From Alistipes sp. (lineage in GTDB: Bacteria > Bacteroidota > Bacteroidia > Bacteroidales > Rikenellaceae): a stretch of DNA of 34,909 nt. Below are positions 1 to 34,909 of the stretch, piece by piece; position 1 is the first letter of the stretch, and every line of letters begins with the position of its first letter. The stretch covers positions 1 through 34,909 of the forward strand of contig JAFTWZ010000043.1 in the NCBI GenBank assembly GCA_017465055.1. The letters run 5' to 3'. Position numbers and translations under genes: made by a program. The notes beneath the pieces were generated by a model. That model did not search any database. It saw nothing but the letters and a program-made list of their open reading frames with translations, and was not told where the DNA came from.

Positions 1-36
1 ACATTGGGGGTGAAATAGGGCGAAGAAATATTGCGT

Positions 37-134
37 AACGATGATAAACAGTAATAAATGGTTTTATCACCAAGAACAAAAAAAGCGCTCAAAATGAGCG
101 CTTTGCGATAAACGATGATAAATCATTTTATCAT
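37..134. repeat. Repeated AACGATGATAAA with small hairpins
   Basis: The 12-base word AACGATGATAAA occurs at 37-48 and again at 111-122. Each copy is followed by a TTTATC stretch that can pair with it: GATAAA 43-48 with TTTATC 63-68, and ATGATAAA 115-122 with TTTATCAT 127-134. The copies flank the mnmE terminator hairpin. This is directly visible; any function is unknown, and it may only be AT-rich intergenic sequence. Confidence 0.35.
82..104 (-). terminator. Intrinsic terminator of mnmE
   Basis: A perfect 10-base stem (82-91 with 95-104) closes a three-base loop. On the minus strand it lies just after the mnmE stop codon, and an A-run on the plus strand (78-84) gives a U-run in the transcript. 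It probably ends the parA-to-mnmE transcript. Confidence 0.8.
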
Positions 135-146
135 TGGTATGTAAAT

Positions 147-1499
147 TTACTTGCCAATGCAAAACTTGGAGAAGATGTTTTGAAGGATGTCGGTAGAGGT
201 GATTTCGCCAGTAATCTCACCGAGATGGTGAAGTATTTGACGGATATCCTCGCTTAAGAGGTCTGTGGGAACATCATTATCCATAGCCGAGAGAGCATTA
301 CGTAATGCAGAGAGCGCCTTGTCAAGTGCCGAGTAGTGGCGCATATTGGATACCACAACCGAGCCACTATCGAGCGATGTGGTATTGGCCACGCCGCGAA
401 GCGTTGCTCGCAATGTGTCGATGCCAATGCCCTCTTTGGCTGATATCATAACTGCATCACTATCTGGAAAACTACTTGATGTGGTTAAGTCTATCTTATT
501 GATTACTCGTATATAGTGTTGGTGTGGTTGATGCTCTATAGCCTCAAATGCGACATTGTCTGACGAGGCTATATGCAGAACAATATGTGCGCGCTCAATA
601 GCACGGCGAGTACGGTCTATTCCCATCTGTTCGAGCCTATCATCGGTATCTCTAAGTCCGGCGGTGTCGACAAAGCGGTAGCGTATGCCGTCAATCACCG
701 TGGTGACCTCAATGGTGTCGCGCGTAGTACCTGCAATATCCGAGACCATAGCTCTATCGTCTTCAATAAGGGTGTTAAGTAGTGTACTCTTACCAACATT
801 AGGCTCGCCAATAATTGCCACATTTACACCATTTTTAAGGATGTTGCCTAATGAAAAAGATGACATAAGAGACTCAATCTCGCGTCCTACGTTGTCGAGC
901 ATTGAGCGTAGCTGCTTACGATCGGCAAACTCTACATCCTCCTCCGAGAAGTCGAGCTCGAGTTCTAAAAGTGAGCATAGGCGCAGAAGTTCAGAGCGTA
1001 GCGAAACGAGCTTAGCGGAGTAGTTGCCGCGCATCTGTGTCGAGGCGATAGTGTGCGACCATCGCGAGTCTGAGGCGATAATATCGGCAACAGCCTCGGC
1101 ACGGCTGAGGTCTAACTTGCCAGCCAGAAAGGCGCGGCGTGTAAACTCTCCAGGCAGGGCCATAACAGCACCATAGTGGATAGCTATACGCAGTACCTCT
1201 GATGTGATGTACTCCGAGCCGTGAATGGTAATCTCCACGGTATCGTCGCCCGTATAGGAGTGGGGCGTGCGAAAAAGGGCTACGACGACGTCGTCGATAA
1301 CCTCGCCATACTCGTTGATGATGTCGCCATAGTGTAGCGTGTAGCCTTTAGCCGAACTTAGTGGCTTAGAGCCGCGAAACATCCTATCTGCAATAGATAT
1401 AGAGTGGCACCCACTGAGACGAATCACCGCAACAGCGCCTCCCGAAGCTGTCGAGGGTGCTACGATGGTGGTGTCGGTGTCGAAATGCTGTAGTGCCAT
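147..1499 (-). CDS. mnmE: tRNA modification GTPase MnmE
   Basis: MnmE, with MnmG, installs the aminomethyl or carboxymethylaminomethyl group on carbon 5 of the wobble uridine (U34) of several tRNAs in the cytoplasm, using GTP and a folate one-carbon donor. The 450 residues match the usual length. An N-terminal folate-binding domain (about 1-120) is followed by a helical domain that holds an inserted GTPase: G1 GEPNVGKST at 231-239, a GTTR switch near 257-260, DTAG near 278-281 and NKID near 335. The C-terminus ends in FCIGK (446-450), the conserved cysteine motif of the family. The gene is last in the parA-parB-DUF5683-transglycosylase run, 37 bases after the previous stop. No SD is seen, as usual in Bacteroidota. 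Nothing looks broken. Confidence 0.97.
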   Translation of the reverse strand: MALQHFDTDTTIVAPSTASGGAVAVIRLSGCHSISIADRMFRGSKPLSSAKGYTLHYGDIINEYGEVIDDVVVALFRTPHSYTGDDTVEITIHGSEYITSEVLRIAIHYGAVMALPGEFTRRAFLAGKLDLSRAEAVADIIASDSRWSHTIASTQMRGNYSAKLVSLRSELLRLCSLLELELDFSEEDVEFADRKQLRSMLDNVGREIESLMSSFSLGNILKNGVNVAIIGEPNVGKSTLLNTLIEDDRAMVSDIAGTTRDTIEVTTVIDGIRYRFVDTAGLRDTDDRLEQMGIDRTRRAIERAHIVLHIASSDNVAFEAIEHQPHQHYIRVINKIDLTTSSSFPDSDAVMISAKEGIGIDTLRATLRGVANTTSLDSGSVVVSNMRHYSALDKALSALRNALSAMDNDVPTDLLSEDIRQILHHLGEITGEITSTDILQNIFSKFCIGK

Positions 1500-1536
1500 A
1501 CTATATAATCGCTATAAATAACTGTCAACAGGTTAG

Positions 1537-2937
1537 TTATCTCGATGGAGCACTAACGCGCAGGCGCTGGCCAATACGGATAGAGTCGGGATTCTTGAGA
1601 TTGTTCCAGGCCATAATCTGCTTGACGGTGCAGCCATACTTTTTAGCGATGCCACTCAGGGTATCTCCACGCTTAACGGTGTGATATACTGCAGGTGGAG
1701 CCTGATGGCGCTTCTTCTCGATATTGGCGTGAATGACATACTCCTTGAGGTATGTGCTATCCTTTGAGTGTATGGTCTGCTCGTTTAGAACATACTCAGT
1801 TATTAGCTCCGCAGGCAACGTAAGAGGGTAGCTCTTGGTCGTAGCAGGAATTATCGACAGTGTATATTGAGGATTTAGCATCTTGAGAAGCTCGGGGCTA
1901 ATGTCTATTGTCGACGACACCTGATCGAGGTGCATAGGCCTGTGTATCATAATGGTATCCGTGGCCAGAGGCATTGGGGGCGTGGGGTAGTCGACATCGT
2001 GTGCCTTGTGGTAGGCAAAAGCGTAGGTTGCACCCATATATAGTGGTACGTAGTTGCGGGTCTCGCGTGGGAGCATATAGTATACGTCCCAAAACGAGCC
2101 GTCGTAATCCTTAACATTGCCTCCTGAGCGCGCTATAGCCTTATTAACATTGCCTGGACCACAATTGTATGAGGCGATGGCCAGCGTCCAGTCGCCATAC
2201 TGCACGTACATATTCTTAAGATATCTCGCTGCAGCGCGTGTAGCCAGTTGGGGGTTGCAACGCTCATCGACCAGTGAGTTAATCTCGAGGCCATAGTCGC
2301 GACCTGTAGAGGGGATGAACTGCCAAAGGCCAACGGCATCCTTGCCCGAGACTGCCAGAGGGTTAAGGCCAGACTCAACGACTGCCAGTGTGCGTAGCTC
2401 GATAGGTATGCCTGCATTGATAAACTCCTCCTCGATCATAGGAAAGTAGTAATAGGCGTATCCCATTATTGTGGCATAAGCTGGTGATGTAAATCGCTCT
2501 ATAGCCTTACGCACCTCGCTGTTGTACTCCAATGGTACAGGGGACATAAGGGCTTCGAGACGTGCTACGTATATAGAGTCGAGATTATCGGTCTTAAGAG
2601 TTGAATCTATGCGCTCTGAGACTGCAACAAAGCTATTGAAGTAGTTCTCGTAGTACTCTACGGTGGTTGTTGCGCGCCACATAGCCAGCACCGAGTCAAT
2701 CTGCTGCAGGCTATTGCGTCGTGGAGCCTCGGCGATAGGCTTTGCCTCGAATGCGGCTACTGCAGAGGTGTCGCACGCGAGGCTATCTTGCTCGGCCTTG
2801 ATGGCCTCTGGCGAGGTGTATTGCTTGCGTGCGCGACGTCCAGGGCGCTGTGCTACGGCGTCGGCATAGAGTGTTGTTGCTGTGAATAGCGTGCCCACGA
2901 GCATTAGTAGTATGGGCTTAAGGTTTAGGGTCTTCAT
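1537..2937 (-). CDS. MltD-like lytic transglycosylase with LysM
   Basis: Predicted periplasmic or envelope-bound murein lytic transglycosylase that cleaves the glycan strand of peptidoglycan. A signal peptide covers about residues 1-25. The GH23/SLT domain spans about 170-290, with the catalytic Glu in the VVESGLNP motif (E188), the GLWQFIPSTGRDYGL motif at 203-217, and the ASYNCGPGNV motif near 255-264. A single LysM peptidoglycan-binding domain closes the protein (about 418-463, with HTVKRGDTLSGIA and IGQRLRV). The length of 466 suits the MltD class of Bacteroidota, which often has one or two LysM repeats. It lies 17 bases downstream of the DUF5683 gene, so it is probably co-transcribed with parAB. 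The family call is firm; the exact enzyme subclass is not. Confidence 0.92.
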   Translation of the reverse strand: MKTLNLKPILLMLVGTLFTATTLYADAVAQRPGRRARKQYTSPEAIKAEQDSLACDTSAVAAFEAKPIAEAPRRNSLQQIDSVLAMWRATTTVEYYENYFNSFVAVSERIDSTLKTDNLDSIYVARLEALMSPVPLEYNSEVRKAIERFTSPAYATIMGYAYYYFPMIEEEFINAGIPIELRTLAVVESGLNPLAVSGKDAVGLWQFIPSTGRDYGLEINSLVDERCNPQLATRAAARYLKNMYVQYGDWTLAIASYNCGPGNVNKAIARSGGNVKDYDGSFWDVYYMLPRETRNYVPLYMGATYAFAYHKAHDVDYPTPPMPLATDTIMIHRPMHLDQVSSTIDISPELLKMLNPQYTLSIIPATTKSYPLTLPAELITEYVLNEQTIHSKDSTYLKEYVIHANIEKKRHQAPPAVYHTVKRGDTLSGIAKKYGCTVKQIMAWNNLKNPDSIRIGQRLRVSAPSR

Positions 2938-2954
2938 TGTTAAGTGTCTCTTTC

Positions 2955-4196
2955 TTAGAATTTAAGACTCATATTTACGCCGTATACAGGTTGTGTCCCG
3001 ACGGTCGTGTAGTCGAAATAAGGCTCAATGTTCATCGACAGGTCGTCCGAGATATCGTAGTCCTGAAGGTGTGCATCGACGTGGGCATCGAGGATATTAA
3101 GTAGGTAGACACCTGCCGTAAGGATGATACAGAGGTCGCGGTTACGGCGGTAGCTATCCTTGAGGTTCTTAAGGAATGTCGCTGAATAGGCGCCTCGGAA
3201 CTCGTCGGCAGCACCACCAGGGTACTTGTCGGGATTATTATCGTAGTCTACACGCAGGGTATATGCTGTTTTAAAGCGCTGATAACCACGATTGTTCCAG
3301 TCGATAGTGTATATCGTCGAGGCCAAGCCTCCGAGTACTATGGGTACACGCCAATAGCTCTTATTGAATACCTGTCCAGCGCCTGGGAATATGGTCGATA
3401 GGGTAGTTGCCTTCTTAATGCGCGATACCTCGTTGGTCGAGTAATTTACCGCAGCATCGCCAATAAAGTAGAGATATGTGGCAATAGCTACACCTGCATA
3501 TATCTGACGACGCGTGTTGTGCTGTATGAGCTTAGTCTGAAGAGCGTCAAGCTCCTTAGTGCGCATATAGCCGTGATCGATGAGATATTGATCATACTCG
3601 GCCTTGAGGGGCTTGTATTGCTTATTCTCGTGTATGAACATACCTACCGATGCACCCACTACTGGATAGAGTACACCGAGCTTCCAGTACTGCTTGTTAT
3701 ATATCTGTCCGAAACCAGGTAGTGGCACCGAGAGTAGACATACCCTCGATAGACCCATAGAGTCGCTAATAAAGGGCTTGCGCACCTCGCCACGCTTGTT
3801 AAGGTGTATACGTCTGCCGTCGGGCGATATACTATCACCACGCATTAGAGCGGCCGAGTCGCGTCTTACGCGCTCTGCTACGATGCTACGAATCGAGTCA
3901 CGAGTGGTAGTCGGTAGCGTCTCGTAGAGCATATACTCGTTCTGAGCAATGGAGTCGATATAAGAGAAATATAGCGAGTCGCGTCGTGCTGCAGCCTCGG
4001 CCTTAGCGCGCAGTAGGGCAGCCGAGTCAATAGGCACGAGGCCGCCCTGATTTATGGTGCGAACGTTGCCTCGTAGCCTCTCGCGGCTATACTCCTGGGC
4101 AGAGAGTGTCGCGGTGGTAGCTATGAGTGCCATCACCATCATTACAAAGCCTATGAATATTCGCCTGTGCATAGCTAAGGTTGATTTGTTCGACAT
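2955..4196 (-). CDS. DUF5683 family membrane protein
   Basis: A protein of unknown function typical of Bacteroidota, found next to parB and mltD-like genes. An N-terminal signal or anchor segment ends at about LSAQ (31-34); M9 is an equally good start at 4172. The middle is charged (55-145). The DUF5683 core then shows an internal duplication: PLPGFGQIYNKQYWK at 158-172 and IFPGAGQVFNKSYWR at 269-283, each followed by a hydrophobic helix (about 173-188 and 284-298). A further hydrophobic segment is at 355-370. The C-terminus ends in phenylalanine after alternating residues, somewhat like an outer-membrane strand. The gene sits 24 bases after parB and 17 before the transglycosylase, which suggests an envelope role tied to division or segregation. 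No catalytic motif is recognised. Confidence 0.85.
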   Translation of the reverse strand: MSNKSTLAMHRRIFIGFVMMVMALIATTATLSAQEYSRERLRGNVRTINQGGLVPIDSAALLRAKAEAAARRDSLYFSYIDSIAQNEYMLYETLPTTTRDSIRSIVAERVRRDSAALMRGDSISPDGRRIHLNKRGEVRKPFISDSMGLSRVCLLSVPLPGFGQIYNKQYWKLGVLYPVVGASVGMFIHENKQYKPLKAEYDQYLIDHGYMRTKELDALQTKLIQHNTRRQIYAGVAIATYLYFIGDAAVNYSTNEVSRIKKATTLSTIFPGAGQVFNKSYWRVPIVLGGLASTIYTIDWNNRGYQRFKTAYTLRVDYDNNPDKYPGGAADEFRGAYSATFLKNLKDSYRRNRDLCIILTAGVYLLNILDAHVDAHLQDYDISDDLSMNIEPYFDYTTVGTQPVYGVNMSLKF

Positions 4197-4220
4197 TACT
4201 ATAACGTAGCTTGTCGCCGA

Positions 4221-5096
4221 TTATTTTATCTTGCCAAGTTTTGCTACGAGAGCCTCTACCTCGGCATCGTTAGCACACTCGATGGTTATGCGGCTTGTGC
4301 CACTCTTTGTGCGCTTGATAGATATATTGTCACTAAGTACGCGCTCAAGTTCCATCACCAAGCGTGAGTATGACTCGGGATACTCCTCCTCGTCGTCGGA
4401 GGTCGCACGCTTAGGTGCCTCGGCCATTTTGCGCGCTAACTCTTCGGCCTGACGGACAGAGAGTCCCTTGCGTACACACCTCTTAAGTGCCTTAATCTGG
4501 TCCTCATAGTCGAGCGTAGCCAATGCTTTCGCGTGGCCCATAGATATAATACCCTCCTTAAGGGCGAGCTGCATCTCCGAAGGGAGACTCAGCAGACGCA
4601 TATAGTTCGATACCGTAGAGCGCTTCTTACCCACCTTTTCAGCCATAGCCTCTTGTGTAAGTCCGCACTCTTCGATAAGGCGCTGCATTCCGAGTGCAAT
4701 CTCTATGGCGTTAAGATTCTCGCGCTGGATATTCTCAACAAGTGCCATAGCGTGTAGGTTCTCGTCGTCAACATCGCGAATATAGGCTGGTAGACGCTCA
4801 AGACCTGCTTGCTGGGCAGCACGCCAGCGACGCTCTCCACTGATGATTATATACTTGCCATCGGCGCGGCGCTTAAGGGTGATAGGCTGTATCACGCCAA
4901 GCTGGGCAATGGAGGTCGCCAGCTCGTCAAGGGCCTCCTGATCGAAGTTGCGACGTGGCTGCGTGGGGTTGGGTTCTATATCCTTTATATCTACCTCGGT
5001 CATCTCGGCCATAGGTGTGGTCTGCTGTGCTGGAGTGGTTGCTCCAAATATGGCATCTAAGCCACGGCCGAGGCCTCTCTTCTTCTGTGTGGTCAT
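4221..5096 (-). CDS. parB: Chromosome partitioning protein ParB
   Basis: ParB binds parS sites near the origin, loads as a CTP-dependent clamp and works with ParA and SMC in origin segregation. The protein has 291 residues. It starts with the conserved basic GLGRGLDAIFG motif (8-18), which in this family contacts ParA. The ParB/sulfiredoxin nucleotide-binding domain follows at about 34-125, with ISGERRWRAA at 85-94 and ENIQRENLNAIE at 121-132. A helix-turn-helix lies near 146-170 (LTQEAMAEKVGKKRSTVSNY), and a C-terminal dimerisation domain near 245-291. The parA stop is 14 bases upstream. I looked for a match to TGTTNCACGTGAAACA (parS) in the window and found none by eye. An acidic EEEYPES stretch sits before the last domain. 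Confidence 0.97.
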   Translation of the reverse strand: MTTQKKRGLGRGLDAIFGATTPAQQTTPMAEMTEVDIKDIEPNPTQPRRNFDQEALDELATSIAQLGVIQPITLKRRADGKYIIISGERRWRAAQQAGLERLPAYIRDVDDENLHAMALVENIQRENLNAIEIALGMQRLIEECGLTQEAMAEKVGKKRSTVSNYMRLLSLPSEMQLALKEGIISMGHAKALATLDYEDQIKALKRCVRKGLSVRQAEELARKMAEAPKRATSDDEEEYPESYSRLVMELERVLSDNISIKRTKSGTSRITIECANDAEVEALVAKLGKIK

Positions 5097-5110
5097 ATAT
5101 TACAATGATG

Positions 5111-5881
5111 TTAGTCGTTTCTTTTTCGGTTGCGCTTCAAAAACTCGCGAGCAAGGCTAAGGTAGTTTGTCGAGCCTGTGGCCGAGGCGTCATAGAGCAT
5201 TATAGGTTTGCCGTGCGACGGTGCCTCGCCAAGACGTATGTTACGCTGGATGATGGTCTCGTACGTGAGATCGCCAAAATGTTCGCGCACCTCGCCGACA
5301 ACCTGGTTGTTGAGCTTGTTGCGCATATACATAGTGAGCACAAAGCCCTCGATATCGAGGTTTGGGTTTAGGTGTCCCTTGACCTTCTGTATGGTATTAA
5401 GCAGTTTGCTTAGTCCCTCGAGGGCGAGGTATTCGCACTGCACCGGCACCAATACTGAATCGGCGGCCGTAAGGATGTTCACGGTAGTAAAACCCAAAGA
5501 TGGCGAGCAGTCGATGAATATATAGTCGTAGCTGTCGCGTACCGAGTCGACAATACCCTTGATGATATGGTGGGCATTCTCCATAGTCGATAGTTCGGTG
5601 TCGGCCGCCACAAGGTTTATCGACGATGGAAGTAACCATAGCTTCTTGACATCTTCCGAGTGGAGTATCACCTCCTCGGCCTTGCACTCGCCCACAATAC
5701 ATTCGTAGATGCCCGGGAGATTGATGTCGAAGCCGAGTCCCGAGGTAGCATTGGCCTGGGGATCAGCATCTATGAGCAGCACCTTCTTGCCCAAGAGAGC
5801 CACTGATGCTGCGAGGTTTATGGCCGTTGTGGTCTTACCTACGCCACCTTTCTGATTCGCTAATGCAACAACTTTTGCCAT
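5111..5881 (-). CDS. parA: Chromosome partitioning ATPase ParA (Soj)
   Basis: A ParA/Soj/MinD-family P-loop ATPase that dimerises on ATP, binds the nucleoid non-specifically and drives movement of ParB-bound origins. It shows the deviant Walker A motif KGGVGKTT at 10-17 with its signature first lysine, then LLIDADPQANATSG near 35-48 and a Walker B-like YIFIDCSPSLG near 119-129. The length of 256 is typical of the chromosomal form without an added DNA-binding domain. It is first in the run parA-parB-DUF5683-transglycosylase-mnmE, and a candidate promoter lies at 5923-5930. ParA here is next to parB and on a chromosome-like segment rich in core genes, so a plasmid partition role is unlikely. 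Confidence 0.97.
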   Translation of the reverse strand: MAKVVALANQKGGVGKTTTAINLAASVALLGKKVLLIDADPQANATSGLGFDINLPGIYECIVGECKAEEVILHSEDVKKLWLLPSSINLVAADTELSTMENAHHIIKGIVDSVRDSYDYIFIDCSPSLGFTTVNILTAADSVLVPVQCEYLALEGLSKLLNTIQKVKGHLNPNLDIEGFVLTMYMRNKLNNQVVGEVREHFGDLTYETIIQRNIRLGEAPSHGKPIMLYDASATGSTNYLSLAREFLKRNRKRND

Positions 5882-5922
5882 CTATATTCTGCTATTTCGT
5901 TTTCGTTACTAAATAATTCTTG

Positions 5923-5930
5923 CAAAAATA
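5923..5930 (-). promoter_or_regulatory. Candidate -7 box for parA
   Basis: On the minus strand this reads TATTTTTG, a match to the Bacteroidota TAnnTTTG -7 element, about 42 bases before the parA start. I see no good TTG -33 element at the usual distance, so support is partial. Confidence 0.5.
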
Positions 5931-5954
5931 AGCATTTTCTCCGATTTATCTCCC

Positions 5955-5981
5955 TTGTTTTTGAAAAATTATATATCTTTG
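5955..5981 (+). promoter_or_regulatory. Candidate promoter of the CPBP protease gene
   Basis: A TATCTTTG -7 box (5974-5981) follows a TTG at 5955-5957 with 16 bases between, somewhat shorter than the 20 seen at other promoters in this window. It leaves a leader of about 48 bases before the ATG at 6036. Confidence 0.5.
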
Positions 5982-6035
5982 TTTGAATTTTGCTCCTATG
6001 CAGTATGTGTGCGAGCATTTTATAGTGTTTGAATA

Positions 6036-6815
6036 ATGAAGTTTATTGTAGATATCGTCGCGAGGCTCGGCCTCTTTGCCATACTATTTCTGCTTATGCA
6101 GGTCATTGCAGCGTGGCTTATGCCGCTATTGTCGTTTGGCGATGCAGACTTAGGGCGCATCTTGGCCTACACACTCTCGATGTCGCTTATGATTGTGATT
6201 CTTAGGCTATGTAACCGTGAGTCGTTACTTCCTGCCGAGCCTATTATGCACTCGCGTCGTGGATTTAACCCTCTGTTGATACTCTATGGTGTAGTCGTGA
6301 CGATAGCACTGAGCATCGTGCTTGCTCCACTGGGGGGCTATCTGCCCGAAGATAGTCGCGAGTTTAGCGACAGCCTCTGGACATTGGTCTTGGTGGTCTT
6401 TGCTGCTCCGATATTTGAGGAGGTACTCTTTCGCGGCAGACTCTATGGTCTGCTTCGAACTAAGGCGTCGCCTATGGTCTCGGTGTTGCTATCGTCGCTG
6501 ATGTTTGGCCTTATGCACCTGCAGCCTGCCGTTATGCTTGAGGGCGTGCTTATGGGACTACTCTTTAGTTATGCCTACCTGCGTTCGAGGTCTATATTTG
6601 CACCGGTCATACTACATATGTGCAACAACGCCTTAGCCTATGCCCTCAAGGTGTTGTCGTATGGCGAGCGTCCGCTACTCGAGCTTGTTGATAGCCGCCA
6701 ATACTACCTCGTTATATACGCAGCATCGGCAGTAATTGTCGTAGTGTCGTTTGCGCTTATGATTCGTTTTATGGTGCGCTACAACAGACGTGGAACGAAA
6801 TCTTCAGATAAGTAA
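6036..6815 (+). CDS. CPBP-family intramembrane metalloprotease
   Basis: A polytopic inner-membrane protein of the CPBP (Abi/CaaX protease and bacteriocin-processing, PF02517) family. The 259 residues hold about seven hydrophobic segments. The three family motifs are intact: EEVLFRG at 128-134 (paired glutamates and the arginine), FGLMH at 157-161, and HMCNN at 194-198 (second histidine with asparagine). The family includes eukaryotic Rce1 and bacterial proteins tied to bacteriocin self-immunity or peptide maturation; the substrate here is unknown. The gene stands alone on the plus strand, divergent from parA and convergent with the HEPN-like pair, and shares a hairpin with it at 6823-6871. 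There is no nearby peptide precursor gene that I can see. Confidence 0.9.
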   Translation: MKFIVDIVARLGLFAILFLLMQVIAAWLMPLLSFGDADLGRILAYTLSMSLMIVILRLCNRESLLPAEPIMHSRRGFNPLLILYGVVVTIALSIVLAPLGGYLPEDSREFSDSLWTLVLVVFAAPIFEEVLFRGRLYGLLRTKASPMVSVLLSSLMFGLMHLQPAVMLEGVLMGLLFSYAYLRSRSIFAPVILHMCNNALAYALKVLSYGERPLLELVDSRQYYLVIYAASAVIVVVSFALMIRFMVRYNRRGTKSSDK

Positions 6816-6822
6816 CAAAAGA

Positions 6823-6871
6823 GGCCTATATTTCAGAGAGATACAGAATACTCCTCTCATCCATATAGGCC
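6823..6871. terminator. Shared hairpin between convergent genes
   Basis: A 9-base stem GGCCTATAT (6823-6831) pairs with ATATAGGCC (6863-6871). An inner stem GAGAG (6836-6840) pairs with CTCTC (6854-6858). It lies between the CPBP stop and the stop of the 527-residue gene on the other strand, so it probably terminates both. U-tracts are short. Confidence 0.55.
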
Positions 6872-6895
6872 CATTATTAGCTGTTGTGAACGCGA

Positions 6896-8479
6896 CTATA
6901 TATTTCGCTTCTTGTCCATTCGAAGATATACCTTAGGTCCGAAGTAGGTGGGAAACTCAATGGTAGAAATATGTCGTGAGGGCACTCCCAGCTCCCTAAG
7001 TGCAATCTTTGCCACCTCCTTAACGTCGCTCTCATATTTGTCGTAGACAATGCATATCTCCATCGATGGATTGCGATTAACAACGTGACTAAGTCGCTCG
7101 AGCTGATCCAAAACATCGTACTTCTCGCTTGTATAGCTCAGCAGGTAACTTAGCTCTATAAAGTCACAATAGTAGTAGTTATAGTAGAGATCTATGACTG
7201 GCGTATTGTCGAAAGGCTCACTCGTGCTTCTACGCGTCTTAGATATCTCTCCAATCTCCTGTTGAGCGTTGTTCCAATTGCTGAAGAGTGGCTCGATAAT
7301 GCCATAACCAGGGACATCCTCGATAAATGGTATCCAGTAGACCAGGTAGTTAGGGTAGTTGTCATCTTCAGCAGCCATAGTATTCAGCTGCTCGGTACGC
7401 TTGTTGATCTGCTTTGCCGAGTTATTTTCCAAGTCGTTGTAGCATAGACGGTCGGCCTGCCAAGCGCGATCGCCGTGGAGTCTGGCAAGCTCGGCATTGT
7501 CCATATTCTTGATCTCCTCGAACGAAGCGCGCTCAAAAGGGATGCTTGTTACCTCGTCCCATAATTGGTATACCACAGTAGTAATGAGCAAAGCGACAGC
7601 TACAGCGACTCCCCACTTCATTAAATTTTTTGTCCAAGTCCATAGCAGACTCACAATGCTCCTGCACAGCTCGCGAATCTCCCTTAAAGTATCTGTTATA
7701 TCCCTCCACGATGACTTTACGATATCGACAAAAAGATCAAACCTATATTTATTAATCCTCCATTGTGCTGCAATACTGTTGAGTATCGTGGGATACTTTG
7801 TGGTTGATACGTAGAACTTAGCCAAAAGCGCAAATATCTGTGAATTAATATCTTCGATGCTCCACTCTTTTTTAGCAGCTATTATAGCGCCAGTGTGTAC
7901 ATACTCATTGCGAGCATCTTGGATAATTTTGACTAATTCTTCGGGAAGTATTTCCTTAGTTTGGCCTTTCTTGGCATGTTCATTGATACGCTTAATAGCA
8001 AATTTAAGATAGTATTCAATTAGGAATCCACCTAAATGTAAGATTTTGCGTTTCTGATTTTGATTATCTTTTTCATTATTATCATCTTCAATATACTCAC
8101 ATTTAGGGGATACAAACTCAATACTTTTTCCCTTCTTTTGGGCCTCTTGAAGCCAAAAATTTTTCACATCATCTCTATGGACAATATCATACGAGCGGTA
8201 CTTGATATCGAAAAAGTATTCGACGATGAATTTGTTGAACTCTATGCAAAGCGCAGAATTTTGTTTAATCATTTTCTCGATTATAGGCTCTACGCCAGCA
8301 ATCAAGCGTGCGAATACATTTAGGCTCGATTGAGTGTCGTTACTCCTCCTATTAAACATTCGCAACATATTGTATGTAGAGTCTCCAAGTGGAGCACTCT
8401 GTATCATATAATCGATAAATATGTTCGTACAGAACGAGTCGACCTTATACTTACTGAGCTTTTGTCTAATGTTCCTCAT
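6896..8479 (-). CDS. HEPN-like membrane protein, 527 aa
   Basis: Not a family I recognise by name. The N-terminal half (about 1-280) is predicted helical and cytoplasmic. It carries RNEYVH at 190-195, an exact Rx4H motif with Asn after Arg, as in HEPN ribonucleases. The motif sits at the end of a helix (about 180-195) with a helix before it (150-168) and one after (208-226), as the HEPN bundle requires. A charged loop (128-145) precedes it. One membrane helix lies at about 287-306. The C-terminal part (310-527) is likely outside the cytoplasm; its last 75 residues alternate strand and helix (MEICIVYD, then LRELGVPSRHIS) and faintly recall an OmpA-like fold. The first 14 bases overlap the end of the upstream gene, which suggests coupled translation. 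The gene's 5' part is AT-rich. RNase activity and defence role are inferred. Confidence 0.7.
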   Translation of the reverse strand: MRNIRQKLSKYKVDSFCTNIFIDYMIQSAPLGDSTYNMLRMFNRRSNDTQSSLNVFARLIAGVEPIIEKMIKQNSALCIEFNKFIVEYFFDIKYRSYDIVHRDDVKNFWLQEAQKKGKSIEFVSPKCEYIEDDNNEKDNQNQKRKILHLGGFLIEYYLKFAIKRINEHAKKGQTKEILPEELVKIIQDARNEYVHTGAIIAAKKEWSIEDINSQIFALLAKFYVSTTKYPTILNSIAAQWRINKYRFDLFVDIVKSSWRDITDTLREIRELCRSIVSLLWTWTKNLMKWGVAVAVALLITTVVYQLWDEVTSIPFERASFEEIKNMDNAELARLHGDRAWQADRLCYNDLENNSAKQINKRTEQLNTMAAEDDNYPNYLVYWIPFIEDVPGYGIIEPLFSNWNNAQQEIGEISKTRRSTSEPFDNTPVIDLYYNYYYCDFIELSYLLSYTSEKYDVLDQLERLSHVVNRNPSMEICIVYDKYESDVKEVAKIALRELGVPSRHISTIEFPTYFGPKVYLRMDKKRNI

Positions 8480-9713
8480 AGTCGTTTATATAGGTTTTAA
8501 TCGAGTCAAAATTACGTATATCTCGCTGCATATGTCTCATATCCTCCTCAGTCTCGCGCCCCGTGATAATCTTATCGAAGAGCTCAATCCGTTTTGTCTT
8601 GGGCACATTGCTAAAGTCGATAGTCCTTCTATCGATGTTAAGATACATATAGTAGCCTAATAGCCCAACGATAGCGACTATGATGGTAATAAGTACCCCC
8701 TTTTTGCCGAAGACTTTACTAAACTTCTCCACATTGTCGATAGACGTTGTCGTTTTCTTAAGCAACGTGCCAGAGAAGAAAAAATCGGTTAGTCGCTCGG
8801 TAATATCGCGCGAACTTCGTTTATTATTAGTTTGGCGAGTAACTGGAGGGCATATCTTTGATGCCAGAAGCAGAATGTATCGGACAATATTATCTATCGG
8901 GGCTGAATAGTTTCTGCTGGTTGCATTGCTTGTCGTAGTACTATCAATAACTCCATTATGATCGACGCTGTTTCTGTATGTGATCAAAGTCTTCATCGTT
9001 GTTTCGTACTCCGTGCCCATATAAAGTCTATTAAGGAGGTTAATCAACAGGGCGAAGTGTCCGATATTTGAACTTACAGAAGTGTAGATATTATCCACAC
9101 TTTTATAACAAATCTCGAGGGGTCGATCTTTGTTCGGTTCATTATTGCGATCATATTTGTAACCAGAGCAACATTCAAGCATATTATACTCTGCAGGTGA
9201 GAGCTCTCTTCTTTCTGATAATAGTTTTAATAGATTTTCGATATCAGAAGCAGATTTATAATTAGCTTTACGAGGAGGTGTGGCGATACAGTCGTGCACT
9301 TTTGCTGCAATCCAAAAATAGGCATAGTTTGACCCAGGGCGGATATCTAATGGGCCATAACCATCCATATATTTCTTTGTCTCGTTACTTAATTTAAGAA
9401 ATGTGCGTATTTCATTTATATAATCTTGGAAGTTCTGTGTTTTATTTGAAGAACCGGAAGAATTGTTTAGCAGGTAGTACAACATACCCTCCAAGTGTAT
9501 CATCAACGATGTGATGTCTAAAGATGCTCGGCGACGCACAGACGAGCAGTTGTATAATAGGTCATACCACAGATTGGCAAACCTACTGCTACCGCTTTTG
9601 TTTAAGTTTACTCGCTGCTCGATATAATTGACCAGATTCTCAATATCATCCTTTTGATTATCGCTTATGTTATAATGCTTAGTGATAGAGTATAAGTTGA
9701 TCCTCCTGAACAT
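8466..9713 (-). CDS. HEPN-like membrane protein, 415 aa
   Basis: Unrecognised by name. Residues 1-335 are predicted helical and cytoplasmic. RNSVDH at 247-252 is a second Rx4H motif of HEPN type, at the end of a helix (about 235-252), with a helix before it (207-230) and one after (272-287), the same arrangement as in the downstream gene. Another long helical segment lies at 60-83. One membrane helix (about 339-358) is followed by a charged 57-residue tail, probably outside the cytoplasm. So both proteins share the order HEPN-like domain, one membrane helix, extracytoplasmic tail. It is first of the two-gene unit, 158 bases after trxA, and overlaps the next gene by 14 bases. No TAnnTTTG promoter is visible ahead of it, so read-through from dnaE-trxA is possible. 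Function is inferred only. Confidence 0.68.
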   Translation of the reverse strand: MFRRINLYSITKHYNISDNQKDDIENLVNYIEQRVNLNKSGSSRFANLWYDLLYNCSSVRRRASLDITSLMIHLEGMLYYLLNNSSGSSNKTQNFQDYINEIRTFLKLSNETKKYMDGYGPLDIRPGSNYAYFWIAAKVHDCIATPPRKANYKSASDIENLLKLLSERRELSPAEYNMLECCSGYKYDRNNEPNKDRPLEICYKSVDNIYTSVSSNIGHFALLINLLNRLYMGTEYETTMKTLITYRNSVDHNGVIDSTTTSNATSRNYSAPIDNIVRYILLLASKICPPVTRQTNNKRSSRDITERLTDFFFSGTLLKKTTTSIDNVEKFSKVFGKKGVLITIIVAIVGLLGYYMYLNIDRRTIDFSNVPKTKRIELFDKIITGRETEEDMRHMQRDIRNFDSIKTYINDYEEH

Positions 9714-9795
9714 AGATAGTAAAGTGGGTTAGTGTCTATCTTAATGGCGAGATAGAGCCTATGATGTATTGGGTAGTAGTGTTATAGTAGTATAA

Positions 9796-9846
9796 CCGAC
9801 CATCACCTTGCCGAAGACTTATTGTCAACAGCAAGGTGTTAGTCGG
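9796..9846 (-). terminator. Long hairpin between trxA and the HEPN-like pair
   Basis: CCGAC (9796-9800) pairs with GTCGG (9842-9846) and CACCTTGC (9804-9811) with GCAAGGTG (9831-9838). The two stems are separated by a symmetric three-base internal loop, and the apical loop has 19 bases. It follows the trxA stop on the minus strand but lacks a strong U-tract, so it is either a trxA terminator, an attenuator or an RNA-stability element for the genes that follow. The rest of the 9714-9871 gap holds only a weak 6-base stem (9736-9741 with 9750-9755). Confidence 0.55.
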
Positions 9847-9871
9847 CCTACTTCAGAGATAGGGCGCGACA

Positions 9872-10189
9872 TTAGAGCATCGCCTCGATCTTAGCCTTGA
9901 GCTGCTCCTTGTCGGCAGTACCTACGTGCTTGTCAACCTGGTTGCCATCCTTGAAGAAGAGGATTGTAGGCACGTTGCGAACACGATACTGTGCTGCAAT
10001 CTCGTCGCCATCCTCGCCTACGTCGCACTTGCAGATGATAACCTTGCCGTCGTACTCCTCAGCAAGCTCGTCGATGATAGGGCTCACCATTCGGCAAGGA
10101 CCACACCAAGTAGCCCAGAAATCGATAACTACGGGCATACCCTTGCCCATTACCTCGTCAAAATTCTCGTTGTTTAGTTTCAATGCCAT
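9872..10189 (-). CDS. trxA: Thioredoxin
   Basis: A small cytoplasmic dithiol-disulfide oxidoreductase of 105 residues, the normal thioredoxin length. The active site ATWCGPCRM is at 26-34 with the redox cysteines C29 and C32. The buried aspartate (VIDFWA, D23) and the cis-proline turn (RNVPTILFF, near residues 71-79) are present. There is no signal peptide. It lies 12 bases downstream of dnaE on the same strand, an arrangement often seen in Bacteroidales, so it is probably co-transcribed with it. Confidence 0.97.
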   Translation of the reverse strand: MALKLNNENFDEVMGKGMPVVIDFWATWCGPCRMVSPIIDELAEEYDGKVIICKCDVGEDGDEIAAQYRVRNVPTILFFKDGNQVDKHVGTADKEQLKAKIEAML

Positions 10190-10201
10190 AACTTTAAAGT
10201 T

Positions 10202-13200
10202 TTATATGTTAATGAAATAGTTGAACTCGTTGCGTACCAAGAAGTTCATAAATTCTGCACTCGTAGCCACGCGATACTTCTTCGACGTGAGCTTTATCTT
10301 TACATCGTTCTGCCTATCGACAATCATCAGCTGGAGAGTCGTCTTGCCAGGATTAGCCTTTACCGCCTCCATAAGCATCTCGGTAAGCGTAGGACATATC
10401 TCGTTGATGTCGAATTCGATGCGTATCTTTGACACATTCTCCGCTACCTCGGCGAGGTGCTGGATGGATTGTATGCTGTAGACCAAAGGCTCGCCCTCCT
10501 TGCCAAAGCGTGGCTGCACACGACCACGCACGAAGAGGTAGTTGTTGACCTCAATGAAGAGGCCAAAGCGCTCGTACTCCTTGCTATATAGCAGAAATTC
10601 GTGGTGTGAGTTGTAGTCCTCGAGCACAAAACGTGCATACCGACGGCCATCCTTAGTAGTGAGCGGCGTGACAGAGGTGACGATGCCTGCGACGGCAAGC
10701 TCCTTACCATTGAGCAGTGTCAAGTCGTCCAAGTCGCCAAGCTCGGCCTGACACATCTTGCTAAGGATAAAGTCAAAGCGGTCTAATGGGTGGCCCGAGA
10801 GGTAGAGACCTATGACCTCGCGCTCCTTGTTTAGCACAGCAATATTCGACCAATCCTCGGCCTCGGGGACACTCGGCTGGGGGATATCCGTACCCGTTTC
10901 GCTGAACATACTGAAGAGGCTCTGCTGGGCGTTGTTCTTCTCGGACTGCACGCGCTGGCCGTAGCGAATAAGTAGATCGAGATATACCGTACCATTGCTA
11001 TCCTCGGCAAAGAAACGCGAACGGCAGTGATCTATGAGCGAGTCGAAACCGCCTGCATAGGCAATGCTCTCCAAGCACTTGCGGTTAACAACGGTGTAGT
11101 TCGTGCGCTCCATAAAGTCGTATATCGACTTGTATGGGCCATTCTCCATCCTCTCGCGAACGATGGCCTCCGAGGCTGCTGCTCCGACACCCTTGATAGC
11201 TGCAAGGCCAAAGCGCACGTCACCACTCTTCGATGTCGAGAAGCGTATCATCGAGGCGTTGACATCGGGTCCAAGTACCTGAATGCCGATGTTCTTGCAC
11301 TCGGTCATATAGGTGGTCACCTCCTTGATATCTTGTAGGTTGCGGCTGAGCACCGTAGCCATATACTCCGAGGGGTAGTGAGCCTTGATATAGGCCGTTT
11401 GGTAGGCTACCCACGAGTAGCACGTAGCGTGCGACTTATTGAAGGCGTACGAGGCAAACTTCTCCCAGTCGGCCCAGATCTTCTCTAAAACCTTCTCGTC
11501 GTGACCATTGGCCTTACCGCCAGCGATAAACTTGGGCTTTAGCTCGTCAAGTTTCGACTTGATCTTCTTACCCATAGCCTTACGCAGCGTATCGGACTCG
11601 CCGCGCGTGAAGTTGCCAAGCAGTCGCGACAGCAACATCACCTGCTCCTGATAGACGGTAATACCATAGGTATCCTTCAGGTAGCGCTCCATAATCGGTA
11701 TATCGTAGACTATAGGCTTACGGCCGTGCTTACGGTCGATAAAGTCGGGGATATAGTCCATAGGGCCTGGACGGTAGAGAGCGTTCATCGCGATGAGGTC
11801 CTCGAAGGTCGAGGGCTGCAACTCACGGAGATACTTCTGCATACCGGGTGACTCAAACTGGAACGTTCCTACGGTGCGACCTGCGCAGTATAGCTCGTAG
11901 GTCTTCTGATCGTCGATAGGTATGTTGTCAATGTCGATTTCAACGCCGTGCGTCTGCTTTACGGTCTCGATGGCATCTTTGATAATCGAGAGGGTCTTAA
12001 GGCCCAAGAAGTCCATCTTGATAAGTCCCGTATCCTCGATTACGGCACCCTCGTACTGCGTAACGAGCATAAGCTCGCCACTCTCCTTATCTACGGCCGT
12101 ACTCACTGGCACCCAGTCGGTGATGTCGTCGCGGCAGATAATCGTACCGCAGGCGTGAACACCTGTACCACGCACATTGCCCTCGAGCATCTTAGCATAC
12201 TTAATGGTATCGCGCATTACGGGGTCGTTAGACTCCTCGGCCTCCTTAAGCTCCGGAACGGCCATAATCGCGTTACGCAGGTTTACCTTGAGTAGCTTGT
12301 CGCGGTCGTTAGGATCGGGGATACGGTCGGGAATCCACTTACACAGCTGATTGGCCTGAGCAAGTGGTAACTTTTGCACGCGTGCCACATCCTTTAAGGC
12401 CATCTTTGTGGCCATAGTACCATAGGTGATGATATGGGCCACCTTCTCCTTGCCGTACTTCTGCGTAACCCAGTTAAGCACCCTGCCACGTCCATCGTCG
12501 TCGAAGTCGATATCGATATCTGGTAGCGAGATACGGTCGGGGTTAAGGAATCGCTCGAACAGCAGGTCGTATTTAATAGGGTCTATCTGTGTGATGCCAA
12601 GGCAGTAGGCTACGGCAGAACCTGCAGCAGAGCCTCGACCAGGGCCTACAGATACGTCTAACTCCTCGCGCGCGGCACGTATGAAGTCCTGCACGATAAG
12701 GAAGTAGCCAGGGAAACCCATTGTCTTCATAATGTGAAGCTCGAACTTAAGACGAGTAAGTGTCTCGTCATCAAGCTCCTCGCCATAGCGCTTGTGTGCG
12801 CCATCCATAGCTAACTTGGCCAAGTAGTCGGCCTCGAGCTTTATACGGTATAGTTTGTCGTAGCCTCCGAGCTTCTCAATCTTCTTCTTGGCCTCGGCCT
12901 CGGAGAGTACTACATTGCCATTCTCGTCACGCGTGAACTCATCGAAGAGATCTTGCTCGGTGAGCCTTGCGCGATAACCCTCCTCGGTGCCGAAATCCTC
13001 GGGGATGGCAAAGGTGGGCATAATAGGGGAGTGGTCGATAGAGTAGCCCTCGACCTTGTTACATATCTCTATGGTGTTGTCCAACGCCTCGGGGATATAG
13101 TCGAAGATGGCATTCATCTCGGCTGTGGTCTTGAGCCACTCCTGTTTAGAGTAGAGCATACGCTTAGGGTCATCGAGATCCTTGCTCGTGCCCAAGCATA

Positions 13201-14053
13201 TAAGTCTGTCGTGGGCCTCGGCGTGCTCCTCGTCGACGAAGTGAACGTCGTTAGTGCATACCAGTTTAATACCCAGTTGACGTGACATCTTAACCAACTC
13301 CTCGTTTACGCGCTCCTGAATCTTCCACGTTTCGTGATTGGCGCGCTCAGCAGTAGCCTTGTGGAGCTGAAGTTCAAAGTAGTAGTCATCGCCAAAGAGA
13401 TTCTTGTACCATAGTGCTGCCTCGCGAGCCTTCTCTAATTCGTTTTCGCGTATGCGTCGCGGCAACTCGCCACCTATACAAGCCGAACAGCAGATTAGTC
13501 CCTCGTGGTACTTCTCAAGCTCTGTCCTATCGGTACGAGGACGGCCATACATACCCTCGGTATAGGCTTTTGATACTATCTTGATAAGATTCTTATAGCC
13601 GGTCATATTCTTGGCCAGCAGGATGAGGTGATAGCCGCTGTAGTCGCCCATAGCCTTCTCCTTGTTAAAGAGGCGTCTGCGAGCCACATATACTTCGCAA
13701 CCTATGATACCCTTGAAGTCGGTCTTGGGCAGAGAGTCGAGCTCGGCACGCGCTTTAGCCAGCGCCACATCGGCATCATCGCCCTTATCCTTCTCCGTAG
13801 CCGTGCCATTCTCAAAACGCTCGATTAGCTCCTTAAGGTCCTTGATTCTATCTCTACGCGCTCCATTCTTCTTGTTTACGTAGTTGAAGAACTCCTTGAC
13901 ACCAAACATATTACCGTGGTCAGTAAGTGCAATGCCAGGCATACCGTCGGCAATGGCCTTGTCGACAAGCTTCGAGATGCTTGCCTGACCATCGAGCAGC
14001 GAGTACTGACTGTGAACGTGTAGGTGTACAAAGGGGCGCATAGTGAATTTCAA
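10202..14053 (-). CDS. dnaE: DNA polymerase III subunit alpha
   Basis: The catalytic subunit of the replicative DNA polymerase (C-family, DnaE type), which extends DNA with the sliding clamp. The protein has 1283 residues. An N-terminal PHP domain begins at once (FVHLHVHSQYSLLDG), followed by the polymerase core with the GPGRGSAAGS motif and the catalytic PDIDIDF aspartates (about residue 510). Then come the fingers (RPGPMDYIPDFI, AFNKSHATCYSWVAYQTAY), a helix-hairpin-helix region and an OB-fold (about 1100-1180, VAGIVTSV). There is an internal charged insert near 75-110. M5, at 14041, is an equally plausible start. A -7 box lies at 14074-14081. It has no proofreading exonuclease domain, so epsilon must be encoded elsewhere. 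Confidence 0.97.
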   Translation of the reverse strand: MKFTMRPFVHLHVHSQYSLLDGQASISKLVDKAIADGMPGIALTDHGNMFGVKEFFNYVNKKNGARRDRIKDLKELIERFENGTATEKDKGDDADVALAKARAELDSLPKTDFKGIIGCEVYVARRRLFNKEKAMGDYSGYHLILLAKNMTGYKNLIKIVSKAYTEGMYGRPRTDRTELEKYHEGLICCSACIGGELPRRIRENELEKAREAALWYKNLFGDDYYFELQLHKATAERANHETWKIQERVNEELVKMSRQLGIKLVCTNDVHFVDEEHAEAHDRLICLGTSKDLDDPKRMLYSKQEWLKTTAEMNAIFDYIPEALDNTIEICNKVEGYSIDHSPIMPTFAIPEDFGTEEGYRARLTEQDLFDEFTRDENGNVVLSEAEAKKKIEKLGGYDKLYRIKLEADYLAKLAMDGAHKRYGEELDDETLTRLKFELHIMKTMGFPGYFLIVQDFIRAAREELDVSVGPGRGSAAGSAVAYCLGITQIDPIKYDLLFERFLNPDRISLPDIDIDFDDDGRGRVLNWVTQKYGKEKVAHIITYGTMATKMALKDVARVQKLPLAQANQLCKWIPDRIPDPNDRDKLLKVNLRNAIMAVPELKEAEESNDPVMRDTIKYAKMLEGNVRGTGVHACGTIICRDDITDWVPVSTAVDKESGELMLVTQYEGAVIEDTGLIKMDFLGLKTLSIIKDAIETVKQTHGVEIDIDNIPIDDQKTYELYCAGRTVGTFQFESPGMQKYLRELQPSTFEDLIAMNALYRPGPMDYIPDFIDRKHGRKPIVYDIPIMERYLKDTYGITVYQEQVMLLSRLLGNFTRGESDTLRKAMGKKIKSKLDELKPKFIAGGKANGHDEKVLEKIWADWEKFASYAFNKSHATCYSWVAYQTAYIKAHYPSEYMATVLSRNLQDIKEVTTYMTECKNIGIQVLGPDVNASMIRFSTSKSGDVRFGLAAIKGVGAAASEAIVRERMENGPYKSIYDFMERTNYTVVNRKCLESIAYAGGFDSLIDHCRSRFFAEDSNGTVYLDLLIRYGQRVQSEKNNAQQSLFSMFSETGTDIPQPSVPEAEDWSNIAVLNKEREVIGLYLSGHPLDRFDFILSKMCQAELGDLDDLTLLNGKELAVAGIVTSVTPLTTKDGRRYARFVLEDYNSHHEFLLYSKEYERFGLFIEVNNYLFVRGRVQPRFGKEGEPLVYSIQSIQHLAEVAENVSKIRIEFDINEICPTLTEMLMEAVKANPGKTTLQLMIVDRQNDVKIKLTSKKYRVATSAEFMNFLVRNEFNYFINI

Positions 14054-14073
14054 TCCTATATTATATCAGCGTA

Positions 14074-14081
14074 CAAATATA
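14074..14081 (-). promoter_or_regulatory. Candidate -7 box for dnaE
   Basis: On the minus strand it reads TATATTTG, a full TAnnTTTG match about 21 bases before the dnaE start. No TTG -33 element is seen at the usual distance. With the alternative start at 14041 the leader would be longer by 12 bases. Confidence 0.55.
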
Positions 14082-14176
14082 ACGATATTTTTTTGAAAAT
14101 ATATTGCGCCAAGGCTTGTATTTCTCGATATATATCACTACCTTTACTCATCGATTAATCTTAAAACAGCGCGACT

Positions 14177-14398
14177 ATGGAGACAACAACTACTACATTG
14201 GTTGTCCTCGAGGTGTATGACAACCCTACGCAGGCCGAGATAGCTAAGTCGATACTCGATAGCGCAGGCATCTTCTGCGTGCTTAACGGCGACAATATGG
14301 CCACTATCTACTCACCCATAGCCTTTCCTGTGCGCCTGATGGTGCGCGATGTCGATGCCGAGGAGGCTAAGACTTTGTTAGCTAACGATAACTACTAA
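14177..14398 (+). CDS. DUF2007 domain protein
   Basis: A 73-residue protein of the DUF2007 family (putative signal-transducing or GlnB-like fold by family description). It shows the family's pattern: a first strand (LVVLEVYDNPTQAEIAKSIL, near 9-28), a helix, a middle part with GIFCVLNGDN (31-40), and a final strand with RLMVRDVDAEEAKTLL (52-67). There is no signal peptide or membrane helix. It is divergent from dnaE and convergent with aroE, whose stop is 30 bases away. The biological role of the family is not established. Confidence 0.85.
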   Translation: METTTTTLVVLEVYDNPTQAEIAKSILDSAGIFCVLNGDNMATIYSPIAFPVRLMVRDVDAEEAKTLLANDNY

Positions 14399-14428
14399 TA
14401 GCGAGGATATTAAGCGATACGCAGAGGC

Positions 14429-15199
14429 TTAGCATACATTGCCGTTGGTACACTCCGTAGTGCCGATGGCCAGCTCTCTTTGCCATATATGCCACGAGGC
14501 TATTGCCTGGGTCTGAAGCATAAGCATACCACCTAAGGTCTTAGCGCCGTGAGCCTTGCCGTACTCGAGGAAGCGTGTCTGCGCAGGATTGTAGACTAAA
14601 TCGAAGAGGCGGTGGCCACTGTTCAATAGGTCGTAGCATAGGTCGGGGGCCGAGTCATTGTCGGGACTCATACCTACGGGTGTGGTATTGACTATAAGGT
14701 TGTGTTGGGCGAGCACCTCAGAGCTAAGTTCCGAATAGGTGTAGTCGCCTTTGCCTTTGGTGCGCGATACGATGTCGAAGGGAATGTTGTAGCGGCCAAA
14801 GACGTGCTGTACGGCCTTTGATGCGCCTCCAGTGCCGAGAATGAGTGCTCGGGTGTCGGCATCTATATCCAACCACTCGAGTGAGGCCTCGATGCCCGTA
14901 ATGTCGGTGTTGTGGCCTATCTTGCGGCCATCCTTGATGACTACGCAGTTGACAGCACCCACAGCCTTTGCCTCGTCCGAGAGCTCGTCAAGATGGGGAA
15001 TGATGCTCTCTTTGTAGGGTATGGTGACATTGAAGCCCGAGAGGCTGTGTTCAGCAATGGCCTGGTCTATCTGGTCGATGCTATCAAGTTCTATAAGCTC
15101 ATAGTCGGCATCAATCTGCTCGTTTGCGAACTTTGCCGAGAAGAATTTTTTTGAGAATGAGTGGCCGAGGCTACGGCCTATAAGTCCAAAGTGTAACAT
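14429..15199 (-). CDS. aroE: Shikimate dehydrogenase
   Basis: AroE reduces 3-dehydroshikimate to shikimate with NADPH, the fourth step of the chorismate pathway to aromatic amino acids. The protein has 256 residues, close to the usual 260-280. Substrate-binding residues lie in GRSLGHSFSKKFF (8-20), FNVTIPYKESI (near 56-66) with the catalytic lysine K63, and VGAVNCVV. The Rossmann dinucleotide site is LILGTGGASKAV near 119-130. The C-terminus carries GGMLMLQTQA. It follows the DedA-like gene by 9 bases and is presumably in the same transcript. No aro cluster is nearby. The last residues ECTNGNVC are unusual in composition but do not disturb the core. Confidence 0.95.
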   Translation of the reverse strand: MLHFGLIGRSLGHSFSKKFFSAKFANEQIDADYELIELDSIDQIDQAIAEHSLSGFNVTIPYKESIIPHLDELSDEAKAVGAVNCVVIKDGRKIGHNTDITGIEASLEWLDIDADTRALILGTGGASKAVQHVFGRYNIPFDIVSRTKGKGDYTYSELSSEVLAQHNLIVNTTPVGMSPDNDSAPDLCYDLLNSGHRLFDLVYNPAQTRFLEYGKAHGAKTLGGMLMLQTQAIASWHIWQRELAIGTTECTNGNVC

Positions 15200-15208
15200 A
15201 GCAACTAT

Positions 15209-15928
15209 CTATAGTTTCTCAATCGTGACATCGTACTCTGTCTCGTTATCTTCGCTATCTGCCGATTCTGCACTCTCGACCATTTGGATGCTCTCCTCTG
15301 TTGCTGATTCGCCACTATCGCCGCTGCCAAAGAGCCAGAAGGCCAGCGCTGTAAATCCTATAAGCATTGCGGCAAGAAGTGTGGCAAGGAGATTAAAATA
15401 CTTGTCGATAAATACTTTAATTGGAGCACCGTAGCGCCATATGAGCCAGCCAATTAGGAAGAAACGCATACCGCGCGCCACTATCGAGGCGATGATGAAC
15501 ATCACAAAGTTGATGCTGAACATACCGCCTGCGATGGTAAAGAGCTTAAACGGTAGTGGTGTAAAGCCAGCCGTAAATACAATCCAGAAGTTGAAGCGGT
15601 CATAGAGCGAGCCTACATTATTGAAACTCTCTACGCTGAATACGTGGTCATAGAAGAATGTCGCTATAGCTGTATGGTCGCCCGATGGAGTTACCCACAG
15701 GAAGTGGCCGATGCCGTAGCCTAAGGCTGCGCCCACTATTGAACCTATAAGGCATATCGTAGCAAAGCGGAACGACTTCTTGGGCATTCCAAGGCAGAGG
15801 GCTATTAGTAGGATATCGGGCGGCAGTGGAAACCAGCTCGCCTCGAAGAGTGCTATGAAGAGCAGAGCAAGCCACCCCCAGCGGCTATCGCTCCACGACA
15901 ATACCCAGTTGTATAACTTCTTAACCAT
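15209..15928 (-). CDS. DedA/YqaA-family membrane protein
   Basis: A VTT/DedA (SNARE-associated) membrane protein; the superfamily includes phospholipid flippases and transporters. From M at 15928 it has 239 residues. About five hydrophobic segments are seen, with the family signatures EASWFPLPPDILLIALCLG near residues 29-47 and AGFTPLPFKLFTIAGG near 118-133, plus a helix GWLIWRYG. A serine- and glutamate-rich acidic tail ends the protein. I chose the start at 15928 (MVKKLYNW) because the upstream ATG at 15976 overlaps the -7 box of the promoter at 15974-16004. It stands between mnmA and aroE, and aroE follows after 9 bases. The transported substrate is unknown. Confidence 0.88.
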   Translation of the reverse strand: MVKKLYNWVLSWSDSRWGWLALLFIALFEASWFPLPPDILLIALCLGMPKKSFRFATICLIGSIVGAALGYGIGHFLWVTPSGDHTAIATFFYDHVFSVESFNNVGSLYDRFNFWIVFTAGFTPLPFKLFTIAGGMFSINFVMFIIASIVARGMRFFLIGWLIWRYGAPIKVFIDKYFNLLATLLAAMLIGFTALAFWLFGSGDSGESATEESIQMVESAESADSEDNETEYDVTIEKL

Positions 15929-15973
15929 AGTTGTTGCGAATAAATGTGTTACGTGGCCTACATTTGAGGCGCG

Positions 15974-16004
15974 CAAATATACAACATTTACTCGAAATCG
16001 ACAA
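15974..16004 (-). promoter_or_regulatory. Promoter of the DedA-like/aroE pair
   Basis: On the minus strand a TTG (16002-16004) is followed after exactly 20 bases by TATATTTG (15974-15981), a full Bacteroidota sigma-70 type promoter. It overlaps the end of mnmA and predicts a transcript start near 15967, which excludes the ATG at 15976 as the start of the DedA-like gene. Confidence 0.75.
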
Positions 16005-16995
16005 CAATGCCTCCACCAACAACCAAATTGTCGCGATAAAAGACCAAAGGTTGACCCTTTGCAGGTGCATAGGCCGCATCCTGAGTCTCGACAACTAAGT
16101 TATCGCCTTCGGCAGATATGCGCACCGCAAGCTCGGGATTACGCCCTAATCCGCGAATCTTGATGGTGATATCGTTGCTTGATAGTAGCTCGTTGATATC
16201 TACTATATTGCAGTCGGTTACATAGAGCTTATGTTTAAGTAGTGATTCGGTCCTTCCGACGACTATCCTGTTTCTGTGTGCATCGATATCGATGACGCGG
16301 TAGCCCTCCGTAAGTCCTACACCTCGCTTTTGACCTATGGTGTAGCGCGCAATGCCATTGTGGCGACCACAATGTGAGCCATCCTCATAGACTATATCGC
16401 CCTCGGCCATAGAGATGCCTGCTCTCTCTAAGAACTCGACATAGGGGCGACCCTGGAGAAAGCATACGCCCATACTCTCGCGCTTGTCGCTAAAGTGCTG
16501 TCGTACGTCGCTCTTGATGATGTTGCCCATAGGCGTTAAGGCGCGTGCAAGGGTAACCTGCTCCAACCCCCAGAGGTAGTAGGACTGGTCTTTAATGGGG
16601 TCGACGCCCTTAGCTACGTAGTATCGTCCGTATCGTTGCTCGATGTTGAAATAGTGTCCCGTAGCTATGTGTTCTATACCCATTGCATCAGCAAACTCGC
16701 TAAGTATCTTCCACTTTATAAGCGTGTTACACCGCGTGCAGGGTGCAGGAGTGCGTCCCGAGGCATACTCCTGACAGAAGTAGTCGACAATGTCACGCTG
16801 AAAACGCTCTCGTGCGTCGTATAAATGCCACTCGATACCTAACTCTTGGGCTATGCGCTGAGCCTTATCTATGCTCTCTTTGCTAAGTAGAGTATCGATG
16901 GTGAGCGCAACAACCTCATAGCCCTCGCTGCTGAGGCGTCGCGCTGCGGTGGTGCTATCCATACCTCCACTAAATCCTAATAACACACTCTTCAT
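15988..16995 (-). CDS. mnmA: tRNA-specific 2-thiouridylase MnmA
   Basis: MnmA puts sulfur on carbon 2 of the wobble uridine of tRNA Lys, Glu and Gln, using ATP to adenylate the base and a persulfide as sulfur donor. The protein has 335 residues. The PP-loop motif is SGGMDST at 9-15, with Met where most homologues have Val. The catalytic cysteines are C86 in TPAPCTRCN and C178 in MGVCFLQG. The central domain (GQKRGVGLTEGYRV) and C-terminal beta-barrel are present. Several genomes of this group carry two MnmA copies, and the slight PP-loop deviation could mark the second type, so both identities should be kept in mind. It is upstream of the DedA-like and aroE genes and follows the DUF3276 gene. 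Confidence 0.9.
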   Translation of the reverse strand: MKSVLLGFSGGMDSTTAARRLSSEGYEVVALTIDTLLSKESIDKAQRIAQELGIEWHLYDARERFQRDIVDYFCQEYASGRTPAPCTRCNTLIKWKILSEFADAMGIEHIATGHYFNIEQRYGRYYVAKGVDPIKDQSYYLWGLEQVTLARALTPMGNIIKSDVRQHFSDKRESMGVCFLQGRPYVEFLERAGISMAEGDIVYEDGSHCGRHNGIARYTIGQKRGVGLTEGYRVIDIDAHRNRIVVGRTESLLKHKLYVTDCNIVDINELLSSNDITIKIRGLGRNPELAVRISAEGDNLVVETQDAAYAPAKGQPLVFYRDNLVVGGGIVVDFE

Positions 16996-17033
16996 ACGAT
17001 AGCTACCTTACACCTTTGTGCTGTGGTTGTTGG

Positions 17034-17372
17034 TTATAGGTTATCGAACTCCTCGTCTAAAGTAGATGTCTCGTTGTCAGACTCGGTAAAGTACTCTGGT
17101 TTATGGGTTTTGATATAATCGACCATCTCGCCGAGGCCATCTACAAACTTGGCGAAGTCCTCCTTGTAGAGGTATATCTGGTTGCGCGTAAACGTGGCGT
17201 TGCCATCGCGGTCAATACGCTTGCGCGACTCGGTGATGGTTAGGTAGTAGTCGTCGCCACGCGTAGCCTTGACGTCTATAAAGTAGGTACGCTTGCCAGC
17301 TCGAACAACCTTCGAGCATATATGTTCGCCGCGATCGTCTGAGTCGTGATGATTACGTAAATCTGGTGTCAT
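17034..17372 (-). CDS. DUF3276 PUR-like nucleic acid-binding protein
   Basis: A 112-residue protein of the DUF3276/PF11680 PUR family, small single-domain relatives of PUR-alpha, a fold that binds single-stranded purine-rich nucleic acid. The core has the expected strands: KVVRAGKRTYFIDVKAT (22-38), DYYLTITESRKR (41-52) and NQIYLYKEDFAKFVDGL (64-80), followed by a helix and an acidic tail (EYFTESDNETSTLDEEFDNL). No signal peptide is seen. A consensus promoter is placed at 17412-17442. The gene is 38 bases before mnmA and probably co-transcribed with it. The nucleic acid target is unknown. Confidence 0.85.
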   Translation of the reverse strand: MTPDLRNHHDSDDRGEHICSKVVRAGKRTYFIDVKATRGDDYYLTITESRKRIDRDGNATFTRNQIYLYKEDFAKFVDGLGEMVDYIKTHKPEYFTESDNETSTLDEEFDNL

Positions 17373-17411
17373 AGCTTAGTAGTTTTTATAGTATCTCGAA
17401 AATTCGTAAAA

Positions 17412-17442
17412 CGAAGATACAAAATTATTTATAAACTACCAA
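17412..17442 (-). promoter_or_regulatory. Promoter of the DUF3276/mnmA pair
   Basis: On the minus strand a TTG (17440-17442) is followed after 20 bases by TATCTTCG (17412-17419), one mismatch from TAnnTTTG. A competing TAATTTTG box lies at 17420-17427 but lacks a TTG at the right distance. The predicted leader is about 30 bases. Confidence 0.55.
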
Positions 17443-17474
17443 ATTTTTATAACTAAAATGGAGGTAAATGGAGG

Positions 17475-19037
17475 TTACTCGGCCTCTGCACCTGAGAGTA
17501 TAGCCTCGATACGCTGTCGGTCATTGGCAATGGCAAGAGCTTGGCGAGCCATAGGGTCGAAGCTGCTATTATATATAAGGTATCGGGCATCTGTGCCATA
17601 GAGTCTCTCGGCCATAGTCGAGAGAATCATCGCCCGAATAAAGCTATGGTCGAGCGAAGTTAGCGAGTCGGCCTTAAGAGCTGCCTGCTGGTAGAGTCGT
17701 TCCACAATGCTGTTCTCGACATTGTAGCAAGAGTTAAACGCCTCGACGGTGGGGTAGTCGCCCAGTAGTGAGTCCGCAGAGATGCTGTCCCAGATATCGA
17801 CGCTGAGGTGCTCAAAGAGACCTTCGCGGTAGAGCGATGTGAGCGATGGCGAGAGCTTTAAGCTATCTGTGTCGATGTATATATCGGGCGTGATGCCACC
17901 GCCGCCATAGACCGTTCGACCGCGGTGTAGCGTCTTAAAGAGAAGTTCGTGGTTGTGAGACACGGAGTCAGGGTGCATATATCGCAGAGTGTCGCTCATA
18001 TACTCCTCTCCGTGGCCCATAACATATGGACGCTGAATAATACGCCCCGAGGGGGTCTTGTAGCGCGCAACGGTAAGGCACATACCAGTGCCATCCTTGA
18101 AGTCTATGACTCGCTGAACCAAACCTTTGCCGTAGCTTGTGTGGCCTATGACAACGCCACGGTCGTGGTCCTGAATCGCTCCGGCGAATATCTCGCTTGC
18201 CGAGGCGCTATTCTCGTTGATGATGACAACTAACGGTAGATCAATAAGTGCTCCATCCCTCTTGGTGTCGTAGACAATGTTGTTTGTGCGGCCCTCGGTG
18301 CTAACGATGATGTCGCCCTTGCGCAGGAAGAGTCCCGTGAGGTCTATAGCCGAGGTGATAGCACCGCCACTATTATCTCTAAGGTCGACAACAAGCGAGC
18401 TTATCTCCCTAAGACTCTTTAGTGCAGTTAAAAACTCCGAGGCTAAGGGCTTTGAGAACTTAGAGATGGCTATATAGCCGACGTCGTCTATACGAAACGA
18501 GGCTGTTATAGCACTACTTTCGATATTGGCGCGTTTTAGTTTGACATTCAACGGATTGTTAGTGCTGCGACGCTTGATAGTCAGGCAAACATTACTTCCC
18601 GCGTTACCACGCAATAGCTGAGAAACACTATCTGTCGAGATGCCGACTATCGGGCGACCATCTATAGCCACAATACGGTCGTTTATCTCGATATTAGCTC
18701 GCTCGGCTGGCGACTTAGCTACAATGCCTCTTACGACAAGGGTGTCGCGGTGGACGATATAGCGTATACCTACGCCTGCAAACTCGCCTCGCAGGCGTGT
18801 GCGTAGCGCTGTCATCTGCTCGTGGTCGAGGTATGACGAGTGTGGGTCGAGCTGGCGTAATGTAGCAATAACGGCCTCCTGAACCAGCGGCTCAAGAGGC
18901 ACGTTATCGACATAGTTGCTGCGTATCTGTTGATAGACGAGGTTGAGTTTCTGTATCTGCTGCTGCTCGCTTAGCTGTGCCGAGGCAGTAAGGCTTGCGA
19001 GAAGTAAACCGATAACTAAGATAACCCAACGTTTCAT
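17475..19037 (-). CDS. S41 family carboxy-terminal processing protease
   Basis: A periplasmic serine protease of the C-terminal processing (CtpA/Tsp) family, which trims or degrades envelope proteins from their C-terminus. A signal peptide ends at about ASAQ (18-21). The PDZ domain spans about 82-165 (GVGIRY, DRIVAIDGRPI). The S41 core has LVVDLRDNSGG (215-225), the catalytic Ser in ENSASASEIFAGA (S279 by spacing) and Lys in SYGKGLVQ (K304), 25 residues apart as in the family. A C-terminal helical part of about 120 residues is longer than in minimal members. The gene is last of ettA-hisS-protease, with 16 bases after hisS. Its substrate is unknown. Confidence 0.93.
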   Translation of the reverse strand: MKRWVILVIGLLLASLTASAQLSEQQQIQKLNLVYQQIRSNYVDNVPLEPLVQEAVIATLRQLDPHSSYLDHEQMTALRTRLRGEFAGVGIRYIVHRDTLVVRGIVAKSPAERANIEINDRIVAIDGRPIVGISTDSVSQLLRGNAGSNVCLTIKRRSTNNPLNVKLKRANIESSAITASFRIDDVGYIAISKFSKPLASEFLTALKSLREISSLVVDLRDNSGGAITSAIDLTGLFLRKGDIIVSTEGRTNNIVYDTKRDGALIDLPLVVIINENSASASEIFAGAIQDHDRGVVIGHTSYGKGLVQRVIDFKDGTGMCLTVARYKTPSGRIIQRPYVMGHGEEYMSDTLRYMHPDSVSHNHELLFKTLHRGRTVYGGGGITPDIYIDTDSLKLSPSLTSLYREGLFEHLSVDIWDSISADSLLGDYPTVEAFNSCYNVENSIVERLYQQAALKADSLTSLDHSFIRAMILSTMAERLYGTDARYLIYNSSFDPMARQALAIANDRQRIEAILSGAEAE

Positions 19038-19053
19038 CTAACCATTCAACGTG

Positions 19054-20394
19054 TTACATAACGTTTACAAGCTCTTCAAAGGTCATCTCTGACTGTTCGC
19101 CCGAGCGCATATCCTTGACCGTAGCCACGCCGCGCTCCAGCTCGTTAGAGCCGATGATTACCACATATGGGATGCCACGACGGTTGGCATACTCCATCTG
19201 CTTCTTCATCTTGCCCTGGTCGGGGTATATCTCTGCGGCCACTCCCTTGTTGCGAAGCTGCGAGATAAGACGCATCGAGGCCATCTGCTCCTCGTCGCCG
19301 AGGTTGGTGAAGAGCACCTTCGTAGAGCAGGCAAGCTCCTCGGGGAAGAGGTTTAGTCCGAGCATAACGTCGTAGATGCGGTCGGCACCAAACGAGATAC
19401 CTACGCCCGACATTCCTGGCATACCAAAGATGCCCGTAAGGTCATCGTAACGGCCACCGCCCGAGATAGAGCCGATGGCAAAGTCGTTGGCCTTAACCTC
19501 GAAGATAGCCCCCGTGTAGTAGTTCAGACCTCGAGCCAACGATAGGTCGAGCTCGGGGGTAAGAGCGATGCCAAGAGCTGCGACATTATCGAAGATGGTC
19601 TGCATCTCCTCGATGCCGAGCAGACCAGTCTCCGATGCACCTATAACCTCGCGCAGCTTACTGAGTTTCTCGGTATTGGTGCCGCTAAGCTCGAGTATTG
19701 GTTGAAGTTTAGCGATAGCCTCGTCGTCGATGCCTCGCTCGCTGAGCTCCGCCTTAACGTTGTCCAAGCCTATCTTATCGAGCTTGTCGATGGCCACCGT
19801 TATATCTATCATCTTGTCGGCGTGACCTATAGACTCGGCGATGCCGTACAATATCTTGCGATTGTTCATCTTCAGAGTCACCGAGATTCCGAGTTTGGCA
19901 AATACGCGCGCTACGATATCCACAAGCTCGACCTCCGATAGTAACGACTTTGAGCCAATGACGTCGACGTCGCACTGGTAGAACTCGCGGTAGCGACCCT
20001 TTTGTGGGCGGTCGGCACGCCATACGGGCTGTATCTGGTAGCGCTTGAACGGGAAGACTATCTCATTCTGGTGCTGCACGACATAGCGCGCAAAGGGAAC
20101 GGTAAGGTCGTATCTAAGACCCTTCTCCGATATCTTGGATGGCTGGCGCAGCTCCTCCTCCGATAGCTTAGCGCCGTAGTCTCCCGAGTTGAGAATCTTG
20201 AAGAGTAGCTTGTCGCCCTCGTCGCCATACTTGCCCAGTAGGGTAGAGAGGTTCTCCATCGATGGGGTCTCGAGTGGCGCGTAGCCGAAGAGGCGGAATA
20301 CGCTCTTGATGGTGTCGAATATATAGGTGCGGCGCATCATCTCCTCAGGTGAGAAGTCGCGCGTACCCTTTGGTATTGATGGTTTCTGTGCCAT
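19054..20394 (-). CDS. hisS: Histidyl-tRNA synthetase
   Basis: HisRS charges tRNA-His with histidine using ATP; it is a class II synthetase. The protein has 446 residues, in the usual range. Class II motif 2 is seen with [12 protein letters not shown] (94-105) and the downstream [16 protein letters not shown]. The histidine-binding [15 protein letters not shown] and the GGGRYDDL motif (about residue 310) are present, and the C-terminal anticodon-binding domain ([15 protein letters not shown]) is intact. The start immediately gives [14 protein letters not shown], the normal family N-terminus. Two bases separate it from ettA upstream, so the two are certainly co-transcribed. Confidence 0.97.
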
Positions 20395-20396
20395 TG

Positions 20397-22076
20397 TTAC
20401 TGCTCTGCTAATAGTTTCTTATACTTTACGCGCTTAGGGGTTGTGTCCTCGCCCTGAGCCTTTTTCCACGCCTCGTACTCCGAATATGAACCCTCATAAA
20501 ATACCACCTTAGAGTCGCCCTCGAACGAGAGGATATGTGTGGCGATACGATCCAAGAACCAACGGTCGTGCGAGATTACCACAGCGCAGCCTGCGAAGTT
20601 CTCAAGGCCCTCCTCCAGTGCACGCAACGTGTTGACGTCGATATCGTTGGTAGGCTCATCGAGGAGGAGTACATTACCCTGCTCCTTGAGTGCAAGGGCC
20701 AGATGTAGGCGGTTACGCTCACCGCCCGATAGTACGCCGCACTTCTTCTCCTGGTCGGCACCGTTGAAGTTGAAGCGGCCCACGTAAGCACGTGCTGGCA
20801 CCTGGCGGTTACCGAGCTGTATAAGGTCGGAGTTCTGCGAGATAACCTCGTAGACGGTCTTCTCGGGGTCGATGGACTTATGCTGCTGGTCTACGTATGC
20901 GAGCTTAACCGTAGGGCCTACGCGGAACGAACCCGAGGTAGGCTCTTCGAGGCCCATAATCATACGGAAGAGTGTAGTCTTACCCGTACCGTTAGGGCCT
21001 ATGACACCCACGATACCGGCTGGTGGTAGCGAGAACTCGAGATTCTCGTAGAGTACGCGGTCGCCGAAGGCCTTGCTTACGCCGTGAGCCTCGATGACCA
21101 CATCGCCCAGACGTGGACCGTTGGGGATATATATCTCGAGCTTCTCCTCGCGCTCCTTAGTATCGGCATTCATCATCTTATCGTAAGCCGAGAGTCGTGC
21201 CTTAGACTTGGCGTGACGTCCCGAGGGCGACATACGCACCCACTCGAGCTCGCGCTCCAGTGTCTTGCGGCGCTTACTCTCCTGCTTCTCCTCCATAGCC
21301 ATACGCTGGGTCTTCTGCTCGAGCCATCCCGAGTAGTTGCCCTTCCAGGGTATTCCCTCGCCACGGTCGAGCTCGAGAATCCATCCTGCTACGTTGTCGA
21401 GGAAGTAACGGTCGTGAGTAACGGCTATGACCGTACCCTTATACTGCTGCAGGTGCTGCTCGAGCCAGTCGATGCTCTCGGCGTCGAGGTGGTTCGTAGG
21501 CTCGTCGAGGAGCAGTACGTCGGGCTGCTGCAGGAGTAGACGACAGAGGGCCACACGGCGGCGCTCACCACCCGAGAGTACGTTTACTGGCTGGTCGCCA
21601 TCGGGACAGCGCAGTGCATCCATCGCGCGCTCTAAGACGCTATCAAGTTCCCAGCCGTTCACCTGGTCAATCTTCTCGTATAGCTCGCCCTGACGCTCTA
21701 TGAGGCGTGCCATCTCGTCGTCGGACATAGGCTCGCAGAGCTTCATATTGATATCCTCATACTCCTTGAGTAGTGCTACGGTTTGTGCGGCACCCTCCTC
21801 GACAATCTCCTTCACGGTCTTCGTTGGGTCGAGCTGAGGCTCCTGCTCGAGGTAGCCCACGGTGTAGCCAGGAGAGAATACCACCTCGCCCTGGAAGCTC
21901 TTGTCAATTCCTGCAATGATCTTCATCAGGGTAGACTTACCCGAGCCGTTAAGACCGATGATACCGATCTTTGCGCCGTAGAAGAACGATAGGTAGATGT
22001 TGTTCAAGATTTTCTTGTTGTTGTTGAGCACCTTACTCACGCCAACCATCGAAAATATAATTTTCTCGTCTGCCAT
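20397..22076 (-). CDS. ettA: Energy-dependent translational throttle EttA
   Basis: An ABC-F protein with two fused ATPase domains and no membrane segments. EttA binds the ribosomal E site and gates the first elongation steps according to energy state. The 559 residues fit EttA (about 555). The first cassette has Walker [10 protein letters not shown] at 41-49, [12 protein letters not shown] and [11 protein letters not shown]. The inter-domain linker carries the arm-like charged region ([20 protein letters not shown]). The second has Walker [10 protein letters not shown] near 358-366, [13 protein letters not shown] and DEPTNDID. The intact order favours EttA over antibiotic-resistance ABC-F proteins. 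It leads the ettA-hisS-protease transcript. Confidence 0.95.
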
Positions 22077-22110
22077 ATATAATATTGTTATTTAATTTCG
22101 CATTATCGGA

Positions 22111-22141
22111 CAAAGATACGTAAAAGTTTTTATATAGACAA
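22111..22141 (-). promoter_or_regulatory. Promoter of ettA-hisS-protease
   Basis: On the minus strand a TTG (22139-22141) is followed after exactly 20 bases by TATCTTTG (22111-22118), a full match to the Bacteroidota -33/-7 promoter. The leader to the ettA ATG would be about 30 bases. Confidence 0.75.
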
Positions 22142-22418
22142 GTGTAGTTCGCAGGCAAAGTCTACTAAAGGGTAGTTAATGTGTAGAGCGGGCCTAAAGG
22201 TGCTTAAGGGCAATCAGAGACTACATAGACGCAGAGACAGAGAGACTACAGGGACAGCGGAGAGAACAGAGAAAGATGATGCCCGACTTCGTTGTTGTCC
22301 CTCTCGTTTTTTCTCGTTTAACGACAACACCACAACCCCTCCACGCGCAGCCACTTAATAAACAATGGCCCGTGTTTTGCAACAGTCGGAATGTTTGCTA
22401 ACAATAAATTCTAACACT
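22142..22418. other. Intergenic region before rubrerythrin
   Basis: No gene is supported here. A purine-rich stretch (about 22211-22275) holds the 10-base direct repeat AGAGACTACA at 22216-22225 and 22241-22250. AGGGACA (22250-22256) can pair with TGTCCCT (22296-22302) around a long loop. A pyrimidine-rich tract follows (22297-22320). I found no TAnnTTTG promoter for the rubrerythrin gene, so its control site is not identified. Confidence 0.5.
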
Positions 22419-23000
22419 ATGAAAAACACACTTAGAGGAACACTTACAGAGGAGAACCTGCTTAAGGCATTTGCTGGCGAGAGTCAGGCGCGCAACCGCT
22501 ACACCTACTTCGCATCGCAGGCTAAAAAGGATGGCTACGAGCAGATTGCTGCGGTATTTGCAACCACGGCAGATCAGGAGATGGAGCACGCCAAACGATT
22601 CTTCAAATTCCTGGAGGGCGGTATGGCTACGATACACAACGCCTCGTATCCAGCAGGCGTGATATCAACTACGGAGCGCAACCTTGTGGCCGCAGCCGAG
22701 GGCGAGCACGAGGAGTGGGAGGTGCTATACTCGGCATTTGCCGAGACGGCTGCGGCAGAGGGTTTTCAGAAGGTGGCTCTTGCATTTCGCTACGTATCTG
22801 AAGTAGAGAAGGAGCACGAGCGACGCTATCTCAAGCTACTCAGCAGGTTGACCGATGGCGACTTCTTCCGTCGCGATGGCGAGATTGTGTGGCAGTGTCG
22901 CAACTGCGGATATATCGTAAAGGCTAAGATGGCTCCGAAGCTGTGCCCATCGTGCGAGCACGAGCAGCGTTACTTCGAGCCTATGGCCGACAACTATTAG
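22419..23000 (+). CDS. rbr: Rubrerythrin
   Basis: A cytoplasmic diiron peroxidase that protects anaerobes by reducing hydrogen peroxide with electrons passed through its rubredoxin domain. From M at 22419 it has 193 residues, the normal length; an upstream ATG at 22365 would add 18 residues unlike the family, so I reject it. The ferritin-like domain shows the diiron ligand pattern: ESQARNRY (E21), DQEMEHAKR (E54, H57), EGEHEEWE (E94, E97) and SEVEKEHERRY (E130, H133). The C-terminal rubredoxin-like domain has WQCRNCGY (C160, C163) and LCPSCE (C176, C179). The gene is monocistronic and ends in a clear hairpin. Confidence 0.96.
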   Translation: MKNTLRGTLTEENLLKAFAGESQARNRYTYFASQAKKDGYEQIAAVFATTADQEMEHAKRFFKFLEGGMATIHNASYPAGVISTTERNLVAAAEGEHEEWEVLYSAFAETAAAEGFQKVALAFRYVSEVEKEHERRYLKLLSRLTDGDFFRRDGEIVWQCRNCGYIVKAKMAPKLCPSCEHEQRYFEPMADNY

Positions 23001-23034
23001 GCGTAGAGTACTTATCAGCGCGCCATTGAAGCCA

Positions 23035-23080
23035 AAAGAGTAGTAGCGAGGGGGTTGTAGCCACTCTTCTACTACTCTTT
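23035..23080. terminator. Terminator of rubrerythrin, probably bidirectional
   Basis: A perfect 12-base stem AAAGAGTAGTAG (23035-23046) pairs with CTACTACTCTTT (23069-23080) around a 22-base loop. It lies between the convergent rubrerythrin and DUF4252 stops and probably serves both. Confidence 0.75.
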
Positions 23081-23109
23081 GCTATTTTACCGTTGGCTCG
23101 TGCGTAGTG

Positions 23110-23538
23110 TCAATTACCATTAATCAGCGAATCTATCTTATGCAACTCGAGGTCTTTGCCACTAAGGAGCATAGCTATACACTCATCCTTATTTGTCGTA
23201 ATTATTATCAGTTCGCATACCGAGCCATCTATGCAGCGCTGATAGATATCCATAACCTGACCATCTGTGTTTATTCTCATTAGTGCCTCCATATCGGCAA
23301 TTAGCGGCTCTAACTGCCCCATAAAGTGGGGTATAAGTTCACTCTTCTCGATAGATATAGCCTTTATAGAGTCGGCGCCTACGCTCACGCCCATCGACTC
23401 AAACATCGCCTTCGATATGTTTAGCGTAGTGCACCCCTCGGTGGCCGAATACTCGGTCATAAGTTCGTTAAAGCTCTTTTGCTGTGCATAGACCGCCACA
23501 GGCAACAGCGCGATTATTAGCAGTATTAAGCGTTTCAT
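23110..23538 (-). CDS. DUF4252 secreted protein
   Basis: A 142-residue exported protein of the DUF4252 family of Bacteroidota. A signal peptide ends at VYAQ (about residue 19). The body shows the family's start (KSFNELMTEYSATEGCTTLNISKAMF, near 21-46), a middle with IKAISIEKSELI, and a late CELIIITTNKDECIAMLLSG. The role of the family is unknown, but its members commonly sit with ECF sigma factors. Here it is the last of four genes, after the barrel protein, anti-sigma and sigma, with 24 bases between it and the barrel gene. It may be part of an envelope stress response. Confidence 0.82.
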   Translation of the reverse strand: MKRLILLIIALLPVAVYAQQKSFNELMTEYSATEGCTTLNISKAMFESMGVSVGADSIKAISIEKSELIPHFMGQLEPLIADMEALMRINTDGQVMDIYQRCIDGSVCELIIITTNKDECIAMLLSGKDLELHKIDSLINGN

Positions 23539-23562
23539 ATAGAGTCGTTTTTATATTATTCC

Positions 23563-24498
23563 TTAGAACCAGAATCCCACGCCTGCCGAGAGTCTCTTAG
23601 CCTTAGGACCAGTACCAGCTCTAAACATCTCGATAAACGAGTAGTTGACATAGCCATACAATCTCTTCCATCCGATACGCGCCGTAGCACCGAGCTGAAT
23701 AGGCGTAAGTCGTGCCACGCCATCGATGGTCGTCTTGGGAAATTTATACTTTAGTTGAGAGTTTGCAAGTATGTCAAAATTAACACCTGCCGATATAAAG
23801 AAGTTGCGACCTATATTCCAGTCGAGGGTCATAGGCATATGTAGGTACATCGCCAGCAACTTCGACTTCTTCGTATTGTCATCCAGAGCAACGGCGTGTA
23901 CCATACCATCTCGAAACTCCATTGTGTAGTTGCCTGCAAAAGTGTAGTTTTCCATTCCAAAGCCAAAGGCCATTGAGAATGCCAGTGTTCGCCGTGGGTT
24001 GAGCGGGATATTCATAGTCATTAAATTGATATTGAAGTTGACCGCCTTGAAATTGCTGAACATCAGAGCATTTGCCTCCTCTGGCGGATACATACTATAG
24101 TCGGTATTTGCCAACGTGTTTATGCCCATCTCCAGCAGAGCGAAGTGGTTGATGTTGGGCGAGCCGATGCCACCAAATCCTAAGTATACCTTCTGGTTCT
24201 TAGCCGGCGTTACGTGGCTATTGTGGCTCTCTACGGCAGCGCGACACAGCTCCTCTTTCGACATCTGGTGCATAGTGCCATCCTTGTGCTTTACGTAGTA
24301 GGCAACGCTATCTTGCGGTGCCGACTTAGTGCCCAACTCAAAGCGTGTGCCGTTGAGCTGGAGCGACAGCCTGCCGTTGCTTGACGATATGGCGCTACTA
24401 CCGTCGCTGTCGAGGTGGATGACTATATCGCCCTGCTGTGCCGAGGCAATTCCTATGCTTAGTAGTATCAATGCTAAAGTTAGAAATATGTGTTTCAT
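23563..24498 (-). CDS. Predicted outer-membrane beta-barrel protein
   Basis: A 311-residue exported protein of no recognised named family. The signal peptide ends at IASAQ (17-21). The first part (22-100) contains a basic and polar stretch (YVKHKDGTMHQMSKEEL). The rest alternates hydrophobic and polar residues as strands do (FAMNYTFAGNYTMEF-like pattern, MTLDWNIGRNFFISAGVNFDI, IGWKRLYGYVNYSFI) and it ends in GVGFWF, a terminal aromatic typical of outer-membrane barrels inserted by BamA. It lies 26 bases downstream of the anti-sigma gene and is probably regulated by the sigma factor of the same cluster, which is an inference from position. Confidence 0.72.
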   Translation of the reverse strand: MKHIFLTLALILLSIGIASAQQGDIVIHLDSDGSSAISSSNGRLSLQLNGTRFELGTKSAPQDSVAYYVKHKDGTMHQMSKEELCRAAVESHNSHVTPAKNQKVYLGFGGIGSPNINHFALLEMGINTLANTDYSMYPPEEANALMFSNFKAVNFNINLMTMNIPLNPRRTLAFSMAFGFGMENYTFAGNYTMEFRDGMVHAVALDDNTKKSKLLAMYLHMPMTLDWNIGRNFFISAGVNFDILANSQLKYKFPKTTIDGVARLTPIQLGATARIGWKRLYGYVNYSFIEMFRAGTGPKAKRLSAGVGFWF

Positions 24499-24524
24499 AG
24501 CGGTTTAGTTTAGTTAGTTTAAGG

Positions 24525-25010
24525 TTATTGTTTATGTGATGAAGATATATTTGTGATATGCGATACCTTGAGCATAGCGGTCTCAAGATTGGTCGATACT
24601 CCTCCGAGAATTCTCTCTGTCTCGGCACGCGCAATCCTCTGATCCTCGATCTTCACGCCATCGACGTAGCATATAAGCTCTTCGGTCGAGGTAGTAGGCG
24701 AGCTATGTTTGACAAGCGTCAAAGCCGCAACTATAGCGATAGCACCTACTGCCGCTGCTATGGATGCTGCCCTGCCAAGTACCCTGCTGTTAATCGTCAC
24801 GCGAGTTTTGATGCTCTTCGGGGCACTACTCTCTGGCAGCGTGGTGGCGCGCAACGAGGCGAACGACTCGAACATCGCCTTAACGGCTTGATGCTCCTCT
24901 GGCAGCTCACTGTGTTGGTCGAAATAGCGCGCCAGTGTCTGCTCATCCTCTTGTGAGCTAACGCCATCGAAATATCTGTCTATAATGCTATTAATGTCGT
25001 TAAACTCCAT
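24525..25010 (-). CDS. Membrane anti-sigma factor-like protein
   Basis: A 161-residue protein with a helical cytoplasmic N-terminus (1-78), one membrane helix (about 80-102, AASIAAAVGAIAIVAALTLV) and a short outer tail. The N-terminus (INSIIDRYFDGVSSQEDEQTLARYF) matches the short helical segment that opens many Bacteroidota anti-sigma factors; no zinc-binding HxxxCxxC motif is present. It overlaps the end of the sigma gene by 11 bases, a typical coupling for sigma/anti-sigma pairs. The assignment rests on context and architecture. Confidence 0.72.
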   Translation of the reverse strand: MEFNDINSIIDRYFDGVSSQEDEQTLARYFDQHSELPEEHQAVKAMFESFASLRATTLPESSAPKSIKTRVTINSRVLGRAASIAAAVGAIAIVAALTLVKHSSPTTSTEELICYVDGVKIEDQRIARAETERILGGVSTNLETAMLKVSHITNISSSHKQ

Positions 25011-25572
25011 AGTTTATAATCTTTAAAAGTTGTTCTCTAATACTCTTTCTTGCCCTCGATAGATTCATCCTTACGCTCGTCTGGTCACACTCGAGCATCG
25101 AAGCTATCTCCTCAAGCTCATACCCCTCGACGTCGCGCATATGTATCGCAATCCGTTGCCGCTCAGGGAGTCGGCTTATAAGCGATAGCGTTATCGCAGT
25201 CATATCGCTCATCGATGCTCTGCTGCGCCCATCGCTGATGCCTATCGATGTCAACTGCTCACTAAAGCTACTCTGCTTGGATAGGCGTCTCGAGCGGTCT
25301 ATCGCTATGTTGTGTGCTATGCGGCAGACGTAGGCTCGAGGATAGTCGCTCTCGGCTATCGATGCTCGGAGCTTCCAGGCCCTCTCCAACGTATCTTGCA
25401 CCACATCCTCGGCCTCTGCATCGTTTGCAAGGATGCTTCGCGCAAGGCGGTAGAGCGTATCGCGCAGCTCGGTAATAAGGGTTATGTACTCTGTATCGGT
25501 GTTCAAAACGTCTGGGTTTTCACTGCTTGTTTGCCTATAAAACGATAAGCGGCCGCAAATGTAACATTGCAA
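25000..25572 (-). CDS. ECF RNA polymerase sigma factor
   Basis: A sigma-70 family ECF factor that directs RNA polymerase to a small regulon. The sigma-2 region is seen in DTLYRLARSILANDAEAEDVVQDTLERAWKL, and AYVCRIAHNIAIDRSRR is its DNA-melting end. Sigma-4 is LPERQRIAIHMRDVEGYELEEIASML with the helix-turn-helix DQTSVRMNLSRARKSIREQL. The 190-residue reading from the first ATG has an odd cysteine-containing N-terminus. A -7 box at 25556-25563 would start transcription after that ATG, so a TTG start at 25506 (168 residues, beginning near NTDTEYITLI) may be the real one. It is first of the sigma/anti-sigma/barrel/DUF4252 cluster. Autoregulation is likely but not shown. Confidence 0.9.
   Translation of the reverse strand: MQCYICGRLSFYRQTSSENPDVLNTDTEYITLITELRDTLYRLARSILANDAEAEDVVQDTLERAWKLRASIAESDYPRAYVCRIAHNIAIDRSRRLSKQSSFSEQLTSIGISDGRSRASMSDMTAITLSLISRLPERQRIAIHMRDVEGYELEEIASMLECDQTSVRMNLSRARKSIREQLLKIINYGV
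25556..25563 (-). promoter_or_regulatory. Candidate -7 box for the ECF cluster
   Basis: On the minus strand it reads TACATTTG, a TAnnTTTG match. It lies between the DUF4491 stop and the inner TTG start at 25506. No TTG -33 element at 20 bases is visible, so the site could be incidental. Confidence 0.35.
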
Positions 25573-25582
25573 CCGCTTTTTT

Positions 25583-25927
25583 CTATTTAGCCTCCTTGCG
25601 CGACTCTTTAGCCTTGCGCTGCCATAGCTTACCCCCAGGGCGTGAGGGGAACCACCCTTTAGCCACGCGCTGTCGTTGCTCGAAGAGCTCGCCTATGCCC
25701 CACAATGATGAGGCGGCCCATACGGCAAGTAGTGTCGAGATAAGTACATTCTCGACCATAAGCGATGCTATGCCCGTGATGATGCCACTGATAAGGAATA
25801 TCCACCATATGCCGACTCCGAAGTAGTACTCGCCCTTGATGACGATGGGGTGGAAGAGACCTATAATAAGAAAGGTTGCAACGCCTATAACGACGCCCGT
25901 AAAGTGTAGCTCCATAGATTCAATCAT
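25583..25927 (-). CDS. DUF4491 membrane protein
   Basis: A 114-residue integral membrane protein of the DUF4491 family, common in Bacteroidota. Three hydrophobic segments occupy about 8-29 (HFTGVVIGVATFLIIGLFHP), 40-58 and 60-80. The conserved HPIVIKGEYYFG and WWIFLISG motifs, LFEQRQRVAKGWFP, and a basic tail (KLWQRKAKESRKEAK) are clear. Its function is unknown. The second Met (25915) could also be the start. The sigma gene begins 10 bases downstream; the region upstream holds a -7 box and the terminator of the next gene. Confidence 0.85.
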   Translation of the reverse strand: MIESMELHFTGVVIGVATFLIIGLFHPIVIKGEYYFGVGIWWIFLISGIITGIASLMVENVLISTLLAVWAASSLWGIGELFEQRQRVAKGWFPSRPGGKLWQRKAKESRKEAK

Positions 25928-25951
25928 TAATATGCTATCATATATTTAGTG

Positions 25952-25959
25952 CAAAGATA
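25952..25959 (-). promoter_or_regulatory. Candidate -7 box for DUF4491
   Basis: On the minus strand it reads TATCTTTG, a full TAnnTTTG match 25 bases before the DUF4491 ATG. The neighbouring hairpin at 25970-25987 occupies the place of the -33 element, where no TTG is seen. Confidence 0.5.
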
Positions 25960-25969
25960 CGCAAAGAAA

Positions 25970-25987
25970 CAGCTCCCGAAGGAGCTG
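25970..25987 (-). terminator. Terminator of the porin gene (UUCG tetraloop)
   Basis: A 7-base stem (25970-25976 with 25981-25987) closes a CGAA loop on the plus strand, read UUCG on the minus transcript, an exceptionally stable tetraloop. It follows the porin stop and is followed by TTTCTTTG on the minus strand, a weak U-rich tail. Confidence 0.8.
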
Positions 25988-26016
25988 CTCGCCTATCACT
26001 TATGATAGTTTTTTTG

Positions 26017-27348
26017 TTAGAAGTTATACCGAGCCATCAGACTGACGCGATTGGCACTGCTCTTCGAGCCTCCCATATCTTCGCGACTACCGTGTAGATA
26101 CTCTACCGCGATGGTGAAGTTAGGCGATAGGTTGCAGAAGGCGTTGCCGAAGATATAATCGCCCTTGTGGTACTGATTATCCGAGAGGTAACCATTATGC
26201 TTCTCGAGGCGCACCTCAGAATAACCGCCTGCAAGCCACATTTTTCCAGGGATTATATTAATCTGTGCTGCAGCCTGCCATCCCCACATCGGCATCGTCT
26301 GCATACGCTCGGGATTCGAGGGGTTATAGGCAAAGTCGTAGGGCGCACCAGCCAAATCCTGAATGTATGGTGTGATGCCACGGCCGTAGACACCGTTCAT
26401 ATAGAGGTCCACCCAGCGACCGAGGTCAATATGACCACTAAACTGTGCTCCCCAGCCGAGCTGTGTAGTATTCTTACCGTTAACATTGTCGTGCAGGTAC
26501 ATATCTCGAATTACTCCCGAGGCACGAATATGGCTCGAGCGATTCTCGCCCCACGCATACTGGATATAGGCTATGCCATCGGGCACGCGCTGATATATAG
26601 GAGAGAAGTGCTCGCCGTAGGTGGCCGACACCTGTGGCATCTCGGCCGCAACGCCCACGGTGAGGTGATTTCTGAGGAAGCTGTACTCGTAGCGTATCAT
26701 CTCGTTGAAGGCAAAGTTATAGGCATTAGGGCCTTGAAAATCAATAGTCTCGGGCGCTGCTGCAAGGTCGCAGAAGGTTGTCACGTCGCGGCCTATAGTA
26801 AAGCCTCCTACCTCGACATATGCCGACCTTAGACGTGGTAGGTAGCTAAACTCGTCGCCACCGCGGAAGTCCATATCGGTGTATATGTGCACGCGGCCGA
26901 GCATACGGCTGTTGATTATCGCCTTGAGGAAGAGACGCGACGTCGAGGCATCCATCATTACGCGCTGTCGGTTGGCGTAGCCGCGGCTCATAGGTATGTC
27001 GTAGGGTACGAAATCTATGTTGCCCATAGCGCCATTAAAGTCGTAGCTTGTGCGTAGCGTCACGATACCACCAATACCGAGGGCAAAACGATTATTGCGC
27101 GTCGAGAAGATAAACTGAGGGTTGTGCGCCTGCTGGAAACCGCATCTGCGAGTCTCCATAAAGTCATCGATAACCTGTTGCTTCGATGCCTCAGGGTCAT
27201 ACTCTTGGAGTGTCTCACCTACAGCAATCATATAGATTGTAGGTGTATACTCCTCCATCTCGTAGTAGATGGTGTTCTGCGCCGATAGCGTCGATGCTAC
27301 CAGTGTCGTGCATAGCAACGGAAGCAAGAAGTGTCTAATTCGTTTCAT
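26017..27348 (-). CDS. DcaP-like outer-membrane porin
   Basis: A 443-residue exported beta-barrel protein. The signal peptide ends at STLSAQ (about 24). After an N-terminal helical or periplasmic part (25-75, with KQQVIDDFMETRRCGFQQAHNP), the sequence is made of alternating strands, with motifs such as FALGIGGIVTLRTSYDF and TTFCDLAAAPETIDFQGPN that resemble the DcaP trimeric porin family. It ends in VSLMARYNF with a terminal aromatic. The likely role is diffusion of small, perhaps anionic, solutes. The family assignment is by motif impression and could be another porin class. It stands alone between the DUF4491 and TolC genes, with a UUCG hairpin after its stop. Confidence 0.75.
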   Translation of the reverse strand: MKRIRHFLLPLLCTTLVASTLSAQNTIYYEMEEYTPTIYMIAVGETLQEYDPEASKQQVIDDFMETRRCGFQQAHNPQFIFSTRNNRFALGIGGIVTLRTSYDFNGAMGNIDFVPYDIPMSRGYANRQRVMMDASTSRLFLKAIINSRMLGRVHIYTDMDFRGGDEFSYLPRLRSAYVEVGGFTIGRDVTTFCDLAAAPETIDFQGPNAYNFAFNEMIRYEYSFLRNHLTVGVAAEMPQVSATYGEHFSPIYQRVPDGIAYIQYAWGENRSSHIRASGVIRDMYLHDNVNGKNTTQLGWGAQFSGHIDLGRWVDLYMNGVYGRGITPYIQDLAGAPYDFAYNPSNPERMQTMPMWGWQAAAQINIIPGKMWLAGGYSEVRLEKHNGYLSDNQYHKGDYIFGNAFCNLSPNFTIAVEYLHGSREDMGGSKSSANRVSLMARYNF

Positions 27349-27472
27349 AGCTGATAGTTTTTTTAGTTAACAAAATGTGTTGTTTGTAAGCTACGGCGAC
27401 TGGCACAACTAATATGCCAAAGGCAGAAACGGTTCATTTTGCGGCTCCACGGCTCTTTGTGCGCGATATTTG

Positions 27473-28930
27473 ATGGCGAAGTCGAAAACCATATCTATGA
27501 GAGTCCTATTTACAACGATATTTATGCTATTGGTCTGTGCCACACTATCGGCACAGCAAGATATGAGCTTTGATGAGGCTCTAGGGGCTATGCTTGCGCA
27601 AAATCACGCGCTCGAGAGCCAGCGACATATGGCCGATGCTGCCTACGATGATATGCGCGCGGCAAGGGGATTGCGATGGCCGCAAGTTAATGTGATAGGC
27701 AGCTATACGCTCTTGCAGCGGAGTATAGATATTGACCTCGGAGGTCCTAAAGGTATTGTCACCAACTCTATAGGATCACTTATTAAAGAGGGCGTTGCAA
27801 ACGGCATCTTAAGCAGTGGGGCAGCATCGCTAATAGCCCAGGGGTTAGCACCTATCGTAGGCTCCGACTGGCGTTACACGCTACAGAAGCGCTCCGTCGG
27901 AGCGGTGGGCGTCACTTTTGCTATGCCTATATATGCTGGCGGCAGGATAAACATCGCCAACCGGGTAGCTCGGTTGCAGCTCGAGGCTGCTGGACTAAAC
28001 TTTGATGCTACGAAGTCGCACCTACTGACAGAGCTTGTCGAGAGATATTACGGGGTTATCGTTGCTCGCGAGGTGGTAAACGTTAGACGCGAGGTTGTCG
28101 CAGCTACACACCGCCACCTTGCAGATGCCAAGGCTATGGAGGCCGAGGGTATCGTTGCGCATAGCGTGGTATTATACCTAAGCTATCGTCTCTCGGAGGC
28201 TAAGAGTGAGCTTAGTGATGCGGAGAGTCGTGCGCTTATTGCTGAGCGTGCGTTAGACGCCTTAGTGGGCTATAATGGTGTTAATCCTTCGGATAGAATA
28301 TTTCTATGTAGTGATATACAAGCTATTGATTACTATAAAGATATAGCTATTAAGCTAAACCCGCTACTTCAGGAGGCCGATATAGCGCGCAGCCTTGCCA
28401 ACGAGGGCGAGAAACTATCTCGCGCAGCGCTCCTCCCCGAGGTCGCTGCTATGGGTGGAGCTGCGCTGTATAGCTACCAACTTAGCGATATGGTGCCGCG
28501 CTGGATGGTGGGCATCGGCATTAACTTTAAGCTCTTCGATGGCCTTGCAAGCATCAGACGTATGCAGGCTGCCAAGAGTCGTGCAGAGGGCGTAGATGAG
28601 GCTGTCGGAAGTGCAAGAAATGACATTCTATTACTTATTGATAAAGAGTATTATACGCTTGTCAATTCACTGCTTAGTGCAGACTCATCGCGCCAAGCCA
28701 TCGCATTTGCCGAAAGCTACTACAACTCCGCGAAGGAGGGTTTTGTCGAGGGTATAACATCAAGTTCCGACCTTATGGACGCCTGCGCCGAGCTGGCCGC
28801 CTCGCGCGTAGAGTATCTCAATGCCGCCTACGAATCGTGTAAGGCGCTGGCACGCTTGCTCGAGGCCGCTGGACTAAGCGACACCTTTTGGGAGTATCGC
28901 GATAGAGGTGAAGTTATCTATATAGAATAA
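27473..28930 (+). CDS. TolC-family outer-membrane efflux protein
   Basis: An outer-membrane channel protein of the OEP/TolC family, which joins an inner-membrane exporter and a periplasmic adaptor. The start at 27473 (ATG, MAKSKTIS) gives 485 residues; a TTG just upstream is less likely. A signal peptide ends near CATLSAQQ. The two helical hairpin repeats of the family are visible: MSFDEALGAMLAQNHALESQRHMADAAYDDMRAARG (first) and the second around residues 275-440 with PLLQEADIARSLANEGEKLSRAALLPEVAAMG. The strands lie in between. It is first of four co-directional genes with an HlyD and two permeases. The 27349-27472 gap before it has no clear promoter of the local consensus. Confidence 0.9.
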   Translation: MAKSKTISMRVLFTTIFMLLVCATLSAQQDMSFDEALGAMLAQNHALESQRHMADAAYDDMRAARGLRWPQVNVIGSYTLLQRSIDIDLGGPKGIVTNSIGSLIKEGVANGILSSGAASLIAQGLAPIVGSDWRYTLQKRSVGAVGVTFAMPIYAGGRINIANRVARLQLEAAGLNFDATKSHLLTELVERYYGVIVAREVVNVRREVVAATHRHLADAKAMEAEGIVAHSVVLYLSYRLSEAKSELSDAESRALIAERALDALVGYNGVNPSDRIFLCSDIQAIDYYKDIAIKLNPLLQEADIARSLANEGEKLSRAALLPEVAAMGGAALYSYQLSDMVPRWMVGIGINFKLFDGLASIRRMQAAKSRAEGVDEAVGSARNDILLLIDKEYYTLVNSLLSADSSRQAIAFAESYYNSAKEGFVEGITSSSDLMDACAELAASRVEYLNAAYESCKALARLLEAAGLSDTFWEYRDRGEVIYIE

Positions 28931-28960
28931 CATTTATATAAACGTTGTAAAAGCATATTT

Positions 28961-29944
28961 ATGAAGCGTAAGTCGATTGTTATATTAAGCATAATATTGG
29001 TCGTAGTAGTGGCTATTATTTGGGCCGTAGTACGCTATGTTAGTCGCGAGAATGCTCCAGTTATTCAGGGTGTTGTCGAGTGTCGTAGTTATCGCGCGTC
29101 GTCTAAGCTGGCTGGGCGTATCGATTCGCTCTTTGTCCGCGAGGGCGACTATGTTCGCAAGGGTCAGTTGCTCTATACAATATCTACGCCCGAGTTAGAT
29201 GCAAAGCTTAGTCAGGTGGCAGCTCTTGAGGCAGCCGCCGAGGCTATGAACCGCGAGGTGGAGCGAGGTGCTCGCAAGGAGCAGATTGTCGCCGTAAGAA
29301 ACCTCTACGAGAAGGCTGTTGTCGGGCGCGACCTTGCGCAAAAGAGCTACGTAAGGGTGAAAAATCTCTATGAGAAGGGCGTTGTACCTCGTCAGCAGTA
29401 CGACGAGGCGTTGGCTAACTACGAGGCTATGGTGGCAACGGCAAATAGCGCTAAGGCCGAATACGATCTTGTTATCGAGGGTGCTACGTCGGAGCAGAAA
29501 GAGGCTGTGGCGGCTCAGGTGCGCGAGGCCCAGGCGGCTGTGCGCGAGGTCGACTCCTATCTGAGCGATGCACGCGTCTATGCACCAATATCGGGACCTG
29601 TGTCGAGTATTGTCTCCGAGCCTGGCGAGCTTGTATCCTCGGGATACCCCGTTATCACGTTGCTCGATTTGGGAGAGTTGTGGGTTACATTTAATATCCG
29701 CGAGAGTGATATGCACGCTCTTAAGCTCGGCGACACCTTCAAAGGCTCTATCCCAGCCTTAGATAGTAGTGTCGACCTCGAGGTCTACTACATATCAGCC
29801 GAGGCGGACTTTGCTACGTGGAGCGCAACGCGTGCGCGCGGCGGTTTTGATATCCGCACGTTTGAGGTGAGGGCTAGACCATTGAAAGATGATAGTGGCC
29901 TACTTCCTGGTATGAGCGTAGTTGTAAATAGCAATAGATTATAG
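28961..29944 (+). CDS. HlyD-family periplasmic adaptor protein
   Basis: A 327-residue membrane fusion protein that bridges an inner-membrane exporter and the TolC-like channel. One membrane anchor lies at about 5-26. The lipoyl half-domains and long alpha-hairpin follow: ASSKLAGRIDSLFVREGDYVRKGQLLYTI (first lipoyl half), a coiled-coil region of about 75-200 rich in Ala and Glu, and ARVYAPISGPVSSIVSEPGELVSSGYPVITLLDLGELWVTFNIRE (second half and beta-barrel). The C-terminus is LPGMSVVVNSN. It lies 30 bases after the TolC gene and 8 before the first permease. Confidence 0.9.
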   Translation: MKRKSIVILSIILVVVVAIIWAVVRYVSRENAPVIQGVVECRSYRASSKLAGRIDSLFVREGDYVRKGQLLYTISTPELDAKLSQVAALEAAAEAMNREVERGARKEQIVAVRNLYEKAVVGRDLAQKSYVRVKNLYEKGVVPRQQYDEALANYEAMVATANSAKAEYDLVIEGATSEQKEAVAAQVREAQAAVREVDSYLSDARVYAPISGPVSSIVSEPGELVSSGYPVITLLDLGELWVTFNIRESDMHALKLGDTFKGSIPALDSSVDLEVYYISAEADFATWSATRARGGFDIRTFEVRARPLKDDSGLLPGMSVVVNSNRL

Positions 29945-29952
29945 CTGTTAAT

Positions 29953-31125
29953 ATGTTTGTTCGTAGCGTATTATCGGTATTTAAGCGAGAGCTACGTGAG
30001 GTAGCAAAATCGCGTCTCTACCTCGCTGTGTTGGTATTGTTGCCATTGGTTATGCTCTCGCTCTTTACGGTAATGTTCTACCGCGGTACTATCGATGAGT
30101 TGCCTATTACCGTTGTCGATAATGACAGAACTCCGATGTCGCGCCAGCTATGCTCTATGATAGATGCTACCCCTGGTGTTGAGATAGCTTTTAGTGCGCA
30201 GTCGATCGGCGATGCAGAGAGACAACTGCTTAGTTCTGAGGCTTTGGCCGTGCTCTATATAAAGCGTGGCTTCGAGTCGGATATCTATGCTGGTATTCCC
30301 ACTAAGGTGGAGTGCTATCTACCTGGTACGAATATATCGGCCAGTGGCGTCATCGAGCGCGATATTCAGCAGGCGGTACTCACCTTTTCATCGGGCGTAG
30401 CGCTTAATAGAATGGCGGCTATGGGTATCGGCCATAGTCAAGCAATGGTTAATATAATGCCTATTAAAATATTGACAAACACCATTGGCAACCCGTATAT
30501 AAACTACGGTTACTATCTCGCTCCAGTCTTTATGTTTATGGGTGTAGTGATATTTATTGTAGTCTCTACGGTCTATGCCTTTGGTCGTGAACTACGCTAT
30601 GCTACGGCGCGTGAGTGGTTATCTACTGCGAATGATTCACTTGCAGCTGCGGTGGTGGGCAAGATGTTGCCAACTACCATTGCTATGGTAATAAACCTGC
30701 AGCTTGCGATGCTCGTGATATTTGTAGTTATGGGTATGGAGTGCGCTGGGAGCTACCTTGAGTTATCATTAGGTAGCTTGATATTTATTATTGCATATCA
30801 ATCTGTTGCCATAGCTATAGTAACGCTTACCTCAAACCTGCGCTTGGGGCTATCAATAGGAGGAGGTTATGCGGTTATGGCCTTTACATTCTCTGGCGTC
30901 ACCTTCCCTGTGATGGCTATGTACGACGTGGCTCAGTGGTTCTCAAAACTCTTTCCACTCACCTACTTTAGCAATATATTTGTCGATAAAGCTATGCTTG
31001 GTGTAGGCATATCGTACGATATCGGCGACTACCTCGCAATGACTGTTTTTGTACTTCTCGTGCCATTGGTATGGCGCCGATTAAGTAGGGTAGTAGGTGA
31101 TAGCAAGTATTGGTGTAGAGATTGA
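29953..31125 (+). CDS. ABC-2 type transporter permease, first
   Basis: A 390-residue inner-membrane protein of the ABC-2 (YhhJ/YbhR-like) permease family. One N-terminal membrane helix (about 24-44) is followed by an extracytoplasmic domain of about 130 residues that opens with ELPITVVDNDRTPMSRQLCSMID. Then five membrane segments occupy the C-terminal half (near 195-375), with the family's GVTFPVMAMYDVAQWFSKLFPLTYFSNIF motif. It starts 8 bases after the HlyD gene and ends 13 bases before the second permease. No ATPase gene is in the operon, so it must borrow one or use an alternative energy source. Confidence 0.88.
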   Translation: MFVRSVLSVFKRELREVAKSRLYLAVLVLLPLVMLSLFTVMFYRGTIDELPITVVDNDRTPMSRQLCSMIDATPGVEIAFSAQSIGDAERQLLSSEALAVLYIKRGFESDIYAGIPTKVECYLPGTNISASGVIERDIQQAVLTFSSGVALNRMAAMGIGHSQAMVNIMPIKILTNTIGNPYINYGYYLAPVFMFMGVVIFIVVSTVYAFGRELRYATAREWLSTANDSLAAAVVGKMLPTTIAMVINLQLAMLVIFVVMGMECAGSYLELSLGSLIFIIAYQSVAIAIVTLTSNLRLGLSIGGGYAVMAFTFSGVTFPVMAMYDVAQWFSKLFPLTYFSNIFVDKAMLGVGISYDIGDYLAMTVFVLLVPLVWRRLSRVVGDSKYWCRD

Positions 31126-31138
31126 AATAGAATGCGCA

Positions 31139-32317
31139 ATGAATTTAAAATCAATAAATAGTGATAGCTTCTTGGGTGTAGCTATTGTCGAGATACGTAT
31201 GGTGCTCACCGATGGCGGTGCTATGCTTATCCTGCTCTTTGCAATGCTTATCTATACCACCATCTACTCGATAGCCTATGGTCGCGAGGTGGTCGAGTGT
31301 GTAGACATCGCTGTTGTCGACGAGGATAACACTCAGACAAGCAGGCGTATCGTCTCTGGTCTGCGCTCTGGGCCGAATACGAGCGTTGTCTATAATCCAG
31401 TGGATATGAACAGCGCTAAAGACCTGTATTTAAGGCGTAAAGTTCACGCAGTAGTCTATATCCCCGAAGGTCTTGAGCGCAATCTGATTGCTGGGAAGCA
31501 AGCCAATATTGCACTTATGCTCGATGGTAGCCATCTACTTGTCTATCGTCAGGTTTTGGAGCAGGCAACAAAGGATATACTACTTCAAGGCGCCGAGGTC
31601 GAGGTTATGCGCCTTGTAGCCAATGATGTTGATGCCGCAGCGGCCCTCTCTATTGCCTCGCCCGTTAGCTACGATGGCCACGTGCTCTACAACCCATCGC
31701 TCGGCTACGGCTCGTTTGTAATGCCCTCTGTCGTGGTGGTCATAATACAACAGACGCTGGTTATCGGCTTGGCTATGGTGGGAGTGCGGCGCAGGAACTT
31801 GGGGCTTTATCCAAAAGCAAATAGTCTACTTATCACAACAAGAAATGTTATAGCTAAGATTCTGGTCTACGTTGTTATATATAGTGTCAACTTAACTATA
31901 GTATTGCTTACAATATGGCCTCTATTCGGCTTTCCAAACGCTGGCAAGCCTATTGCTATTGCCATCTTGATGCTTATCTATATGGTGGCCGCTACTGCCT
32001 TAGGTCTTACACTTTCGCACCTCTTTACGCGTCGCGAAGCACCACTTATGCTGCTACTATGGAGCTCTGTACCGATACTCCTCCTCGCTGGTGTCTCCTA
32101 TCCGCACGAGGCATTTCCCGAGTGGCTCTATACCATAGGGCGCATCTTCCCGAGTAGTAGTGCAGTCAGTGCCTTTGTTATGGTTGGCACAGCTGGGGCG
32201 TCATTATGGGATGTTAGAAGCGACATATTACAGCTCCTACTCTTAGCCGTTATATATACGGTGTGCGCTATTGCCGCAGAAAAATATTGCTTGATGCGTA
32301 AAAATTGCCATAAATAG
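31139..32317 (+). CDS. ABC-2 type transporter permease, second
   Basis: A second ABC-2 permease of the same layout, 392 residues from M at 31139 (an earlier ATG at 31097 would overlap the previous gene by 29 bases). Its opening segment (MVLTDGGAMLILLFAMLIYTTIYSIAYG) is one membrane helix. The large outer domain has CVDIAVVDEDNTQTSRRIVSGLRS, equivalent to the one in the first permease. The C-terminal half holds five membrane segments, with FGFPNAGKP and LLAGVSYPHEAFPEWLYTIGRIFPSSSAV motifs. The two permeases are related and probably form a heterodimer. The next gene, ald, begins 98 bases on and looks independent. Confidence 0.88.
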   Translation: MNLKSINSDSFLGVAIVEIRMVLTDGGAMLILLFAMLIYTTIYSIAYGREVVECVDIAVVDEDNTQTSRRIVSGLRSGPNTSVVYNPVDMNSAKDLYLRRKVHAVVYIPEGLERNLIAGKQANIALMLDGSHLLVYRQVLEQATKDILLQGAEVEVMRLVANDVDAAAALSIASPVSYDGHVLYNPSLGYGSFVMPSVVVVIIQQTLVIGLAMVGVRRRNLGLYPKANSLLITTRNVIAKILVYVVIYSVNLTIVLLTIWPLFGFPNAGKPIAIAILMLIYMVAATALGLTLSHLFTRREAPLMLLLWSSVPILLLAGVSYPHEAFPEWLYTIGRIFPSSSAVSAFVMVGTAGASLWDVRSDILQLLLLAVIYTVCAIAAEKYCLMRKNCHK

Positions 32318-32362
32318 CACTCTATTTACGAAAAAATATATTAACTTAGTTTTCGGAAATGG

Positions 32363-32370
32363 TAAATTTG
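32363..32370 (+). promoter_or_regulatory. Candidate -7 box for ald
   Basis: TAAATTTG matches TAnnTTTG and lies 45 bases before the ATG at 32416. It overlaps the reading that starts at 32359, which argues for the inner start. No TTG -33 element is seen at 20 bases. Confidence 0.45.
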
Positions 32371-32415
32371 ATATTTGCCACCCAAAATGTCTTAAACTTT
32401 AAAAAACTTGCGACT

Positions 32416-33522
32416 ATGATTATTGGCGTACCAAAAGAGATTAAGAACAATGAAAATCGTGTTGCCCTCACACCAGCTGGCGTTATGGAACTTACTCGCC
32501 GCGGTCACGAGGTCTATGTGCAGTCTACCGCAGGCGTAAATAGTGGCTTTCCTGACGAGGAGTATGTAGCACAAGGTGCTAAGATTCTACCCACCATCGA
32601 GGATGTCTATGCCATAGCTGAGATGATAGTTAAGGTAAAAGAGCCTATTGCTCCTGAGTACAAGCTCATTCGCAAGGGTCAGATAGTCTTTACCTACTTC
32701 CACTTTGCCAGCAGCGAGCCACTAACGATGGCTATGCTCGAGAGTGGTGCTATATGCTGCGCCTACGAGACCGTTGAGCGCAAGGATCGCTCACTGCCAC
32801 TGCTTATCCCTATGTCTGAGGTGGCAGGTCGTATGTCGACGCAGGAGGGTCGCTACTTCCTCGAAAAACCTCGCGGTGGCAAGGGTAAGTTGCTCGGTGG
32901 CGTGCCAGGCGTAAAACCTGCTAAGGTTTTTGTCATTGGCGCTGGCGTGGTGGGTACAGCCGCGGCGCGTACGGCGGCAGGTACGGGTGCTGATGTTACC
33001 ATCTGCGATATATCGCTCCAGCGACTTACATACCTTGCTGACGTGATGCCTAAGAATGTCAAGACGCTTATGTCGTCGGAGTACAATATCCGCCAGGAGC
33101 TTAAGAGCGCCGATCTTGTCATCGGCTCGGTACTTATCCCAGGAGCTAAGGCTCCTAAGCTCGTTACGCGCGATATGCTTAAGGATATGGAGCCTGGCAC
33201 GGTTATGGTCGACGTGGCTATCGACCAGGGTGGTTGCTTCGAGACCTCGCGTCCTACTACACACGAAGACCCTGTATACTATGTCGACGGCATCCTGCAC
33301 TACTGCGTTGCCAACATCCCTGGCGCTGTGCCCTATACCTCGACATTGGCGCTAACCAACGCCACGCTGCCATACGTCATTCAGCTTGCAAATAAGGGGT
33401 GGAAGCAGGCTTGCCGCGATAATGAGGAGCTACTCAAGGGTCTGAATATTGTCGAGGGAAAGGTTGTCTACAAGCCTGTTGCCGAGGCGTGGGGCTTGCA
33501 GTATGACGAGTTAACACTATAG
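32416..33522 (+). CDS. ald: Alanine dehydrogenase
   Basis: Reversible NAD-dependent deamination of L-alanine to pyruvate and ammonium, in the cytoplasm. From M at 32416 the protein has 368 residues, the usual length; the upstream ATG at 32359 adds 19 residues unlike the family, so I reject it. The N-terminus is [20 protein letters not shown]. The catalytic lysine and histidine fall at K75 (VKEPI) and H96 (YFHFAS), the numbering known for the family. The Rossmann site is [12 protein letters not shown] (173-184), with D198 for the ribose. VDVAIDQGG and [12 protein letters not shown] follow. The gene has its own -7 box and terminator. It is unlikely to be the related transhydrogenase alpha subunit because no such neighbour is present. 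Confidence 0.96.
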
Positions 33523-33540
33523 GATATATATAAAGTAATA

Positions 33541-33595
33541 GCAGAGGTTAATGGAGATAGAACCATATTGATAAATCCATTAGCCTCTGCTTTTT
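33541..33595 (+). terminator. Terminator of ald
   Basis: A 15-base stem (33541-33555 with 33576-33590, one G-T pair) around a 20-base loop is followed by TTTTT at 33591-33595. It lies 18 bases after the ald stop and just before the stop of the convergent secreted-protein gene. Confidence 0.85.
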
Positions 33596-33599
33596 GCCA

Positions 33600-34040
33600 T
33601 TATCGAGGCACGGGAAACGAGAGTGTTCGAGCATCGCGATACGCAGCAGGCGAGCCTGGCCACGGCATATGATTAAAGGCCGAGCCGTTAGATATGGTTA
33701 TCGAGCTACTACCGCTGCCTAAGCGTAGCGTTATGGAGTTGTAGTCGAGGAACTTGGGAGGCTCTATATTAACACGTTTCTGCATCTCGGTCTTCATCCA
33801 CAACATATGGTTGGTACCTGGTAGTCGCTGGGGTATCAGTCCTATGGTAGGACGCCAATACTCTATGGGCGAGTGGGTGTCGGAGAGGTGAAACAGTGGT
33901 AGCATATCCTTGTAGCTATCGAGTATAGCCATAGCGTGGCTACTATCAATATCACTAATGTCATACTCCTCCTCGGTGCTTTGTGCCGTGGTGGTAAAGG
34001 CAATGCTAAGCATTGCGAGTATCGATATTAGCTCTCTCAT
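33600..34040 (-). CDS. Small secreted protein, unknown
   Basis: Not recognised. Taking M at 34040 (MRELISILAM), the protein has 146 residues and a signal peptide ending at TTTAQS (17-22); the earlier ATG at 34091 adds a polar stretch ahead of the signal peptide and overlaps the promoter. The mature protein begins acidic (TEEEYDISDIDSSH) and ends with GSGSSSITISNGSAFNHMPWPGSP, a glycine- and serine-rich segment with a Trp-Pro motif. No lipoprotein cysteine is seen. It is divergent from the barrel gene at 34145 and convergent with ald. A periplasmic or surface location is inferred. Confidence 0.6.
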   Translation of the reverse strand: MRELISILAMLSIAFTTTAQSTEEEYDISDIDSSHAMAILDSYKDMLPLFHLSDTHSPIEYWRPTIGLIPQRLPGTNHMLWMKTEMQKRVNIEPPKFLDYNSITLRLGSGSSSITISNGSAFNHMPWPGSPAAYRDARTLSFPVPR

Positions 34041-34077
34041 TGTGCTTATGCTTGTAATCGTATAACGATTTTGGTCG

Positions 34078-34115
34078 CAAATATAGTGCACGATCGCAAG
34101 AAAATATTATTTTTG
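34078..34115. promoter_or_regulatory. Divergent -7 boxes
   Basis: TATATTTG on the minus strand (34078-34085) and TATTTTTG on the plus strand (34108-34115) lie 22 bases apart, each matching TAnnTTTG. They would start the secreted-protein gene and the barrel gene in opposite directions. Neither has a TTG at 20 bases. Confidence 0.55.
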
Positions 34116-34144
34116 TGGCGTAAACATAACTAAAACGGTAAGAT

Positions 34145-34648
34145 ATGAGGAGATTGATTATTTCTATTTTGGCACTACTCTCTGTTGCTACGCTCTCGGC
34201 TCAGGGCGGCGATGAGAGGTTTAAACTTCAGGTACAGGCCGACCTGGGAACTATATTCTTGGATGATGCCGGAGGCCCTACGGTAACGTTGGGTGTCGGA
34301 GTGCGTATGTTCGATCATCTGTATGTAGGTGCCGAGACAGGCTTTGATACTATGATTAAGCGGTATAATAAGCTCGGGGCGCTCCAATATTCACGTTTCG
34401 AGGGCTATGTACCTCTGGGCGTGAACCTCAAGGGTTATCTCTTCAAGGATCGCGACTGGAGTCCATACCTTAACTGCTCTCTCGGTGGCTTCTTTGGATT
34501 CTATAAAGAGCACTGGTTCGACGGTTTCCGTTCGCAGATAGGTCTCGGCGTCGATATCAAGCAATTCAACGTCAACATTGGCTACCACGCTCTTGTTCAC
34601 GATATCACCCAGCACTTCGGATACGTAAAGCTCGGCTATCGCTTCTAA
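34145..34648 (+). CDS. Small outer-membrane beta-barrel protein
   Basis: A 167-residue exported protein with a signal peptide ending at LSAQG (about 17-21). The mature part is an eight-strand-like barrel pattern: LQVQADLGTIFL, VTLGVGVRMFDHLYVGAETGF, YVPLGVNLKGYLF, WSPYLNCSLGGFFGF, IGLGVDIKQFNVNIGYHAL and the last strand FGYVKLGYRF, with a final aromatic. This is the layout of small OmpA/OmpW-sized porin-like proteins of Bacteroidota (PorT/OMP_b-brl type). No functional motif is visible. A hairpin (34654-34683) follows its stop closely. Confidence 0.75.
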   Translation: MRRLIISILALLSVATLSAQGGDERFKLQVQADLGTIFLDDAGGPTVTLGVGVRMFDHLYVGAETGFDTMIKRYNKLGALQYSRFEGYVPLGVNLKGYLFKDRDWSPYLNCSLGGFFGFYKEHWFDGFRSQIGLGVDIKQFNVNIGYHALVHDITQHFGYVKLGYRF

Positions 34649-34653
34649 CTAAT

Positions 34654-34683
34654 AAATCCCTAAGATGTTTGTCTTAGGGATTT
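34654..34683 (+). terminator. Terminator of the barrel gene
   Basis: A perfect 12-base stem AAATCCCTAAGA (34654-34665) pairs with TCTTAGGGATTT (34672-34683), with one further wobble pair. It starts 6 bases after the stop. The U-tract is only TTT at the stem end. Confidence 0.75.
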
Positions 34684-34704
34684 AACCTATCTAATTGCTA
34701 TATT

Positions 34705-34752
34705 TATACAAAATATGCGTGCAGGGTAGTTCTTGCACGCATATTCTGTATA
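34705..34752. repeat. Long perfect-like hairpin
   Basis: The arms at 34705-34723 and 34734-34752 form a 19-base stem with one mismatch around a 10-base loop (GGGTAGTTCT). It lies 21 bases after the terminator hairpin. It could be a second terminator, serve a gene beyond the window on the other strand, or be a repetitive palindromic unit. No flanking ORF is seen. Confidence 0.6.
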
Positions 34753-34768
34753 AGATGAAGTCTCTATT

Positions 34769-34909
34769 AGAAGCTGTTTGAATTTTATTTCGAGATTATT
34801 TGAGAGCTAATTTCGTGTAAATTTTCATTTGGGGTATGCAGGTAATAGTGGACTATTTCCAATTATCACAAATGAAAAGTTGCCGAAAAGAGCCTCAAAG
34901 AAGCCGAAA
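34769..34909. mobile_element. Possible insertion-sequence end, cut by window edge
   Basis: AT-rich, gene-free, with nested inverted repeats: TTTTCATTTG (34822-34831) with CAAATGAAAA (34869-34878), and inside them GGTAATAG (34841-34848) with CTATTTCC (34853-34860), one mismatch. GCCGAAA occurs at 34882-34888 and 34903-34909. Its start, with a GAAGCTGTTTGAATTTT stretch, looks to me like the outer end of an IS seen in Bacteroidales genomes, but this is from memory and no transposase is inside the window. Confidence 0.35.

Follow-up and report, generated by a model that had tools for sequence, protein, structure and literature searches.

Introduction

Bacterial immunity frequently uses HEPN ribonucleases as effectors, and to our knowledge little is known about how membrane or envelope events might switch on such an enzyme. 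Two membrane systems provide points of reference: Ire1, a single-TM protein in which a lumenal signal is passed to a cytosolic HEPN RNase, and ZorAB of the Zorya system, a membrane pair of which one subunit has an OmpA-like outer domain. Membrane-associated HEPN proteins are treated in section 15 of the survey by Anantharaman et al. 2013 (PMC3710099), which predicts three groups, namely DUF4145 proteins with a WP-TM, Abi2/SWT1 proteins with an N-terminal TM helix, and proteins combining an N-terminal HEPN domain with two TM helices and a Zn-ribbon. The same section proposes that surface stimuli control RNA decay via the outer domains of membrane HEPN proteins, and the survey places the KEN domain of Ire1 in HEPN. 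In the portions that we drew on, the DefensePredictor study (PMC13092281) describes 31 additional validated systems, four of them with HEPN domains, as well as DS-11, in which HEPN and CBS lie within one protein; the corresponding portions of PMC9122126 describe HEPN systems in P4 hotspots and mention no membrane pair of the kind reported here.

In this study we examined a pair of overlapping genes from Alistipes sp., termed A and B (upstream and downstream, respectively), that code for two different proteins, each predicted to be anchored in the membrane. As in the groups of section 15, a HEPN domain would be held at the membrane, where control of RNA decay by a stimulus has been proposed, but the HEPN domain of A precedes a single predicted TM helix, no Zn-ribbon was seen and the module pairs two distinct membrane proteins. 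The module thus fits none of the three groups as that section sets them out, since its TM helices do not lie before the motifs and it lacks the combination of two TM helices with a Zn-ribbon. Protein A shares the RNxhxH motif and its context with the RiboL-PSP and MAE_28990 families (PF18735 and PF18737), its catalytic residues being in register; it differs from them by a longer N-terminal part, a TM helix, an outer tail and the partner B (15 of the 16 PF18735 proteins used here are 166-248 aa long and one is 358 aa), and its homologue scores under the curated cut-off of PF18735. A two-gene module with a HEPN protein also recalls the HEPN-MNT toxin-antitoxin systems, from which the pair differs in that no MNT nucleotidyltransferase was found (B has no Pfam match at E ≤ 10) and both proteins are predicted to be membrane-anchored. 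Ire1 would be similar in its way of working, an outer signal reaching a cytosolic HEPN RNase through a single-TM protein, whereas the present module is bacterial, has two subunits, gave no kinase-domain match and showed no homology to it. Likewise, the likeness to ZorAB is one of working principle, a membrane pair with one subunit perhaps OmpA-like outside; in the sole comparison made, neither A nor B matched PADLOC. The earlier note on this DNA had recognised no named system with this pairing, and our literature search, whose scope lay outside most subscription journals and which took in the above sources in part, returned neither such a pair nor a named match. The idea of a surface signal leading to RNA decay is therefore already known, while this pair and its architecture appear to be new.

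Results and discussion

Organisation of the locus

The stretch of DNA that was analysed (34,909 nt of contig JAFTWZ010000043.1, hereafter the window) carries A and B on its minus strand; on one side of them lies trxA (9872-10189) and on the other a convergent gene coding for a CPBP/Rce1-like protein (6036-6815). The two genes are real open reading frames, as the earlier note had claimed: A (8466..9713) codes for 415 aa, B (6896..8479) for 527 aa, and they overlap by 14 bases. Protein A consists of an N-terminal region, a HEPN-like domain with the predicted catalytic motif RNSVDH (residues 247-252; 8958..8975, minus strand), one predicted TM helix (residues 339-358; 8640..8699, minus strand) and a short conserved tail (residues 359-415; 8469..8639, minus strand). 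Protein B has an N-terminal domain with the HEPN-like motif RNEYVH (residues 190-195; 7895..7912, minus strand), one predicted TM helix (residues 286-306; 7562..7624, minus strand) and an outer part of approximately 220 residues. Both motifs are found where the note had placed them, and the single membrane helix that it had described after each of them is borne out by hydropathy, on which both helix assignments are based: the Kyte-Doolittle method (19-residue mean of at least 1.4) gave one stretch per protein, at 340-358 in A (2.32) and at 286-304 in B (1.91).

Between B and the CPBP gene lies an inverted repeat (6823..6871, no strand assigned) with 18-nt arms that are 78% complementary and a 13-nt loop, possibly a terminator shared by these two convergent genes; it is absent from the output of our terminator scan, which covers loops of 3-8 only. 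A promoter scan returned 14 sites, compared with 9.4 ± 2.5 in shuffles, a result on which we build nothing here.

A second copy of the module

A second copy of the module was found in the Rikenellaceae MAG SIG182 (G028), on contig SUZS01000002.1, where A′ (402 aa) and B′ (470 aa) occur in the same order as in the window and overlap by 32 bases. The G028 pair keeps both motifs and both predicted membrane helices at an identity of 32-33% (A/A′) and 29% (B/B′). The strongest hydropathy stretch of A′ (321-339, 2.24) matches that of A in position and is accompanied by two lower maxima (1.49 and 1.44), and that of B′ (193-224, two overlapping maxima) matches the position found in B. RNSVDH corresponds to RNNVAH in A′ and RNEYVH to RNTYIH in B′, so that in this one homologous pair neither motif varies at R, N or H. 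All four sequences fit the HEPN form Rx4-6H, with a polar residue following the R. When alignment columns were shuffled, an invariant RNxxxH arose in 11 (A) and 10 (B) of 20000 trials, and the looser pattern R[NDH]x3-5H in 75 and 39 of 20000, respectively. Identity between the copies at first, second and third codon positions was 0.45, 0.56 and 0.34 for A and 0.44, 0.59 and 0.33 for B, and this order, with the second position highest and the third lowest, is the pattern of translated genes. As only two copies are known, the evidence from conservation amounts to a single comparison; within it, the Arg and His are retained in the one known homologue of each protein and the partner gene is present, adjacent and overlapping, in both genomes that carry A, in line with the expectation that the two genes travel together.

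Searches of 150 relatives with A and with B gave matches in two genomes each, those of the window and G028. A family-wide profile search for A (profile A1) matched five of 268 genomes, comprising the window, G028 and three weak partial matches (E 0.0016-0.0071), and an order-wide search for B (profile A2) matched four of 393, the window and three weak matches with internal stops (E 8e-4 to 0.008); we took the weak matches of both searches as chance. In the phylum-wide search for A (profile A3) the window copy alone was matched among 395 genomes. Both the order set and the phylum set are samples, and their listed matches do not include G028. A contig scan with two peptide patterns, which reaches close relatives only, identified one locus, that on SUZS01000002.1. 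No relatives of A or B were found in viral contigs (including IMG/VR), plasmids or phages, and a sequence search of the PDB gave no match at E < 0.1.

Protein A very likely carries a HEPN domain

Neither window protein gave a match at E < 0.04 in Pfam, NCBIfam, PADLOC or PHROGs, and full-length A gave no Pfam HEPN match at E ≤ 10; the best match of a fragment of A was the MAE_28990 HEPN family (PF18737, E = 0.078). The homologue A′ was matched by Pfam HEPN_RiboL-PSP (PF18735) over 137 residues (129-265) with E = 1.7e-4 and 22.0 bits, which is under the curated cut-off of 28.4 bits. The sole PADLOC match of A′, Csx1 across the motif region (E 0.15), is at chance level when taken alone. Weak library matches of A to ORC1_wHTH (E 0.22) and of A′ to phrog_36996 (E 0.019) were likewise taken as chance.

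The order yielded 18 PF18735 loci, and 16 of them went into a HEPN reference alignment for comparison by profile; a ParB-like ORF (L054) and an ORF without the motif (L057) were excluded, and of L058 we used the first 260 residues. Residues 120-300 of A aligned to these 16 proteins by hhalign with a probability of 66.5% (E 5.4e-5 for a single comparison), R247 and H252 being placed on the R and H of the HEPN family; with full-length A the probability was 45.1%. None of 60 column shuffles reached the real score (35.2, against at most 17.8). Single sequences behaved similarly, A scoring 25.5 and A′ 23.9 while 133 background segments scored at most 18.2. The surroundings of the motif were also HEPN-like once the columns of R, N and H had been removed, as background Rx4H sites scoring as high numbered 0 of 163 for A and 2 of 163 for A′; 15 of the 16 HEPN proteins fitted the motif expression used in this test, the exception being L067. 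HEPN proteins also have an acidic residue upstream of the motif, often in the form Ex3[KR]. In A, the invariant Glu E75 lies upstream in a helix-like stretch and is among the top 1% of Glu sites in the background (62 of 6381; 84 of 6381 for A′), without K/R at +4. It is not the best upstream acidic-pattern site of A, and the best score of A is equalled or exceeded by that of 60 of 249 background proteins. The HMM match of A′, the profile-profile alignment with R and H in register and the motif context together make it very likely that A carries a HEPN domain, and A is consequently predicted to be, probably, a metal-independent endoribonuclease.

Protein B and the HEPN question

The earlier note had read both proteins as HEPN-like; the above evidence upholds this for A, whereas the profile tests of B fall within background. 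No HEPN family matched B at E up to 10 in searches of Pfam, NCBIfam and PADLOC. Its hhalign probability against HEPN was 1.3-2%, with the motifs in register and a score that 1 of 60 shuffles reached. Background segments scored as high against the HEPN alignment as the single sequences in 7 of 133 cases for B and 46 of 133 for B′, and the surroundings of the motif were ordinary, background Rx4H sites scoring as high in 48 (B) and 27 (B′) of 163 cases. The hhalign comparisons used one HEPN group (the PF18735 alignment), so B may belong to a different HEPN subtype. We therefore describe B as HEPN-like by its conserved motif and architecture only, a wording that implies no profile support for the fold.

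These results bear on a possible, if doubtful, alternative in which A is a HEPN ribonuclease and B a membrane sensor or inhibitor outside the HEPN superfamily, its RNxxxH being structural or coincidental. The empty library searches, the profile tests and a motif context unlike that of HEPN proteins speak for it; against it stand the invariance of R, N and H at 29% identity, with the shuffling result given above, and the fact that the best alignment to HEPN, weak as its score is, holds the motifs in register.

Several other candidates were set aside. Two matches were taken as chance: a fragment of B matched Dam (PF05869, E 0.025), and B′ matched the NCBIfam entry PrgO (E 0.006-0.007) with 16.7 bits, where the cut-off is 100. 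Paralogy of A and B was undetectable by hhalign (0.7% at full length, 0.14% for the tails and 0.52% for the motif regions), and although the two outer tails looked alike on inspection by eye, 29 of 60 shuffles scored equally high.

Topology and outer parts

The conserved 57-residue tail of A, in which TKRIEL is the same in the homologue, contains no cysteine, nor does that of A′, compared with 6 (A) and 10 (A′) cysteines before the TM helix, a distribution that fits a cytosolic N-terminus. Flanking charges weakly favour the N-in orientation for A, A′ and B but not for B′; in A, K/R residues number 4 versus 3 in 15 residues across the helix. Inspection by eye showed no CxxC in the outer part of either B or B′.

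OmpA domains have a conserved Asp and Arg at the peptidoglycan site. Residues 450-505 of B (6965..7132, minus strand), compared as the B/B′ pair with OmpA domains of the same genome, aligned by hhalign over 59 columns with a probability of 28.7% (E 6e-4, single comparison); relative to an OmpA domain, the loop that follows the second strand would carry a deletion. The pair-profile score of 26.1 was reached by 0 of 60 shuffles. The single-sequence control was weak, as 15 of 133 background segments scored at least as high for B and 2 of 133 for B′, the best being a histidyl-tRNA synthetase segment (24.5), and the C-terminus of B had no match to Pfam OmpA (PF00691). The outer end of B thus faintly resembles an OmpA domain, and in view of the weak single-sequence controls we retain this tentative likeness as a lead only. 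For the same C-terminus, SPOR (hhalign 0.42%) and LytR_C (no Pfam match in B) were rejected; 0 of 60 order genomes carry LytR_C at E ≤ 1e-5, so that no comparison set was available for this family.

It is conceivable, though we consider it distinctly improbable, that A and B each contribute an RNxxxH half-site to one composite cytoplasmic HEPN active site, whose assembly would be gated by the outer domain of B acting as a worn-down, OmpA-like wall contact, so that a breach of the wall by a phage or toxin would lead to RNA cleavage. If true, the module would be a two-subunit bacterial analogue of Ire1.

Signs of horizontal acquisition

The module is AT-rich compared with its surroundings, with a GC content of 0.39 for A and 0.41 for B, the rest of the window having 0.50. 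In G028 the contrast is smaller (A′ 0.37, B′ 0.40, immediate flanks 0.42, further out 0.44-0.45). We compared 30 CPBP loci from the genus, of which L015 is that of the window itself and 19, lacking a visible trxA, were not comparable. At the ten comparable loci with trxA in the flank, on the expected side (L016, L017, L021, L022, L023, L025, L029, L030, L032 and L035; trxA is truncated by the locus end in L017 and L030), tblastn at E ≤ 1e-5 found neither A nor B; 18 of these genomes were also covered by longer stretches (L093-L110), which contained neither. Some relatives carry other cargo between trxA and CPBP (L093, L029/L100 and L102). The module occupies different genomic places in the window genome and in G028, where it lies on contig C6 and the CPBP-ParA-ParB genes lie on contig C18 without it. 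Between these genomes ParA is 83% and ParB 61% identical, compared with 32% and 29% for A and B, which indicates either that divergence is faster in the module than in these neighbours or that each lineage acquired it separately. The AT-richness relative to the window and the absence from ten same-genus loci suggest that the module was probably acquired horizontally as a block. As to marks of a mobile element, there was no tRNA, no clear boundary repeat and, in 5500-10500, no Rfam match.

Such signs of transfer, along with the patchy distribution, the two overlapping genes and a HEPN-like toxin candidate, would also suit a toxin-antitoxin system devoid of envelope sensing, in which B would be a membrane-held antitoxin neutralising the toxin A by heterodimerisation and the pair would persist by addiction. 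We judge this unlikely: B exceeds A in size and carries a long outer part for which an antitoxin has no need, housekeeping genes surround the copy in the window and no plasmid copy was found.

Neighbourhood and proposed function

A location in a defence island, which the earlier note had raised, is not supported by the neighbourhoods of the two copies: 20 neighbour proteins in the window look housekeeping-like by Pfam, and none of ten tested neighbours in G028 matches PADLOC, in which the best match of the module proteins themselves is that of A′ to Csx1. The absence of defence genes among the tested neighbours counts against a link to phage or envelope stress, and it would agree with a regulatory RNA-processing complex at the membrane, responding to envelope stress by an Ire1-like logic rather than serving as a defence or suicide device; section 15 of PMC3710099 does propose stimulus-dependent RNA degradation for membrane HEPN proteins. 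A core regulator would hardly be expected to be as rare in our searches or as diverged relative to ParA and ParB as this module is, and we consider such a role improbable. The rarity, the signs of transfer, the divergence and the HEPN effector instead lead us to infer an anti-phage or stress role as the probable one.

Our preferred reading, which we hold with about even confidence and which derives from sequence comparison, is that the module is a two-gene operon, probably acquired horizontally, whose products form an inner-membrane complex, with A as a conditional ribonuclease and B as its obligate sensing partner. The N-terminal parts of both proteins would be cytosolic and their tails periplasmic. 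A would normally be restrained by B, which as the obligate membrane partner may sense an envelope event, such as phage entry or envelope damage, via its larger outer part. The signal would pass from there through the paired TM helices and would release or assemble an A-A or A-B HEPN dimer, which could then cut cellular or phage RNA and bring about a growth stop resembling abortive infection.

Conclusions

The pair is compact, with two mutable motifs and one candidate outer sensor, so that a path from a surface signal to RNA decay would become directly testable. If our reading holds, an event at the envelope might trigger the destruction of RNA within the cell.

Divergence between the two copies of the module

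Alignment of B, the 527-residue protein of the overlapping gene pair, with its homologue B' from the second copy of the module (Rikenellaceae MAG SIG182) revealed that approximately 62 residues of B immediately before the RNEYVH motif (residues 122-183; window 7931-8116, minus strand) were missing from B'. A further 12 residues upstream of this segment also lacked a counterpart, and the domain that bears the motif is therefore of strongly unequal size in the two proteins. The B-specific stretch 122-183 contains an E-x3-K element (E155-K159) within a helix-2-like stretch. The outer tail of the partner protein A (window 8469-8630, minus strand) matched Effector-associated domain 10 (PF19954) at chance level (E = 0.075), and the same Pfam comparison returned no PF19954 match for the tail of its homologue A'.

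Genomic surroundings

The second copy, at locus L011, is adjoined by genes for a large leucine-rich-repeat protein, BspA-like by eye (2181-5504), and a 114-residue hydrophobic protein (5549-5893) with no match in a PADLOC search, both on the minus strand, opposite to the module. Elsewhere in the window, a 311-residue protein (23563-24498, minus strand) had no Pfam match at E ≤ 1e-4. An efflux operon (27470-32317, plus strand) encodes an outer membrane efflux protein, an HlyD-type fusion protein and two ABC-2 permeases; the Pfam search assigned an ATPase domain to none of these four proteins.

The interval between trxA and the CPBP gene (window 6816-9871) carried different cargo at three other loci of the genus: a cation-efflux-like gene at L029, a PadR-like regulator with a small membrane protein at L093 and a phosphate-uptake operon at L102, all labelled by eye. 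This interval is a site that tolerates insertions in this genus.
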